Origin: a virus
Length of the DNA: 64,000 bases
IMG/VR virus record: IMGVR_UViG_3300024324_000009
Span: 1 to 64,000 of that record
Strand: one strand, 5' to 3'
The translations under genes and the position numbers were made by a program. Positions within the stretch are counted from its first letter, which is position 1; each line of letters starts with the position of its first letter. Shown in pieces: positions 1 through 64,000 of this stretch. Under the pieces are notes generated by a model. The model saw only the letters and a list, made by a program, of their open reading frames with translations, was not told the DNA's origin and searched no databases.

Positions 1-2456
1 GTGGTGAAGTTCCTTCTGCTAATCTTCCTTCTTATGTAGATGATGTACTAGAATATAATGGCACGGGTAATTTCCCTGCTGCTGGAGAAACAGGCAAGAT
101 TTATCTTGACACTAGTACAAACTTTTCTTATCGCTGGGGTGGAAGTTCTTATGTACAGATTGTAGACGGTAAGGCTACATGGGGTGGTATCGACGGTACT
201 CTGAGCAATCAGACAGACCTTAGTATGGCTCTACAAGCCAAGGCTGATGCAACTTACGCGAACCAAAATAGATCATGGATTAGTGCTAATACTACTAGTG
301 GTGTTGCTTTAGATGTTCGCGTCACAGCCAACGACACCGATATAGAAAACCTCAGTGGACTAGTAGAATTAAATGACACTGATATAACAAATCTTAGTGG
401 CTTGGTAGCAACGAACACTACAAATATTGGTAATAATACTGCTAGTGGTCTACAAAACCAAACTGACGTTGGCACTCTTAGTGGTCTTATAGATGACCTT
501 GAGGCAGTCAGCGGTGCAGAACAACAAATTAGTCACAGTTGGAATAATACAACAGCACAATTAGTAAGTACACTCACACCCGGAAACACAGCAGTTCAAC
601 AACTGTTTGAGGGTAAACTTTATGGTGACTCAACTGTAACATATTTAAGAAGTGATGTTGATTTGGGTATCGGTACTGTACCATCTGCTGCCCTTCATAT
701 AAAGGGTGAGTATGCAGATGATGGTTACTTGATGATAGAAGATACTAGTAGTGCTCTAAAAACAAAACTATATACAGGTAACACTACTAGCGTTCTTGCA
801 GTAGACGAAGATGATGCTGTTGCTGATTCTGCATTTGTAGTACAATTAGATGGTACGAACAAAATTACAGTCCAGCCTACTTCTATAACTCTCGCTAATG
901 CAACAGTCATAAATGCTTCCACAAATCAAGTCATAGTAGGTAATTCTGAGACAATATTCAATGAGGGTGGAGCAGATGTAGACTTTAGGGTCGAAGGCTT
1001 AACTGATAACAACTTGCTGTTGTGTGATGCAGGCAAGGATTCGGTTCTTATTGGAAACTCTACTGATGGAAGCGTTAATTCTAAATTGCATGTTTATGAG
1101 GTCAATAAAACAAATAGTACATATTCTAGAACCATTAACGTGCTAGGTAGGGCTTATTCTACTACTGATGGATCATACTATCATATAGGGATTAATAATA
1201 GAGCAGAAAAATACCTAAGTGATTCTGTTAATGACGCTGGTTATGTTATAGGTACGAACTGTGTCCCTGTACTATATGGTGACGGTACTAGTACAACTGT
1301 GGCAGAAATGACAGCCGTTAGAGCCAATATGTCAATAAACACAGTGGCTTCTGGTGTGACTGTAACAAACGCATATGATATCAAGTGTGTACCAAGCCTA
1401 GCAGGAACGGATAACGCTGTAACAAATCATTATGGATTGTTCCTACAGCAAGGAGCAGGAAGTGCCACTGTTACAAACAGATTTGGAGTATACCAGCAAG
1501 ACCCTGCTGCTCAGAATATATTCCTTGGCCCAGTAGGTTGCGGTGCTACCAATTTAGGCTCTAACGATCTCGTAGTTAACGGAACTAGTAAGTTTGACGG
1601 TCAAGTTGTTGTTAATGACAGAGTTTCTACTAAAGAATTATATGTTACTAATGATCCTTCTAGTACATCTTTACCTCTTGGCATAAGAACAGTTTTAGAA
1701 GACACCACCAGAGTTGAAACACTTAATGTCAATGCAGAATACACATTCCCGACTACAGATGGAACAACATCAGGTCAAGTACTTGTCACAGACGGTGCTG
1801 GCAATGTAGATTGGGAAGATCAAACGGGTGGTGGAACAACAAGTAATGTAGACAGAGCAACACTATCTCTCACAGCAGCACAACAAACATTTAGTGTTAG
1901 CAATGGATATGACACAGGTGCTATTGATGTTTACCTTAATGGTGTTAAACTTGCTGATAGCACAGACTTTACTGCAAGTAATGGTACTAGTTTTGTTCTA
2001 ACAGAAGCCGCTGCTTCTGGTGATGTCGTACAGTATACTACATACGATAGGCTTACTACTAACGGCCTAGTATCTGATAGTGGTGACACCATGACAGGTG
2101 ATCTTACTATCAATGCCAATCTTGCTGTTACTGGAACTATTGATAGTCCACAGGCTGCAAAGGCTTGGGTCAACTTTAATGCAGTCGGCACTCTTACTAA
2201 AAGAAACGACTATAATGTTACTAGCGTAACAGACAATGGTACTGGAGATTATACTGTTAATTTTGAAAATAGTTTACCTGATACTGACTATGCTGTATCC
2301 CATTCTGTTGGCAAAACAGAAAATGCCCTTTGGCATAGAGGCCGAGAAGATGTTACTGCTCGTACTGTGGATGCATATAGGTTTATCAGTGCTCGATTTA
2401 GTGATGGTCAACTTATTGATGCTGAATTTGTAAGCGTGATATTTTTCGGAGGCTAA
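1..2456 (+). CDS. Tail fibre protein, 5' end missing
   Basis: The reading frame is open from base 3 through the left edge, so this is the 3' part of a longer gene; the internal ATG at 225 is not the true start. The first visible residues (SYVDDVLEY, ETGKIYLDTS, SYRWGGSSYV, GTLSNQTDL) form a pattern common in phage tail fibres. From about 320 to 510 there are heptad-like repeats ending in LSGLV, typical of a trimeric coiled coil. Then come fibre-shaft phrases (LGIGTVPSAALHI, FNEGGADVDFRVEG) and a roughly 70-residue domain around VYLNGVKLADSTDFTASNG (about 1850-2050). That domain recurs near the end of the 2217-aa fibre. The last 100 residues (AKAWVNF to VSVIFFGG) form a tip domain that recurs as three free-standing ORFs at 3615-4702. 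A role in host recognition is inferred. Confidence 0.85.
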   Translation, partial: GEVPSANLPSYVDDVLEYNGTGNFPAAGETGKIYLDTSTNFSYRWGGSSYVQIVDGKATWGGIDGTLSNQTDLSMALQAKADATYANQNRSWISANTTSGVALDVRVTANDTDIENLSGLVELNDTDITNLSGLVATNTTNIGNNTASGLQNQTDVGTLSGLIDDLEAVSGAEQQISHSWNNTTAQLVSTLTPGNTAVQQLFEGKLYGDSTVTYLRSDVDLGIGTVPSAALHIKGEYADDGYLMIEDTSSALKTKLYTGNTTSVLAVDEDDAVADSAFVVQLDGTNKITVQPTSITLANATVINASTNQVIVGNSETIFNEGGADVDFRVEGLTDNNLLLCDAGKDSVLIGNSTDGSVNSKLHVYEVNKTNSTYSRTINVLGRAYSTTDGSYYHIGINNRAEKYLSDSVNDAGYVIGTNCVPVLYGDGTSTTVAEMTAVRANMSINTVASGVTVTNAYDIKCVPSLAGTDNAVTNHYGLFLQQGAGSATVTNRFGVYQQDPAAQNIFLGPVGCGATNLGSNDLVVNGTSKFDGQVVVNDRVSTKELYVTNDPSSTSLPLGIRTVLEDTTRVETLNVNAEYTFPTTDGTTSGQVLVTDGAGNVDWEDQTGGGTTSNVDRATLSLTAAQQTFSVSNGYDTGAIDVYLNGVKLADSTDFTASNGTSFVLTEAAASGDVVQYTTYDRLTTNGLVSDSGDTMTGDLTINANLAVTGTIDSPQAAKAWVNFNAVGTLTKRNDYNVTSVTDNGTGDYTVNFENSLPDTDYAVSHSVGKTENALWHRGREDVTARTVDAYRFISARFSDGQLIDAEFVSVIFFGG

Positions 2457-2478
2457 CAAACACAAGAAAGGTTTAAAA

Positions 2479-2730
2479 ATGAATGAAAGAATAGTTTATC
2501 CAAATGATGAGGGTGGAATAGCAGTAATCGTACCTGCTAACAACACCAAACTTACTGTTGCAGATATTGCATTGAAAGATGTACCTGCTGGAGTAAAATT
2601 TAAAGTAATAGACGTTTCCGATATTCCTACAGACAGGACATTTCGAAACGCATGGGAATTTGACTTCACCAACGACTTCGATGGCGAAGGAATGGGTGCA
2701 GAAGCATTTAACGCAACAAGAGGTAACTAA
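2479..2730 (+). CDS. Small conserved phage protein, fibre-associated
   Basis: This 83-residue protein begins MNERIVYPNDEGGIAVIVP and contains VIDVSDIPTDRTFRNAWEFD. I associate both stretches with a small protein that often follows tail fibre genes in phages. The start has a GAAAGG ribosome site at good spacing. It sits 22 bases after the fibre stop and 2 bases before the next gene, so all three are probably co-translated. There is no signal peptide or membrane segment. The likely role is as a fibre-assembly partner together with the following gene, inferred from position and family resemblance. The biochemical function is not known to me. Confidence 0.6.
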   Translation: MNERIVYPNDEGGIAVIVPANNTKLTVADIALKDVPAGVKFKVIDVSDIPTDRTFRNAWEFDFTNDFDGEGMGAEAFNATRGN

Positions 2731-2732
2731 AG

Positions 2733-3338
2733 ATGATTAATATTAATATGGACAAGGCAAAAAATATCTGGAGAGACAAAGTTCGGGCAGAGAGAGCACC
2801 TTATTTTGAGCAACTAGATGTTGACTACCTCAAGGCCACTGAATCACAAAATGTGGTTGTCAAAGCTCACATTGAAACCAAGAAGCAACAACTTCGTGAT
2901 GCTCCAGAAGACAGTAGAATTGAATCAGCAACTACTCCTGAAGAACTCAAGGCTGTAGATGTTGTTGAAGAGATTATGTACATTTCTGATTTAGATCAAG
3001 CAAAACTAGATAAACTTTCTGATATAGATGAAGAATGGAAAGTTATTCTTAATGCAGGTTTCCAAACCCCTGAAGGCTGGAGCCTTGGAATTAGCACAGA
3101 TGACGTAGCACTTCTTAATGGTGCTTACTCACTTGCTAAAGAGGCTACTGCACTAGGAAGCACAGACCCAGTTGTTATTGTTGATATTGCAGGAGAAGCC
3201 CATTCATTATCCCTTGAAGAGATGACACCTATTATGCTGGCTTATGGTTCTTCACGATCAACACTTAGTGCTGGTGATGCTGCTAAACGTAAATTGGTAA
3301 GAGACGCAACCACAGTGGAAGAGGTAGAGGCTGTTTAA
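2733..3338 (+). CDS. Tail-fibre-assembly-like protein (DUF4376-like C-terminus)
   Basis: 201 residues. The N-terminal part (INMDKAKNIWRDKVRAER, LDVDYLKATE, KKQQLRDA) is charged and helical and resembles a module often paired with the VYPNDEGG protein in phages. The C-terminal part (about residues 100-180; LNAGFQTPEGWSLGISTDD, then DIAGEAHSLSLEEM) resembles the DUF4376 domain seen in some tail-fibre-assembly proteins. In these, a substrate-independent helical bundle is followed by a G-x-x-H-x-L turn. The ATG at 2733 follows a GAGG site and a second ATG lies at 2748. The stop overlaps the next start as TAATG. A fibre chaperone role is inferred from context; the family call is by eye only. Confidence 0.5.
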   Translation: MININMDKAKNIWRDKVRAERAPYFEQLDVDYLKATESQNVVVKAHIETKKQQLRDAPEDSRIESATTPEELKAVDVVEEIMYISDLDQAKLDKLSDIDEEWKVILNAGFQTPEGWSLGISTDDVALLNGAYSLAKEATALGSTDPVVIVDIAGEAHSLSLEEMTPIMLAYGSSRSTLSAGDAAKRKLVRDATTVEEVEAV

Positions 3339-3526
3339 TGGCTTATAAACTACAAAAAGTTGGAGACGATTTTAAACTGCTTAAACGCGGAGACAACTAT
3401 GTTGTGCACAATGATGGTTCATCAGGTGTTAGCAACTCAGGTGGCGGAAACTCAGGCGGCGGAAACTCAGGCGGTGGAAACTCAGGTGGTGGAAACTCAG
3501 GCGGCGGAAACTCAGGCGGTGGCTAA
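3338..3526 (+). CDS. Small Gly/Ser-repeat protein
   Basis: 62 residues. The N-terminal half (MAYKLQKVGDDFKLLKRGDN) looks like a short folded or beta-hairpin segment. The C-terminal half is six consecutive NSGGG pentapeptides followed directly by the stop, so the repeat is the C-terminus. It is translationally coupled to the upstream gene by a TAATG overlap. The low-complexity tail would be an unstructured flexible linker. Whether the protein is a free virion component or the remnant of a longer fibre cannot be decided here. A 79-codon ORF in another frame over the same DNA is a shadow. Confidence 0.55.
   Translation: MAYKLQKVGDDFKLLKRGDNYVVHNDGSSGVSNSGGGNSGGGNSGGGNSGGGNSGGGNSGGG
3434..3523 (+). 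repeat. 15-bp tandem repeat, six copies (NSGGG)
   Basis: Six in-frame copies of a 15-base unit of the form AACTCAGGNGGNGGA, differing only at the third positions of Gly codons; the final copy ends GGC before TAA. Copy-number change by slippage would keep the frame, so repeat length could vary between isolates. Confidence 0.9.
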
Positions 3527-3614
3527 TCACGATCTATATCCTCAGATACTACTATACCATATACTCCTAATTACAGTTTTAAATATAACAATACATTAAC
3601 TGGAGAACTAGAAA

Positions 3615-3977
3615 ATGACCAAATCAAGAGACATAAGTGAGATGAAAGACAGTCAAGTTGCTAAGGCTTGGTGTTACTTTGGCGGTGGTACTTATAATTC
3701 GGTAAATCCTTATATCGTCAGGTCTTTCAATGTTAGTAGTGTAACTGATGCTTCAACTTCAACTGCTGGTGGTCAATATACTGTTAATTTTGAAAATAAC
3801 ATGGAATCTGTTGGTTACGTTGTTTCAACATCTGCTGGTATTAATACCGCAGGTTCTGTATCTTCAGTTTGGGCCAATACTAAAAGTATAAGCAGTGTTG
3901 ATCTTCATGGATTAGCAAATTATGGCAACATAGCCTATGAGGACATGGGCTCTATAAACTTTGTAGTTTTCGAGTAA
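3615..3977 (+). CDS. Free-standing fibre-tip domain, copy 1
   Basis: 120 residues, starting MTKSRDISEMKDSQVAKAW. After a short N-terminal leader, the body matches the C-terminal domain of the left-edge fibre: AKAW near the start, FNVSSVTD, QYTVNFENNM, a YVVS strand and a closing NFVVFE. A 22-base stretch (3777-3798) is identical to 2250-2271 in the fibre gene. A GGAG site precedes the ATG. It is the first of three tandem paralogues. These may be small tip or adhesin proteins of the virion, or a reservoir of alternative fibre tips; neither is shown by the sequence alone. Confidence 0.65.
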   Translation: MTKSRDISEMKDSQVAKAWCYFGGGTYNSVNPYIVRSFNVSSVTDASTSTAGGQYTVNFENNMESVGYVVSTSAGINTAGSVSSVWANTKSISSVDLHGLANYGNIAYEDMGSINFVVFE

Positions 3978-3986
3978 GAAAAAAAA

Positions 3987-4361
3987 ATGAGTAACGCAAG
4001 AAACATAAGTGAGATGAAAGAAAGTCAAGTTGCTAAGGCTTGGGTTAATTTTGATGGAGAGTTTGCAACTTCCCCTTTTACTGAAGCCAATGGAGGAATT
4101 AGAGATTCATTTAATGTAACCAGTATTACAGACAGAGGAACTGGAAGATATACGGTTAATTTGACTAGTGCTATGGCTAGTGCTGATTATGCAGTATCGG
4201 CTTTATGTGGAAATGGCGATGGATCAAACATAGGTACTACTACTTCCGTTGCTAATGAGACAGTTCTTACGAGCAGTGCTTTTGGAATAAGAGTAAGTCA
4301 GGGAAACGCTGCTATTGATAAAGTTTTTGTAAGTTTAATATTTTTCGGAGAATCATCATGA
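3987..4361 (+). CDS. Free-standing fibre-tip domain, copy 2
   Basis: 124 residues, starting MSNARNISEMKESQVAKAW. The body has the same order of motifs as copy 1 and the fibre C-terminus: AKAWVNF, FNVTSITDRGTGRYTVN, ADYAVSAL and a final VFVSLIFFGE. Its first 60 bases are nearly the same as those of copy 1, while the middle differs strongly. The 3' end shares a 13-base identity with the fibre gene end (4338-4350 versus 2439-2451). It overlaps the next start by four bases (ATGA), indicating coupled translation. A role as a receptor-binding or virion-decorating domain is inferred. Confidence 0.65.
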   Translation: MSNARNISEMKESQVAKAWVNFDGEFATSPFTEANGGIRDSFNVTSITDRGTGRYTVNLTSAMASADYAVSALCGNGDGSNIGTTTSVANETVLTSSAFGIRVSQGNAAIDKVFVSLIFFGESS

Positions 4362-4702
4362 GCAACGCAAGAAACATCTGTGATATGAAAGAAGGTCAAG
4401 TCTCCAAGGCTTGGGTTTCCTTTAAGGGAACAGGAACTGTTACCGTCAACAATGATCACAATGTGACAAGTGTAACCGATGCTGGTACTGGAGCCTATGT
4501 TATTAATTATACTAGTGCTTTCTCAGACACTAAATATTGTTTTACTCTTTTTGGTCGAGACCCAGATAACACTGCTAATGTAGTCAACAACGCAGGGTGT
4601 AAAGCAAGTGATACTAAATCAACAACTCAACTTACAGTAAGATATACATATAACTCTGCAAATTTAGACTGCCCTGAATTAAACTTTGTTGCATTTGACT
4701 AA
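4358..4702 (+). CDS. Free-standing fibre-tip domain, copy 3
   Basis: 114 residues, starting MSNARNICDMKEGQVSKAW. It has the tip-domain series KAWVSFKGTGTVTVNNDHN, VTSVTDAGTGAYVINYTS and a closing LNFVAFD, as in copies 1 and 2. The start is within the ATGA overlap with copy 2. It contains more cysteines than its paralogues. The three copies share leaders and differ in the central loops, which is the expected pattern for surfaces that have diversified. Confidence 0.65.
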   Translation: MSNARNICDMKEGQVSKAWVSFKGTGTVTVNNDHNVTSVTDAGTGAYVINYTSAFSDTKYCFTLFGRDPDNTANVVNNAGCKASDTKSTTQLTVRYTYNSANLDCPELNFVAFD

Positions 4703-4722
4703 CAAAACATAGAAAGAAAAAA

Positions 4723-5286
4723 ATGAGCAATAATTTTACATACAGAAATTCACTACTAGGGACAGTTCTTAATACTTCTGATGATCAGATAGTAATGTCT
4801 GGTGTGTCACAGTCTTCTGGTCCAGACGCTTGCATATATAATAGTGGACAGTTTGTTATCTCTAATGGTTCATTTGAGACAAAGGGAGATGCACAAAGAA
4901 GTGAATATGTTCTAAAAAAAGAAACAATCAATGGCAACTGGCAAGACTTACAGCTTTATGATGGAGTCAGTGGAGTAAGTGGGATATATTTACAGACTAA
5001 TAAAACCTATGGTTTTAATTTTAGAGTTGTAGCAAGAGGAGTTAGTCAATTAGACAATGCTGCCTATGAGATAGAAGGAGTCTTAAATAATACTTCAGGA
5101 ACTTCTACTATACTAACTAGTAGTAAAAATATTATTATGGAAGAATCTGGTGCAACTAACTGGGATATAGAAGTAAGAACTACGGGGATTGATGACGCTA
5201 AATATCTACAAGTTATGGTAAAAGGTGAAACAGCTATAAACATTAACTGGAGTGCTTACGCATCTATTGTGGAAGTAGGAGGATAA
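4723..5286 (+). CDS. Virion beta-sandwich protein, paralogue A
   Basis: 187 residues, all predicted beta by composition. The order of motifs (initial ILG/LLG strand, FVISNGSFETKGDAQ, LQLYDGVSGVSGIYLQTN, KTYGFNFRVVARG, then GETAININWSAYASIVEVGG) runs parallel to the first two thirds of the next gene. The closing strand, G-x-x-[IK]-NI-x-W-x-A, also ends the 1531-aa fibre (57304-57345). I associate this ending with C-terminal domains of phage fibres. An RBS (AGAAAGAAA) precedes the ATG. Likely a fibre accessory or tip protein; no enzyme motif is visible. Confidence 0.5.
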   Translation: MSNNFTYRNSLLGTVLNTSDDQIVMSGVSQSSGPDACIYNSGQFVISNGSFETKGDAQRSEYVLKKETINGNWQDLQLYDGVSGVSGIYLQTNKTYGFNFRVVARGVSQLDNAAYEIEGVLNNTSGTSTILTSSKNIIMEESGATNWDIEVRTTGIDDAKYLQVMVKGETAININWSAYASIVEVGG

Positions 5287-5287
5287 T

Positions 5288-6262
5288 ATGTCAACAGACG
5301 CTTATAACTTCTCTATACTAGGTTGTAGTATACAAGTATCTGGAAATAATTTAATATATGATGAAGAGGCTATACTTGCAGGACACGGAGGAACACTAGC
5401 TGCTGTTAGTGGTTTTACAATTTCTAACGGCCCTGTACATATTTTTGGTGACGATGATGACACGATGGTTAGAAAGTACTCTCTTATAACACAAACATCA
5501 GGAAGCCAAGTTTCTGAATTTAGACTTGATTACCCTAATGGTCTTTCAGGCGTACCGTTGAGAGAGGAACATACATATATATTTGATGCAACTATAGTAG
5601 CTAAAACTCAAGATTCACAGACACCTAATGACTGTGCAATGTTTAAAGTAAAAGGATTATTAGTAGACGATGCCTTGGGCTTAGAAGTGGTAGAGCCTTA
5701 CACAATAGATAGTATATTTAGGTTTTCATCTAGCCTAGGAGTCAGTGCGACAGGAATAAAACAAGATGATAAAGAACTGCTACAGATTAACGTGACAGGT
5801 ATAGCAGGTAAAAATATAAATTGGGTAGCAGGACTAGACTTAGTAGAAATAGGAGGCACAACACAAAGCCCATACGGTAGAGGCCGAACAAGCCTTGACG
5901 CACACAACAATTATGATGTCGGAGAATACTGTATCATAATTAGACAACCAAACAACTTTGTAGAATCTAGCGGCACAGATGTTTCATTCTTCTGTAGCGG
6001 CATCACCAATAGTGGAGATGTCACCTATCAATGGCAGTACCGATATAATGGAGACCCCGATGAAGAGACAGAATTTAAGACCATAGTTGGTGCTACCGGA
6101 CTCACATACGAACCTCCAGAATCTGCGACTTCACAACTCTTTATTCCAACTAGTTCGCCAAGTGGTCATTCTACAGCCTATCCTAATGAGTTTAAATGTA
6201 TAGTTTCTAGCACGAATGGAGAAATTGCCACAAGTAGACCTGTTACTTGGATGTACCTATAG
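5288..6262 (+). CDS. Beta-sandwich protein with C-terminal Ig-like domain, paralogue B
   Basis: 324 residues. Residues 1-190 are a diverged copy of the preceding protein (FTISNGPVHIFGD, FDATIVAKT, LLQINVTGIAGKNINWVAG, LVEIGG). Residues about 210-324 add an Ig-like fold: SFFCSG, then YQWQYRYNG, then EFKCIVSSTNGEI. This is the Cys...Trp...Cys arrangement of an immunoglobulin sandwich with a possible disulfide. The start lies one base after the upstream stop. Ig-like domains are common on phage capsids and tails, where they bind surface sugars; that role here is inferred. Confidence 0.55.
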   Translation: MSTDAYNFSILGCSIQVSGNNLIYDEEAILAGHGGTLAAVSGFTISNGPVHIFGDDDDTMVRKYSLITQTSGSQVSEFRLDYPNGLSGVPLREEHTYIFDATIVAKTQDSQTPNDCAMFKVKGLLVDDALGLEVVEPYTIDSIFRFSSSLGVSATGIKQDDKELLQINVTGIAGKNINWVAGLDLVEIGGTTQSPYGRGRTSLDAHNNYDVGEYCIIIRQPNNFVESSGTDVSFFCSGITNSGDVTYQWQYRYNGDPDEETEFKTIVGATGLTYEPPESATSQLFIPTSSPSGHSTAYPNEFKCIVSSTNGEIATSRPVTWMYL

Positions 6263-6329
6263 CAGTCTGTGGTGTATAAAGAGTTAATATCATTTGTACA
6301 CTTTTAACTTTTAAAGAAGGTTTTATAAA

Positions 6330-9300
6330 ATGGCCGTTTATAAACTAATCAAATTAAAAAGAGACTATACTGCTAATTGGACTTTACTAAACCCTATTTT
6401 GAGTTTAGGAGAACCGGGATACGAAAGAGATACAGGCAAACTTAAAATTGGTGATGGTGTAACACCTTGGGTTGATCTAGACTATATAAAAGTGGACATG
6501 GATGATGTAGTTATAGACCCAGATGATTTAGCAGATGTTCTTAATAATGTGCTGCAAGGTGGTTTCGGCATAGATATCATTTATTCTGATCCTTCAGACA
6601 CTATACTCATTAGAACAACAGGGCTAGCCACCCAATCAGACTTTATTGCTTTATCTGGAGATGTAGCCAATTTAGATTCTGCATTAATTTTTAGAGGAAT
6701 CACAGACCCAACACAACTTAATTCTGCTCCAACTGATCCTGTTCCTGACAATGGAGATATGTGGATAAGTAATGCATCAGGTCAGATAGATGGTTCATGG
6801 GTAAATCTTTCTGGTCAAGACATTGTGGTTGATCAGTTTATGCTCTATGAGGAAGACGCTAACGGCTGGGTTCTCGGTGGCAATGCAGTAGGTGTTGATC
6901 TAAGCGATTATGCTACCAAAGCAGAACTTAACAACCTACAGTATCAGGTGAATCAAAACTCAAACAATATTTCTGTCAATTATTTAGACATACAGCAGAA
7001 CATAGTTGATATTATAAATCTTAAAAATTCTACAAACAATCAACAAACACAAATAGACGCACTCATACAAGCAACTGGTCATATTCACGATCAAGACATA
7101 TATCAAATTTTTAATGACCTTATCATTCTTCAAGACAATTATACAGCACTTTCAGGATATAGCGACGCAAGAGACGATTCATTACAACAACAAATCAATG
7201 CAATATCTGGAGCGATCCCACCAGAAGTAGACCTGTCAGTAATTAGTGGTTATATTGCGGCGAATACAGCAAGCGGTGTTGTAGTTTTAGGAAAAGCAGA
7301 TCAAAACAGTGACGATATTGCAACACTTAGTGGTCTTATAGACGGTGGACTAGACTTTAAGGGCTACATCAATCCTACTGTAACAGGCTCGGCCCCTTCC
7401 TTGCCGACTAATGGTGATCTTTGGATTAGTGATACTAGCGGAGTTATAGACAATGGCTGGACATGCATAGCAGGTCAAGATGTTGGTGTTAATCAGTGGA
7501 TGATTTATTCTGATGATGATACCTGTTGGCAACTTGGTCCAGCAACAGATATTGACCTTAGTGCTTATGCTCTAAAGACTGAACTTAATACCGTTAGTGG
7601 TCTTGTAGATCAAAATGCTACTGATATTATTACTATTAGCGGGTTGGTTGGTAGCGGTATACCTTCAGGTCTTGTGGAATACAGCACGGGTCTAGCCATA
7701 CGACACGGCAGCACTGAAGTTAGTGTTAATGAAGTTAGTGGCAATAGTGTCATTGATCTTACTAATTGGAAAATTAAAGATGGACATTTTATTCCAAACA
7801 GTAATGCGTCATTTGATCTTGGTAATGCAGAATATAAAGTTCGTCACCTGTTTTTGTCTGATAACAGTATATACATGGGTGAAGGCAATCTGAGTGCGAC
7901 TAGCGGTAGCACTGTTCTTTTATGGAATGGCGAACCTCTTGCAAAGATAACAGATATTAATACTATTATTAGTGGTGAGTTAGCCGAACAAAAACTTTTA
8001 GATTTACAAGATGTAACTTCTGACGGCCCAGTAGAACAGTACGCCGTTCCTGTTTATAATCAAGGGACTAGTGAATACAAGGTTAAAAGACTGACCCCGT
8101 TGGAAGTCGAAGACACTTCAACACCACCGCTAGATGGATATCCTGCTGGAAGTTTAGGAAATGAACTACAAGACATTAAGGGAGACATTCAATCTAATAC
8201 TATCCTTATTAGTGGTATCGCTGAAGATATTGTAGAAATACCAGATGCAGTTATATTCAAGGGTGTTACTGATCCTACAGTTAGTGGCTCTGCACCTGCT
8301 GGCCCCGACAATGGAGATATGTGGGTTAGTAATAATAGCGGACTTATTGATGGTAGTTGGACAGGTCTAAGCGGAGAAGATGTATTAGAAAATCAATTCT
8401 TGCTTTACTCTACAGGATTAAACGTATGGTTGAGGGGTGGTAAGATTGATGTAAGCGATCTTTCTGATCAATATCTACCTCTTACGGGTAATTTAAATCC
8501 CAACGATCAAAAACTAGATGCAGTAGCATTTACTAGTAATGTTGTGACAACAAGTATAAGTGGTTTATATCCTTCGTCCAGATATATAGGCAATTTAACT
8601 TACATAAATCATCCAAACCAGCCTCTACCTGTAGCAGCACAAGTTTACGGTCCTTCAGAATTTAATGTAAACCGTTCAGACTACAGCCGAGATTGGAAAG
8701 ACGGTATAGATTATGGTTTTGATTGTGTCAGCATACTGTATGAGAATGAGGATATTCCTGAAGCAGGTTATTCTTGGAGTATTAAGGTTGGCCCTCCATC
8801 AAAATATTTTCCTAGTGGAATAGCAAACAATGGAAAGCCTTATCAACAAAACAGATATCGTGATCCAAATCCTAAAGGCTGGAATCCTGCTTTTCTTGCA
8901 CAAAGAGCAGCAATTAGAGGACAAGGTGCTTTTGAATTTCGTCCATATGTGACGACGGCAAGTCAGGATATGACGACTGCTCCTTACCAAGTAGGTTTCA
9001 GGTCTTGTCCACAAAATGATATAGAGTTTTACAAAGTATACGCGAACGAGCCGAGTGCAACTCCAACCTATATAGGTTTTCATTCTGATCCTAGACAACA
9101 AGTTTTTGATAATGGCCCGATTGGTAGTTCTACAAAAGGTTATGCTTTGCATATCGATTTTCGGGCAGGCTCGGATTACGAATTATTCCAAGGAACAGGT
9201 CACGGAAGAGTTTATGGCTTTTTTGCTGATATGTTAAACAAAGGAGGAGCAAATGTTGCAGGCTTTATTGAAAGAGGTGCAGAGTTTAATCAGTTGCAGG

Positions 9301-12300
9301 CTCCTACAGTATTCGGTGCTGACACAATCTATGGAGGTTCCAATCCATTTGACTCAGCAAATATCTACAAACCAACAGATCAGATCGACATTGCTCAGGG
9401 TGGCCTACGAATCCGTAATGCCAAACTCGTGCAAGAGTCCACAAGTGGCAATCCCGGTCAAATAGGTTGGGATCAGAACGGTCTACTTTGCTATACAAGT
9501 TCAAGTTGGAAACGTGCTCCATTGCTTCGTTTCACAACTACTGTAAGCAATCCTACACTTGATAGTGTTGCACTTATTGTTGATGGCAATGCTAAACTTA
9601 CTGCAACTGCAAACGATCTTCAAGCAGCAGCAGGCTATGTTCCACAGACTGATAATAGTCTTGTGACTAAGGGTAGCATGGAAGATGGCACTGTGAAGGC
9701 TAAATTACCAATCGCAGGCGTTGACGGCACTGTTACACTGCTTGGTGCAAATAACATATTTAGTGTGTATAATGCTGGTAGTGAAAGTTTTATTATTAGT
9801 GCAGATCAACATATTGGCTTAGGAATGACTCCTGCCAGTAACGTACTACTTGATGGTACTACTGATCAGGCATTTGTTTACAGGTTCAAGAGCACCAACA
9901 CCGGACTATACGATGGTCGCTTTGGTACTAGAATCGAAAGCACTGAGTATATAAACTTTATTGTTGAGACAGTGGTTGACCCACAACAACAAACTTATGG
10001 TTTATGGGGTGGCAACAGTGGTGGAAGTAGTCCAATTATAGTAGGTAGTCAGACTGCCGATGTTCTTATCAGGTCTACTGGACCTACTGCTGATCAGTTT
10101 ATCAGATTTGATCTTCCTGTCATCAGTGGTCAAACTGGTGGTAGTATGGTTATTCCTGCTGGCAACAGTGTTCCTGCAAATCTACTTATAGGTGGCACAG
10201 GAGAGAATCCAAAGAGTTCCTTTACTATCTGTGCAAAGGCTGGTGGCAGTGCTGTAACCAATCCTCAAAGTGTGGTTTGGGCATCTCACATGGATGGAGA
10301 TCAGTATAGTGGTAGTGCTTACTTTAAGTTGGCACATGGTGACGATGGTAATAATAGCCAACTATCTTACTGGAATATTTTTGCCAGTACTCCAACAGAC
10401 ATTACAGATGCTAGTGGTGTTTATGAACGTACAGATTATACGTTTAGAATAGCCGGTACTGTAGCGAAAAGTACTGACGGGTCTGCTCCCGGTACTGTTA
10501 ATTACATCACCTGTGTTGAATCTACAGACACAAATCATTGTAAAGTTCAGATAAATCGAGATGTAGAATTTTTGTCGGCTGTTAGTGGTATCAATATTAG
10601 TAATCTGGACGATGTTGAATTTCCAGTTGGACCTAGCCCAGTTTCAGCAGATCAAATACTGCGTTACTCTACCCTTAACAACAAATGGGTTAATAGCAAT
10701 GCAGGAAATGCAGTACTAGGCAGTGCTCCTCTTGGTGGCTGGCCTGTTGGCTCAGTCGGTGAGGCTATTGCTAATGGTGCTGGTGCTGCCACTCTTCCGA
10801 TTAGTAGTGTTGATAACAACCTTGAAATCAGTCAAGTAGACACTAAATCGTTTGGCTTTAATATCCAAGGTTCGACTGCTGTAGAAATATCACAAAATAA
10901 CGGCAGTAACTCACCTACTATAAAGATTGGTGACCCTCACTCATTTGGAACTCCGGGTATTAGCACATATAACAGTGGAACTTTAGGTAGCAGTCAATCA
11001 CACTATCGCTTGGTAAGTCCAACAGGCACAGATGGTACTGGTCAAAACTATACCTATCTTGGTGTTACGAACCCAACTTTCAGTTCTGCCGGAACTGTAC
11101 TAACTGGTGGCACAGCCTATGTTGCTAGTCAAAGAGACATGGTTGTTGGTGCAGGTATCGATATCAACGATGTCACTAGAGCAATCAAGTTTAATGTTGG
11201 CAATTGGGCTGAAGTTAACACTGAAATGAAGATAGAACGCAACAAGGTCATGACAAGACCAGCATACAACTACTGGGCTTGTGGTAACAATTATGATATT
11301 GAAAGTTCTAAGTTCTACCTACATTACAGAGGAGATACTTCTAAATACCAAGTTGGTGTTGGCATACCTCCTAGTCAAGCACAGCCTGCTAGTGACTTTG
11401 TAGTAGGAAGTACTGTTTCTGGTAGTTCAACAATCTCTACTATTCAAAGTCGAGGTTTTGCAACTATTCAGTATAATCAGTTTAGAGGTGATGATGGTTA
11501 CTTGAATATCTCTCGTCAAAATCAAAATGGTGTAATCAGTTTTGCGAGCAATGAAGACTCAACTGGCAGAGGGGCCGAGAACATCATGCAGTTCGTGCCT
11601 ACTACGCAAGCCATAAGAATGAATTATAATGTTGGTTTAAATTGTGCTGTGGGTGATACAAGACTACAGGTAGAAAATCCCGGTGCCAGTGGTACTCAAA
11701 CCGTTTACGGTATGATTGTTGGTGGCAACATGGGTGCTACCTCAATTATTACCAATGCAAGTTGCAGACAAGATCAGACTACTGCTGCTGGTTTCTATTC
11801 CTATAATAGTGTGTCAGCAAATGTAACTTTGGGAACACTATATTGCTTCAGAGCAGATTCACCAAACACTCTAGCAGGAGATGTAAATTCTCATGTAGGC
11901 TTCTATGCTGGTCAAGGTATTAAACATGGTGCTGGTAACAGTATAGGCTTCAGTTCGGCTGTACCAAGTGGAGAGAGCAACTGGGCATTCTTTAGTAATA
12001 CTCCCGGTACTCAATCTTACATGAAAGGCAATGTTGGAATTGGTTCGAACCAAAGTAAACCAGCCTACAAACTTTGTGTAGCAGCAGAAGAAGATGACAC
12101 TTACACTTTAAGAGTTGGTAATAATGCTGGTGGAGCAGGTAATATTAGAGGTACTACAAGAATTGGTATAGATGCATTTGGTCCAACAAACACCCATTCT
12201 TCTGTAGCACTGATGGTTAATCAGCACAATACCACTAGTAGTTTTCAGGGTGATCTACACATCCAAATGAGACAGGATCAGACTGACTCACTACCAGTAA

Positions 12301-12983
12301 GTAAGTTTGTATTTACTCCTGAAGGTAACTTTGGTGTTAACGCTAGTGGAGTGTCAGAAGCCCTAGTAGCACTTGATGTTAACAGTGACAGGATAGCCAT
12401 TAGAGACGAATATACTCCTAATGCACTTTCAGCAGGTACAATCGGTGAAATTGGCTGGGATGAAGACTATATCTGGGTCAGAACACCCGCAGGCTGGAAG
12501 AAATCTGCACTTGATACATTTAATGGCAGCGGCAGTTCTTCAAGTGTTGTAAGAGGTTCTGTTGCTGCAACAGGAACTCAGACAGACTTTACTGTTACTG
12601 AAGGCTATACTGCTAATCAGTTAGATGTTTATGTCAACGGTGTCAAGATGCTTGATACCACAGACTACACTGCCTCAAACGGTTCCACAATCGTTCTAGC
12701 AACGCCTGCTGCTAGTGGAGATATTGTACAGTATACAGCATACTCAAACGTAAGTGTTACACTAGCAACACAAGCAGGCACTCCACTATCATCTAGTGAT
12801 GCTGGAAGTATTGGCGATATTAAGCATAGCGACCATTATATATGGGTTAAGACAAGTGCAGGTTGGAAGAAATCTCCACTATATGCCTTTAACCAAACTC
12901 CTAGTTTGACCGTTCGTGTGACTCAGGCTGAGTATGATGCTCTGACCCCTGATTCTGATATAACTTATGTAATTGTGGGGTAA
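6330..12983 (+). CDS. Giant tail fibre, 2217 aa, Mtd-N-like N-terminus
   Basis: The N-terminus (LKRDYTANWTLLNPILSLGE, GKLKIGDGVTPWVDL) matches the Mtd N-terminal fibre module, which usually anchors fibres to the tail. Residues about 200-330 contain coiled-coil stretches. A roughly 75-residue domain occurs three times (from residues 121, 343 and 643; core GDMWIS..SG.IDGSW). The middle carries beta-helix or shaft-like phrases (VGLGMTPASNVLLDG, GNVGIGSNQSKPAYKLCV). Two or three copies of an IG-x-I...YIWV-x-T-x-AGWKKS unit occur near residues 1045, 2040 and 2170. The VYVNGVKMLDTTDYTASNG domain near residue 2072 is shared with the left-edge fibre. It ends VRVTQAEYDALTPDSDITY, a pattern I know from phage fibre C-termini. 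A GAAGG site precedes the ATG. Confidence 0.85.
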   Translation: MAVYKLIKLKRDYTANWTLLNPILSLGEPGYERDTGKLKIGDGVTPWVDLDYIKVDMDDVVIDPDDLADVLNNVLQGGFGIDIIYSDPSDTILIRTTGLATQSDFIALSGDVANLDSALIFRGITDPTQLNSAPTDPVPDNGDMWISNASGQIDGSWVNLSGQDIVVDQFMLYEEDANGWVLGGNAVGVDLSDYATKAELNNLQYQVNQNSNNISVNYLDIQQNIVDIINLKNSTNNQQTQIDALIQATGHIHDQDIYQIFNDLIILQDNYTALSGYSDARDDSLQQQINAISGAIPPEVDLSVISGYIAANTASGVVVLGKADQNSDDIATLSGLIDGGLDFKGYINPTVTGSAPSLPTNGDLWISDTSGVIDNGWTCIAGQDVGVNQWMIYSDDDTCWQLGPATDIDLSAYALKTELNTVSGLVDQNATDIITISGLVGSGIPSGLVEYSTGLAIRHGSTEVSVNEVSGNSVIDLTNWKIKDGHFIPNSNASFDLGNAEYKVRHLFLSDNSIYMGEGNLSATSGSTVLLWNGEPLAKITDINTIISGELAEQKLLDLQDVTSDGPVEQYAVPVYNQGTSEYKVKRLTPLEVEDTSTPPLDGYPAGSLGNELQDIKGDIQSNTILISGIAEDIVEIPDAVIFKGVTDPTVSGSAPAGPDNGDMWVSNNSGLIDGSWTGLSGEDVLENQFLLYSTGLNVWLRGGKIDVSDLSDQYLPLTGNLNPNDQKLDAVAFTSNVVTTSISGLYPSSRYIGNLTYINHPNQPLPVAAQVYGPSEFNVNRSDYSRDWKDGIDYGFDCVSILYENEDIPEAGYSWSIKVGPPSKYFPSGIANNGKPYQQNRYRDPNPKGWNPAFLAQRAAIRGQGAFEFRPYVTTASQDMTTAPYQVGFRSCPQNDIEFYKVYANEPSATPTYIGFHSDPRQQVFDNGPIGSSTKGYALHIDFRAGSDYELFQGTGHGRVYGFFADMLNKGGANVAGFIERGAEFNQLQAPTVFGADTIYGGSNPFDSANIYKPTDQIDIAQGGLRIRNAKLVQESTSGNPGQIGWDQNGLLCYTSSSWKRAPLLRFTTTVSNPTLDSVALIVDGNAKLTATANDLQAAAGYVPQTDNSLVTKGSMEDGTVKAKLPIAGVDGTVTLLGANNIFSVYNAGSESFIISADQHIGLGMTPASNVLLDGTTDQAFVYRFKSTNTGLYDGRFGTRIESTEYINFIVETVVDPQQQTYGLWGGNSGGSSPIIVGSQTADVLIRSTGPTADQFIRFDLPVISGQTGGSMVIPAGNSVPANLLIGGTGENPKSSFTICAKAGGSAVTNPQSVVWASHMDGDQYSGSAYFKLAHGDDGNNSQLSYWNIFASTPTDITDASGVYERTDYTFRIAGTVAKSTDGSAPGTVNYITCVESTDTNHCKVQINRDVEFLSAVSGINISNLDDVEFPVGPSPVSADQILRYSTLNNKWVNSNAGNAVLGSAPLGGWPVGSVGEAIANGAGAATLPISSVDNNLEISQVDTKSFGFNIQGSTAVEISQNNGSNSPTIKIGDPHSFGTPGISTYNSGTLGSSQSHYRLVSPTGTDGTGQNYTYLGVTNPTFSSAGTVLTGGTAYVASQRDMVVGAGIDINDVTRAIKFNVGNWAEVNTEMKIERNKVMTRPAYNYWACGNNYDIESSKFYLHYRGDTSKYQVGVGIPPSQAQPASDFVVGSTVSGSSTISTIQSRGFATIQYNQFRGDDGYLNISRQNQNGVISFASNEDSTGRGAENIMQFVPTTQAIRMNYNVGLNCAVGDTRLQVENPGASGTQTVYGMIVGGNMGATSIITNASCRQDQTTAAGFYSYNSVSANVTLGTLYCFRADSPNTLAGDVNSHVGFYAGQGIKHGAGNSIGFSSAVPSGESNWAFFSNTPGTQSYMKGNVGIGSNQSKPAYKLCVAAEEDDTYTLRVGNNAGGAGNIRGTTRIGIDAFGPTNTHSSVALMVNQHNTTSSFQGDLHIQMRQDQTDSLPVSKFVFTPEGNFGVNASGVSEALVALDVNSDRIAIRDEYTPNALSAGTIGEIGWDEDYIWVRTPAGWKKSALDTFNGSGSSSSVVRGSVAATGTQTDFTVTEGYTANQLDVYVNGVKMLDTTDYTASNGSTIVLATPAASGDIVQYTAYSNVSVTLATQAGTPLSSSDAGSIGDIKHSDHYIWVKTSAGWKKSPLYAFNQTPSLTVRVTQAEYDALTPDSDITYVIVG
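6690..8480 (+). repeat. Threefold internal domain repeat in the 2217-aa fibre
   Basis: Copies start at about 6690, 7356 and 8256. Each has F[KR]G, a PT...AP turn, NGD[ML]W[IV]S, an SG-x-ID-x-[GS]W strand, a [LI][SA]G[QE]D[IV] turn, N/DQ[FW] and a final W-x-[LR]G strand. The protein repeat is clear; the DNA has diverged. Copies are separated by coiled-coil-like segments. Confidence 0.75.
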
Positions 12984-12986
12984 AAT

Positions 12987-13442
12987 ATGCCATTTATAAA
13001 ATGGGACGAAGCAGATGATGTTAAAAATGGTACTGACGATGTAGACAAAGTCTACATCGGTTCAGACCAAATGTACCCACCCGATAATAATTATGCTCTA
13101 AGCAGTCCTGTAAATGTGACAGTAAGCGGAGGTAAATACTATTTTGATGGTCAAGACCCAGACCAGTATACTGTAACATCAGGATCATACTTATTCCAAA
13201 ATATTCCTTCAAGTCACCCTATGGCCTTTACCATGAACCAAGCAGGACAAAATGTTGTTTTTGGTGGTCAAGGTGCAAATGCAGTAGGACAAAAAACTTC
13301 TACTATAGATGGTCAAACTTACACCTATTGGCATGGTGATATAATCTTGTATATTACAGGCCCATCTAATGACTTCTCCTATGAGTGCTATTATCACGGC
13401 CCTATGGGTGGTCAGGACAGAATGAAGAACTTAGCCACTTAA
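12987..13442 (+). CDS. Small cupredoxin-like virion protein
   Basis: 151 residues. The C-terminal 100 residues have the order YTVTSGSYLFQNIPSSHPMA, GQTYTYWHGDIILYITGP, then FSYECYYHGPMGGQDRM. The candidate ligands (the SHPM His and the C-x2-H-x2-M group) match the His...Cys-x-x-His...Met pattern of cupredoxin folds. Related C-x-x-H-x-G-M-G-G endings are frequent in marine phage structural proteins as I know them. There is no signal peptide. It starts four bases after the giant fibre stop, so it is probably a fibre accessory or tip protein. Copper binding is unproven; the fold may be used only as an adhesin scaffold. Confidence 0.55.
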   Translation: MPFIKWDEADDVKNGTDDVDKVYIGSDQMYPPDNNYALSSPVNVTVSGGKYYFDGQDPDQYTVTSGSYLFQNIPSSHPMAFTMNQAGQNVVFGGQGANAVGQKTSTIDGQTYTYWHGDIILYITGPSNDFSYECYYHGPMGGQDRMKNLAT

Positions 13443-13509
13443 TTTTACAGGATCGGGGATTATAGGTGTATATACTCTTGAGTAGTTTACATATTATGGA
13501 GATACAATA

Positions 13510-14049
13510 ATGGGCTGGCAAGTAGAATTAAATTTGATGGTCAGGTCGCTAATTTGCGATATGTCCGATGAACCAAATTTTTCTGATGAAAGAATCCAGC
13601 AGGTTATTGTCATTGCTGCACAATATGTTATCCATGAGTTGGACATTCTTAGTCACTATGAGATTGATATTAAAAACTTGGTTATTACACCCGACCCAAC
13701 TAATCCTAGAGATGTAATATTTCTTGGATTGGTAGCCCTCAAAGCTGCCTGTATGCTGGATCAATGCACATTTAGAAATCGTGCAAATGCTGAAGGTGTA
13801 AAAGCTGTTCTTGGACCAGCAGCCCTGACTGTTACTAACAATCTCAAAGGATTTGGACAAATTTTGGAAATGGCTCCCGGCCCTTGTGCCAAATATGAGC
13901 AATTAAAGAAAGAGTACCTGTTCGGTGGAACCAGAGCGATTCGTGCAGTTCTATCTCCATTTGTAGGAAATGAATTTGATCCGACACACTACGGTCTCGG
14001 TAGAGACTATATGGCTGGAGAAGATCACAGATCAGGCGACTTTAATTAA
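13510..14049 (+). CDS. Conserved structural protein, adaptor/neck-like
   Basis: 179 residues, mainly helical. MGWQVELNLMVRSLICDMSD, then FSDERIQQVIVIAAQYVIHE, an FLGLVALKAACMLDQ helix and a YEQLKKEYL...AIRAVLSPF end resemble head-to-tail adaptor proteins (paired helices followed by a docking loop). The gene has a GGAG site and is preceded by a 67-base gap with no clear terminator. It lies among fibre genes rather than beside the portal, which argues for caution. It could be any conserved virion protein of this phage group. Confidence 0.4.
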   Translation: MGWQVELNLMVRSLICDMSDEPNFSDERIQQVIVIAAQYVIHELDILSHYEIDIKNLVITPDPTNPRDVIFLGLVALKAACMLDQCTFRNRANAEGVKAVLGPAALTVTNNLKGFGQILEMAPGPCAKYEQLKKEYLFGGTRAIRAVLSPFVGNEFDPTHYGLGRDYMAGEDHRSGDFN

Positions 14050-14107
14050 TTTTAGTCTTTGGACGTAAAATAATCTTAAAGAACCACATTATTAGGATGG
14101 GAATCTT

Positions 14108-14575
14108 ATGCCTGCTGCAAATTATAATTTTACTATAGAGCAAGGTTCATCCTTCGCTATCTCTTTTCAATATTTAGACAATGAGCAAAACCCCATTGAT
14201 ATCACCAACTGGTGTGCAAGGTTACGCTGGAAAGAAGATGTTATTGATCCTGACACTGGAATCAATAGAATCAGAACATTTGTCACTCCCACAATAAGTG
14301 CTGAGTATGCTTTTACCACCATCCCAAAAGAAGGTAAAATGATTCTCAAAATTCCTGCTGATGAAACCGCTAGCTATGATTTCAACACAGCAAATTATGA
14401 CTTAGAGTTGCAGGAGCCTAATGACCTATATAGTGGTGGTGGCAAGATTGTGTTTAGAATCTTACAAGGTATCGTTACCTTGACTAGACCAAATGTTCCT
14501 GATCCTGATCAACCATTTGATTGTGATCCTGACGCTAATAATCCAGACGTACACCCCGGTTGTGGAACCTGTTAA
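14108..14575 (+). CDS. Conserved phage structural protein, 155 aa
   Basis: It begins MPAANYNFTIEQGSSFAISF, continues with ITNWCARLRWKED and closes its folded part with ANYDLELQEPNDLYSGGGKI. I recognise this pattern as a conserved small structural protein of marine phages, beta-rich and resembling N-terminal domains of baseplate or fibre-attachment proteins. The C-terminus is an acidic Asp/Pro/Cys tail (NVPDPDQPFDCDPDANNP). Its stop overlaps the giant adhesin start (TAATG at 14573-14577), so the two products are made together and may interact. Function is otherwise unknown. Confidence 0.5.
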   Translation: MPAANYNFTIEQGSSFAISFQYLDNEQNPIDITNWCARLRWKEDVIDPDTGINRIRTFVTPTISAEYAFTTIPKEGKMILKIPADETASYDFNTANYDLELQEPNDLYSGGGKIVFRILQGIVTLTRPNVPDPDQPFDCDPDANNPDVHPGCGTC

Positions 14576-17500
14576 TGAGTTGCTCTGTAAATGTACAACA
14601 AATAATCGGACCTTTAAATACTTTAGTTATTGAACGCCAAGAAGATGCAGGCGATCCGGGTTCTATTACAACTACAAATATTATCATCAGTAATGATGTT
14701 CTGCAACAGATAGAAGTTGTAGATATTTGTAGAGGTACACAAGGACCATCTGGCCCGCCGGGAGCAGAAGGGCCACCGGGACCAAGCGGTTTACCCGGAC
14801 CAACTTTTGATATACTGCCCATAGTCAGTGGAGGAACTAATAATAATTCTTTTAGTGCTGATTATATCATTTATTATGATGGTGCTAGTGATCAGTTGGC
14901 TAGTAGCAATTATACTATAGATGATATTATTGCAGGTGCTCAAGCCTTAACAGGAATTGTTGAAGGTTCAGGTATACAAAAAACCGACCTAGGAAATAAT
15001 CAAATTAAATTAGATGCTATTGTCGGAGATGGCTTAGACGTACACAGAACTACAAATGCTATTTTTGTTGATGGCACCATAGCAAGACTTGATGATCTTA
15101 CACCCGGACAATTTCAAGGTGTTTTACCCGTATCTAAAGGCGGTACAGCCAATACGTCTTATCTTGATGGTAAACTGATAACTTTTGATTCTACTGCTTT
15201 AAATGGCTCAGGACAGTTCATAAGTGCTGGCAATCTAAATGCAGATGAGATTGTAGTTAGTGGGAATGGATTCACCCTAGCTGCTGGATCAGGACTCGTG
15301 AATGGTGGTTTTGTTATTATACCTAATGGTACAGGCAGGATAGATATTCCAGAGTCGGCAGATATTACTGTTTTTGCTGACAGCTTTGAACTTAGTCAAA
15401 CAGGAACACCCGGTACATACACAAAGGTAACAACAGACTCCAAAGGACGAGTGGAAGCCGGTGGACAACTCACTCCTTCTGATATATATAATATTTTAGG
15501 TTATATACCTTGGCATTCTGGTAATGATGGTTGTGGTTCTCTGCTTGATGCAGATATGCTTTGCGGCCAGAGTGGTGATTATTACCTTGATGCAACAAAT
15601 ATAACAGGTATTATTAATACTGGTGTTCTACCAGACATAATGGTTGACGGTAGATATACCAAAGTAGACGTAAACACTAAAGGCCTAGTGACTTCTGGAA
15701 TGCAGATGACACCACAGGACATAGAAGACATACTCGGCTATGATCCTGTCCGACCAACTGGTGGCGTAGATTTCTGTGGAGACATAGAACTTCATGGTAG
15801 CCTATTTATCAACAAGCCAACAGGTTGCCCCGGAGCAACTTCAGGTCTTCTAAGAGTGTACGACAATATGCCTTTGATTGCTAGAAATAATGCTGATATA
15901 GGAGTAGACGAACCTAGAGGTGTTAGCTTTGTTTACGGTGGTGGTTTTATTGCCAGAACAGGTTCTATCGCTTATTATCCTACAGAAGATGTTGTTTATG
16001 TTACTACTAACATGACAGCTAATAACAACGGTGTTGATGGAGGAGACAGCGACGACGACTTTCAAGATGATGTTAACGGAGGAGATGCTAATTCTACATT
16101 CCCTATTAGTAATCTCACAGGAACGAAACGACTCTTACTATACAAAGATACAGCAGATGAACTGTATGTTAGTCTTACAAAAGACCAGCAGATTGTAGCG
16201 GGTTTTAAAAAATGGATTAATGGTATAGGTGTTAATGATCAAGTAATTATATATGATAATGATGGCAATCCTACAGTTCCTCCAACTAATGTAGGCAGCA
16301 ATACATTACTAAATGTAAATTTTAATGCGGATTTATTAGACAGTCAACACGGAGAGTATTATTTAGACGCTAATAATATTACTGGTATTTTTGATCCTAC
16401 TAAAGTTAGTTTTGGTTTTATTGAAGGCACTAAAAATTATATACCTAAATTCGATGGGGATAATAATCCCGCCAACATTATTCGTGACAGTGTAATGTAT
16501 GAAGATGGTGCCACCAGAGATATTACTATAGGAGAAGAAAAGAATCTTATAGTCGGAGCAAACCAAAGGAATGACCAATCGCCTTCAACCAGAAATGCAA
16601 TGATTGGTGAAGATAATGGGATTAGTTCAGCAGACAATTCTTTGCTTGTCGGACAACAAAATCAGGTTCATGATGCAAAAAATGTTATAGCCGCTGGTTT
16701 TAAAGCCAGTGGACTTAAAGACAATTCTATAGCACACGGTAAATATGGTACTACTTGGCTAGAAAATCAAATAGCACATGGGGCTTACAGAGTAGATGAC
16801 TCTAACAACCTACTCATAGAACATGGTCAAGCTAGTGACTACATGATGTATCTAGAAGGTCAAACCGCAACTAACTGGGCAAACCTCATTCCTTCTGTAC
16901 AATTACCAGATGATACTACGCTGGCTTTTAAAGTATCTATGTTGATGAACAGTGCTTTTTCTACTGGAGTGGCAGAATTTGAATTTTATAGTGGCATTGT
17001 TAAAAATGTAAAACTTCGTGACCCTAGTAACATATCTGAAATTATAAATGTTACTACAATTATGCAGCAACCTAAAAAGAATGAGATATATAACAACTCA
17101 CATATACACGATTACTATTTGCAGTTGATGTGTACAGAATTAAATGAAATTCAGAATGAAACTATTAAAGTTAATGATTCTCCCATAGATTTGCTACCAA
17201 TAAGAATAGATAATGAACCAACAGAGATTATTTCTAAATATGAAGACCCAGATGGATACAATGCTACTTATCTTAAAGACAACTTAGGAAACATGAGTAT
17301 TACTCTTGATGCTGCATCTATAACAGGAAATTATGTTGGTAGCACTGAAGGTGATTTAAGAGTGTCTTGTAGAGACCACGGCTTGCTTCAGGGTGAATAT
17401 GCATACATAGAATTTACTAGTCACAATCAAGTATCGTTTCCTGATGACAGATATTTAGTTAAGTCTGTTGTTGATGAAAATACTTTTGTTTTACAAGGTT

Positions 17501-20500
17501 TGCATTTCAGGGCAGAGAAACAAACTGACAACTCACTAGGTGTACTTACCATATTGCCTGATGACATTAGAAAGTTAGACTCAGCAAATACCGTAACTAT
17601 GACAGGTCTCACTAGGATAGGCACTAATGGATATGAGATTAGAGATGATAATCAAGTAGGCCTTAATAGATTCCTTAGTTTGGCTAGCCCAGACTCACAT
17701 CTTGAGGTTACTATCAATAATGATCCTAATGCCAAACATTATTGCCTTTACCGAAATTTTTCTATAGATAATTTTAACAGGGAGTTATTGGAGGTAGACT
17801 CAACTGACTCTTCAGGAACATCTGTCATTAGAGATATATCCTATAAAGATTACACATATGAGTTTATAAGAAAAGCAGAATCCCTTAGTGTTTCTGGTAC
17901 AGCATCTACTGTTAATTGGTTAAATAGTAATACAACTAGTCTTGCAAAATATGTAGAAGGTGGAAATGATGCTTATACAGCTATCACTGTTAATGGCGAC
18001 ACATATCTTTCTCCTATTACAGATAATATAGAGGTAATTGGACCTGCACCTACTGGCATGTCCCTTTATCTTGCACAAACCTTATCTAGTGTGAATGATG
18101 GAGATATAGTAAATATTTCTGTCACTCATACCGGAGTAGAAGGAACTCTTAAAGTCAGGCAAAGACAAAAACATACTGGTTCATACCAAAGAATACAGTA
18201 TAATCCTAATGAGCAAATAGACTGTGTATATACTCTTTATCCTAGCGAAGACCCCGCCCTACCTGCTAGAGTACATATTTACGCAGAAGACTACCAAGAC
18301 TTAGGATTATTAGACAATCCTTACGAGTTCGTTCTTTATGACGATCTTATTACTCCTACGGATAACGATAAATTTAAAATCGTATCTGATAACGATGTTT
18401 ACTATTTGTATACCGCAGTAGACATGCCAATGTCTAACATATCCTATACTGTAGAGATCAGAGCCATTAATGTATATGGTGAAGTAGATATAGATCAAAT
18501 TTTACAGGTAAATGTTTCTGATACTTTGTCTTTAGCAAACAATGAAAAGGGCTTAGACTCAATACTTCTTACAAACAATACAATAGCTACAGGAACCCCT
18601 GCCGACACATACGTAGGAACAATTTCTGGCAACGGTGGATATAATCCTTATGTGGTATTTGACACACCATACAATGGTTTTGAAGCAACATTTGTTTCAG
18701 GAACAGACCTCGTTACGTGTACAGGAAATATTAAAAAGTATGACACAACAGAATTAATTGGAGACCCATGCTTTTTGTGCAGTGGCTCTACCATATCTGT
18801 AGATTTTAAGAGATTCAGTGTTCCAGATAGAACCCTTGAAGTTCTTGAGGTTTACTGTGAAACAGGACTCGCGGTTTCTCCAGTTTTTAACAATAGTGCC
18901 GTAGTTAAGTTCGTGTGGACAGACCCATCTCAGGTTGGTTCTGTTATTAATACTCAGACTTTTAATGTTAACGGCAGCGACATACAGTACACTGTTACTG
19001 ACACAGGACTACCATATGGTTTTGAAGCACTTGCTGCAAACACTACGGTTCCTGAGATAACAGGTTCTTTTGAACCCAACATCGAATGGATAGAGTACAC
19101 TGGTTTAGCTTCTGAACTTTATGATACGGCTTCTGACGTAAACTATACCACTACAACATTTACTCCTAGCCAACCAATATCAGGTTTACAAAAAGACGTA
19201 GGACAAGCCGTTCTTGATTTTCCAACTCCTGTTACTGGCTTGGTTCTTTGGTTTAGAGATATTGAATCTTCTAATTCTCAAGACGGTTATATTCTACAGC
19301 AAGACTCATTTAAAATCGCTTTGGAAGATAGTACTGGATTTATTCAAAATGATTCTGATTATTCTAACAGCGGATTATTGGTTGCAGATAGACCAATCTA
19401 TATTCTTGAAGGTTCTAACGCACTCAGCAACATATCTGATAACATCATACCTTTTTCTGGTGCTAGTATTGACATGATAGTATGCATGACAGGTGTGGTA
19501 TCAGGAGAAGTTAGATTCTCGGTATTAGCAGACGCAGGAACCAATTACAAGGTAGCTGTCGGTGAACTACAACAATACACTTTTAATAGTAATTCTAATC
19601 CTGTTATTAGAGTAAGTGAAGTTTATGAAGATACAATAGACAACCAAGGAGCAGTAATTACATATACTGGAACCCCTATTGATTCTGGAAATTACATAAT
19701 CAGTGGATTAAAAGAAGGTCCGGTATTTCGTAGCTGTCAAGAGAATGACGACGATGGCTTCTTTGGTTATGAAACCCAAGCAAATGGACTATGTTATGTT
19801 ACAGGAGAATGCAAAGTTTATTCTTCTATAGTTGGTCCTGATGGAGAAGGTGAAGCAGTATACAGAGTCACTTTTCCAGAAAATATTTATATAAGTTATG
19901 ATAGCGAATCATATATACAGTTGTCTAATTGGACACCAACAGACTCAAATCCAAATGGAGAAGTTCTTATTACTCCTTCAGATGGTCACTACCCTATTAC
20001 TGAAGTTTCTGGCATTAGTAACAACTCCTTCCTGATTCCTGAACAATACGCTATTGCTTTGCCAGTTGATGGCACAGGACTAAGTAGCCAAGGTACTGTG
20101 AGTGGTTCTTTTGATATTTATCATGAATACAAGAGCCTTCCAAGTAACATTATTAATCAAGTGCCCGGAGACTTCTTGACTGTAGAACGAACCTACAATC
20201 CTCCTGTATTAGACCCTGACTATAGACCTAAAAATGATCTTTTTGATATTTTGTCAATACAAGGTAATAGGATTATTACAGAAGATAAGAAAAATTATGT
20301 TCTTATAGAAGACGATAGACCTCCTTATCTTGACCATACAATTCGTGGAATATACACTAATGACTCTAGAGAGTTCTACGCAAATGTTAAACGGTACGGA
20401 AACAGATTAATTGACCTTAGATTTGAGAAAGACCTAGAAAGCAGACGACTACCTTATGCTGATGGACCGTGGGCCTATAAAGACCTTTATGTCGGTGCTG

Positions 20501-23500
20501 ATTATGACCATGTAAATAAACGACTAATTCTGTTTAATCTTCCTACTGGCGTATATAAACCAATGGATCGTATACAGATTAGTTTTCAAAACCCTAATGA
20601 TTTACAAAGTATAGGTATTTGTTCAGAGCCGCAATATTTCGAGTTCCCAGCAGATCATATGTATGTCTATACGGGTCTACCTGTTACAGAATTTGAGACA
20701 GATGGAGTAGGAGATATACAGTTTACGTTGTCAGACCAGCCGCCTCAAGGATGGGTTAAACTTGATGGTAGTACGTATAACATCAATCAATATCCTGCAC
20801 TCAAGCAATACTTAGATTACTACAGATTAAGATACACGAACTCTGATAACATTTGCTGGGCAGCTTCTACTTTGCCTGATTTTAGAAATGCAAATGTAAT
20901 AGGATCGGGAGTCGCCCCTTGGAATAATTTAGGAGAACTAGTTGATGCAACTGGTTTTATTCCGCTTTCAGGTGAAGAACCCGATAATTATTACGACCCG
21001 CCTTTGAATGTAGTTGGCTTCTGGATTATGAAAGCAGAAGGCAGTTTCTTTGATCCAAATATTCCTATTAACTTAGGAGACTCAGGAAATATTAACTATG
21101 TCATAGATAATTTTGACTTAGGACCAAACTCTTGTAATAGCAGCAATCAAATAAGTTTTAGTACAACAGGCTGTAGAGTCAGATTAGACATATTGCAATT
21201 TTTAGAACCAGACTTGAGATTTAATGTGTCTGAATTTACTACCAATGACATATATCAAGTCTCTGGAATTAATCACGACTACTATCAAGACCAAAACTAC
21301 CCTTGTTCAGATGAACCCCTTAGTGATCAAACATTATTGTACACACCTCTTAATCCCGTAACCGTTAAACCAAGGGCTTATAATGGCAATTATGCTGTTG
21401 TCGTATCGCCAGATACCGAACTACTTAATTTTGAAACAGATAGTGGTGTTTTAGGACTGTATACTAAGGAAGAACTTCGTAGCCCCAATAACCCACCTTT
21501 CCACTGGTGGCCTCTTGGTATTTATGTCAAGTCAGAGACAGATGGACAAGGCCCACTGTCAACTCCTGTAGCATATACAAGTGGCTACTACAGTACGCCC
21601 AATAATCCCGGTTTTAGTAATGCACCAACTGGCTATGCTACATCAGAGTCTCCTTTAAGGGTTGAAGTTGGTAGTGATATTAACCCTAGTCCGTTTGCTT
21701 TCTATCATTGGTTCTATACAAATGAGTCCTTTGATTATGCACCATTCGATATTTTGGTCAGTGGAGACAGTAGCGATCAAAACGATCCCACACAAGTTAT
21801 TCTTCGTATATACGATGAAAATCATATTCTGGAATGGACCAGTTGTTTTAATGTTAATCAGGCTTCTCAAAATGCAGATGGATGCATAATATCTGACGGT
21901 AACGGCGGCGGTGATAGATATAATCTACCAAGTTTTTATCAACTAGAAATCGAATGGGTTAAAGAGCCATGTAATGGCAGCACAGCCGGACCTCCATACA
22001 ACGGATGGATACATACTTCAGTCAGCGGGGCTGCATTTACTTCAAGTCAAGGAACTTGTTACATTGTTGAGCCTGACAATGCAAATACACAATTAAGAAC
22101 TGACTTCAATCAGTATGCTGCAACAACATTTGACTTACAGCTTTATCAGCTACCTAGTGTGACAATGAGCAGCAATTTCTGTGGAAATACTGACAGGGCT
22201 AACCTAAAATGGTTCACCCATGCACATAAAATGCACATAAATAACTTCAATACTCCAAGAAGTTACTTAGAGTATGGTGATGAATTTAAGATTATTAAAC
22301 TTAATAATGATACCAACTTTGGTGACAATGTAACTAATTTGCTTACCAAGATCAATCCGACCTCAGAAGACTCCTCATTGTCAGGTCTTTCTACTTCTGA
22401 TGAATTATGCAGATATAAACCGTGCTATAAATACTCTAGCGATGAAATGTTTAATAGCTGGAGATATCCAGTAATATGGGGTACTCAAGAAACAAAGGGA
22501 GCAAACGACTACCCGTGGAGTTATGCACAGACTGATGGCCCGCCCTATGGTGCAGGTCCGACCAATGTAAATTCTTTTCCGCAAGGTGCTCCAGTTACAA
22601 TGTTCATACAAGTGGAAAGCGATGCCCCACCGGGAATACCATATTATGCTGAAGCTGGTATACCGGGAGTTGGCTTCATAAGAGCAGATGAGAATACTCC
22701 TGTTGCCTCATTCACGACGAAATCTACTACAACGGACATAGGAGTCACAAGTAATATAGACAATAATATCAATCCTAATAATCCTTACTATGTTCGTTGG
22801 ACTTTGTTTATTGTTGGTGGTGGTTTCCCGTATGCTTGGACAGACCCATTGGTGAACTATGCTATTCTGTCTACTACCGAATGGCTGAATACTACTTATG
22901 GTAGCCTTAAATTAGATGTTGACGACATACATCATCTTCCAGCAGAATGGTGCAACACAGGGCAGTACGAAGACAAATACAGAAGCGTTAAACCCGTAGC
23001 TAATAACTTGGCTACACAAGTGCCGTTTACAGGAACCTGTGAGTTTAGTCAGAGTATCTCAGGAAGAATGTATATACCTGAAAATAATAACTTGTATTTC
23101 CATACTCATGGAGAAACTACGGCTTACTGGCCTTTAGATGAAAATGGAAGTGGCATACCCCATCAACAAACAGGCATTTATATTATTGGAGATCAGCTTT
23201 CTTCAAGTAGTATAAATAGTTGTGGTTCTGGTTTAGCTTGCATAGAAATTTCAGGTTTTAACAATGTAGACCTTACAGGTATACCTACTGTTGGAGATCG
23301 AGAAAACATAGGGGTCAATCCTATTGTTATTGAATCTAATGGTGTTACTGGCATCGTAGGAAACTATGGTGCAAATAAACAGTTCTACTTTGACTTTGAT
23401 GATGGACTACCACAACTTTCTAATGTCTATAATGTTATTGATTATGTAGATGGCAGAAAGAAAATAGTAATATCGGTTCCTGACCTTCCAAACCTATCTA

Positions 23501-26500
23501 ACAAGTCTGGTTTGGTATTTATGATAGAAAATCCTAAGAACATTAAGAGTCATCTCAATCCTAATCTGAGTAATGAGTTTATCGTCAGCGATCCCACAGT
23601 GACTCCTGAAGAAATCTTCAGCACACAGATTAATCACTTCGATTACTGTACAAAGAGATGGAAACATCTACTACATTTTGATTGGGATGTTATTGGTACA
23701 GGATATCAAGAGATCAAGATTAATACAGGGAACGAGGAGTCTGTTATTGACCTTTTCCCAATTCCACCAACAGGAATAAGTATTTCTGGCATTAGATATA
23801 CAGATAGCCTTAGCAACCCCTTCACAGACGTAACAGATATTACATCGGACAACACTAGAGATTCATTCTATGTGCAGTTAGTTACGCTTTATGGAACTCC
23901 CTCATTTACACAAGACATTTATCAAGACCTACCTAAAGTCACCATATCTGGCCTGCAAGACTTTGAGTATGAGTTAGACCCATTAACAGATGTAACAAAC
24001 TATCATGGTTCTGGCTGGAATATTACCATGAAGGTAAATAGAACAAATGAAATTATTGATAGTAGAGAGATTGTCTTTAGAGCAGAAGACGCAACAGGCA
24101 AAGCAGATACAACAGCAGTATATAATCAAATATTCTTACCAGAACTCTTACAGTCCTATACAGGATATTCTTTGCCGGGAACCAATGATTGGGAAGTTAT
24201 CTACGACACTCTCTATCTAGACCTAGACAACATCAACAATAATAATATACTAACCTTTGAGATGCAAGGTACGCCTACTGTTAATCCTATAAACATTACC
24301 TATGAAAGAGTCAGAGACAATGTTCTTAGGGTTTACGGTCCTGTAGACCCCGGCGTAGTCAGTACGACATATTATAGTACTACCATTATAGCAAAAACAG
24401 GACTTACGCAAACTGAAGTCGCCAGATGTACTGGATTAGTTGTTGACTTGCGTGATGCTCATGATTGGACACCTGTCCCAATTACACTGAATAACTTTAG
24501 AAGTTTTGGAGAGAGAACAGACTCAGGAAACTTCTACGCACATTCTTCTGGTCAAGAATCATTTAAGTTTGATGTGCCACAACCACAAGGGAGCGTATTG
24601 TTTACTGTAAGCCATCTCAACCAAGACGATGTTTCGTCCGGTGTGCTTGGATACGAAATTTTATACTCATACAGTAATACTGAAAGAAGATTTAATGTAG
24701 AAATGATTCCTACGGGAACTGGAGAAGTTTATCCTACGGGGATGCAAGCACATTATCCAAATAATCAACTAGAAATTGAAATGGAGTACGAACAATACGA
24801 TGTCAATGGTCAACTTCAAACTCCAAACGCAAGAGAACAATCTTTCCCAATCTTTAACACAACTTTGTATACAGGTCTAATTATATCAAATTCCAACCCT
24901 GATACAATACAATATTACAAGACAGATGAACCTTGGCAAATTCAGGTTAAGGTTAGTGGAGGCATAACAGACCACAATCCTAGTCTTAGGCCAAATGTCA
25001 GAGTATTTAATGCTCCAAATAAAGGAAACTACGAAAAACCCAAAGAGCCGGTTGACTGTATAATCACATATCAATACCAAGATGACCCCGGTAATGCCTG
25101 CTGGCTAGTTCAAGCTAATGCCAGAAGAGACATCTTTGGTAATTACATGCCAAATAACACAGGTGAATTTCAGTTGTATGTGAATGTTGATGACACACTT
25201 ACGGACTATGCCACACTTAATGATAGTGCAAATATTAATGATCAGTTTACTATCATATATACTAAGCCTTCTGGATTTATTAATCTTCCTCCTACCGTTT
25301 ATTCAGTTCCGGGTGCTCCGTTCTTTACTAAGTGCGATGTTCTGTCTCAAGACAGTGGTAATACTCCAAACATCATTAGAACAAATCAGAGCGACCCCGG
25401 TTTTAATTTAACTGATGAATGCAATCCGGGCATGAAGTGGGATGGAGACTTCCCTTTATGGCAACGTGGATACAGAGGAACTACTACTTCTTCAGCATGG
25501 GATGCTAAAGTTGAGATTAGTACACAAGGCACAATTACTGCGTCTGTCAAGGGACTAGGTAAAGATAAAGTTATGGCTGTTGCCAAGGTTGAGTTCTTAG
25601 AGATAGAAAGCGACCAGTTAGTAGATGTTCCATTCAGGATTAAAGAAGTTACACCAGAAGAATCAGAGTCAGAACAGTTCGGACAAGAAGGAATTATTGT
25701 AGAACAAGGAAAGGCTTGGCAACTACAAGTTACAACAGAAGGTGGACTTGCTGATGCTAGATATCCTCCAACTATCGTTCTTACAGGAATGCCAACATTT
25801 TGTACAGGCTACAACCCTATGGATGGAGATTCTAATGATGACTTAGCTTGCATAGACGGTGAGCCATCATTTGGTAATGGAGAATGGACATTTAGATTTG
25901 AAGGTGAACCATCTTGCGACCTGCTTGGGATCAAACCATTTGGTATTCTAGCCATAGACACGCTTACTGGTATACCTCCTAGCTACTTGGCTACAGATAC
26001 TCATCAAGGTCAATTTATCTACGAAACTGGAGAGTTCTTTGTGTTGCCTCCTGAAATTAGCTTTACGGGTGAAACTGACCTATATCCTTTCTGTGACATT
26101 TGCTATACAGGATATATAGACTTCGGACCTCAAGTTGAAGATGACCTAGACTGTAATAGCGTTACAGGAATCAAGACTATCAGAACTAGTGGTACTTTGC
26201 CTGAAGGTCTAAGGTACGGTATTTATTTTCCTGCTGATCCTCCTACATTTCTAGGTAGCGGTCAACTAACTGGTAGACCTAATGGTGAAAGACAAATTAC
26301 CCTAGCAGCACCTTATAATAATCTATCTAGTGGATACATTGCCATTACTGGATGTCCAACAGAGTTTGCTGGTGGAGGACCATATCCTGATGAGTTCTTT
26401 GCCGAAGTTTGTAATGCAGTAGACGAATGTGCTGATTTAGTAGTTACTTTTGAAGATGCTTCTAAACCTTTCGATCCAAATTTAGACTTTGTATACTTCT

Positions 26501-29034
26501 TTAGCCAAACGGGTGCTGTACTTAGCCCTAAGAGTGGTGAAGATATTGTTGGTACAGGGCCAGTAGCTGGTAGTCGTGCTCCTAATGCACAGGAGTACAA
26601 TGTAGAATGTCAGAGTATACTGCCTCATGCAGAATGCAAGGTTTTCCATGTGTTCTACAGTGGAAACAATGTTGACTCATACATAAGTGGTATATATCCA
26701 GAAGGAACTTCTAATAACGACAAGATAGATTTACAGACTAACCCAAATAATTTTGTATACTTTAAAGACGAAGACAACCCTCTTAACGATGGAAGATTCG
26801 CAGCAATACCTGCTCAGTCACCTTTTAATATTGATTTTGAGATAGTAGCTGTTGGACTAGCCAATGCTTCTACAGGAACAGGGCTACTCGTAGTAGAAGA
26901 TATACTAGCAGGTTCTAACTCTTTAGATGTTGACAAACTGGATGACTACTTCCCAAGTCCTTTCAATACATCTACTACTAAATGCGTATTAGGTGGTGGA
27001 GAGGTTGGATTTGGAACCATACAGGGTCAAGGAAATAAATATGGTCTTAGAGGACATATGATGCCAAGACTGTCTGGTTTCCTAAGTGGTGACGATGCAG
27101 TGTTTAAACAAGCCGATGAGTATATGTCTGGAGTTACATTTGTAGAAGTTAATGCAGACACAGATATACCTTTGATAAGTGTATTAGAAGCGAGCGACTG
27201 TTGGCAAACCGGAGAAATGAGAATTAGTGGTGTCATTCCACCTTCAATTCAAGCCTTTATTACTGACCCTCCACCAGCAGCTAATACTAATTACTCTTCG
27301 TTGACTGATTCATTCTCATTCCTTACTCGACTTGCTTATGGAACTACTGCTAATCAGCAAAGTAAAACTGAAAATCAAAGAACAGCAGGCTTACAATATA
27401 GAGTTTACAACATGACTCAAGGAGCCAATCAAATTACACAGGGGTTTGTAACTTCTAATAGTCCATTCCAATTTCAGCCCACACAAATAAGCGGGGTGGT
27501 TTATAGTGTTCAATTATTCAAACTAGGAGATGAATATCCAACTAATAACATTGATCACCAGAATTATACTGAAAGCTACTACACATGGATACACAAAGGA
27601 TTAAATGCGAATGCAGCACCTACCGCAGCAGCGTTCCCACCAATATTCCCAACAGGATTTGGAAGTGGAGTGTTCGCAACCTTCGGATCGTCTACAAACA
27701 TTGATGGTTTAGCTTATGGTGGATACACAATACCAACATCGTCACAAGAAACTATTATGATAAGTAATAGCGTCAGTCCTGTTCCTTACTGGCAAGACGG
27801 CTCTAATACTAATTGGTCTAACGCAGACTATCTACCTCAAATTAGTGGCATGGTACTTAGTCAGTTTGATAATGTTGATGGAGTGTGGGTAACTGGAGGC
27901 AGCGTAGATATACAAGCTGACCCAGATGTATTCACAATTCCTGTTCCAGATGATTTCGTGGAAGCAGGGTATCCTGTTAATATCGTAGTACAAACAAATC
28001 CAAATTCTGCACCGCAGCTTGATTATACATTTGTTTTAGAACAAAGTAATCTACTAGGAAGTAGTCCAGTAACAGGTATAACATTTGACAGCCCAATACC
28101 TTGGAACTTTACTTCTAATTTCCAAAACGATGATGTTACTATAGACAAGAGCATTTTACTAGTTAGTGGAATTAGACAGGTGAATGGTTTTGATAGTCAT
28201 CTAGTAGTAAGACACAGCGACACATCTTATAGTATTGGAGACCTTGTTGTAGTAGATTCTCCTAGCGGCACATCTGCTACTTATACTGCTTGTAATGCTA
28301 TTGATCTAGAAATATCTGACGGCGACACCACTTCAATAGTTGTTTCACCTAAATCTCCAAACGCAACTAACGAGACATGGTTAGACAGTCTTATAAGTCC
28401 AGATGATCTTGTGACTCTCTACAAACAAGAAGTTGGAGAGATATATGTTGATCCTAATAGTGTCAGTCTACAATCACAAGGGATATATGAATACAGCATA
28501 GTAGGAACGCCCAACACCCTGTATAAAGACTATAACTTTAGAATAACAACATGCGAAAACCCAAATATGCCAGTAGCAGATACAAATATTGGTGGAGACC
28601 CTGATTTTGTTAAGCAGTCTTCTACAGACTATCCATTGTTTGTTTCCAAGCCAATATCTGTATTTAATACAACGGTCACAGGCACCAAAACTAGTTGGAT
28701 TATAAGACTAGAAATAGAAGGTGGTTTGCGTCCAGTACAAAATAATAGCCCAAGAGTTCTATTAAAGTATGGTAACAATTTACTAGGTACTCTTTGTGGT
28801 TTTGATAGAACAATAGACAGACTTAGACAAACGCCTACAGTAACTTCGCAAGATCAAGAACAAAGTGACAACGTACTTCTAGATGAGTACGATGCACAAA
28901 ATGACAGAATTATTATAGAACTCAGAGCAAACAGTGACTATGCATGGGGAGCACCAGCTAGTCCAACAGCAATTACCGTAAGAATATCTGATATTACAGG
29001 AGAGGTAAACCACCAAGTACAATTACCACAATAA
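14575..29034 (+). CDS. Giant tail fibre/adhesin, 4819 aa
   Basis: I chose the ATG at 14575, coupled to the upstream stop as TAATG; an in-frame ATG at 14560 would add five residues. Domains in order: residues 54-77 are eight collagen-like Gly-X-Y triplets. Residues about 280-390 hold two phage-fibre repeats (YTKV..[DN][ST]KG.V...LTP.DI..ILGY.P). Residues 570-620 have a DSQHGEYYLDANNITG unit, and residues about 650-745 a YadA-head-like beta-roll. Residues about 2046-2112 are tail-collar-like (PPQGWVKLDGS...LPDFR). The last half is a series of beta domains; three share W-x-[IL]-[QR]-[VL]...GG[IL] (residues 3452, 3713, 4706). No protease or hydrolase motif is visible. Host adhesion is inferred. 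Confidence 0.85.
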   Translation: MSCSVNVQQIIGPLNTLVIERQEDAGDPGSITTTNIIISNDVLQQIEVVDICRGTQGPSGPPGAEGPPGPSGLPGPTFDILPIVSGGTNNNSFSADYIIYYDGASDQLASSNYTIDDIIAGAQALTGIVEGSGIQKTDLGNNQIKLDAIVGDGLDVHRTTNAIFVDGTIARLDDLTPGQFQGVLPVSKGGTANTSYLDGKLITFDSTALNGSGQFISAGNLNADEIVVSGNGFTLAAGSGLVNGGFVIIPNGTGRIDIPESADITVFADSFELSQTGTPGTYTKVTTDSKGRVEAGGQLTPSDIYNILGYIPWHSGNDGCGSLLDADMLCGQSGDYYLDATNITGIINTGVLPDIMVDGRYTKVDVNTKGLVTSGMQMTPQDIEDILGYDPVRPTGGVDFCGDIELHGSLFINKPTGCPGATSGLLRVYDNMPLIARNNADIGVDEPRGVSFVYGGGFIARTGSIAYYPTEDVVYVTTNMTANNNGVDGGDSDDDFQDDVNGGDANSTFPISNLTGTKRLLLYKDTADELYVSLTKDQQIVAGFKKWINGIGVNDQVIIYDNDGNPTVPPTNVGSNTLLNVNFNADLLDSQHGEYYLDANNITGIFDPTKVSFGFIEGTKNYIPKFDGDNNPANIIRDSVMYEDGATRDITIGEEKNLIVGANQRNDQSPSTRNAMIGEDNGISSADNSLLVGQQNQVHDAKNVIAAGFKASGLKDNSIAHGKYGTTWLENQIAHGAYRVDDSNNLLIEHGQASDYMMYLEGQTATNWANLIPSVQLPDDTTLAFKVSMLMNSAFSTGVAEFEFYSGIVKNVKLRDPSNISEIINVTTIMQQPKKNEIYNNSHIHDYYLQLMCTELNEIQNETIKVNDSPIDLLPIRIDNEPTEIISKYEDPDGYNATYLKDNLGNMSITLDAASITGNYVGSTEGDLRVSCRDHGLLQGEYAYIEFTSHNQVSFPDDRYLVKSVVDENTFVLQGLHFRAEKQTDNSLGVLTILPDDIRKLDSANTVTMTGLTRIGTNGYEIRDDNQVGLNRFLSLASPDSHLEVTINNDPNAKHYCLYRNFSIDNFNRELLEVDSTDSSGTSVIRDISYKDYTYEFIRKAESLSVSGTASTVNWLNSNTTSLAKYVEGGNDAYTAITVNGDTYLSPITDNIEVIGPAPTGMSLYLAQTLSSVNDGDIVNISVTHTGVEGTLKVRQRQKHTGSYQRIQYNPNEQIDCVYTLYPSEDPALPARVHIYAEDYQDLGLLDNPYEFVLYDDLITPTDNDKFKIVSDNDVYYLYTAVDMPMSNISYTVEIRAINVYGEVDIDQILQVNVSDTLSLANNEKGLDSILLTNNTIATGTPADTYVGTISGNGGYNPYVVFDTPYNGFEATFVSGTDLVTCTGNIKKYDTTELIGDPCFLCSGSTISVDFKRFSVPDRTLEVLEVYCETGLAVSPVFNNSAVVKFVWTDPSQVGSVINTQTFNVNGSDIQYTVTDTGLPYGFEALAANTTVPEITGSFEPNIEWIEYTGLASELYDTASDVNYTTTTFTPSQPISGLQKDVGQAVLDFPTPVTGLVLWFRDIESSNSQDGYILQQDSFKIALEDSTGFIQNDSDYSNSGLLVADRPIYILEGSNALSNISDNIIPFSGASIDMIVCMTGVVSGEVRFSVLADAGTNYKVAVGELQQYTFNSNSNPVIRVSEVYEDTIDNQGAVITYTGTPIDSGNYIISGLKEGPVFRSCQENDDDGFFGYETQANGLCYVTGECKVYSSIVGPDGEGEAVYRVTFPENIYISYDSESYIQLSNWTPTDSNPNGEVLITPSDGHYPITEVSGISNNSFLIPEQYAIALPVDGTGLSSQGTVSGSFDIYHEYKSLPSNIINQVPGDFLTVERTYNPPVLDPDYRPKNDLFDILSIQGNRIITEDKKNYVLIEDDRPPYLDHTIRGIYTNDSREFYANVKRYGNRLIDLRFEKDLESRRLPYADGPWAYKDLYVGADYDHVNKRLILFNLPTGVYKPMDRIQISFQNPNDLQSIGICSEPQYFEFPADHMYVYTGLPVTEFETDGVGDIQFTLSDQPPQGWVKLDGSTYNINQYPALKQYLDYYRLRYTNSDNICWAASTLPDFRNANVIGSGVAPWNNLGELVDATGFIPLSGEEPDNYYDPPLNVVGFWIMKAEGSFFDPNIPINLGDSGNINYVIDNFDLGPNSCNSSNQISFSTTGCRVRLDILQFLEPDLRFNVSEFTTNDIYQVSGINHDYYQDQNYPCSDEPLSDQTLLYTPLNPVTVKPRAYNGNYAVVVSPDTELLNFETDSGVLGLYTKEELRSPNNPPFHWWPLGIYVKSETDGQGPLSTPVAYTSGYYSTPNNPGFSNAPTGYATSESPLRVEVGSDINPSPFAFYHWFYTNESFDYAPFDILVSGDSSDQNDPTQVILRIYDENHILEWTSCFNVNQASQNADGCIISDGNGGGDRYNLPSFYQLEIEWVKEPCNGSTAGPPYNGWIHTSVSGAAFTSSQGTCYIVEPDNANTQLRTDFNQYAATTFDLQLYQLPSVTMSSNFCGNTDRANLKWFTHAHKMHINNFNTPRSYLEYGDEFKIIKLNNDTNFGDNVTNLLTKINPTSEDSSLSGLSTSDELCRYKPCYKYSSDEMFNSWRYPVIWGTQETKGANDYPWSYAQTDGPPYGAGPTNVNSFPQGAPVTMFIQVESDAPPGIPYYAEAGIPGVGFIRADENTPVASFTTKSTTTDIGVTSNIDNNINPNNPYYVRWTLFIVGGGFPYAWTDPLVNYAILSTTEWLNTTYGSLKLDVDDIHHLPAEWCNTGQYEDKYRSVKPVANNLATQVPFTGTCEFSQSISGRMYIPENNNLYFHTHGETTAYWPLDENGSGIPHQQTGIYIIGDQLSSSSINSCGSGLACIEISGFNNVDLTGIPTVGDRENIGVNPIVIESNGVTGIVGNYGANKQFYFDFDDGLPQLSNVYNVIDYVDGRKKIVISVPDLPNLSNKSGLVFMIENPKNIKSHLNPNLSNEFIVSDPTVTPEEIFSTQINHFDYCTKRWKHLLHFDWDVIGTGYQEIKINTGNEESVIDLFPIPPTGISISGIRYTDSLSNPFTDVTDITSDNTRDSFYVQLVTLYGTPSFTQDIYQDLPKVTISGLQDFEYELDPLTDVTNYHGSGWNITMKVNRTNEIIDSREIVFRAEDATGKADTTAVYNQIFLPELLQSYTGYSLPGTNDWEVIYDTLYLDLDNINNNNILTFEMQGTPTVNPINITYERVRDNVLRVYGPVDPGVVSTTYYSTTIIAKTGLTQTEVARCTGLVVDLRDAHDWTPVPITLNNFRSFGERTDSGNFYAHSSGQESFKFDVPQPQGSVLFTVSHLNQDDVSSGVLGYEILYSYSNTERRFNVEMIPTGTGEVYPTGMQAHYPNNQLEIEMEYEQYDVNGQLQTPNAREQSFPIFNTTLYTGLIISNSNPDTIQYYKTDEPWQIQVKVSGGITDHNPSLRPNVRVFNAPNKGNYEKPKEPVDCIITYQYQDDPGNACWLVQANARRDIFGNYMPNNTGEFQLYVNVDDTLTDYATLNDSANINDQFTIIYTKPSGFINLPPTVYSVPGAPFFTKCDVLSQDSGNTPNIIRTNQSDPGFNLTDECNPGMKWDGDFPLWQRGYRGTTTSSAWDAKVEISTQGTITASVKGLGKDKVMAVAKVEFLEIESDQLVDVPFRIKEVTPEESESEQFGQEGIIVEQGKAWQLQVTTEGGLADARYPPTIVLTGMPTFCTGYNPMDGDSNDDLACIDGEPSFGNGEWTFRFEGEPSCDLLGIKPFGILAIDTLTGIPPSYLATDTHQGQFIYETGEFFVLPPEISFTGETDLYPFCDICYTGYIDFGPQVEDDLDCNSVTGIKTIRTSGTLPEGLRYGIYFPADPPTFLGSGQLTGRPNGERQITLAAPYNNLSSGYIAITGCPTEFAGGGPYPDEFFAEVCNAVDECADLVVTFEDASKPFDPNLDFVYFFSQTGAVLSPKSGEDIVGTGPVAGSRAPNAQEYNVECQSILPHAECKVFHVFYSGNNVDSYISGIYPEGTSNNDKIDLQTNPNNFVYFKDEDNPLNDGRFAAIPAQSPFNIDFEIVAVGLANASTGTGLLVVEDILAGSNSLDVDKLDDYFPSPFNTSTTKCVLGGGEVGFGTIQGQGNKYGLRGHMMPRLSGFLSGDDAVFKQADEYMSGVTFVEVNADTDIPLISVLEASDCWQTGEMRISGVIPPSIQAFITDPPPAANTNYSSLTDSFSFLTRLAYGTTANQQSKTENQRTAGLQYRVYNMTQGANQITQGFVTSNSPFQFQPTQISGVVYSVQLFKLGDEYPTNNIDHQNYTESYYTWIHKGLNANAAPTAAAFPPIFPTGFGSGVFATFGSSTNIDGLAYGGYTIPTSSQETIMISNSVSPVPYWQDGSNTNWSNADYLPQISGMVLSQFDNVDGVWVTGGSVDIQADPDVFTIPVPDDFVEAGYPVNIVVQTNPNSAPQLDYTFVLEQSNLLGSSPVTGITFDSPIPWNFTSNFQNDDVTIDKSILLVSGIRQVNGFDSHLVVRHSDTSYSIGDLVVVDSPSGTSATYTACNAIDLEISDGDTTSIVVSPKSPNATNETWLDSLISPDDLVTLYKQEVGEIYVDPNSVSLQSQGIYEYSIVGTPNTLYKDYNFRITTCENPNMPVADTNIGGDPDFVKQSSTDYPLFVSKPISVFNTTVTGTKTSWIIRLEIEGGLRPVQNNSPRVLLKYGNNLLGTLCGFDRTIDRLRQTPTVTSQDQEQSDNVLLDEYDAQNDRIIIELRANSDYAWGAPASPTAITVRISDITGEVNHQVQLPQ
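14734..14805 (+). repeat. Collagen-like Gly-X-Y stretch, 8 triplets
   Basis: Eight uninterrupted Gly-X-Y triplets, proline-rich, near the N-terminus of the 4819-aa protein. It is known that such stretches in phage fibres form triple helices or trimerisation stalks. Confidence 0.9.
16530..16810 (+). other. YadA-head-like beta-roll in the 4819-aa protein
   Basis: Short repeats of the type N-x-[LIVA]-[IVA]-x-G, about 14 residues apart (KNLIVGAN, RNAMIGED, NSLLVGQQ, KNVIAAGF, NSIAHGKY, NQIAHGAY). This matches the left-handed beta-roll of trimeric adhesin heads; also present, much longer, in the 1531-aa fibre. Confidence 0.6.
20711..20910 (+). other. Tail-collar-like domain in the 4819-aa protein
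   Basis: DIQFTLSDQPPQGWVKLDGS, then LKQYLDYY, then WAASTLPDFRNANVIGSG: the order [IF]...P.GW...DG........LPD.R...[IV].G characteristic of the phage tail collar family. Confidence 0.65.
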
Positions 29035-29035
29035 T

Positions 29036-30205
29036 ATGGCAACAGTAATAGTAAATGAAAACCGACCATCAACTTTAGAAATTACAACTTGCGTTGCGAG
29101 TTGTCCCGGTATCGGTACGTCTGTAGATATTATACCTAGTACACAAGGTCAAGTTGGTGTTATCATAGCAGAAAAAGGAATCCCCGGCCCACCCGGGCCA
29201 CCCGGATTGCAGGGACCACCCGGCACTGGAGAGAAGGGAGATAAAGGAGATGCGGGAGACGAAGGCCCACAAGGTCCAGTAGGAGCAGGACTGCAACGCA
29301 TAGATATTACAGATAATATTGAGACAATATCTCTTACCGACCCTTTATTAGAATCTATTTCAATAGTAGGAACAACAGGTAGCTATGTAGATATTGACTC
29401 AGCAAACAACATTATTACCATATCGTCCGAACAAGTAAATGGCAATTACGCACCCATCAACCATACTCATCCTCACACAGACATTACAGATTGGACTGAA
29501 GCAGTACAAGATACTATGGGTGACACCCTAGAGGCTGGTTATGGTATAAAAATTGTATACAATGATGCAGACTACAACAATATTGTTATTAGTAGTACTG
29601 GTCTGACCGTAGGAACAAATGTACAGGCTTGGAATGTAAACCTACAAGAAATATCAGATTTAAGTGTGACTGACAACAAAATATTCTTTGGTGATGGAGT
29701 AGATAGTATTTCTCTAATAGATTTTAGTGACCTTGCTGTAGACTTGGTAGCAGAACCATCACAACAAGGAATGCGTGATGTTTTAGGCCTAGGTACTTCC
29801 GCAACAGAAGATGATACTAAATATGCTGTGATTGATGGAGGAAATGCTTTTACAGGAGGGGAACAAACATTTAATGACTTTGCTATTAGTAGATTTTCTG
29901 CTAATATTGTTAATGTAACGACAAATACTTTTACTGTTACTCAAGCACACAACGGTAAAGTATTAACTTTTAGTTCAAACACAGGGCCAATTATAGTTGA
30001 CTTTGATGCTAATTTACTAGCCGGTTTTAATTGTTTGGCAGTACAGATGGACGTAGGACAGGTAAGATTTAATAGCGTAGTTAACAGATATAGTGAAACT
30101 AAGTTAGTAGGACAATACTCAATAGGAACTCTTGTTAAAGTGCTTTCTAATCCTTCAACTATCATTCTATCTGGAGATGTAACTTTATATGATGGAGGCC
30201 CATAA
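29036..30205 (+). CDS. Collagen-like tail fibre, 389 aa
   Basis: It starts one base after the giant adhesin stop. Residues about 48-85 are Gly-X-Y triplets with one interruption (GPPGTGEKGDKG). The next section has a HTHPHTDITDW stretch, with His spacing typical of trimeric fibre metal sites. A shaft-like segment follows (AGYGIKIVYN...VISSTGL). The C-terminal domain (FTVTQAHNGKVLTFSSNTGP, AGFNCLAVQMDVGQVRFNS, VGQYSIGTLVKVLS, IILSGDV) is a beta domain I recognise from many phage fibres. It overlaps the next start as TAATG. The first 47 residues resemble the start of the 4819-aa protein in layout (short beta N-terminus, then collagen), suggesting both dock in similar ways. Confidence 0.75.
   Translation: MATVIVNENRPSTLEITTCVASCPGIGTSVDIIPSTQGQVGVIIAEKGIPGPPGPPGLQGPPGTGEKGDKGDAGDEGPQGPVGAGLQRIDITDNIETISLTDPLLESISIVGTTGSYVDIDSANNIITISSEQVNGNYAPINHTHPHTDITDWTEAVQDTMGDTLEAGYGIKIVYNDADYNNIVISSTGLTVGTNVQAWNVNLQEISDLSVTDNKIFFGDGVDSISLIDFSDLAVDLVAEPSQQGMRDVLGLGTSATEDDTKYAVIDGGNAFTGGEQTFNDFAISRFSANIVNVTTNTFTVTQAHNGKVLTFSSNTGPIIVDFDANLLAGFNCLAVQMDVGQVRFNSVVNRYSETKLVGQYSIGTLVKVLSNPSTIILSGDVTLYDGGP
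29177..29290 (+). repeat. Collagen-like Gly-X-Y stretch with one interruption
   Basis: About twelve Gly-X-Y triplets: a Pro-rich first part, a one-residue break at GT-GEK, then charged GDK/GDA/GDE triplets typical of bacterial collagens. Confidence 0.9.
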
Positions 30206-30432
30206 TGGTATACATTTTGCCTCCTTTTTATGGCATACAAAGTAGAGACAGTGAAGCTAAAAGAGAACAAAATCTAAAACTTAAAGTGTATTACATTGGC
30301 GTAGATGTATTTTGCTATGGTGACACGGCACTACAAAGTGATTATGGAGACCCGATCAATCCTGTCTCATCTCAAAGTCTTGCATTTTATCAAAAGATAA
30401 ACTCTTCTGACCACGACAGAGGAGATATATAA
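30205..30432 (+). CDS. Small hypothetical protein, 75 aa
   Basis: The product begins MVYILPPFYGIQSRDSEAKR and is followed by KLKVYYIGVDVFCYGDTAL. It is locked into the operon by TAATG overlaps at both ends (30203-30207 and 30430-30434), which is the main evidence that it is real. There is no signal peptide, membrane segment or recognised motif. It lies between a collagen-like fibre and a LamG-like protein and is probably a minor structural protein or connector; this is inference from position. Confidence 0.5.
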   Translation: MVYILPPFYGIQSRDSEAKREQNLKLKVYYIGVDVFCYGDTALQSDYGDPINPVSSQSLAFYQKINSSDHDRGDI

Positions 30433-33400
30433 TGAGCACACTATTTTTTGATGGCTTTGACAGAGCGTATAATGATCCAATCTTAGACCCAAAATATTGG
30501 TCGCAGGAACACATTGGATCAAACACAGAGGCTTCAAGCCCTATGTATTGTTTTGAAGGAAATGTGATTCAGTCCGGCAACAGAGGAAGTAAAGACTATC
30601 CCACTCGAAGAATTAACGGACACGGTTATTATCCTTCTACTTATCCATTTAGACTTATTACCTATCACATATCTCCTTTTGCAGCCGAACTGCCTTCTGG
30701 TCAACACTATAGCGTTTGGAATGCATATCCGGGCGTAGGCAATGCTCCGGGCTACGTAACACTAGTCAATGTAAACGCTAGGAATGAATTTGATCTTTCT
30801 CCTATAGACTATATAGCACTTACAGGTTTTGACAATGTAGCTGAAGATGCTACTTCAGCATATGTGGGATGCAGGTTTTTAGGAATAGAAACGAAAAGTC
30901 TTGATTTTGTTTCTAATCCAGACCGCTTCGGAGACAAACACCCATTGATGGCTTTCGTTAGCGGTAATCAAACAGGTGTGCTATTAAGTGTAGTCAGAGT
31001 TTCTGGTAATTGGTTCCGTAACCAGAAGATAGACGATGGGCTTTCTCCTATAACTATGGGTTTACAAGTAGAACAGAATGGTAGAGTTAGTGGAATATTT
31101 GATCTAAATGTATCTTCACTCGTTGACGATTTTCAAATACGTTCTATTGCAGATGTAGATGGTCCCAATACCATGAATGTAAACACTGGAAAAGTATTAA
31201 CAATAACTAAAAATCCTCCACCTGTTCAAAGCCAAGAGAATCAGAACTGTACACTTTCTAGATGGGCTATGATCAATGTAGAAATACAGTATGACCCAAC
31301 ACCGCTCATTTCTGTACAAGTAGAAGGAGTAGACTGTGTGGCTATACCGTTAGATGATTCTAGCGTAGATATATCAGACAGGTCCGATCCCAATCTTAGT
31401 TTTGAGATAGAAATTGAGCCTGTACCTTTTAATAAAGTAGAAATTTTTAATAGATCGTATGACTCAGATATTAAACAACCTTATTACAATAATCCTACGA
31501 ACATTATTCGCTATACTAGTAACTATTATATGGGAGGTCGTCAAATGGCAATCGATGACTTACATATAAATGACAACGCTTTACCAGAACCTACAGGCAG
31601 ATTAGGCTTAGAGGCAAGAACGGTCAGGCTTTTTCCGGGCTTCCCCGAACATTATAACACAGGACTAGGTAACGATGCTTTTTTTCCAGACGGTCTTAGT
31701 GAATGGTCTGGTTTAGATGAGGTACATGAATATATTATAGATAATACTCTGATTTTTTGCTGTGTAGAACCTCTCTCTCTAACGGGTACGTATCAAAAAC
31801 GTAATTGTGTAAAAGATAAAGACTGCTTCAAAGAAGGCTTACCTTGGGAGACAGGAACTTGCGGAGGTGGTGCTAAATACATTTACAGTTATAATTCTGG
31901 AGACATACAAACTTTTCCATACTTTGCTTATACAGATGAGGCTTTCTCTAATTTTATGTATCTCAATCTGCCTTCTTATACCACTCAAGGCTGTGATTGG
32001 ACTCCTGAAGGCGGCTACGAAGGCGATATGTCGCCTTTGCCTCCTCGTCCTTTACAATTTAATGCAGATAATGAATCTGTTTGGAGAAACTATCTTGCAA
32101 GTGGAATAGGCGGCATTAAAGTATACAATGAATACAAGAACGAATTTTTACATTCTGCTTTTGAAAATGTGTTTTTTAGTCCAGATTCAGAGAATTGGCC
32201 TCCTGTTGACCTAAACAAAACAGATGCACATCTGATTTTTGATGACAGTTTGTTTAATACTACAAATATACTTAATTCAGGAATAGCGACTACAGGAACA
32301 GAAACATTTTTTCCAGACGATAGAATGTGCTTAATAACTGGTACTGACATGATGTTTCCTGCCGATCCAGATAAATGGTCTGTGGGCAGAGGAATAAATT
32401 TTAATGGTGGACATGTATTGCCTTACATGACTAACCTAAGTCGGTATCAGTATAATATGCAAAGGTTCGGAGTCTGTGAAGAGTGCCCCGAAACAAACGG
32501 CATAGATAGATGGAGTGGGTCAGGTGTAAATTCTGGGCAGGCTTGGACTATTAGTACATGGGTCTACTTTGAGAACGAAGACGATATCATTCATTTATAT
32601 TCTAGATTTTTTGATGATGACATTAATATTTCTGGAGGTATAGATTATATTAGAGGTATGGACAGAAACCAATACTTATTTAATCTTGGTGACGATCCAC
32701 CCGGAGACCCAATTTTTCCAGACGCATACTATCTCTCTTGCGAAAATCCACCTGACCCCAATGGTGTTTCACCTGATCCTGCTTATTGGGACTGCAATGA
32801 TTATTATACTGCTACAGGAGGAATACCTTTACTGAATAGAGAGAATAATTATGGAGAATGGCAGTTTGCATTGTATGCTACTCGTTCAGGCATCAGACTG
32901 TCTACAATAGGTGCTGCTACTAATTTATATTATTATAGGTTTCAGCAAGACCCGCTACCCGGAACTGACATAAGTAACGAGTTCCCTCCTAATGACCCTA
33001 CTAGTTTTCAAAACCTAGACAGTGTTCCTTATACACAGCAGTTTCAAGGAAGCATGGAGAATCCTATAGGATACAGAGAATGGTTCTTTAGTGGAGAAAT
33101 ACCAGTTAAACAATGGTGTCACATAGAAATCAACAAATCATCAGACAGGACAGTAAGAGTTTTTGCTTCTGGTTATCCTGCAAGTGGACACCAAGTAGTA
33201 GCAGGTTCTCATGTAACCAACTGGTACAGAGGTCTTATGCAAGATATGTGTGGAGAAACTTTAACAGGGCCAACTCCTGATCTTTACAGATTTAATGCTT
33301 CTGGATTTAACTTTAACTACTACAATGCTCCCGAAGATAGGGTTCAGCCTTTTCCTTGGATAGATGTAGGCCCAATATTTAATGCTATATATCCAATAGA

Positions 33401-33722
33401 AGGAAATACTGCAATGATCGGCTACCCTAACCCTATGATAGAAGTACCAGTTAGAGTTGGAGGTGGATATTCACAAATAGCAGATTATGTGTATGTAACT
33501 GGGGAAGCTATTCATCTTTCTCAGTACCCATTACCTTCTGTACAAGTTCCTTTGCCTAAAGACTTTTATATGAGTACAGCAAACCCACTTACAGGCATTA
33601 ACAATTTAGAATGTTCCTATGACAACTATTACTTATTTCAAGACCCTGTATCTAATGATCAATGGAGTAGCGGTCTAATTGTATCAAATTCTGGTTTCAG
33701 ATTCGGAGTAAAAAAACTATGA
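30432..33722 (+). CDS. Large virion protein with LamG-like domain, 1096 aa
   Basis: It opens MSTLFFDGFDRAYNDP...YWS, a common start of phage and metagenomic structural proteins with concanavalin-like folds. Residues about 1-390 look like a first jelly-roll (VSGNWFRNQK, RWAMINVEIQYD, YMGGRQMAIDDLHIND). Residues about 460-560 are Cys-rich (NCVKDKDCFKEGLPWETGTC). Residues about 700-1050 contain a second LamG-type fold: GQAWTISTWVYFENEDDI, GEWQFALYATRSGIRLS, VKQWCHIEINKSSDRTVRVF. LamG folds usually bind sugars or surface polymers; an adhesin role is inferred. The stop overlaps the next start as ATGA. Confidence 0.6.
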   Translation: MSTLFFDGFDRAYNDPILDPKYWSQEHIGSNTEASSPMYCFEGNVIQSGNRGSKDYPTRRINGHGYYPSTYPFRLITYHISPFAAELPSGQHYSVWNAYPGVGNAPGYVTLVNVNARNEFDLSPIDYIALTGFDNVAEDATSAYVGCRFLGIETKSLDFVSNPDRFGDKHPLMAFVSGNQTGVLLSVVRVSGNWFRNQKIDDGLSPITMGLQVEQNGRVSGIFDLNVSSLVDDFQIRSIADVDGPNTMNVNTGKVLTITKNPPPVQSQENQNCTLSRWAMINVEIQYDPTPLISVQVEGVDCVAIPLDDSSVDISDRSDPNLSFEIEIEPVPFNKVEIFNRSYDSDIKQPYYNNPTNIIRYTSNYYMGGRQMAIDDLHINDNALPEPTGRLGLEARTVRLFPGFPEHYNTGLGNDAFFPDGLSEWSGLDEVHEYIIDNTLIFCCVEPLSLTGTYQKRNCVKDKDCFKEGLPWETGTCGGGAKYIYSYNSGDIQTFPYFAYTDEAFSNFMYLNLPSYTTQGCDWTPEGGYEGDMSPLPPRPLQFNADNESVWRNYLASGIGGIKVYNEYKNEFLHSAFENVFFSPDSENWPPVDLNKTDAHLIFDDSLFNTTNILNSGIATTGTETFFPDDRMCLITGTDMMFPADPDKWSVGRGINFNGGHVLPYMTNLSRYQYNMQRFGVCEECPETNGIDRWSGSGVNSGQAWTISTWVYFENEDDIIHLYSRFFDDDINISGGIDYIRGMDRNQYLFNLGDDPPGDPIFPDAYYLSCENPPDPNGVSPDPAYWDCNDYYTATGGIPLLNRENNYGEWQFALYATRSGIRLSTIGAATNLYYYRFQQDPLPGTDISNEFPPNDPTSFQNLDSVPYTQQFQGSMENPIGYREWFFSGEIPVKQWCHIEINKSSDRTVRVFASGYPASGHQVVAGSHVTNWYRGLMQDMCGETLTGPTPDLYRFNASGFNFNYYNAPEDRVQPFPWIDVGPIFNAIYPIEGNTAMIGYPNPMIEVPVRVGGGYSQIADYVYVTGEAIHLSQYPLPSVQVPLPKDFYMSTANPLTGINNLECSYDNYYLFQDPVSNDQWSSGLIVSNSGFRFGVKKL

Positions 33723-36289
33723 GTATTTCACAGACCATAAATGTAGCAAATTTAGGACAAGTAGTAACTAACGCAGGAGGAATCACATTTGCTGTAGCAA
33801 CTCCTACTGGTACACTAGGTGCTATATCAACTCTTAATGTTGATGGCTTAAGCGTTAATACTGGCCTTAGATCAGTGCTTGTTAATGTTCCTTGTTCTGC
33901 TTATCAAGGTTCTTTAAATAGTGCAAGTTTTAGCTTTCGCACATTCAGGTCTTCTATTTATTTAAGTGCAGAGGGTAGGCCTCCTTTTGCTTTTGTAAAT
34001 ACTGAAGATCAACTTTTTAATTTGCAGTCACTTGCTCTCGAAAACGGCCTTAGAGTTGATGACTATGTTATATTCAATGCTGATGATCCCTTGTCTGATT
34101 ATAAGATAGGAGATGCCGCACTTTTTATCGGGCCTATTGCCGAACCTCCTGCTGAGAATGCTTGGGTTAGATATCCCGGTGGTATAACTAGTGCTCCTAT
34201 AAACCCATCTACCCCTGTTGCTTCAACCGGAGTTAAAGTAGATGGTAAACTGGTTACTAATGACACGGCCCTTCCTAATAACGCAGGGGCTTGGAACATT
34301 ATGCCGAAAACTGAAAGTAGCTACAGCTACGACATATCAGCTAATGGCTTTATTAATATAGATGTTACAGATGTTGTTAAGGAGATAACAGATCAGCCTC
34401 TTTGGGAAAAGAATAATCAACTATCTATAATTTTTGAACCAGAAGGCAATGATGGGGACTACCTATTTGACATGGGTGTAAGTTCAAGTCAGTTTACATT
34501 TACGACAGACCACAACCCCGTCCCACCATTTAAACCACAAGATATTCAGATTCAATCAGAATATCGAGCATTGGCTGTCACTTGGGAGCCTCCACTTGAT
34601 GATGGTGGTTCTCCAGTAATTGGATATGCTTTTGAATATAGGTCAGAATCAGAACAAGAATGGACTTCGACACTTGGGACTAGTGCAGATGAGCGTTACT
34701 ACAATATAGAAGGTCTTACTCCGGGCATATACTACTATGTTAGAATAGCAGCAGCAAACGAGATAGGCTTAGGAGATTGGGCTACTCCCACCACTCCCGA
34801 AAAACCAAACAATAATGCCCCGGTTCCCATTAACTCCTTGGACTTTAATAGTGCTAACCCTATTCGGGTTAGAATTAGAAGAGACTACTCAGCAGCATGG
34901 GACGCAGCAGACCCAGTGTTAGCCATTGGAGAGCCGGGGTATGTTTTAGATACTAACTTTATGAAAGTAGGAGACGGTCTTAGTAGCTGGACAGGATTAG
35001 GCTATGTCCAAGTCCCAGATAGTACTATTAATTTCCCTCCTCCACCAGATGTGTTTCTAAAAGTAAACGACAATGAGTTCGCTGCTTCTCCTGTAGTAGA
35101 GGTTAATCTTTCAAAAAGTCAACCTTTAACTATCAAAGCTGAAAATGGCATTAAGGCAGAATATAGCAACACCTATAAAACTGTTACTATGTCTTTAGAA
35201 ACTACTTTTAATCCTATACAAAGCGGTACGATTTCGAATCCTGAAGCATTAGGTTCTCAAGGGTCAGTCAGGTACGACAATGAAAGAATATTTATTTGCG
35301 TAGAAGAAAACTTGTGGAAGAGAGTATTACAAGATCAGCCTTGGTTTAATGTCGTTCCAATATCTGTTAGCGATGGTGCTGGGCAATACCCAAGTAATAC
35401 AGTCATATCAGCAGACGGTGCAATAGTACAAGTTCAGTCTAATGGTGATCCCTATCCAGCAAAAGCAGGTACACCTCTTGTTAATGACGGGTTGACTCCT
35501 AGAGGTGGATTTCTTGGAGGCTATATACCAGCAAGTCAAAATTATGACTTCGCTATTCTGTACAATGGTGGTGAATCTAATAGCAATCCTCAATTAGTTT
35601 CAGAAAACCCTATCGCAGTCACAGTCAACGGAGTGGTTATCAAGTCTTCTAAATATTCTGGAGACATAGACATTTTTTCTCCTCCAAATAACTTTGAATA
35701 TGACATGCCGTTTTGGACAAATTATTTTGGTATAGACGGTTGTAACGGTTTAGTATTAGATGATCTAGTTTATGTCTATTATGGAGGACGCTTCGTTAAT
35801 CAGTGTTGGAACACCAATAAGTTTTATGAGTCTAATGAGTATTTTAATGACACAAACTTTGCTGGAGACTATATTAGACATAATGATGGTCACTCAAAAA
35901 TCGTAGGAATAGCATTTGATGGCTATCCTATATATGGACCGTTCGGCTATTCTGACCCACTTAATACCAATTCTAATGTAAGACGCATAGCTTCTTCTTA
36001 CAGGAAACTTGCTACAGATGCTCATAGACCTAACGGATTTAAGTATAATAATTCTTATGTTATAGAAGATGTTACATATACTTTAATAGCCGGTGCGTTT
36101 GTGCAAGACTATCAGTTCGATACCACGTTTGGCGATTTGGATGAATATAATGGCCGATATTGCAAGACTCCAGAATACCCGAATGGCACTTATGCATACT
36201 TTTTGACGTTCTCTGACGACGAATTGCTTTATCCTGCATATCCTTATATAATTGGTACTAGCACTAGGGAGCAGCGTAGTGTATTATAG
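33719..36289 (+). CDS. FN3 + Mtd-N-like + YHYH-domain virion protein
   Basis: 856 residues. The N-terminal 260 residues are beta-rich and unassigned. Residues about 268-365 are a fibronectin type III domain (ALAVTWEPPLDDGGSPVIGY, YYNIEGLTPGIYYYVRIAAA). Residues about 380-431 resemble the Mtd N-terminal fibre module (RIRRDYSAAWDAADPVLAIG, then MKVGDGLSSWTGL), the same type as at the start of the 2217-aa fibre but here internal. Residues about 630-845 are a YHYH domain: DGHSKIVGIAFDGYPIYGPF, then LDEYNGRYCKTPEYPNGTYA, then YPYIIG. YHYH domains occur in bacterial surface proteins and marine phages; their exact activity is not settled. Start by ATGA overlap. Confidence 0.75.
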   Translation: MSISQTINVANLGQVVTNAGGITFAVATPTGTLGAISTLNVDGLSVNTGLRSVLVNVPCSAYQGSLNSASFSFRTFRSSIYLSAEGRPPFAFVNTEDQLFNLQSLALENGLRVDDYVIFNADDPLSDYKIGDAALFIGPIAEPPAENAWVRYPGGITSAPINPSTPVASTGVKVDGKLVTNDTALPNNAGAWNIMPKTESSYSYDISANGFINIDVTDVVKEITDQPLWEKNNQLSIIFEPEGNDGDYLFDMGVSSSQFTFTTDHNPVPPFKPQDIQIQSEYRALAVTWEPPLDDGGSPVIGYAFEYRSESEQEWTSTLGTSADERYYNIEGLTPGIYYYVRIAAANEIGLGDWATPTTPEKPNNNAPVPINSLDFNSANPIRVRIRRDYSAAWDAADPVLAIGEPGYVLDTNFMKVGDGLSSWTGLGYVQVPDSTINFPPPPDVFLKVNDNEFAASPVVEVNLSKSQPLTIKAENGIKAEYSNTYKTVTMSLETTFNPIQSGTISNPEALGSQGSVRYDNERIFICVEENLWKRVLQDQPWFNVVPISVSDGAGQYPSNTVISADGAIVQVQSNGDPYPAKAGTPLVNDGLTPRGGFLGGYIPASQNYDFAILYNGGESNSNPQLVSENPIAVTVNGVVIKSSKYSGDIDIFSPPNNFEYDMPFWTNYFGIDGCNGLVLDDLVYVYYGGRFVNQCWNTNKFYESNEYFNDTNFAGDYIRHNDGHSKIVGIAFDGYPIYGPFGYSDPLNTNSNVRRIASSYRKLATDAHRPNGFKYNNSYVIEDVTYTLIAGAFVQDYQFDTTFGDLDEYNGRYCKTPEYPNGTYAYFLTFSDDELLYPAYPYIIGTSTREQRSVL

Positions 36290-36321
36290 GGTAGTAACTT
36301 TTACCGAAAGGGCTAATAAAT

Positions 36322-36846
36322 ATGTTTGATCATTTAATAACTCCTGCTTTTAAGAACCTTTACAAAGAAGCTATTGATACGCTTATAGTCAACAGCACCA
36401 ATTCTTTAACTGTACCTTGCAAGTTTATATATGACAGTGTAGAACGCAAACTGTGTCCTAATTGTGTATTTGATCCTATACAGCAAAGATCACTCAATAA
36501 GTACAACGGTAGCGGGCCAGCACCTTTTCCTGATCAGAGCATATGCCCTGTCTGTGGTGGATATGGCTTTAGCAACATAAGGAATGAAGAGGTAGCACAC
36601 ATGGGTATTATATTTGACAGTAAGTACTGGATGAACTGGGGTTCTAACTCAGTTAATATTACAGAAGGCATGGTGCAAAGTTTGTCAACTATAAAACTTT
36701 TTAATCAAATTAAAAACTGTAGAGAAATGATTATGGATACTAATCTTTCTCATCTTGGTAACTATAATTATACCAGAGCGGGAGAACCTGAACCAGCAGG
36801 TCTAGGGGATCATATCTACTTAATTACTATGTGGAAAAGATTATGA
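36322..36846 (+). CDS. Zinc-ribbon structural protein, probable neck component
   Basis: 174 residues. Two Cys pairs, LCPNC (C45, C48) and ICPVCGGYG (C75, C78), make a four-cysteine zinc ribbon; the second has the CxxCxGxG form. The start MFDHLITPAFKNLY and the FDPIQQRS...GPAPFPDQ loop between the pairs match a conserved structural protein I associate with the head-tail junction of marine phages. A GAAAGGG site precedes the ATG. It begins the neck/tail gene cluster and overlaps the next gene as ATGA. The head-closure or neck role is inferred from order and resemblance. Confidence 0.55.
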   Translation: MFDHLITPAFKNLYKEAIDTLIVNSTNSLTVPCKFIYDSVERKLCPNCVFDPIQQRSLNKYNGSGPAPFPDQSICPVCGGYGFSNIRNEEVAHMGIIFDSKYWMNWGSNSVNITEGMVQSLSTIKLFNQIKNCREMIMDTNLSHLGNYNYTRAGEPEPAGLGDHIYLITMWKRL

Positions 36847-37478
36847 AATTTGAAGTTACAATACAAGAAACAACTAACCAAATATCTAAAGAGATACTTA
36901 ATGCTATTTTAAAAGAAATGTCAAAGTCTTGGTTTAAAGGCACACAGGCTATTACTAAAGGTCTACCTACAGTAGTAATAGACGGTATAAAGTCTCAACC
37001 AGAATACAGTGCTTTGCTTTCCGGTCAGTTGAAATTTGAATTTGGTCTTACTAATGCAATTACAAAAGTTGAAGAGATTATTAATATTTGGGCAAATAAC
37101 ATTGCACTGACAAACTCTCCTCCTAAAATACGAGGTTCGCAAATAACAGCGTCTTATTCGATCAGTATGATAAAGTCAGATTACAGCGATGTACTTTCAG
37201 CCCCTGCTGCTAAACAATTAATTGATGGAGGTAATTTACCTTGGCTAAATTGGTTATTGACCGCAGGTGGCAGTATTTTAGTTCCGTCTTATGATGTAGA
37301 ATTTGGGCCAAGTTCACGGTCTCGTACAGGTGGTGCTATTATGGTAAAAGGTGGTAGTTACCGAGTTGACCCAAAATATGCTGGAACACTAGGGAATAAT
37401 TGGATTACAAGAGCCGTTGGAAGTGTAAATAACAATATAGAAGAACTTATCACAACATCATTGAGGTCAGCATTATGA
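36843..37478 (+). CDS. Tail-completion/neck-like protein, 211 aa
   Basis: I chose the ATG at 36843 because it overlaps the previous stop as ATGA; a GTG at 36831 would add four residues. The N-terminal half is helical and charged. The second half (NLPWLNWLLTAGGSILVPSY, EFGPSSRSRTGGAIM, YAGTLGNNWITRA) has the compact alpha/beta pattern of small neck or tail-completion proteins, including the [PF]-x-W-[IL] and S-R-[ST]-G turns I recall from that group. Its stop overlaps the next start as ATGA. Location between a zinc-ribbon neck protein and the tube gene fits. Confidence 0.5.
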   Translation: MKFEVTIQETTNQISKEILNAILKEMSKSWFKGTQAITKGLPTVVIDGIKSQPEYSALLSGQLKFEFGLTNAITKVEEIINIWANNIALTNSPPKIRGSQITASYSISMIKSDYSDVLSAPAAKQLIDGGNLPWLNWLLTAGGSILVPSYDVEFGPSSRSRTGGAIMVKGGSYRVDPKYAGTLGNNWITRAVGSVNNNIEELITTSLRSAL

Positions 37479-38563
37479 ATGAAGATTGTTCATGTAGTAA
37501 CGACATAGGCTTTAGTAAAGTAGATGAAATAGGCCCAAGTCAGCTAATTAACCAATTAGAAGAAAATATGAAGGCATTTCTAGACTACGGATTCCTCGAT
37601 ATAGGAGGTTTTGTTAATGTCCACTATTCTACTAGCGGGCTTTATGGAGGAAGTTTCGACAGATTGATGCCAAATGCTGAACCACCTTTTACTGATGGTA
37701 GAATGTACAGAACCCCTAAAAAAGATATAGTTTATGAGTCTGGTATGTCGTATAACGGAATTTCGCCCATTCCTGTTACTGGAGTTATCATCGATAATCA
37801 GTTCATTCCCGGTCCTACAGGCAATTCTCAGCATGGGTTTACAATTAACTATCCAGAAGGCTATGTTTTATTTAACCAGCCTTTAGATAGCAACGTAGAG
37901 GTTTACATGGCTTATTCCTACCGTTGGATACAGGTTTATAAAAGCAGTGCTAGTCCATATTGGAAAGAATTACAAGAACTTAGCTATAAACCCGGAGGTA
38001 TTCATGGCGGTCCCGGTGCTGTTCCTGATTCTCACCCTAGTGATGGAGACCATTGTCCTCCTATGCCAGTGTACAACGGCAACTGTGAATATGTCAACCC
38101 TAACCTGATAGATGCTAACGGAGCAGCACAATACACAGGCTATAGCAACTCACTTAATCATAACCTACAGATGCCCTGTATTGTGGTAGAGCCAGTAGCT
38201 AGAAGTGATGCAAAACCATATCAGTTAGGATGTGTTGATCATTGGATCGACCAAGATATTCTTTTGCATGTGTTTGCAGAAAATGGCATAGATAAAAATA
38301 GAATCTGTGACATAATTAGATTACAGAGAAATAAGACTATCTGCCTGTATGATCAGAACAAAGTGGCTAATAGCGGTGCAAGCCCTCTCAACTGGGATGG
38401 AAGCATTAATCAAAACGGCCTAAATTATCCATCGCTAGTTACGGATAACGATTATATTTTTACAAAATGCTATTTTAAAGACATTAAATTAATGGATATG
38501 GAAAGTTCAAATAAAAATTTGTATTGGTGTACAATAAGGGTAACAACAGAGGTTATTTTGTAG
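37475..38563 (+). CDS. Structural protein, probable tail terminator-like
   Basis: 362 residues, rich in Gly/Pro/Tyr. Residues 1-160 have a VNVHYSTSGLYGGSFDR segment and a strand series ending VYMAYSYRWIQVYKS. The C-terminal third (DAKPYQLGCVDHWIDQDILL, HVFAENGIDKNRICDIIRLQ, NKTICLYDQNKV) looks like an alpha/beta terminator or completion domain in which a strand-helix pair is followed by KTI-x-L. It lies immediately before the tail tube gene, where siphophage tail terminators usually are. The gene is longer than typical terminators (about 130-200 residues), so the N-terminal half is an extra domain. Confidence 0.45.
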   Translation: MNEDCSCSNDIGFSKVDEIGPSQLINQLEENMKAFLDYGFLDIGGFVNVHYSTSGLYGGSFDRLMPNAEPPFTDGRMYRTPKKDIVYESGMSYNGISPIPVTGVIIDNQFIPGPTGNSQHGFTINYPEGYVLFNQPLDSNVEVYMAYSYRWIQVYKSSASPYWKELQELSYKPGGIHGGPGAVPDSHPSDGDHCPPMPVYNGNCEYVNPNLIDANGAAQYTGYSNSLNHNLQMPCIVVEPVARSDAKPYQLGCVDHWIDQDILLHVFAENGIDKNRICDIIRLQRNKTICLYDQNKVANSGASPLNWDGSINQNGLNYPSLVTDNDYIFTKCYFKDIKLMDMESSNKNLYWCTIRVTTEVIL

Positions 38564-38619
38564 TCAAGGCACTACATTCTTTTTTCCAACCAAAATCGAA
38601 ATACTGGAGACAAATACTC

Positions 38620-39741
38620 ATGGCTAATAATAGAATTTTTTATGCTTGCCACAATGTTCAAATTTGCGGTCCTTCTGGAACCACAACAGCAGAGAACGAA
38701 ACGTGGTATACAATACAAGGTGCTCAGAGCGTAGGCATGAACACCTCCTTTAATCTAGAAGCAGTTTATCAACTAGGTCAGTTGAGTCTTTATGATAACT
38801 ATGAAGAAACTCCAGAAGTTGAAATCACAGTTAATAAAGTACTTGACGGTCAACCAACGATGTATCAAAAATCAATGGGTCAGGGTAATCTTGCTGAACT
38901 TGCCAACAATCGTTGTGGCATTAAACTGAACATTTATCCTGATACAGACGTTCGTACTACAGGAGTACCTGTAGCCTCTGTTTTGTGTCAACCTTCTTAT
39001 CTTAGTACCGTAACTTACACATTCCCAACTGAAGGTAACTTCACAGAAGAATGTACTTTTGTAAGTAATGATAAAGTATGGTTGAGGAAAGAAACTGACT
39101 ATGATTGGTCTTCTGATGTTGACAGTGCTCCACAGTATCAGTCACCATCCGGTATTGGTATCATGCGTAGACAGGCATTCTCAAAAGATACTAGCATCTT
39201 TCCAACAGGAAACGATCCACTCATTCCAACACGGTTTGCTGAAAGCGGTGGAATCCCAGAAAGTATGCGTTTCAACAACATCACTGTAAGTATGAACCTT
39301 GGTCGTGAAGAAATTCGTGAACTTGGTCGCCGTACTCCTTTCTATCGTTACATTAGCTTCCCTGTTGAAGTAACATGCGAAATCGAATGTACTGCTAATA
39401 CTGGTGATATGGTTGGTACTGCTGAAGGTGCAGATGGATGTAACACTCCTAAGTTGCTTTCAGAAAAAGAAATCGTTCTTGACTTCTGCGATGGTATGAA
39501 AATTGATCTCGGTCTTAAGAACAAACTACAAAGTGTTAACTACACTGGCGGTGATACTGGTGGTGGCAACGTGCTTATCACTTACAGCTACAGTAATTTT
39601 AATGACTTTACCTACGAAGGTCCAGACCGTGGTAAGTCTGACATTAATGCTGATGCTAGCAACTTCCAGAGCTCTGGTCCGGGTAACACAGACACCTTGA
39701 CAGACGGTGAAGCAGTTGATGATGCTGCAACACCAGCGTAA
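38620..39741 (+). CDS. Major tail tube protein (probable), 373 aa
   Basis: I start at the ATG at 38620 (MANNRIFYACHNVQICGPSG), which has GGAG 10 bases upstream; the frame's earlier ATG at 38524 lies inside the previous gene. Beta-rich motifs (WYTIQGAQSVGMNTSFNLEA, YQLGQLSLYDNYEETPEVEI, VTYTFPTEGNFTEECTFVSN, RFNNITVSMNLGREEIRELG) suit a tail tube barrel, and the place before chaperones and tape measure is canonical. Arginine codons are mainly CGT (9 of 14 by my count) while neighbours use nearly all AGA/AGG, a sign of very high expression expected for a tube. The C-terminal 50 residues are Gly/Asp/Ser-rich and disordered. No sheath gene is seen. Confidence 0.7.
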   Translation: MANNRIFYACHNVQICGPSGTTTAENETWYTIQGAQSVGMNTSFNLEAVYQLGQLSLYDNYEETPEVEITVNKVLDGQPTMYQKSMGQGNLAELANNRCGIKLNIYPDTDVRTTGVPVASVLCQPSYLSTVTYTFPTEGNFTEECTFVSNDKVWLRKETDYDWSSDVDSAPQYQSPSGIGIMRRQAFSKDTSIFPTGNDPLIPTRFAESGGIPESMRFNNITVSMNLGREEIRELGRRTPFYRYISFPVEVTCEIECTANTGDMVGTAEGADGCNTPKLLSEKEIVLDFCDGMKIDLGLKNKLQSVNYTGGDTGGGNVLITYSYSNFNDFTYEGPDRGKSDINADASNFQSSGPGNTDTLTDGEAVDDAATPA

Positions 39742-39789
39742 GTTGATAGAAAGTAAGATTTAGCCAAGGATAAATAGCTCGGAGGAAAA

Positions 39790-39948
39790 ATGGACGAAGT
39801 ATTTCAACACCTTGGGCGACTGTACTACGATGTGGTGCAGTCGCAAAAGGTTATCGAAAATTTAAAGCAACAACTAGAAGAAGCCAATAAAGAAGTACAG
39901 GCTTTAAAACAGGCAGGACAAACCCAAGACATACTATCAGACAATTAA
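39790..39948 (+). CDS. Small coiled-coil protein, possible chaperone frameshift partner
   Basis: A 52-residue ORF (MDEVFQHLGRLYYDVVQSQK start, then LKQQLEEANKEVQALKQ) with a strong GGAGG site 4 bases before the ATG. The second half is a coiled coil. It sits just after the tail tube gene, the usual place for the first tail-assembly chaperone. Its codons 39-40 (TTA AAA) follow a T and make a T TTA AAA heptamer; the -1 frame there is open from 39891 into the next gene, so a fused product of about 398 residues is possible. Alternatively it is simply a separate small protein. Confidence 0.7.
   Translation: MDEVFQHLGRLYYDVVQSQKVIENLKQQLEEANKEVQALKQAGQTQDILSDN
39903..39909 (+). promoter_or_regulatory. 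Candidate -1 ribosomal frameshift site (T TTA AAA)
   Basis: The heptamer fits X XXY YYZ in the frame of the 52-aa ORF (GCT TTA AAA CAG). Slippage would continue into the 342-aa frame with no stop between. Location between tube and tape measure is where dsDNA phages conserve such a shift. No downstream pseudoknot was identified by eye. Confidence 0.45.
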
Positions 39949-39956
39949 GGATAACA

Positions 39957-40985
39957 GTGGATGAAGAAAGAAGAAAAACATCTCTAGTACACAGACTCTT
40001 ATCAGGCACTCTTATATTCCGCGAGGAAGATAGGATTTTGGAGTTAATATCTCCAAGCCTCGATGTCAAGCTATTATCAGATGTGGTTTATGAAGAACAC
40101 TACCAAGACAATATTTATGATTTTATTCTAAAAGAAGATGTGAGACCTCTGTTGTTAAAGGCCGAACTTATTGGACATTTTTATGACAAAGATTTGGAAA
40201 GAATAATTAAGAAAATCGAAAAAATAAAAATACAACTTTTTTTAAATTATTGGGACAGAACTAAAACTAAAAGAAACAGAGCGGCATTGAAACATGCTAA
40301 AAAGTCACAGATTGATCTGATGACAAAAGGAATGTCCTTCGATCATTTAACCTTAGAACATTTTTGCAATATGGAAGCAGTTAAATATCAAATATCTAGA
40401 ACTTTAAGAGACCACGAAACAAAACAACCTGTACTTACTCCAGACTCTAACAAAATAGATTACGAGAAGTATTTACATATAATAAATCAGCACACACTAG
40501 AACTAAACACTATTAGAAAAGTCGCTAGAAGCGAATATTGGAAAGGATACTTTCTATCAAATGAACACAACGTATTTGGCAAGAGTGTAGGAGACCTTAA
40601 TCCTGAACAACTTTCTCTGTTAACTACTACAAGAATGTATACTAGGATCGCAGAACATACAGATGCACCGAATGAGACTATATTAAATGATGATGATGCT
40701 TTAGATGGTTGGGTCTTACATCAAACTGAAAAAGCCTTAGAAGAAAAGAAAAAGGGAGATAAAAAAGATAGTAAGATAGGTAACGCTCAAGAAGTTTTTT
40801 ATATGGCAGAAAACCAAGAACAAAGAGAAGATATTTTAGCACTTAATACACAGGCATCAGAACAGATACAGAAGAACAGAATGAACCAAGTAATGAATAC
40901 GACAGAAGCAATAGACTCAGCAGATTTTCAGGACGTAAGACAAGAACTGAATGAAGCAGTCGCAAATAAACAGAAGAGGGTATGA
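39957..40985 (+). CDS. Probable tail assembly chaperone, 342 aa
   Basis: It starts at a GTG with AAGGA 5 bases upstream; the frame is also open upstream to 39891, which allows entry by -1 frameshift from the 52-aa ORF. The product is strongly helical and charged: LISPSLDVKLLSDVVYEEHY, LERIIKKIEKIKIQLFLNYW, FDHLTLEHFCNMEAVKYQIS, ending in a Lys/Glu/Gln-rich coil. No catalytic motif is visible. Position between tail tube and tape measure and lack of beta structure fit a chaperone for the tape measure; this is inference. Arginine is almost always AGA/AGG. The stop overlaps the next ATG as ATGA. Confidence 0.5.
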   Translation: MDEERRKTSLVHRLLSGTLIFREEDRILELISPSLDVKLLSDVVYEEHYQDNIYDFILKEDVRPLLLKAELIGHFYDKDLERIIKKIEKIKIQLFLNYWDRTKTKRNRAALKHAKKSQIDLMTKGMSFDHLTLEHFCNMEAVKYQISRTLRDHETKQPVLTPDSNKIDYEKYLHIINQHTLELNTIRKVARSEYWKGYFLSNEHNVFGKSVGDLNPEQLSLLTTTRMYTRIAEHTDAPNETILNDDDALDGWVLHQTEKALEEKKKGDKKDSKIGNAQEVFYMAENQEQREDILALNTQASEQIQKNRMNQVMNTTEAIDSADFQDVRQELNEAVANKQKRV

Positions 40986-41293
40986 TTATGTCTAATGAAG
41001 ATGTGGAACAACTGATTAGAAAAAGAATACAAACAACTATGATTGGAGCATTAGCAAGATTTGAAGAAAACTTTGGACATTTATGGGGGCATTACAAAGA
41101 CCCTAGCGAACCATTGACTTCAGAAGAAGAAAAGTTTGCAGACACTTGGGACTATACCAGAAATCAAATTCTTAACCAAGGAAATAGTCAGATAAGAAAC
41201 TTATCTAAGGACTTGCAAAATGCCATAAGCGGCAACAGCAATCAAACTCGTTATCAATATAATTTCGGAAAACCTAGAGAGAAAAGAGGATAA
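40982..41293 (+). CDS. Small helical tail-gene protein, 103 aa
   Basis: It starts within the ATGA overlap (MIMSNEDVEQLIRKRI); a second ATG at 40988 is equally possible. Residues 10-70 are amphipathic helix (QTTMIGALARFEENFGHLWG, LTSEEEKFADTWDYTRNQIL) and the end is basic and Asn/Gln-rich. It lies in the chaperone region and ends one base before the next ATG, so it is probably a tail-assembly factor or a minor tail protein. I recognise no family. Confidence 0.55.
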   Translation: MIMSNEDVEQLIRKRIQTTMIGALARFEENFGHLWGHYKDPSEPLTSEEEKFADTWDYTRNQILNQGNSQIRNLSKDLQNAISGNSNQTRYQYNFGKPREKRG

Positions 41294-41294
41294 T

Positions 41295-42191
41295 ATGAAT
41301 ACTTATGATTTTAAAGCAACTGTAGATGGAAAAGAATGTGAGTTTACCGTTATGAGTCCATCTAACTTCCATTATACTGAAGCACAGAAAGTGTATAATC
41401 ATGCTTTTAGTGATGCGGTTAAGTCTAATGCCATCGTTAGAGCAAAAATGGAAGATGTTCTTCGGGATCAGGGACTATGGGATGACAAGAAAGAATCTGA
41501 GTATACTCAGATTGTACAAGAAATAGCTAATGGTGAAAGACTTTTGAAAAAGGGTGGAATTAAGCTATCTGAGGCTAAAAATTTGGCTATGGAGATGGCA
41601 GATAAACGGTCAAAGCTACGTGAATTGATCTCTGTTAGGACAAGTTTAGACAACCAGAGTGCTGAAGGTCAAGCCGATAACTCTAAATTTAATTATCTAG
41701 TATCAGCTTGTGTGGTGTATAAAAGTAATAATCAGCCCTATTTCAAGTCTCTTGAAGAATATCTAAGTAGTAATGCTTCAGAAGTCTCTAATACAGGTGC
41801 TAAACTTTTGGCTAATATGTTATATGGACTTGAAGACGACTTTGAGAAGAAACTACCAGAAAACAGGTTTCTTAAAAAGTATAATTTTGTAAACGATGAT
41901 TTACAGTTGGTAAACAAAGAAGGTCATATTGTTGATAGAGAAGGCAGACTTATTGATAAGTTTGGCAGATATGTTAATGAGAAGGGCGACTATGTTGATA
42001 GACAAGGGAATTTGATTGATGATGACGGGGATTATATTGTCGATGAGCATCCTTTCTTAGATGATGATGGCGAACCCATTCTAGAAGAAAAGACACAAGA
42101 AACCCCAACAGAAGAACAGCAGGATGAAGAGAAAACCAAACCTGTCGCAAAAAAACCTCGTCAGAAAAAAGCTACTGCTGAAGCAGAGTAG
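41295..42191 (+). CDS. Tail assembly chaperone-like protein with 7-residue repeats
   Basis: 298 residues. Residues 1-40 start as a small beta unit followed by helices (MNTYDFKATVDGKECEFTVM, EAQKVYNHAFSDAVKSNAIV). The central part is helical (KGGIKLSEAKNLAMEMADKR, FNYLVSACVVYKSN). Residues about 206-248 hold six 7-residue repeats of the form [VI][ND]xxGx-hydrophobic, closing with DDDGDY. The C-terminus is an acidic then Lys-rich tail (EEQQDEEKTKPVAKKPRQKK), probably disordered. I associate this architecture with a conserved protein next to tape measure genes in marine phages. Chaperone function is inferred from position directly before the tape measure. Confidence 0.5.
   Translation: MNTYDFKATVDGKECEFTVMSPSNFHYTEAQKVYNHAFSDAVKSNAIVRAKMEDVLRDQGLWDDKKESEYTQIVQEIANGERLLKKGGIKLSEAKNLAMEMADKRSKLRELISVRTSLDNQSAEGQADNSKFNYLVSACVVYKSNNQPYFKSLEEYLSSNASEVSNTGAKLLANMLYGLEDDFEKKLPENRFLKKYNFVNDDLQLVNKEGHIVDREGRLIDKFGRYVNEKGDYVDRQGNLIDDDGDYIVDEHPFLDDDGEPILEEKTQETPTEEQQDEEKTKPVAKKPRQKKATAEAE
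41910..42038 (+). repeat. Six 7-residue repeats, [VI][ND]xxGx-hydrophobic
   Basis: Units read VNKEGHI, VDREGRL, IDKFGRY, VNEKGDY, VDRQGNL, IDDDGDY. The fixed Gly at position 5 and alternating hydrophobics suggest a short beta-roll or beta-hairpin ladder. The last unit has a DxDGD run reminiscent of calcium loops. Confidence 0.75.
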
Positions 42192-42235
42192 TGTTAATGT
42201 ACACATGATGTCATTAGGATTATAGGAGAACCAAT

Positions 42236-45200
42236 ATGGCATCATTTGATATAACCGCACAAATAAACCTAAGAGGCCCAAGCAATGTTAAGCAAATTGC
42301 TGCGGATATTCGTAGGCAATTATCAAATATTAAGTCTACGGTTAATCTTAAACTTGATCCTAAGACTGTTCAAAATGTTGCGATTGTTAATAAAAACTTT
42401 AGGGCCTTGAATGCTACTTTAGCAGCAAGCAAAGGAAATATTAATGCTGTAAGCACAGCGTTCAATAATCTAAACAAATCAATGGCGAGTTTGTCAACAA
42501 GTAGTAAGAATGCTGCTAATAGTGTTAAGTCTGTTGCAACAGCTGCTAAAACTGCCACGGCTGCTACCCAATCCCTACAAAAGGGTGCTCAAAGTGCAGG
42601 TACTGCTGCCAGTAACTTAGGAGCAGAAGTTGCTTCCGGTGCAAGAAAGTTTCTAGTATTCAGTGGAGTCTCTACACTTATTAATGCTGTAACTTCAAGC
42701 ATTGCTCAGGGAGTCGGTGCTTTTGTTGAATATGAACGAGAACTTGCCAAGGTTCAGCAAGTTACAAACGCTACATCAGGAGGTTTATCCAAACTTTCTA
42801 AAGATATACAAGAAGCTGCTGTGAGCACAGGAGCAGCAGCCACTGAACTAGCTAAAGTCTCTGTGGTCTTATCACAGGCAGGCTTATCTGCTAGAGAAAC
42901 AAGTGAAGCCTTGCAGACTCTAGCAAAGACTACTTTGGCTCCTACGTTTGGAGACATTACTGATACTACAGAAGGTGCAATCGCTATTTTGCGTCAGTTT
43001 AAATTAGAGACCTCTGAATTAGAAACAGCACTAGGAAGTATCAATGCTGTTGCAGGTGCATTTGCTGTTAGTGCTTCAGACATCATCACAGCTGTAAAAC
43101 AGGCAGGTGCTGTTTTTGCAAGTTCTAGTCAAGGAGTTAGCGAGGGTACAGACGCACTCAATGAGTTTATTGCTGTCTTTACTAGTGTTAGACAGACCAC
43201 GAGAGAAAGTGCAGAGACTATCGGTACTGGTCTTAAAACCATTGTTACCAGACTACAGAGACTAGATACTATTCAATCTCTTAAACAATTTGGGATTCAG
43301 TTAACAGACCTAGAAGGTAAGTTTGTTGGTCCTTTTGAAGCCATTAAAAGACTGAGTGAAGGACTACAGGCTTTTGATCCAAGAGATGTTAGATTTGGTG
43401 CTATCATTGAAGAACTTGGTGGTTTTCGTCAGGTAGGTAAGGTTATCCCTCTTATTCAGCAATTTGCTGTTGCTCAGGAAGCATTAAACGTAGCCAGAGA
43501 AGGTGGAACCTCCATTACTGATCAACAGATTATAGCAGAACGTACATTGTCTGTTCAATTACAAAAAACTGCTGCTAACTTTCAAGCATTTATAACAGGA
43601 GTTGCAGAAAGCGATGCTTTTCAAGGTATTACTAAAGGACTGCTTGGTTTTGTTAATGCTTTAATAAGTTTAGCAGACATACTTAAAGATGTTATACCAG
43701 TACTTGCTGCTCTTGCAGCTAATGCCGCTATACCTGCAATAGCACAGTTTGCAGGTGGCTTTGGAGCAAAACTATTAGGTAAAAACAAAGGAGGAGCAGT
43801 TCCTCATCATTTTGCTAGAGGAGGCTATGTTCCGGGTTCTGGAGATCGAGATACTGTACCAGCAATGTTGACTCCGGGCGAGTTTGTTATACGCAAGAAA
43901 GCAGTACAAGCTATTGGAACCGATAAACTCTCAGCAATGAATGGAGGCCAAGGTGCAGCTATTGCTACACAGGCTAAAAATAAGGGTGGCATGATTCAAC
44001 ACTTTGCTGAAGGAGGAACAGTAAGCGTTGACTATGCTAAGAAAAAACCTAGTGCATCAAAAGAAAGAGAACTTATAGGAAACAACCTTGTTCAATCTGT
44101 TAACTCTCTAGCTAGTTACTATGACCCAGAATCAAAACAATTATCCAGTAGGAAAAGTCCTAAAAATCTGCCTAATTATGCTGGTATAGTAGGAGGAATA
44201 TTTGAGTCAGCAGTTGAACTTGTAGCAGGACAATCAGACAAACAAAAAAACGAAGCTGTTTGGGATTACCCATCAGGGATCGGAAGTACTGATTTGTTTA
44301 ATAATGTTCCGGGCCTAGGTGTTCCTACAGACGCTAAAAAAAGTGCTACGACCGCAACAGTTAGAAAGAAGCTAAAAGCACACTACAGAAACGCACAAGG
44401 TACTGATCTCAATCGTAAAAAATTTGGTATTGTTGCATTCGGCAAAGGCGAAGACTACGAGTATCAATTTGATCCTGAAGCAATCAAACAAGAAGTGGCT
44501 CCACAAAGAGCCGCAAAAGCACAAAAAGCAAATCGTGGTGGTTTGATTCAACATTTCCAAGATGGAGACCTTGTTGTTGCTGGATCAGGTAGAGTCACAC
44601 AAAAAGATATTAAGGAAGCAACTTCTGGACAATTAAATAGTGCTCTACAAAACCCTAAAGTCAATGCAAAAAGTCGTGCCGCTATTCAAAACGAACTCCA
44701 ACAAAGAGAAACAGCAAACAATGCGACTAACGTAGCTGTTGTTGGTATCTTACCGTTGGGGTATTCAAAAGATTATCCTCCACAGCCTCTTGGTGGAGAG
44801 AACGTAAAAATATCTTCTAGGGGACTACCTAAAGCTAAAGAAGAGGCTTTTCTTAATATAGCAGAAGGTCTTAGAGGAGTTGTACAGACTGCTGCTGTAG
44901 AGATTGGAGGTTCAGCAAAGCCACTTACTCCTGAACAAGAAAAATCAACTGGATTAGAAAATGTGCAAGGAACTATTTTTGAAGCAGTTCTTTCAGCATT
45001 AGGAGCAACTGGAGGATCAATACAAAATCAATCTATGGATTACGCTAATGGACTTGGACCTGCTGCTTCCTTATATCCGGGCATTGGTCCAGATTGGCCT
45101 ACGGAAGTCAAACGTGATGTTACTGGTCCCGGTTTCACTAGAAGTAAAAAGAATATTGCTAATTTCTATAGTGCACAAAAGTTTGCTGAAGGAGGAAAAG

Positions 45201-48200
45201 TTAAATCTAAAGGTGGGCTCGGAATTAAAACTACCGGAGGTAATACGATTACTTCTGTGTTTGAGGATGGACAAAGTAGTTCTGGTGAAGTTGTAGCAAA
45301 AAGTATAGGCCAGAATTTATTTGCAGTTCTGTCATCTCAAGTGTCTGGTGGTGGAGGCAGGGCCTTATATGATTCTGCTATGAAACAAGCAACGAGTCAG
45401 GGAGGTAGTTTAACTTCAGACAGAAGCAGAGTTAGTAGTTCTGCTTTAAGTAGAATTTGGACTACTTATTTTAATAAAGGAACAAGTAAAGACGGGAAGA
45501 AAGTTTCCAAGAAGCCTGTACCAGACAACATGCTTTATACTGGTGCATTTTTTGATGAGTCTGATTATCCAAGCCCTAATCCTGCATCTTGGCAAGGTCA
45601 AGCTGTACCTTTGCAATACGCTTATAAACAATTTGCTGATGGTGGAGCAGCATCAGGAGGGGATACAGTTCCCGCCATGCTAACTCCCGGTGAATTTGTT
45701 ATTAATAAAAAAGCAGCTAAATCTATAGGTTTGTCTAAGCTAAGAGAAATGAACTATGCAGATAAAATAAGAGGTTACGCTAAAGGAGGTCCAGTAGGAG
45801 GAGTCCAATATTTTGATAATGGAGATACAGTTGATCCTCTTTCTCAATCTGGAGGTGTCAACCCCTGCTGTCCAGACGAACTTAAAGCAGCTAATACTAA
45901 TGCTAAAACAGCTAAAAAAATGGAAGATGCTGCCGATTCAATGAACGAAGCAGGAGAGAAACAAGAAGAAGCAGCAGATGAAATGTCAACAGGCCAAGCA
46001 ATATTCTTGGCATTTATTGGCCCAGCGATTGAACAAGGCATCAAGAAAGCGTTCCCTAATAGTCGTGTCGCCGCAGCAACTGGAGAAGGTATTCAACAAG
46101 GTGCAGCTACTTATCAAACAAGTAGTGCTTTGCTTGGAACGATAGGTAAGGTATTGGGTAAATTTCCGGGAGTCGTCGGAAAAGCAGGAAAATTAATTAC
46201 CGCAAGTGCTAAAGGTATTGCTGTCGTGTTGGGAGCATTATCTTTTGGTATAGGAGCCAGATCAGGATACATCCAAAAAAGCATTGAACTTTTATCACAA
46301 GAGATTGAAACTGGAGCAAAAGACACAGCAAAAGCAATAAAGAATTTTAATGATTTACTATTAGACCCAAATATTAGCACAGAAACACTTGGTAAAAGCC
46401 TTGGTGAGTTATCTAACAAAATTAATGATTTAAATACAGTCAGAGGTGAAAAAGCCGCAGTAGAGATTCAGCAGTTACAACCTTATCTTCCATATTTCGA
46501 AAGTAATGACGACAAACAATTTAGACAAGCTAGCGAAAGAAATATTGAACGAGAAGCGTTTGAAACTGGTGCTCAAGATGCTCTTACAAGCCTTGAGGCT
46601 GCATTACAAAACGGTAAAAAACTTGGCGACATTTTTGATAATATGTCAAAGAAAGAAGCACAAGGTCTCAAAAAAGCGATTGCTTTTCAAGACAAGGCTA
46701 TTAGAGAGCAGATAAAGGCATTAGAGAAACAAAGAGATGCAACAGAAGAAGGAACCCCAGAAAGAGAGGCACTTAATGAACAAATCGCTGTGGCTATTGA
46801 TACCGGATATGTAGAGAATGCACAAAGATTAAAAATTATAGCACAATTAAAAGAAGCAGAAAGAGCAGTAGAAGAAAATAGAAGAAGGTTGGTAAATTCT
46901 TCTACTAGTTTGGAAAAATATGTAGAGGCCTTTGGTACTGCAATAGCAATAGCAGGAAATAACTTTCAAGTGGCATCTTTAGAAGCTAAATCTTTTGCTG
47001 ATGGTTTTGCAGGTGTAGATTTACAGAATTTATTTGCAGCACAAATTACTACTCTAGAAAATCCCAGAGCATTTAATGACGCAGAAAATGCGATCTCTCT
47101 TGATCCGTTAAAAGGAGTACTTGGAGATAATGCAAAAGTCTTTGCCGCATTGGTTCAACTTCCTAATCGTTTAGAAGACGCTATTAATAGTGCTGCTGCC
47201 GGTGCAGCTGGCCAAGATTCCGAAAATGTTGGCAGAGCAATATCTGCTGCTATTAGCGGCAACCTAGGAGAGTTTGAAGGAACTGCACTAGGAGATGCAT
47301 TAGTCGGTTCGCTAACAGAACAGATTGAAAAAGCATCCAAAGGTGGTAAAGGAACAGCAGACACAACGGCTATTATTGATTCTTCCACAGATATTGTAAG
47401 AAAAACATCTGAAAACTTTACTAAAGCTGCTGTAGAAGCACTCAAACTTATCCGAGAAGCAGGTGTCCAAGTAGCAAGTTTTGCACAAGTAGCAGAAACA
47501 TCTTTTAAGAAATTTAATAGAGGGTTACTGTTAGCTGCTCAAGGAACAACACGTTTAAACCAAGACATTGACAGATTAGTAAGTGGAAGAAACGACCCTA
47601 GAAGTATTAGCGACATAAATGCAAGAACTACAGGGGCTGCTAGAAGTGAAGTGTCTGGAGTTGCACAATTCATACAACAGAATGCTGATGCTCAAAAACA
47701 ACTCATAGACTTACAAAGTAGGTCGTTGCAAGCACAAATGGAAGGAGCCCAATCATTTAATCAGAATGTCACAGAGATAGGGAGGGTCAAAGCAGAGATT
47801 ATCGGATTAAGACAACAAACTGAAAATCTTAGAACGGCCCTAACTGATAAACTCGGAGAATTAAAGAATGAACTTAGCAATAGACTTAGTGAACTTAAAG
47901 AACAATCAGCAGCATCTAGAAGTTTAATAGACAGCGTATTTTCAGATGAGCAAGGTGCGAATGAGAGTTTTGATGCGGCAATGAGATTGGCAAATGGAGA
48001 CGCATCAGGAATCAGCAGTGGGCCAGAAGCACTAAAGGTGTTGAAAGAGATTTCAAGACTACAGCAAGCAGGTCTGATTCCTGATGATCCTAAAGTTATA
48101 GAAAACGCATACAAAAGGGCTGCTAAAGCAGCAGGTATTCAGTTCTCTCCAGAAGGACTAAAGGTATTTAAACAAGCCTTCGCTAATCCAGAGGATGACA

Positions 48201-51200
48201 GTGAAGTTAAAGCATATGTTAAAGAACTACGGGCAACAAATGCTGAAATCAATCAATTAACTAATGTATTGAATTTGCAAGAACTTCAAAATTCTAATGA
48301 TGCATTAATTGCAAGTCAAACAGCTTTAACAAAAGTTATGTCTGATCTTCCAGAGACTATAAATACTATAGCAGAAAAAATACAAGCATCTGGTTTAAAA
48401 GCCCCTATAGAAGTTTTAGAAGCTGGCAATATCAAAGTAAGTAAAGCTGACAGAGTGGACATCAGAGATACTTTAGGTGCTTCCCAAGCCCTTCCTACTA
48501 CAAAGGCTGTAGGAGGAATAATATATCGTTCAACAGGAGGAGAGGGGCCTGCCTCTTCAGTGTCCACTGGTCCCGGTTCTAATATTAATTGGGCTCCCAG
48601 AGGCTCAGACACTGTACCAGCAATGCTTACTCCCGGCGAATATGTTGTAAACGCACAGGCTACCAAAGCCAATAGGGGTTTATTAGAAAATATAAATAGT
48701 GGTAAAGGCAAAAAAGTTCAGCCGATATATAGGGCATCTGGTGGCCCAACCGACACAAGTGAGAGGGGCTGGATAGACTACTTTGACGAGCAAACGCAAT
48801 CGGGTAGAGGATTCCTTGAATCAATTTATTCCTTCGGAGGCGTAACAAAAGTATGGCCCGATATAGCTACAAAACTCGGTGGTTTAGGAGACACTTTGGG
48901 CAGTTGGTACGGAAGTGCAAAGGATACGGTCAATTCAGGGTTGGCTTCTCAGTTTACTAAATTTGGAAACTATAAAGGTCAGATATTACCAAAATATATT
49001 ATAGAGGCTATCAAGACTGGTACTATTACCGAAACTAAGGGATTAGCATCAGTTCCTAAGAAAGCATGGTCAAATTTAATACCTCGCATTATTAATAATG
49101 TTGGCAACACAAAACTTGCACAAGACCTAACCAAATGGGGCGGTTCCAAGTGGGCAAAAGCTAGTCCAACGCTAAACACCGCAGTGCAAGCAGAGAAGTA
49201 TGCAGACGACATAGCACCTAGTGTGTTTAAAAAAACCTTCCCAAAAATAATGAAAAGTCAGTTTGCAAAGGGGACGTTTAAGAACTTACCTATAGCAGAG
49301 TGGGCAGTAAGCGGTTTATTAGCTAGCAGAAACCGTTGGAGTGAATTGGAGAGAAAAGGTGGAAGTACGAATCAAATGGTCATGTCTAGCCTTGCTGAAT
49401 TTTTAGCAGGAGGCACTGCTGGTGCACCTACGGATTCGTCGGGCTATTCTGGTATTGCTAGTGCTGGAATTGATAATGCAAGTAGACTATTTAGTAATAT
49501 TTATGCTGGTTTTCAAAGAGGAGGACCGCAGGGTGCGGTTGCAGCAGGTTTGGTAACTGTTGGGGCAATGGGTATAAGATTGGCTGAAGAAACTAGAGGT
49601 TGGAGACTCGATGCCATTCAAGAAATGGGTTCATTCCAAGACTTGAGAGCTAATGAAAAAGCAGGAGCAAAAAGTGCAAAGCAACAGGAAAGAGACAGAA
49701 TAAAAGACTTTAAAGAAGCTGGCGTTAAGGACTTGGAGTACTTAGATTCTCAAATAGATATTCTGGGGTTGACACAATTCAAAAGAGCACAAAGATACGG
49801 CGGGTTTCAGGCAGATAAAGATTTTTACGGTTCAGATAATAATCCATATCTTGATATGGATATTGACACAGAAGCCGTTAAATCTAGAGAATATAATGAA
49901 TGGGTTCAACAATATTGGAACGGCAAAGTTAACTCCTCTGCATTCATGAGCAACAAAGGTGAGATGAGATTGATAGAATTTGATCCAGCACTCATACCAG
50001 AGATACAAAAAGCTAGTTTCAGAAGTGGGAACGTATTCGAGAATAGGTATTCAGACGATACGATACAGAAGGCTTATAACAAAGTTGCTTCTCAAGAAAA
50101 CAAAAAAAAGACAGTAGAATTAAAGAGTCTCGGCGGCAAGGCTGTGGGAGTATATCCCAATGCAGAAGCATACGATGGTTCCTACCCTAAATCATTGGAT
50201 TCATTAACTCAGAGTATTGATGACAGAAGTGAAAGTATTTATCAAAACACTCAAGGAGTGAAACAACCTGATGGCACTAGGGACGAAACTCAAACTGGTT
50301 TTAACAACATTTACAGTAAAGACACTGTGTTAAGAGACATAGATGATGAACTTGCTACAAAGATGTTAGCTTCTAATACATTTTTTAATAGAATACCAAG
50401 AGACTTAACTACAAATGACAAGCAGGCATTCGAAGATAGCAAAAGGTATACACAAGATGTTACTGAGATAGCTAAAAGATATACCGCTAGAGAAGAAGAG
50501 TTGAAGCAGATAGCAAGAGAGGAAAGAGACGCACAAGCAAAAGCAGAAGCAGATAGAGCCAAGGAGAAGGTAGATGCAAATGCTGCTACTCAAACTAAAA
50601 TTAGTAATATATCGGCATTTGCAACTAGTGGCAAAGAAGGTCTGAAAGATTTAGGATATAAAGAATTTTATCCTTACATAGATAAGAGTAGTGAGATTAA
50701 TAAACTTCAGGCAGATAGTATTAAGATGCGTGGGAAACTTAACGCACAGGCAGCAGGTCCAACACTTAATCTTGGTCAATATGTAGATTTCGAATATGGT
50801 AAATTAGGGAAAGATGCAAACACTCTTTTAAAGAGTCAAGAAGCTATACAGATACCAACAGATGTTGCGGCAGCTGTTGCAGAGTACAGAAAGAACTACG
50901 TACAAAGCAGTCCTTTATATGAAAAGGGAATCAAAAGATTTGCTGACTCTATAACTGAATGGGAGTTTAATCAAGAAGAGCCAAATATAGCTGCTGCAAT
51001 CAGAAGAAGCATTTTTACTGGACAGCAAATCAATCCCGGTGTTATAGCGTCATTGACAGCAAATAATGAAGCATCTGATCCCGACTTAGCTGTACAAATG
51101 GGATACGATGGCGACATAGACACCGCTGTCCAGCAGTTTACTAAAGATAGAGAACAAGCAGAGGTAGGCAAAGTTAGACCTGTAGGCGGGACAGTTTACG

Positions 51201-52813
51201 AACAAGACAAAGTAGGAGCAGAGGCATACTTAGCTAAATTAAAAGATGCAAAAAACGCTGTGAAAAATAGGAACTACGAGGCCCAACTCGCCAAGCTAGA
51301 CCCTGACCAAAGAATGGAGTCTACGTTAGTACAGCTACTTGCTGAAGAAACACCTATACTTAATGGATACTTAAAAGGTATTAATTTTTATAGAGATGGT
51401 AATGTAGACAAACTGGGAGGAGGCGAACCACCTAATGCAGGATGGACTCAAGGTTTTGCAGACATGGCTGGGGCTGTTGAGGGACGAAGTGACGTTCTGT
51501 TAAAGGCTGGCCAATCTGAACCACTCAGCGAAGGCAAACTGGATTATGGTAAAACATGGAAGTACTACGCGAGACTAATGAATGATGCTCAAAACCTTAG
51601 TGCCGATGCTACACCTGAACAAATAAAGGCTAGAGAAGGAAACATACAACAAGAGAGAGCAGTAGCAGACGCACAACAAGCAACAAACAATAAAAGATAT
51701 GATGCTGCTGTTAGGTTTGGTAAAGCGTTAGCTGGCACCCGTGTTCCTACAGATTCGCCAGTGGCTTGGGTAAAGTACCGTCAAGCACAACTGGAAAAGT
51801 TTAGAGTAAATGTTGCACAGGCTACAAATACAGAGCCAGACTATCCTGAAGCAAAAGATATTCCTGCTCTTAACGAGTCAGGTGTTACAAAAAACTGGGT
51901 AAATAGCATATTTAATTCAAAAGGTGAAGATTCAGTGGTTTCACAAAGAGGAGCGAAAGAACTCCTAAGATGGAAAGCTAAACAAAAAGGTGAGAATGCA
52001 GAAGCACTCCTTGGTCTTGCTAACGAAATAGACGGCAACGTAGGCTTTAATGATATTTACCCTTTTGATCGAGTAAACGACACAGAATTAGAAGCCGCTA
52101 CAGACCTACAAGGTATTCAAGCTATAACTGGTAGATTCAACAAATTTGTGTTAACCAGAAAAAATCTAGCGTTGCCTCTATTAGAAAGAAATTTAGAAAA
52201 TCTTTACAAAGGAGGCTTATGGACTCCAGAAAGAGGACTAGAAGAGAACTTAGGAGCATTGAATGCCTTAGACCCAAGACTAGACCAATCGGGTATAAGT
52301 AAAAAGATACAAAAATTTGGACCAAAAACTCAATATTATTCAGATGGTGGGTCGGTATTTACGCCCAGAGGTACGGATACAGTTCCTGCTATGTTAACAC
52401 CGGGAGAATACGTTGTTAATAGAAAGGCCGCTGCCCAAAACAGACCTTTATTAGAAGCTATAAACGGAAAACAAAGCAGAGCAAAAAATAGTCCATATTA
52501 CCATGATGGTGGAGATGTAACAGGAAATGGTGTAAATAATGTTGTAGTAGACACACAAGAAATTAGCAAGTTTGTTACCTCGTTTGACAGATTTGCTAAA
52601 GAATTGGCCTCATTAAATGTTCCTGAACAAATTACAATTCAGGGAACACACACTGTTGAAGTTAATGTAAATGGTGGACAAGTTCTTAATGACCTATTAA
52701 ATGGACCAATCGGTGATTTGGTAAGAACAGAAATTGCAAGTGCATTTGAACAACAGAATCAAGACTCAGAAGGAACCATACCTAACCCATTCAATCCAGC
52801 AACAAATCCATAG
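42236..52813 (+). CDS. Tail tape measure protein, 3525 aa
   Basis: An AGGAG site precedes the ATG. Residues 1-140 are Ser/Thr/Ala coiled coil; residues about 130-400 match the TP901-type tape measure domain (FVEYERELAKVQQVTNA, KVSVVLSQAGLSARETSEAL, IGTGLKTIVTRLQRLDTI). Hydrophobic helices lie at about 468-512 and 1255-1345. DTVPAMLTPGE occurs four times (residues 539, 1143, 2125, 3381), and an aromatic-x-[DE]-G[GD] motif recurs about ten times nearby. Between these are two PD-(D/E)XK-like modules and one GNAT-like module (listed separately). Long helical stretches fill 1370-2100 and 2400-3350. At about 0.15 nm per residue, the known scaling, the tail could approach 0.5 micrometre. TMPs set tail length and are ejected with DNA in known systems. 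Confidence 0.93.
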   Translation: MASFDITAQINLRGPSNVKQIAADIRRQLSNIKSTVNLKLDPKTVQNVAIVNKNFRALNATLAASKGNINAVSTAFNNLNKSMASLSTSSKNAANSVKSVATAAKTATAATQSLQKGAQSAGTAASNLGAEVASGARKFLVFSGVSTLINAVTSSIAQGVGAFVEYERELAKVQQVTNATSGGLSKLSKDIQEAAVSTGAAATELAKVSVVLSQAGLSARETSEALQTLAKTTLAPTFGDITDTTEGAIAILRQFKLETSELETALGSINAVAGAFAVSASDIITAVKQAGAVFASSSQGVSEGTDALNEFIAVFTSVRQTTRESAETIGTGLKTIVTRLQRLDTIQSLKQFGIQLTDLEGKFVGPFEAIKRLSEGLQAFDPRDVRFGAIIEELGGFRQVGKVIPLIQQFAVAQEALNVAREGGTSITDQQIIAERTLSVQLQKTAANFQAFITGVAESDAFQGITKGLLGFVNALISLADILKDVIPVLAALAANAAIPAIAQFAGGFGAKLLGKNKGGAVPHHFARGGYVPGSGDRDTVPAMLTPGEFVIRKKAVQAIGTDKLSAMNGGQGAAIATQAKNKGGMIQHFAEGGTVSVDYAKKKPSASKERELIGNNLVQSVNSLASYYDPESKQLSSRKSPKNLPNYAGIVGGIFESAVELVAGQSDKQKNEAVWDYPSGIGSTDLFNNVPGLGVPTDAKKSATTATVRKKLKAHYRNAQGTDLNRKKFGIVAFGKGEDYEYQFDPEAIKQEVAPQRAAKAQKANRGGLIQHFQDGDLVVAGSGRVTQKDIKEATSGQLNSALQNPKVNAKSRAAIQNELQQRETANNATNVAVVGILPLGYSKDYPPQPLGGENVKISSRGLPKAKEEAFLNIAEGLRGVVQTAAVEIGGSAKPLTPEQEKSTGLENVQGTIFEAVLSALGATGGSIQNQSMDYANGLGPAASLYPGIGPDWPTEVKRDVTGPGFTRSKKNIANFYSAQKFAEGGKVKSKGGLGIKTTGGNTITSVFEDGQSSSGEVVAKSIGQNLFAVLSSQVSGGGGRALYDSAMKQATSQGGSLTSDRSRVSSSALSRIWTTYFNKGTSKDGKKVSKKPVPDNMLYTGAFFDESDYPSPNPASWQGQAVPLQYAYKQFADGGAASGGDTVPAMLTPGEFVINKKAAKSIGLSKLREMNYADKIRGYAKGGPVGGVQYFDNGDTVDPLSQSGGVNPCCPDELKAANTNAKTAKKMEDAADSMNEAGEKQEEAADEMSTGQAIFLAFIGPAIEQGIKKAFPNSRVAAATGEGIQQGAATYQTSSALLGTIGKVLGKFPGVVGKAGKLITASAKGIAVVLGALSFGIGARSGYIQKSIELLSQEIETGAKDTAKAIKNFNDLLLDPNISTETLGKSLGELSNKINDLNTVRGEKAAVEIQQLQPYLPYFESNDDKQFRQASERNIEREAFETGAQDALTSLEAALQNGKKLGDIFDNMSKKEAQGLKKAIAFQDKAIREQIKALEKQRDATEEGTPEREALNEQIAVAIDTGYVENAQRLKIIAQLKEAERAVEENRRRLVNSSTSLEKYVEAFGTAIAIAGNNFQVASLEAKSFADGFAGVDLQNLFAAQITTLENPRAFNDAENAISLDPLKGVLGDNAKVFAALVQLPNRLEDAINSAAAGAAGQDSENVGRAISAAISGNLGEFEGTALGDALVGSLTEQIEKASKGGKGTADTTAIIDSSTDIVRKTSENFTKAAVEALKLIREAGVQVASFAQVAETSFKKFNRGLLLAAQGTTRLNQDIDRLVSGRNDPRSISDINARTTGAARSEVSGVAQFIQQNADAQKQLIDLQSRSLQAQMEGAQSFNQNVTEIGRVKAEIIGLRQQTENLRTALTDKLGELKNELSNRLSELKEQSAASRSLIDSVFSDEQGANESFDAAMRLANGDASGISSGPEALKVLKEISRLQQAGLIPDDPKVIENAYKRAAKAAGIQFSPEGLKVFKQAFANPEDDSEVKAYVKELRATNAEINQLTNVLNLQELQNSNDALIASQTALTKVMSDLPETINTIAEKIQASGLKAPIEVLEAGNIKVSKADRVDIRDTLGASQALPTTKAVGGIIYRSTGGEGPASSVSTGPGSNINWAPRGSDTVPAMLTPGEYVVNAQATKANRGLLENINSGKGKKVQPIYRASGGPTDTSERGWIDYFDEQTQSGRGFLESIYSFGGVTKVWPDIATKLGGLGDTLGSWYGSAKDTVNSGLASQFTKFGNYKGQILPKYIIEAIKTGTITETKGLASVPKKAWSNLIPRIINNVGNTKLAQDLTKWGGSKWAKASPTLNTAVQAEKYADDIAPSVFKKTFPKIMKSQFAKGTFKNLPIAEWAVSGLLASRNRWSELERKGGSTNQMVMSSLAEFLAGGTAGAPTDSSGYSGIASAGIDNASRLFSNIYAGFQRGGPQGAVAAGLVTVGAMGIRLAEETRGWRLDAIQEMGSFQDLRANEKAGAKSAKQQERDRIKDFKEAGVKDLEYLDSQIDILGLTQFKRAQRYGGFQADKDFYGSDNNPYLDMDIDTEAVKSREYNEWVQQYWNGKVNSSAFMSNKGEMRLIEFDPALIPEIQKASFRSGNVFENRYSDDTIQKAYNKVASQENKKKTVELKSLGGKAVGVYPNAEAYDGSYPKSLDSLTQSIDDRSESIYQNTQGVKQPDGTRDETQTGFNNIYSKDTVLRDIDDELATKMLASNTFFNRIPRDLTTNDKQAFEDSKRYTQDVTEIAKRYTAREEELKQIAREERDAQAKAEADRAKEKVDANAATQTKISNISAFATSGKEGLKDLGYKEFYPYIDKSSEINKLQADSIKMRGKLNAQAAGPTLNLGQYVDFEYGKLGKDANTLLKSQEAIQIPTDVAAAVAEYRKNYVQSSPLYEKGIKRFADSITEWEFNQEEPNIAAAIRRSIFTGQQINPGVIASLTANNEASDPDLAVQMGYDGDIDTAVQQFTKDREQAEVGKVRPVGGTVYEQDKVGAEAYLAKLKDAKNAVKNRNYEAQLAKLDPDQRMESTLVQLLAEETPILNGYLKGINFYRDGNVDKLGGGEPPNAGWTQGFADMAGAVEGRSDVLLKAGQSEPLSEGKLDYGKTWKYYARLMNDAQNLSADATPEQIKAREGNIQQERAVADAQQATNNKRYDAAVRFGKALAGTRVPTDSPVAWVKYRQAQLEKFRVNVAQATNTEPDYPEAKDIPALNESGVTKNWVNSIFNSKGEDSVVSQRGAKELLRWKAKQKGENAEALLGLANEIDGNVGFNDIYPFDRVNDTELEAATDLQGIQAITGRFNKFVLTRKNLALPLLERNLENLYKGGLWTPERGLEENLGALNALDPRLDQSGISKKIQKFGPKTQYYSDGGSVFTPRGTDTVPAMLTPGEYVVNRKAAAQNRPLLEAINGKQSRAKNSPYYHDGGDVTGNGVNNVVVDTQEISKFVTSFDRFAKELASLNVPEQITIQGTHTVEVNVNGGQVLNDLLNGPIGDLVRTEIASAFEQQNQDSEGTIPNPFNPATNP
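44080..44485 (+). other. PD-(D/E)XK-like module 1 within tape measure
   Basis: Residues about 615-750. GGIFESAVEL gives E657; WDYPSGIG gives D677; GVPTDAKKS gives D699-A-K701. Order and spacing (20, then 22) fit the core of PD-(D/E)XK nucleases, followed by a helix (VRKKLKAHY) and a strand (FGIVAFGKG). Bounded by MIQHFAEGG and LIQHFQDGD motifs. Confidence 0.45.
44830..45180 (+). other. PD-(D/E)XK-like module 2 within tape measure
   Basis: Residues about 866-982. GTIFEAVLSA gives E916; SMDYANGLG gives D935; WPTEVKRDV gives E957-V-K959. Spacing (19, then 22) matches module 1, as do the PG[IL]G turn before the last motif and the helix after it (RSKKNIANFY versus VRKKLKAHY). It ends at KFAEGG. 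Confidence 0.45.
45195..45630 (+). other. GNAT-acetyltransferase-like module within tape measure
   Basis: Residues about 987-1132. The order EVVAKSIGQNLFAVLSSQV strand, SGGGGRALYDSAMKQA (G1038-A1043, the place of the acetyl-CoA loop and helix), GGSLTSDRSRVS, then ALSRIWTTYF resembles GNAT motif A and the following strand/helix. It ends at QFADGG. By-eye call; the canonical R/Q-x-x-G-x-[GA] is only approximate. Confidence 0.4.
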
Positions 52814-52823
52814 GAGCCTTAAC

Positions 52824-55800
52824 ATGGCAGATGAATTTACAACAGGTAATTTATACTTAGGTTCTGGTACAAGTGTATCGGATACAGAATTTGATATAAG
52901 GCTCTCTACCGAAGAAGGTATTTCTACATTATTTAATGCTAGTGGCAACGATATAGATTTTCGTGTAAATGCATCGGGTAGAGTAGGTATACACGTAGAT
53001 GCAGACACAGGACGAGTTGGTATAGGTACTGGACAAAATATTGGGGCAGCACTTCATGTAGTAAGTCAATGTCCTAATGATGGATTAAGAGTAGAGACCA
53101 GAACAGATTGTCCTACTGGTGTTCAGATAGAATTTATTCACCGTCCAATGACCGCACCTGAGAACAACTCCATTCCTGTACAAATTAATCTTGCTGGTAG
53201 AAATGACAATTCAGAAGACGTAAATTATGCTAGAATTATCAGTAAGGCTCTAAACACTAGCAATGGTAGCGAAGTAGGCGAACTTATTTTTACTGTGGCT
53301 TCAGGAGATACTGACTTTCCTGCACTGGTTCTTAATCCTTTTACTAGTTCCATCGGAACAGACAATTTAAATTCTGGCAACAACTACTTATTTATAGGCA
53401 ATAATAATTATGTTTCTGGAGATAACTTTGTTGTAATTGGGAATAACAATACGGGAGTAATAACAAACGGTATTTTAATAGGTATTGATAACTCTGTTTC
53501 TGGGGAAAGAGTACTTATTGTCGCAGATAATACTGTAGTTTCTGGAGATCAGAACATTGTCTTCGCTTTAGATAGCGAAATTTATGGTGACTCTAATCTA
53601 GTTATGACAGAAAATGTACTTTCTACTGGTGATCAGAATATAGTTCTTGGTCACAGCTACAATACAACTGGAGATTTTAATATTCTTTTATTGAATGATT
53701 CAGATCAAGTTGGCAGTAGTGGTGTTGGTTTTGGTAACCAAGTATCTAATTCTGGACAACGAAATGTTTACGTAGGTAACTTTAACACACTACAAGGAGA
53801 CGATTGTGTTGTTATTGGTTCAGAAGTAGAAGTTACTGGCAACAACAATATCCTTTACGGTTCTACTTCCTCACTTAGTGGAACAAGCATTATATCTATT
53901 GGTGCAGGAAATGACGTTCTTGATATTAATAGTGGTGTGTTCATTGGTTCTAATATTGACTTAGTGGATGGTGAGAAATCAGTCATTGTAGGACTTGGCA
54001 ACATAACTCAAAATGGTTTAACTGATAGTATTATTATAGGTATTGAGAATACGACCACTAATGGCAGTCCTACTGGTGTTATAGTTATCGGTCAAGACAA
54101 TAAGGTTTCTGTAGTTAAAAATACTACAATAATCGGTAACTCTAATGAGGCTAGCGGAACAGTCCTAAATAATGTAGTTTACGGAACTCTTAATTCAACT
54201 CCGTTAGACAGTCGCAACAATGTAATCGTTGGTGTTATGAATAACACTAGTGGTAATATTCTTAGCGATGGCACTGTAGACCCCAGTGGTCGTTTACCAG
54301 ACAGTACTATGGTTAATAGCATTACTTATGGTGTGAATAATATCGTAAGTGAAATTAGCGGAACTAATATAGTAGGTAGTAAAACCTATGCTTCTGGTCA
54401 GAATATTAACACTCACGGTTCTTTGAATCAGATCAAACAATCTAATGATGCTCAGATAATTGGACACTCCAATTTTATGGTTGGAGACAACAATACTATC
54501 GTAGGCAGCTATAATGATATAGTCGGCAATAATTCCGTGCTGGTATCTACATCGTCGCAGCGTCAATACGCCTTTGGCGATTCTAATATTTCTGTAGGTA
54601 ACAGTGAGGCAGTTATTAGCGGTATGACTATAGGTTTTGGTAATGATCTAGATGCCGTTAATGGCGTTATCTATGGTAGCGGCAACCAAATAGGATTGCG
54701 TAGACATATGTTTACCCTAGATAATGATGGTGCAGATGTTATTCTGGCTGTCAGGGGTGATCAAAGAGGAATTTATCTGCCGGGAAGTAAAATTATGTTG
54801 GCTGTACTTAACCCCGCCAACAAAGATGCTCCTATCGTGCTTAAAAGCATGAACGGGGTCAGCTATACTCCTAATGATGACACAACAAACATCACAATCA
54901 ATAGTCCTATCATTACGCCCACAGACGCCCCAAACTACGCGGTCAATGCATTCTTTGATGACCCCACCTATAACACTGGAGACAGGAGTGTAATTTCAGG
55001 CTGGATTATGCCTTACCAATCTGGCAACAGCACAGACCTTATCAACAATCCTTTATTCGGTTTTGGCTCCATAGTGCTTGGAACTAATAATACTTCAATG
55101 CACGCTCAAGGTATCGTTATAGGTCAAGGCAATGCCATATCAGGCACTAATCATGTGGCTATTGGTCAGAACCTAGAAGGCTTTTATAACAACGCTGTTC
55201 AGATAGGCAGCACCAACCTGAATAAACTTTACTTTGATAATTCAGAGATAGTATTTAACACAGGTGGACAACAAGACAGAGCAGTATTTAATACTAGTAT
55301 ATCTACCGTAGATGACGACCCTGTATCTATGGTTGTTGAGTACAACAACAATAGAGTAGGTATCAATAACGGCGACCCATCTAGCGAACTTGATGTTTCG
55401 GGTATTATTACTTCAAACGGTATCAAACTCTATGGAGAAAATTCTAACATCAGCGGTTGGATTCCTGTAAATACCGGAGATGGAACTGTCACATGGCAGG
55501 AGCCTACTACTTTATCTGGTATCAATAGCGGTATACTTATGAAGCATAGTGATACTGTAGCAACAGGATTATATAATGTATCATTCAATACTTCTACTCA
55601 ATCACTTGAATATAATCGTAGTGACACCATTAGAAATAATGAGTTCTTGTTTATTCCTAACCAAGACCAACTGTCTAACGCTGTTAGATTTTCAACAACT
55701 GGTATGTTTCTGAATGAAGACGGAACAAACAATATCAGAGACTATGGATATAGATTCTGCGTTTATGGTTCAGGGACTACAGACTCTAGTAACAATAGAG

Positions 55801-57419
55801 ATGGCACAATTAATGTTTATCTATTAAATACTATTAAAGAACGTAATGAAGTACAGATGACCAACTTTACTGGTGTTAGTGGAGCAATGAGAAACCTATG
55901 GGCAGATACCAGTATCAATGCTCCGGGTTCACTTACTGGTACGTTCTTATATGTAGACAATACAGACGATAACGCTTTACTGTCTAAGACAGTTCCGACT
56001 TTCTCTACTCTTTTTGCTATGCAAACGCACTGGCAGTCTGGTGATAGAGGCTTCAGATACTACCCTGAAGATTATGGTTATGTAGTAACTATCGGTTCTT
56101 CAGGAGGTGTTACTCAAGGTTTAGAAACCGGCTACGGAGATCAGTATAAATCTCCTAATGTTGTGCTTTCTAATTCAACAGCATATGGTTCAACTTTTAA
56201 TGCTGCTGGCATTTCACCTCATCCGTTTAGAGTAATTCAGTCTGGTCAACAAACAAATAATATTGGTATGCAGTATAGTTGTGCAAGTGGCATTTTGGGT
56301 CTTGGTGTTGGAGATGACACTCAGACAACTCTTGAAGGAACCACAATTAATCAGCAAGTAAAATGGGATGCCGCAACTTATGGTAATGCTAGGCTTATTG
56401 TAAACGGCAAGATAAGAACTTGTGGTTTGCAAATGACTACAACCGATGGCAGAATGGTTGGCACTAATGGAAATGGTAAGTATTTAAAAGTCAGCGACAT
56501 AAATGGAAACATAGAACTAGCTGACGTTGTTGTTACTCAAGAGTTCTTAGCCGATTGGCCCTTGGCTGCCAACACATTAAGTGATGGATCAAGAACGACT
56601 TATAAGATTGCTACAACAGGCACATCTAGTAGTATCTGGGGAGACAGTACTTTACCAGTAGAAGCAGCAGGTATTGGCTTGCACTGGAACGGTGCTGTTT
56701 GGGTACAAGGCTACAGTCACAGATTTGGTCAGCCACCTGCTAGTAATCTATCAGACACATATGCTGCTACTGGCGTAGCACTTGGTCCAGAGGCAACTTA
56801 CTTGAATACTAGACATCAGCACACTATCGCTGGTCAACCTATAGCTCCTCGCACCACTGTTCAAAGTAATGAGAACTGGAATGGTTCTGCACAAGAGACT
56901 TTGGTTCAGATGAAGGCTAGGACTATAAACAATGTTACAACAGAGTTGACAACTGATTTCAATAAAGAAAACGGTGGACCTTCTGCTACGATAGATAATA
57001 CTATTGCGTTAGTAATTAACGAAAAAGTTACTAGTGAAAACAATAAGAATGCAGTCTGGAGAGTAGAAATATCATGGACTGCCCTAGTGCAAGATGTTAG
57101 TTCCGCACTGTTTGAAGGAGCAAGTGGTAGATATAGCTTTGGAGTACTTAGTACAAAGCCGGGAGCAACCAGACAGAATATTATATTCGATGATGCTGAT
57201 GCATATTCTGTTGGAGAAAGTGCGGGTGGTAATATGTGGAGCAGTAGCAATCCTATTACTGCTGCTTTTGCCACGCAAGGTACAGACAGATTAACATTAA
57301 CTTGTCAAGGTGTTAGTGGTAAAAATATATTATGGTCTGCTCATGTAAGGTGTATACAACAACATCTACCAACTGATAGCCAAGGCAACGCTGTTAGTGT
57401 TGCTGGCAATGGTGTTTAG
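52824..57419 (+). CDS. Tail fibre with long YadA-like beta-roll, 1531 aa
   Basis: The start is the ATG at 52824 (MADEFTTGNLYLGSGTSVSD), with GGAG overlapping the tape measure stop; an upstream in-frame ATG at 52734 lies inside the tape measure gene. The N-terminus has fibre phrases (FNASGNDIDFRVNASGRVGI, RVGIGTGQNIGAALHVV). Residues about 186-625, with a second short block at 747-797, are repeats of N-x-[VI]-x-G-[DNST]-x-N-x-[VI]-[VI]-x-G, a beta-roll like trimeric autotransporter heads. The C-terminus has a Gly-rich segment (HRFGQPPASN) and ends in a beta-sandwich with TCQGVSGKNILWSAH, related to the two small paralogues at 4723-6262. Likely a tip or side fibre attached near the distal tail. 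Confidence 0.8.
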   Translation: MADEFTTGNLYLGSGTSVSDTEFDIRLSTEEGISTLFNASGNDIDFRVNASGRVGIHVDADTGRVGIGTGQNIGAALHVVSQCPNDGLRVETRTDCPTGVQIEFIHRPMTAPENNSIPVQINLAGRNDNSEDVNYARIISKALNTSNGSEVGELIFTVASGDTDFPALVLNPFTSSIGTDNLNSGNNYLFIGNNNYVSGDNFVVIGNNNTGVITNGILIGIDNSVSGERVLIVADNTVVSGDQNIVFALDSEIYGDSNLVMTENVLSTGDQNIVLGHSYNTTGDFNILLLNDSDQVGSSGVGFGNQVSNSGQRNVYVGNFNTLQGDDCVVIGSEVEVTGNNNILYGSTSSLSGTSIISIGAGNDVLDINSGVFIGSNIDLVDGEKSVIVGLGNITQNGLTDSIIIGIENTTTNGSPTGVIVIGQDNKVSVVKNTTIIGNSNEASGTVLNNVVYGTLNSTPLDSRNNVIVGVMNNTSGNILSDGTVDPSGRLPDSTMVNSITYGVNNIVSEISGTNIVGSKTYASGQNINTHGSLNQIKQSNDAQIIGHSNFMVGDNNTIVGSYNDIVGNNSVLVSTSSQRQYAFGDSNISVGNSEAVISGMTIGFGNDLDAVNGVIYGSGNQIGLRRHMFTLDNDGADVILAVRGDQRGIYLPGSKIMLAVLNPANKDAPIVLKSMNGVSYTPNDDTTNITINSPIITPTDAPNYAVNAFFDDPTYNTGDRSVISGWIMPYQSGNSTDLINNPLFGFGSIVLGTNNTSMHAQGIVIGQGNAISGTNHVAIGQNLEGFYNNAVQIGSTNLNKLYFDNSEIVFNTGGQQDRAVFNTSISTVDDDPVSMVVEYNNNRVGINNGDPSSELDVSGIITSNGIKLYGENSNISGWIPVNTGDGTVTWQEPTTLSGINSGILMKHSDTVATGLYNVSFNTSTQSLEYNRSDTIRNNEFLFIPNQDQLSNAVRFSTTGMFLNEDGTNNIRDYGYRFCVYGSGTTDSSNNRDGTINVYLLNTIKERNEVQMTNFTGVSGAMRNLWADTSINAPGSLTGTFLYVDNTDDNALLSKTVPTFSTLFAMQTHWQSGDRGFRYYPEDYGYVVTIGSSGGVTQGLETGYGDQYKSPNVVLSNSTAYGSTFNAAGISPHPFRVIQSGQQTNNIGMQYSCASGILGLGVGDDTQTTLEGTTINQQVKWDAATYGNARLIVNGKIRTCGLQMTTTDGRMVGTNGNGKYLKVSDINGNIELADVVVTQEFLADWPLAANTLSDGSRTTYKIATTGTSSSIWGDSTLPVEAAGIGLHWNGAVWVQGYSHRFGQPPASNLSDTYAATGVALGPEATYLNTRHQHTIAGQPIAPRTTVQSNENWNGSAQETLVQMKARTINNVTTELTTDFNKENGGPSATIDNTIALVINEKVTSENNKNAVWRVEISWTALVQDVSSALFEGASGRYSFGVLSTKPGATRQNIIFDDADAYSVGESAGGNMWSSSNPITAAFATQGTDRLTLTCQGVSGKNILWSAHVRCIQQHLPTDSQGNAVSVAGNGV
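53381..54700 (+). repeat. Beta-roll repeat array in the 1531-aa fibre
   Basis: About 25-30 repeats, roughly 14 residues each, such as NNYLFIGNNNYVSGDNFVVI, GDQNIVFALDSEIYGDSNLV. Hydrophobic pairs alternate with SG/TG turns, as in left-handed parallel beta-rolls. The DNA repeats are diverged, so the array is old. Confidence 0.75.
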
Positions 57420-57442
57420 GACTTATAGGAAAGGATTTTTAA

Positions 57443-59224
57443 ATGGCAAACAGAAATGGGCCAGCAATAACTTATGGTGACTTTGAATTTGATCCTATAC
57501 GAGGATTTCCTGTACCACAAATTAGTTTAAATACGACTGCCAATAGATCATCAGCAGGTCTTCCATTCAATTATCAAACAGATGTAACCCTTAATGGTCT
57601 TATCTACGGTTTTACTGGTTATAATAATGATTGTGAAAGTCCAAGTCAGCTAGATCAAAATACAGGCTTTGGTTTTCTTGTAGACCAAGCTAAAGAACTA
57701 CAAGCGGCTTTTCTTGCAGATAATCAGGAACTTCTAGTATCTTGTGCGTTTGACGGAGGAGGACAAGAGACTGTTTTGCTCAGTGGAGGAGGATCAGACC
57801 AAATTTTACAAGTCACTAGCATTCAGTTCAATGAATCACAAGACTTATGGGCGATAACTGTTCCTTATACTATCACCTTACAGATTATTAGTCGATCAGA
57901 CATTACTGGTAGCGGATCGGGATATCCACCTGATGGTAATGGATTTTTAGTTTCTAGCATTACTGACTCCTTGACTATCACCCCAGATACTGACAAAAGC
58001 TATTACGTGGCTAATGATTCTTATCCAACACCTAATCCACAATCAGTAAGCAATAATTTCAATCAGACTATAATAAACGGAGACTTTAATAATGATGCCA
58101 CTCCTTATTACAACGCATCTATATTCCCTACTTATACTGTAACAAGAAGCCTTTCAGCTAACGGCTTGTCAAACGGAACAGGCATTGGCGACTCAATTAA
58201 GAATGCAAAAGAATGGTGTTTATGGCAGGCTACGTACCAACCTATTGAGTCCTTAACTTCCGACTTAAATCTGTATAATTTTGTGAGGACTATAAATGCT
58301 GACGCTACTGCTGGCAGTTATTCTATCAGTGACACATACAAGGCAATTAAATCTGATGTTGATGGCAACCCTTGCGAAAAATTTCTAGAAACTTTTGAAA
58401 TTTCTCAAGACACAAGAAACGACGGCACAAAAAGTGTCACTATACAAGGAACAATAGAAGGACTAGAGGTTACAATACCTTTAATGGATTGCAACACACA
58501 GAATCCTGCCAACCCAATCTCTGATCCATCTACTGATCCTGCATTTTCTGGTTCTAATACCGGAGTATTATATCCCACCCATAGTGGAACTGAGCAAGGT
58601 GCAAAAAACACTAAGTACAACAATGCTTTAAGCGGCTGGATTGAAATTCAACCTACATTATATAGTCGTTGTATGACGATAAACCCCGATCTCAATACCA
58701 GCGAAACTCCTTCTTTTGCAAGTTCATCTTCTCCGTATTGGTTAAATCCAACTCCAATGAGTCAAAGAGAAGGCTTTAGTCCAGCAAAAGGAACTATAAG
58801 CTATAATGCCAGCTTCGACAACAGGCCTTTGTCTTTAGTTCCAGAAGCCAACGGAGAAAGATTAGATGTAAGCGATAATTTTTCTGTTAGGTCTACAGCT
58901 AATATTTTTGTCATAGGAAGAAGATTGGGTCCGATTAAACAAGACTTGGGGTCATATACGCAACCTTCTAGAAGAGTAAGCTATAGTGCTAGATTTCCAA
59001 AGCCTATATCAATGGAAGGATATGCTTTCCCTCCGAATGTGATTTCTAATATATACAATGCCCTAAGTCAATTTGATCCAAATCGATTCAATGCGATTAA
59101 TGGAGAAACATATGTAAGCGTTTTAAAAAGTGATAGTTTTCAATACAGCCCTATAGATGCAAGCGTGAGTGTTACACTTGAATGGGAATATAATAAGTGC
59201 GGAACGCCGCCTTCACCGGGATAA
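57443..59224 (+). CDS. Distal tail/baseplate-like protein, 593 aa
   Basis: It has a GGAAAGG site and begins MANRNGPAITYGDFEFDPIR. Residues 1-160 form a beta-rich unit (VTLNGLIYGFTGYNNDCESP, ELLVSCAFDGGGQETVLLSG, DLWAITVPYTITLQII) that resembles the beta-sandwich of distal tail proteins. Residues about 260-380 are a mixed unit (NAKEWCLWQATYQPIESL, CEKFLETFEISQDTRNDGTK, SVTIQGTIEGLE), and the last third is beta with a Cys-Gly-Thr-Pro end. The gene follows the tape measure and a fibre and precedes a hub-like gene. The assignment is positional and by fold impression. No hydrolase motif is seen. Confidence 0.5.
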   Translation: MANRNGPAITYGDFEFDPIRGFPVPQISLNTTANRSSAGLPFNYQTDVTLNGLIYGFTGYNNDCESPSQLDQNTGFGFLVDQAKELQAAFLADNQELLVSCAFDGGGQETVLLSGGGSDQILQVTSIQFNESQDLWAITVPYTITLQIISRSDITGSGSGYPPDGNGFLVSSITDSLTITPDTDKSYYVANDSYPTPNPQSVSNNFNQTIINGDFNNDATPYYNASIFPTYTVTRSLSANGLSNGTGIGDSIKNAKEWCLWQATYQPIESLTSDLNLYNFVRTINADATAGSYSISDTYKAIKSDVDGNPCEKFLETFEISQDTRNDGTKSVTIQGTIEGLEVTIPLMDCNTQNPANPISDPSTDPAFSGSNTGVLYPTHSGTEQGAKNTKYNNALSGWIEIQPTLYSRCMTINPDLNTSETPSFASSSSPYWLNPTPMSQREGFSPAKGTISYNASFDNRPLSLVPEANGERLDVSDNFSVRSTANIFVIGRRLGPIKQDLGSYTQPSRRVSYSARFPKPISMEGYAFPPNVISNIYNALSQFDPNRFNAINGETYVSVLKSDSFQYSPIDASVSVTLEWEYNKCGTPPSPG

Positions 59225-59238
59225 GAAAGGAATAGGAA

Positions 59239-62200
59239 ATGGCAATAGCATGTGGGGAATTTAGTAAATCCCAAGCGGGTCCATATAACCAACATTTAGT
59301 ATTAGGTGCAAGCCTTACATCAATGACTCTCAACGCAGGTTGGGGTTCTACTTCTAGTAGCTGTAGCTTAGGCTTAGTTTATGATGGATGTTCTCATTGG
59401 AGAGATCAGGCTGCATACGGCACTTTTAATACGTCAAGAGATTCTGTTCTACAACAGCCAAACAACTATCAACCAAAAAATGCTCTTGATAAATCACCTC
59501 TTGGTACTAGAGTTTCATTTGGAGAAGATACTGCTCCAGTAGTAGCTGCTACAGGATTCACCAACGCTGACGACCCATACAATGGACTGACAAGAACTAT
59601 AGGCCAAGCAGATCAGAATAAAGAAAACTATCAAAAACAGAATGACATAGACGACCTAGGAAAGGTAGTGTGGGCTCCACAACCCGGAGGCTTTCTGAGA
59701 AAAAACTGGCTTGGTCCTGATCCGGGGTTTATAGCAGATCAAACAAACGGTTTAAATGGTTTTGATGTAAATGGTACTTGTGTTTTTGCTAAATTTGATG
59801 AATTGTTTTTTGGCGGCTTTATTAAATCATGGGATGGTAAAGCAGGAAGTGGAGGCTCTACATATAACGTATCTTTACAGAGTATGACTCCTATACTTAA
59901 TGGTTTTAATATGATACTTAATGAGTATACTGGCAGCGTAGGAACTAGATACAATACAGGGAATGCATCTTTACCTATAGCTACTATTCCTAGTTCAAAC
60001 TACATAGGAGATTACAATGGAACATATTTTGGAAGTGTTAGAGGAGGGAATCATCCTAATCTTGTAAACTTATACGGTATAGCTACAGCATTTTATGGCT
60101 TTACTGCTTCTCGGTGGCGTAGTGACAGAGGTGTTGCTGCTTCCGATATTTATTTTCTAATTAGGTCATTGCTTGATCCTACTAATACCTATATTCCTCA
60201 TAGTGCTTGGTTTCCATATGGTGCTATTATTGGTAGAAGTTTGATAGACAGAACAACAGGACTAATGGTCAATACAGCCGAAACAGCTTTTACCTATGGA
60301 GGTGTATCATTATCCTATAATGATTTAGGATGGATGCCAGCAAAGCTAGCAATAGACAATAGGTTTAGGCCTATGTTTGCTTTAGATTTAAGTAGTGTTC
60401 CAATGCCTCCCAATGATCTCATTATATCTGAACCAAACTTAACCTTAACTGGTTTCTTAGATTTGCTATCTAAAGGTGGCAATTATGACTATCAAATTGA
60501 TTGTCTGCCTAGTTCCAACCCTTTATACAGTGCAGTAATCAAAGTCAACACGGTAGACAGAAGCAAAACCGCACCTATACACACTCTAAAAAACTCTCTA
60601 CTGAATACTTCTGTTGTTGAAAATGTTAGCTATGGAGAAGAATTTAATCCAAATTCTGTGAGAAAAGTCATTATCGGTGGACCTCAACAAAGAGTGGTCC
60701 AGATGACTACCGCCAGTAAAAATGTATACCAAGAAACTAGAACATATGATCCTTACGCAGTTGAAGAGAGAACAATAACTCCTCATGCTAAAAATTTAAC
60801 TCAAAATCGTCAAGCAGGCATGAATGCTGCTACTATGCCTACAACAAACACTAGGTGGTATAAGAGTTTTATTTACAACGGTGCGTTAGTAGCACAAAGT
60901 CAAACAACTACGCAGTTTTTTAGTGTTGACAGCAATGGTCTACAAGCAGTAAAAGCGTTCGGAAACTATGGTGGTCGAATAGCCGTGGCTATGCCAAATT
61001 ATGATAGTGTTAAACATTCTTATCCTTTAAGTTCTGATCTTATAAGTCCTTATTATGGAATTGATTCTAGAGGCATTACTAGACCTGTGTATTTTGATAA
61101 ATACATGGGACATATACAGATACTTACCAGCATGAGTGATTGGAATTTATTTGCTAACTGCAATATTCCTAAAGGTCTTTTAACAAGTGTTCCTGAGAGT
61201 CCAGAAGAAGAAGACCCAAGTGCTCCTCCTGTAGTAACAGATGATTCTAATGATCCTCCTGTAATTCCTAATCCAAACGAAGACGCACCTAGACCTCTTC
61301 AATTTAGCCCTCTTTCTTCTTGGATTATTAGTGAAACTGACATACGAGCAGCTAAAAGTGGACTAGAACAGTTCGTAGCATACCTGTATAATGAATACGA
61401 AAACGGATTCAGAGGTTTTACTGCCGTGCTTTTTTACAATTATATTCAATATAATTTTGGAACAAAGAATGCTGATAAGTTATTGTCTGGTCAAGAGAAC
61501 CGAGACAAAATGTTTAATACACAGCTTACTGATCTTGGAGACCTTAATAATGCTAAACTAGATCACACTTTAACTAATGCAACTAAAGGTACAACAGGCA
61601 GCTTAAGCGACTATAGAATCAAGATAGAAATAGAGGCTTTAAGAAAGTTTTTAGCAGAAGAAATTGGAAGCCATCATGCAAAAGAATATGCCGTTCGTTT
61701 GCCTGAAGTTTATTCATATCTAGACAGAGAAAATAATGTTCAGTTTAGTTATGTTCCTGTAGACGCGGGGTGGGAAGAAGAAGGTTCTCCTCTTGATGAC
61801 ACTATGGTATTTGGAGGAACCTTTGCTAATTACCTAGCCAATGAGAATGGCACTATGCCTCCTATACTAGGTTTTAATGCTAGCTTAGAATATGATAGAC
61901 AATCAAAAAAAATATCTGATGATGATGTAACGGCTATGCCTATAGAACCTTTAGACCCCTCTCCTCCACCAGCAGACCCAGACGGACCTGATGATGATGG
62001 TGAAGAGGCTCCGATTCCACCACCGACTGAAGAAAACGGAGGAGGATCGGGAGGTTCTAATCTCCCTCCTGAAGCAGGTATTCCGGGTGATAGTAATAAA
62101 GCAGCAACCGGAGGAAACACTCTCACTGAAACACCTATGGACCTTGGTTCTAGTCCAATTAAAAGTGAAAACAGCAGAGGGTGGTATTGTCCTTTAGATA

Positions 62201-64000
62201 CAGAAAAATTAAAAGGTGGAGATGGAGCCTTATATCTAACCAGTGCAGGCCAGATGAGAGCCACTAGACAAAATTTTTATGCTTCTATAGGATTTAATAT
62301 TCCTGCTGGTTTTGCATCATATGACTCTAACTCTGATTCACACTTGCAGAGAGCAAGAAATTTAGCTTGTATTAGAAAAGTATATGTTAAAGGACAAATT
62401 AAAGACGTTTCGCCAAGACGCAGAGGAGAAGGTAAGAAGTTTGGATACAATATGATGCACGGCTCTAATCCCATGTGTGTTATTAGTGGCCCTAGTCAAG
62501 TTGAACAAAAGGCAGAAGCCAGCGTAACTATGACTATACTGATACAAAAGTTTTTGTTTAACTTTCTAGGTTATCAAGTACCTAAAGAATCTGGATATCC
62601 TAGAGCTTGGCAGTATGGGAAAATGATAGTACAAAATGGGGAAGCATGGACACGGGGTGAAGCAGCAGGTGCATTAGAGAAGCAAGCAAAACTTAGAAAT
62701 AGTGTCATTAATGGCAATGTAACAGAATCTAATAAAGACGCGACAGCAGATAAACTGGAATTTAATACCGGCATGTGTGCCATTCCCAATTTTGCTGCTA
62801 TACCAATTAAATCTAATATTCAGAACTATGGACCTTGGAGTAGTGTTCCCGGTCTAGTAGAAAATATTTTGTTCAATAATCCGAACGTAGGAACCATAGA
62901 ACCCTTGAATCAAACGATGGCAGATAATATGGTTGGAGGCATTGAGGTAGACTACCAAGAGAGTGCTGTTCCTTGGAACTTTGGAGGAATAGAGTATTTA
63001 GACTATGCTAAACTAACACTGGCTAGTGCAGCACTTAAAGGACAACAAGGTTTAGAGAAAGGTTCCTTTAGTGTTCCGGGTGTCCTATTGTCAGATGGAG
63101 CCCCTGTAAGCCTTGGTGGCTTAGTAGGAAACAGTGGACCAGTTGTTAATTCTATTAATGTTAGCATTAATGGTAATGGTGGCGTTAAAACCAATTATAC
63201 ACTTAGAACTTGGACAAATAAAGTAGGCTTTTACAATGAGTCTAGAGCCTCAGAAATAGCAGAATTTGGTAAAAGAGGCAATCAAATTAGACAACAAAAC
63301 GCTGACTTGCAAATAGCGGTAGCAAGCATTCCTACTCAGGTTCTTAATGCTGTAGACAGGGCCATGATAGCAAAAGAGGAAAAAGCTAAGGTAGACAAAA
63401 CAAGTCCTGTAGAAGCATTCGTAGGTTCTGCTACTCCTTGTATTAGAGATGGGGCTGAAATTACAGCACAAGCAACCTATGGACCGGGATGGAGTCAAAG
63501 ACCAAGCACAGCATCAGCACAGTCTGGTCCAGACGATACCTATCAGCACATTGCTAGGACCACCTTATACGATAAGGGTGAATTTGCTGCTAAAGAAATG
63601 CGACCAGAAACTTATAACTATCAATCAATGATGAGTTTAGATGGTATCATATCTCCTATCTCTTTTTATCCGACTCCTTATGGTTCTACTTTTTCTATTA
63701 CAAAATATGATAGAGCACACTGTCCCTACTGCAAAGGTGCAGGGCAATATTCATTTAATGTACGAGAACCACAAAGAAACACGGTAGATTTTCCTTCTTT
63801 AGATGAAATACCCGTAACAAATAAGAATGAAAAATGTCAGTTTTGCATCCCTAGTTCAGAGAAGCAGAAAGAAAGAGAACAAGGTGCAGACTTATCAGTA
63901 ACAATTAGACAGCCTCCTTATATTGTAGACTACGGGCCTGATTCTGAAATAGATGCTCAGGGAGACTCATGTAATGATTCAAAAACTTTAATTAACTATA
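59239..64000 (+). CDS. Baseplate/tail hub-like protein, 3' end beyond window
   Basis: The ATG at 59239 has AATAGG upstream, and the frame is open for 1587 codons to the right edge. Residues about 170-420 carry hub-like stretches: AKFDELFFGGFIKSWDGKAG, YNVSLQSMTPILNG, LTGFLDLLSKGGNYDYQIDC, then IKVNTVDRS and VIIGGPQQ. These resemble gp27-type hub domains with the G[FY]-x-K...Y-x-V core. Acidic Pro-rich linkers (PEEEDPSAPP; EPLDPSPPPADPDGPDDDGE) separate domains at about residues 655-690 and 905-960. An IQNYGPWSS stretch lies near 1195. CPYC (1495-1498) and CQFC (1533-1536) make a candidate zinc ribbon. Likely the structural hub or receptor platform; no lysozyme motif is seen in the visible part. 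Confidence 0.6.
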   Translation, partial: MAIACGEFSKSQAGPYNQHLVLGASLTSMTLNAGWGSTSSSCSLGLVYDGCSHWRDQAAYGTFNTSRDSVLQQPNNYQPKNALDKSPLGTRVSFGEDTAPVVAATGFTNADDPYNGLTRTIGQADQNKENYQKQNDIDDLGKVVWAPQPGGFLRKNWLGPDPGFIADQTNGLNGFDVNGTCVFAKFDELFFGGFIKSWDGKAGSGGSTYNVSLQSMTPILNGFNMILNEYTGSVGTRYNTGNASLPIATIPSSNYIGDYNGTYFGSVRGGNHPNLVNLYGIATAFYGFTASRWRSDRGVAASDIYFLIRSLLDPTNTYIPHSAWFPYGAIIGRSLIDRTTGLMVNTAETAFTYGGVSLSYNDLGWMPAKLAIDNRFRPMFALDLSSVPMPPNDLIISEPNLTLTGFLDLLSKGGNYDYQIDCLPSSNPLYSAVIKVNTVDRSKTAPIHTLKNSLLNTSVVENVSYGEEFNPNSVRKVIIGGPQQRVVQMTTASKNVYQETRTYDPYAVEERTITPHAKNLTQNRQAGMNAATMPTTNTRWYKSFIYNGALVAQSQTTTQFFSVDSNGLQAVKAFGNYGGRIAVAMPNYDSVKHSYPLSSDLISPYYGIDSRGITRPVYFDKYMGHIQILTSMSDWNLFANCNIPKGLLTSVPESPEEEDPSAPPVVTDDSNDPPVIPNPNEDAPRPLQFSPLSSWIISETDIRAAKSGLEQFVAYLYNEYENGFRGFTAVLFYNYIQYNFGTKNADKLLSGQENRDKMFNTQLTDLGDLNNAKLDHTLTNATKGTTGSLSDYRIKIEIEALRKFLAEEIGSHHAKEYAVRLPEVYSYLDRENNVQFSYVPVDAGWEEEGSPLDDTMVFGGTFANYLANENGTMPPILGFNASLEYDRQSKKISDDDVTAMPIEPLDPSPPPADPDGPDDDGEEAPIPPPTEENGGGSGGSNLPPEAGIPGDSNKAATGGNTLTETPMDLGSSPIKSENSRGWYCPLDTEKLKGGDGALYLTSAGQMRATRQNFYASIGFNIPAGFASYDSNSDSHLQRARNLACIRKVYVKGQIKDVSPRRRGEGKKFGYNMMHGSNPMCVISGPSQVEQKAEASVTMTILIQKFLFNFLGYQVPKESGYPRAWQYGKMIVQNGEAWTRGEAAGALEKQAKLRNSVINGNVTESNKDATADKLEFNTGMCAIPNFAAIPIKSNIQNYGPWSSVPGLVENILFNNPNVGTIEPLNQTMADNMVGGIEVDYQESAVPWNFGGIEYLDYAKLTLASAALKGQQGLEKGSFSVPGVLLSDGAPVSLGGLVGNSGPVVNSINVSINGNGGVKTNYTLRTWTNKVGFYNESRASEIAEFGKRGNQIRQQNADLQIAVASIPTQVLNAVDRAMIAKEEKAKVDKTSPVEAFVGSATPCIRDGAEITAQATYGPGWSQRPSTASAQSGPDDTYQHIARTTLYDKGEFAAKEMRPETYNYQSMMSLDGIISPISFYPTPYGSTFSITKYDRAHCPYCKGAGQYSFNVREPQRNTVDFPSLDEIPVTNKNEKCQFCIPSSEKQKEREQGADLSVTIRQPPYIVDYGPDSEIDAQGDSCNDSKTLINY

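Follow-up and report, generated by a model that had tools for sequence, protein, structure and literature searches.

Tape measure gene and its cassette borders

We analysed a 64,000-nucleotide stretch, referred to as the window, of a 171-kb IMG/VR virus record. It carries a tail gene block with one very long ORF. Its great length and tape measure domain, within this block, identify the product as a phage tape measure protein (TMP). The following features were used in this study.

42236..52813, plus strand: TMP ORF, 3525 aa, with matches to PhageMin_Tail (4e-20) and several PHROG tape-measure families
42800..43417, plus strand: N-terminal PhageMin_Tail domain of the TMP, residues 189-394, 63-80% conserved in relatives
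43640..43756, plus strand: hydrophobic stretch left of the cassette, residues 469-507, Kyte-Doolittle 19-residue mean 1.6-1.7
43850..43888, plus strand: first DTVPAMLTPGEFV motif, residues 539-551, left cassette border
44033..44515, plus strand: module 1 (M1), residues ~600-760, paralogue of M2
44711..45190, plus strand: module 2 (M2), residues ~826-985, pLDDT mostly 92-97, 61 distinct relatives
45203..45631, plus strand: module 3 (M3), GNAT-like by fold search, conservation and profile score, residues ~990-1132
45662..45700, plus strand: second DTVPAMLTPGEFV motif, residues 1143-1155, right cassette border
46196..46252, plus strand: hydrophobic stretch right of the cassette, residues 1321-1339

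The motif DTVPAMLTPGE occurs four times in the TMP, at residues 539, 1143, 2125 and 3381. M1, M2 and M3 all sit between the first two copies, near the front third of the protein. The first motif lies at about residue 530-650 in most relatives that have an LTPGE motif. Both strong hydrophobic stretches of the window TMP (residues 469-507 and 1321-1339) flank this slot, and they are the only ones in the protein. Such flanking segments would fit a slot presented across a membrane, but the pattern in relatives is weak, because the same hydrophobicity threshold was exceeded on the left in 8/37 and on the right in 16/37 of them; no segment inside a slot exceeded it.

Several neighbouring ORFs were also noted. 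The protein encoded directly upstream of the TMP (41295-42191) ends in G-x-x-V/I-D repeats, which match DUF3659 with an E-value of 8.4e-4, below the cut-off of that family. The ortholog preceding the TMP of the more distant locus L012 carries the same repeat, and the gene position is that of a tail assembly chaperone. The ORF at 52734-57419 encodes a 1561-aa protein that, with its many GxNN and SGDNN repeats, is likely to be a tail protein of the beta-solenoid type; PHROG gave no match for it. A giant ORF of 4824 aa (14560-29034) is located upstream of the tail genes. A broken frame suspected after 59224 proved to be an open ORF that continues past the end of the window.

Searches with single module sequences against Pfam, PHROGs, PDB and INPHARED gave no match, and single-sequence searches yielded one other contig only, which has the same sequence as the window (its sister). 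L012 was located by bait alignments containing invented variant rows, and a tblastn search using the window sequence itself confirmed it; this locus gave a TMP ortholog, and no conclusion depends on the invented rows. Aligning the TMP N-domains of the window and L012 brought in 80 TMP loci. By iterated profile searches, the module shared by M1 and M2 was present in 44/71 non-identical TMPs, and of all the frequencies this one is the least biased. In a later scan, EVKR-type module sequences added 50 loci, and the counts obtained after it are biased towards modules with a lysine in the third motif (K-type). All 61 distinct module copies are in TMP ORFs; the three in which no TMP N-domain is visible belong to ORFs cut by the locus edge. 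No relative of the module was found in the genome_contigs collection, which covers 84,980 bacterial and archaeal species. Matches to the cyanophages Bellamy and S-SM2 were rejected, as these have the LTPGE motif alone in common with the window.

Modules of the cassette

The earlier note had described M1 and M2 as paralogues with a common E...D...[DE]xK layout, and the named residues stand as claimed. They are E657 (44204), D677 (44264), D699 (44330) and K701 (44336) in M1, and E916 (44981), D935 (45038), E957 (45104) and K959 (45110) in M2. The distance from E to D is 20 residues in M1 and 19 in M2, and that from D to [DE]xK is 22 in both. The PGLG or PGIG turn before the third motif and the helix after it are also present. 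A profile built from 42 relatives, from which the window and its sister were left out, scored M1 at 22.9 bits and M2 at 73.6 bits, far above the best of 200 shuffles of the region (2.9 bits), which supports the paralogy.

The AlphaFold model of M2 (window residue = model residue + 595) places strands at 831-839 and 855-863, a long helix, the helix carrying E916, the bridge residue D935, a short helix, the TEVKRD strand (956-961) and a last helix, in this order. M1 was poorly modelled owing to an alignment depth of two; L014 provided the only further copy of M1 type. In M2 a beta-hairpin precedes the helices, whereas the hairpin-like stretch of M1, KFGIVAFGKGEDYEYQFDPEA (residues ~728-748), follows them. 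Because of this difference in hairpin position, one module may be a circular permutation of the other.

Conservation was evaluated in the distinct module copies. The D is kept in 61/61, the E in 57/60 (Q in three) and the [DE] in 59/61 (Q in two), and the third-motif lysine is K in 46/61 and T in 15/61. Some copies may thus be dead, since 3/60 lose the E, 2/61 the [DE] and 15 the K. When it follows a HAD domain, the module is only about 75 aa long, and many relatives' modules are devoid of the extra strands.

The earlier note read M1 and M2 as PD-(D/E)XK folds. The residue pattern points towards this reading, with E, D and [DE] conserved, but the lysine is not strict and neither a fold nor a profile match was obtained. 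If the modules were true PD-(D/E)XK nucleases, they would be injected and would cut host DNA or process phage DNA ends, and in the T-type subfamily the lysine would have migrated to a GK[GS] loop further downstream. The near invariance of E, D and [DE] over 61 copies is in line with this, as is the resemblance of the EVKR/DAK strands and the GxxxE helix to PD-(D/E)XK motifs. A GK[GSK] motif shortly downstream accompanies the change from K to T (13/15 T-types vs 1/46 K-types), as expected under lysine migration, but two subfamilies that parted long ago may also account for the association. When the lysine swap was tested with independent pairs taken from the backbone tree, the median p was 0.125; this test is not clean, as modules move between backbones. 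Against the nuclease reading, no PD-(D/E)XK match was found for M1 or M2 in Pfam or by profile search of PDB sequences, and a Foldseek search of PDB and BFVD with the M2 model returned nothing below an E-value of 0.1. Comparison by hhalign with the profile of Mrr, the one PD-(D/E)XK family compared, gave 0.1-0.2%, not above the level of unrelated controls. The HAD-linked copies have no other core strands, and at ~75 aa the full canonical PD-(D/E)XK core is absent from them. We therefore regard the nuclease reading as doubtful, with odds well short of even. M1 and M2 share the E...D...[DE]xK pattern with the PD-(D/E)XK superfamily and differ from it in their small core, non-strict lysine and want of a fold or profile match. 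As no PD-(D/E)XK kinship was detected and the core is short, we class the module as a new domain, specific to TMPs, whose residue pattern is PD-(D/E)XK-like. It forms a new family of ~75 aa found in TMPs only, and calling it a nuclease would be a guess based on that pattern.

M3 had been proposed to be GNAT-like from its strand-loop-helix order. The acetyl-CoA loop [QR]xxGx[GA] reads QVSGGG in the window (GxG at G1039/G1041, 45350-45358), and an SDR motif follows at residues 1061-1063 (45416-45424). The GxG, SDR and a W are kept in 13 M3 relatives, with GxG in 13/13, while the leading Q/R varies. A profile of 11 relatives scored M3 at 114 bits. In the AlphaFold model, strands at model residues 7-11, 14-19, 23-28, 35-44 and 47-56 are followed by a helix (60-73), a strand (77-80) and a helix (87-98), which is the element order of the GNAT core. 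The pLDDT was 65-79 in the core, ~35-49 after residue 80 and 52.8 overall. The top matches of the model in a fold search against PDB were almost all GNATs (best probability 0.95, best E-value 0.18). None of the curated family profiles recognised a GNAT in M3, and no sequence search named one. The fold search and the invariant GxG support a predicted GNAT fold for M3, from a model of modest confidence. Like GNAT acetyltransferases (e.g. PDB 1y9k; phage Rac), M3 has a GxG loop and a predicted beta-beta-beta-beta-loop-helix-beta-helix order; unlike them, it has no family profile match, is embedded in a TMP and carries an extra C-terminal tail.

Contents and exchange of the slot in related TMPs

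We took a domain census of 77 non-redundant TMP ORFs, two of which are the window's own. The module was found in 61 ORFs, HAD phosphatase domains with complete signatures in 28, GNAT in 14, ADP-ribosyltransferase (ART) domains in 6 and SNase in 2. HAD usually lies directly before the module, and HAD models were the commonest weak NCBIfam matches. The HAD residues D-x-D-x-T, A-R, K and D-D are invariant in 21/21 sequences. In two loci (L103:5313-5768 and L105:5313-5768) HAD follows the module, indicating that the pair can be reordered. The ART domain of L054 matched PF03496 at 24.6 bits (Pfam cut-off 23.4), and STS and ExE motifs recur in six ART-type slots. In L117 (5943-6425), a second stretch after the first ART-like domain begins LYHGSNTG and resembles the ART H-Y class. 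The SNase of L056 (0.0026, 18.6 bits) falls below its cut-off of 21, with the VDGDT and RLR signature present. Some slots hold several domains, for example HAD, module and ART in L054, and SNase, HAD and module in L056. More than 12 TMP slots contain none of the five domain families searched. Those of L018, L025, L032, L036, L055, L063 and L067, of ~190-1200 aa, are probably further uncharacterised payloads.

The slot between the LTPGE motifs ranges from 159 to ~1670 aa, and its position is fixed in most TMPs showing both motifs. The TMPs of L068 and L070 are identical at 477/518 positions (92%) in the first 520 aa and at 744/896 (83%) after the second motif, and at only 127/475 (27%) in the aligned slot. 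One of these slots contains a T-type module, the other an ART and a K-type module. Similarly, the N-terminal parts of the L047 and L094 TMPs are 97.5% identical and their modules are of T- and K-type. On the tree of TMP N-domains, the K/T type of the module requires at least eight changes on supported branches. Thus, slot contents are swapped at fixed borders while the TMP backbone is conserved.

The slot as a possible payload bay

In several phages the TMP is ejected ahead of the DNA, and some TMPs carry cell-wall enzymes (PMC6116005). During injection, the lambda TMP lies beside ManYZ, a complex of the inner membrane (PMC13190303), and in injection systems TMP-related proteins serve as injected effectors whose end domains can be swapped (PMC13277306). 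GNAT and ART are typical of injected polyvalent proteins and may modify host RNA polymerase and other proteins (PMC5512222, PMC7824862). With these precedents, the most economical reading is that the lineage uses one TMP slot to carry a payload.

We consider it a little better than an even bet that the region between the first two LTPGE motifs is an interchangeable payload bay for host-acting enzymes, with delivery and catalysis presumed. The TMP outside the bay would be the conserved ruler and ejection backbone, and the compact enzyme-like domains carried in the bay would differ from phage to phage within the lineage; the bay of the window would hold the GNAT-like domain and two copies of the new E...D...[DE]xK domain. 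As in other phages, the TMP would leave the tail ahead of the DNA and reach the envelope, which would bring the bay to the inner membrane or through it. Once folded at that site, the domains would act on host proteins, RNA or DNA in early infection, for host take-over or defence evasion, a role already proposed for polyvalent proteins.

The payload bay has to contend with the narrow tail tube, in which globular domains need unfolding or processing, and the slot domains could instead act in assembly. They would then work in the producing cell or the virion and help the TMP to fold, be processed or be packed, perhaps by binding chaperones or the tube, with enzyme-like folds co-opted as spacers. 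The location of the modules in a structural protein beside repeated LTPGE/GG motifs and the loss of acidic residues in some copies are consistent with this. However, invariant HAD signatures in 21 relatives and the STS/ExE motifs of ART are not expected of spacers, and wholesale exchange of contents on a conserved backbone fits arms-race cargo better, which makes a role in assembly unlikely. GNAT, HAD and ART need acetyl-CoA, phospho-substrates or NAD+, all of which are cytoplasmic, and the Pfam matches listed for 46 slots included neither a peptidase nor a lysozyme family. Both points argue against work outside the cell or in the envelope in the manner of peptidoglycan-cleaving TMP domains; although the known TMP enzymes are muralytic (PMC6116005), we rate this as very improbable.

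A payload bay would resemble polyvalent proteins (Iyer et al. 2017, PMC5512222) in that a single long, virion-linked polypeptide combines several unrelated enzyme domains, GNAT and ART among them, and in its predicted early injection. It differs in its carrier, which is the TMP, and in the exchange of a single defined slot; the term "tape measure" does not occur in the text examined of that paper. Two or more disparate enzyme domains, by which polyvalent proteins are recognised, occur in one virion-associated polypeptide in L054 and L056; the window alone has GNAT and the candidate modules. The muralytic TMPs of T5, TM4 and phiIPLA35 (PMC6116005) likewise have an enzyme domain inside the TMP, but theirs cut the cell wall, whereas the slot domains would use cytoplasmic substrates or cofactors. 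The Sle1/Tme effectors of contractile injection systems (PMC13277306) share a TMP-like carrier and an exchangeable functional domain, but belong to bacterial injection systems, exchange a C-terminal domain and have no GNAT/HAD/ART set. We found no report of a GNAT, HAD, ART or nuclease-like domain in a TMP in the open-licence literature, and within that searchable literature we agree with the earlier note that no standard TMP has this set. Each of the parts belongs to a known kind; what is new is the carrier, the swap slot and the module-2 domain.

The occurrence of HAD, ART and SNase in place of or together with the modules in related TMPs greatly strengthens the enzyme-delivery reading. There is about an even chance that, in a lineage of large uncultured phages, the TMP is a delivery vehicle for interchangeable GNAT, HAD, ART, SNase and new nuclease-like domains, the tail ruler doubling as an early-infection effector rack. 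The TMP enzymes reported so far cut the cell wall, and the slot described here would hold enzymes of a cytoplasmic type. If the delivery reading is true, a defined and fast-swapping slot would turn the TMP into an early effector that is programmable. The slot would then be a place to seek anti-defence activities in unculturable phages, and would offer a way to test how folded cargo passes the tail tube.
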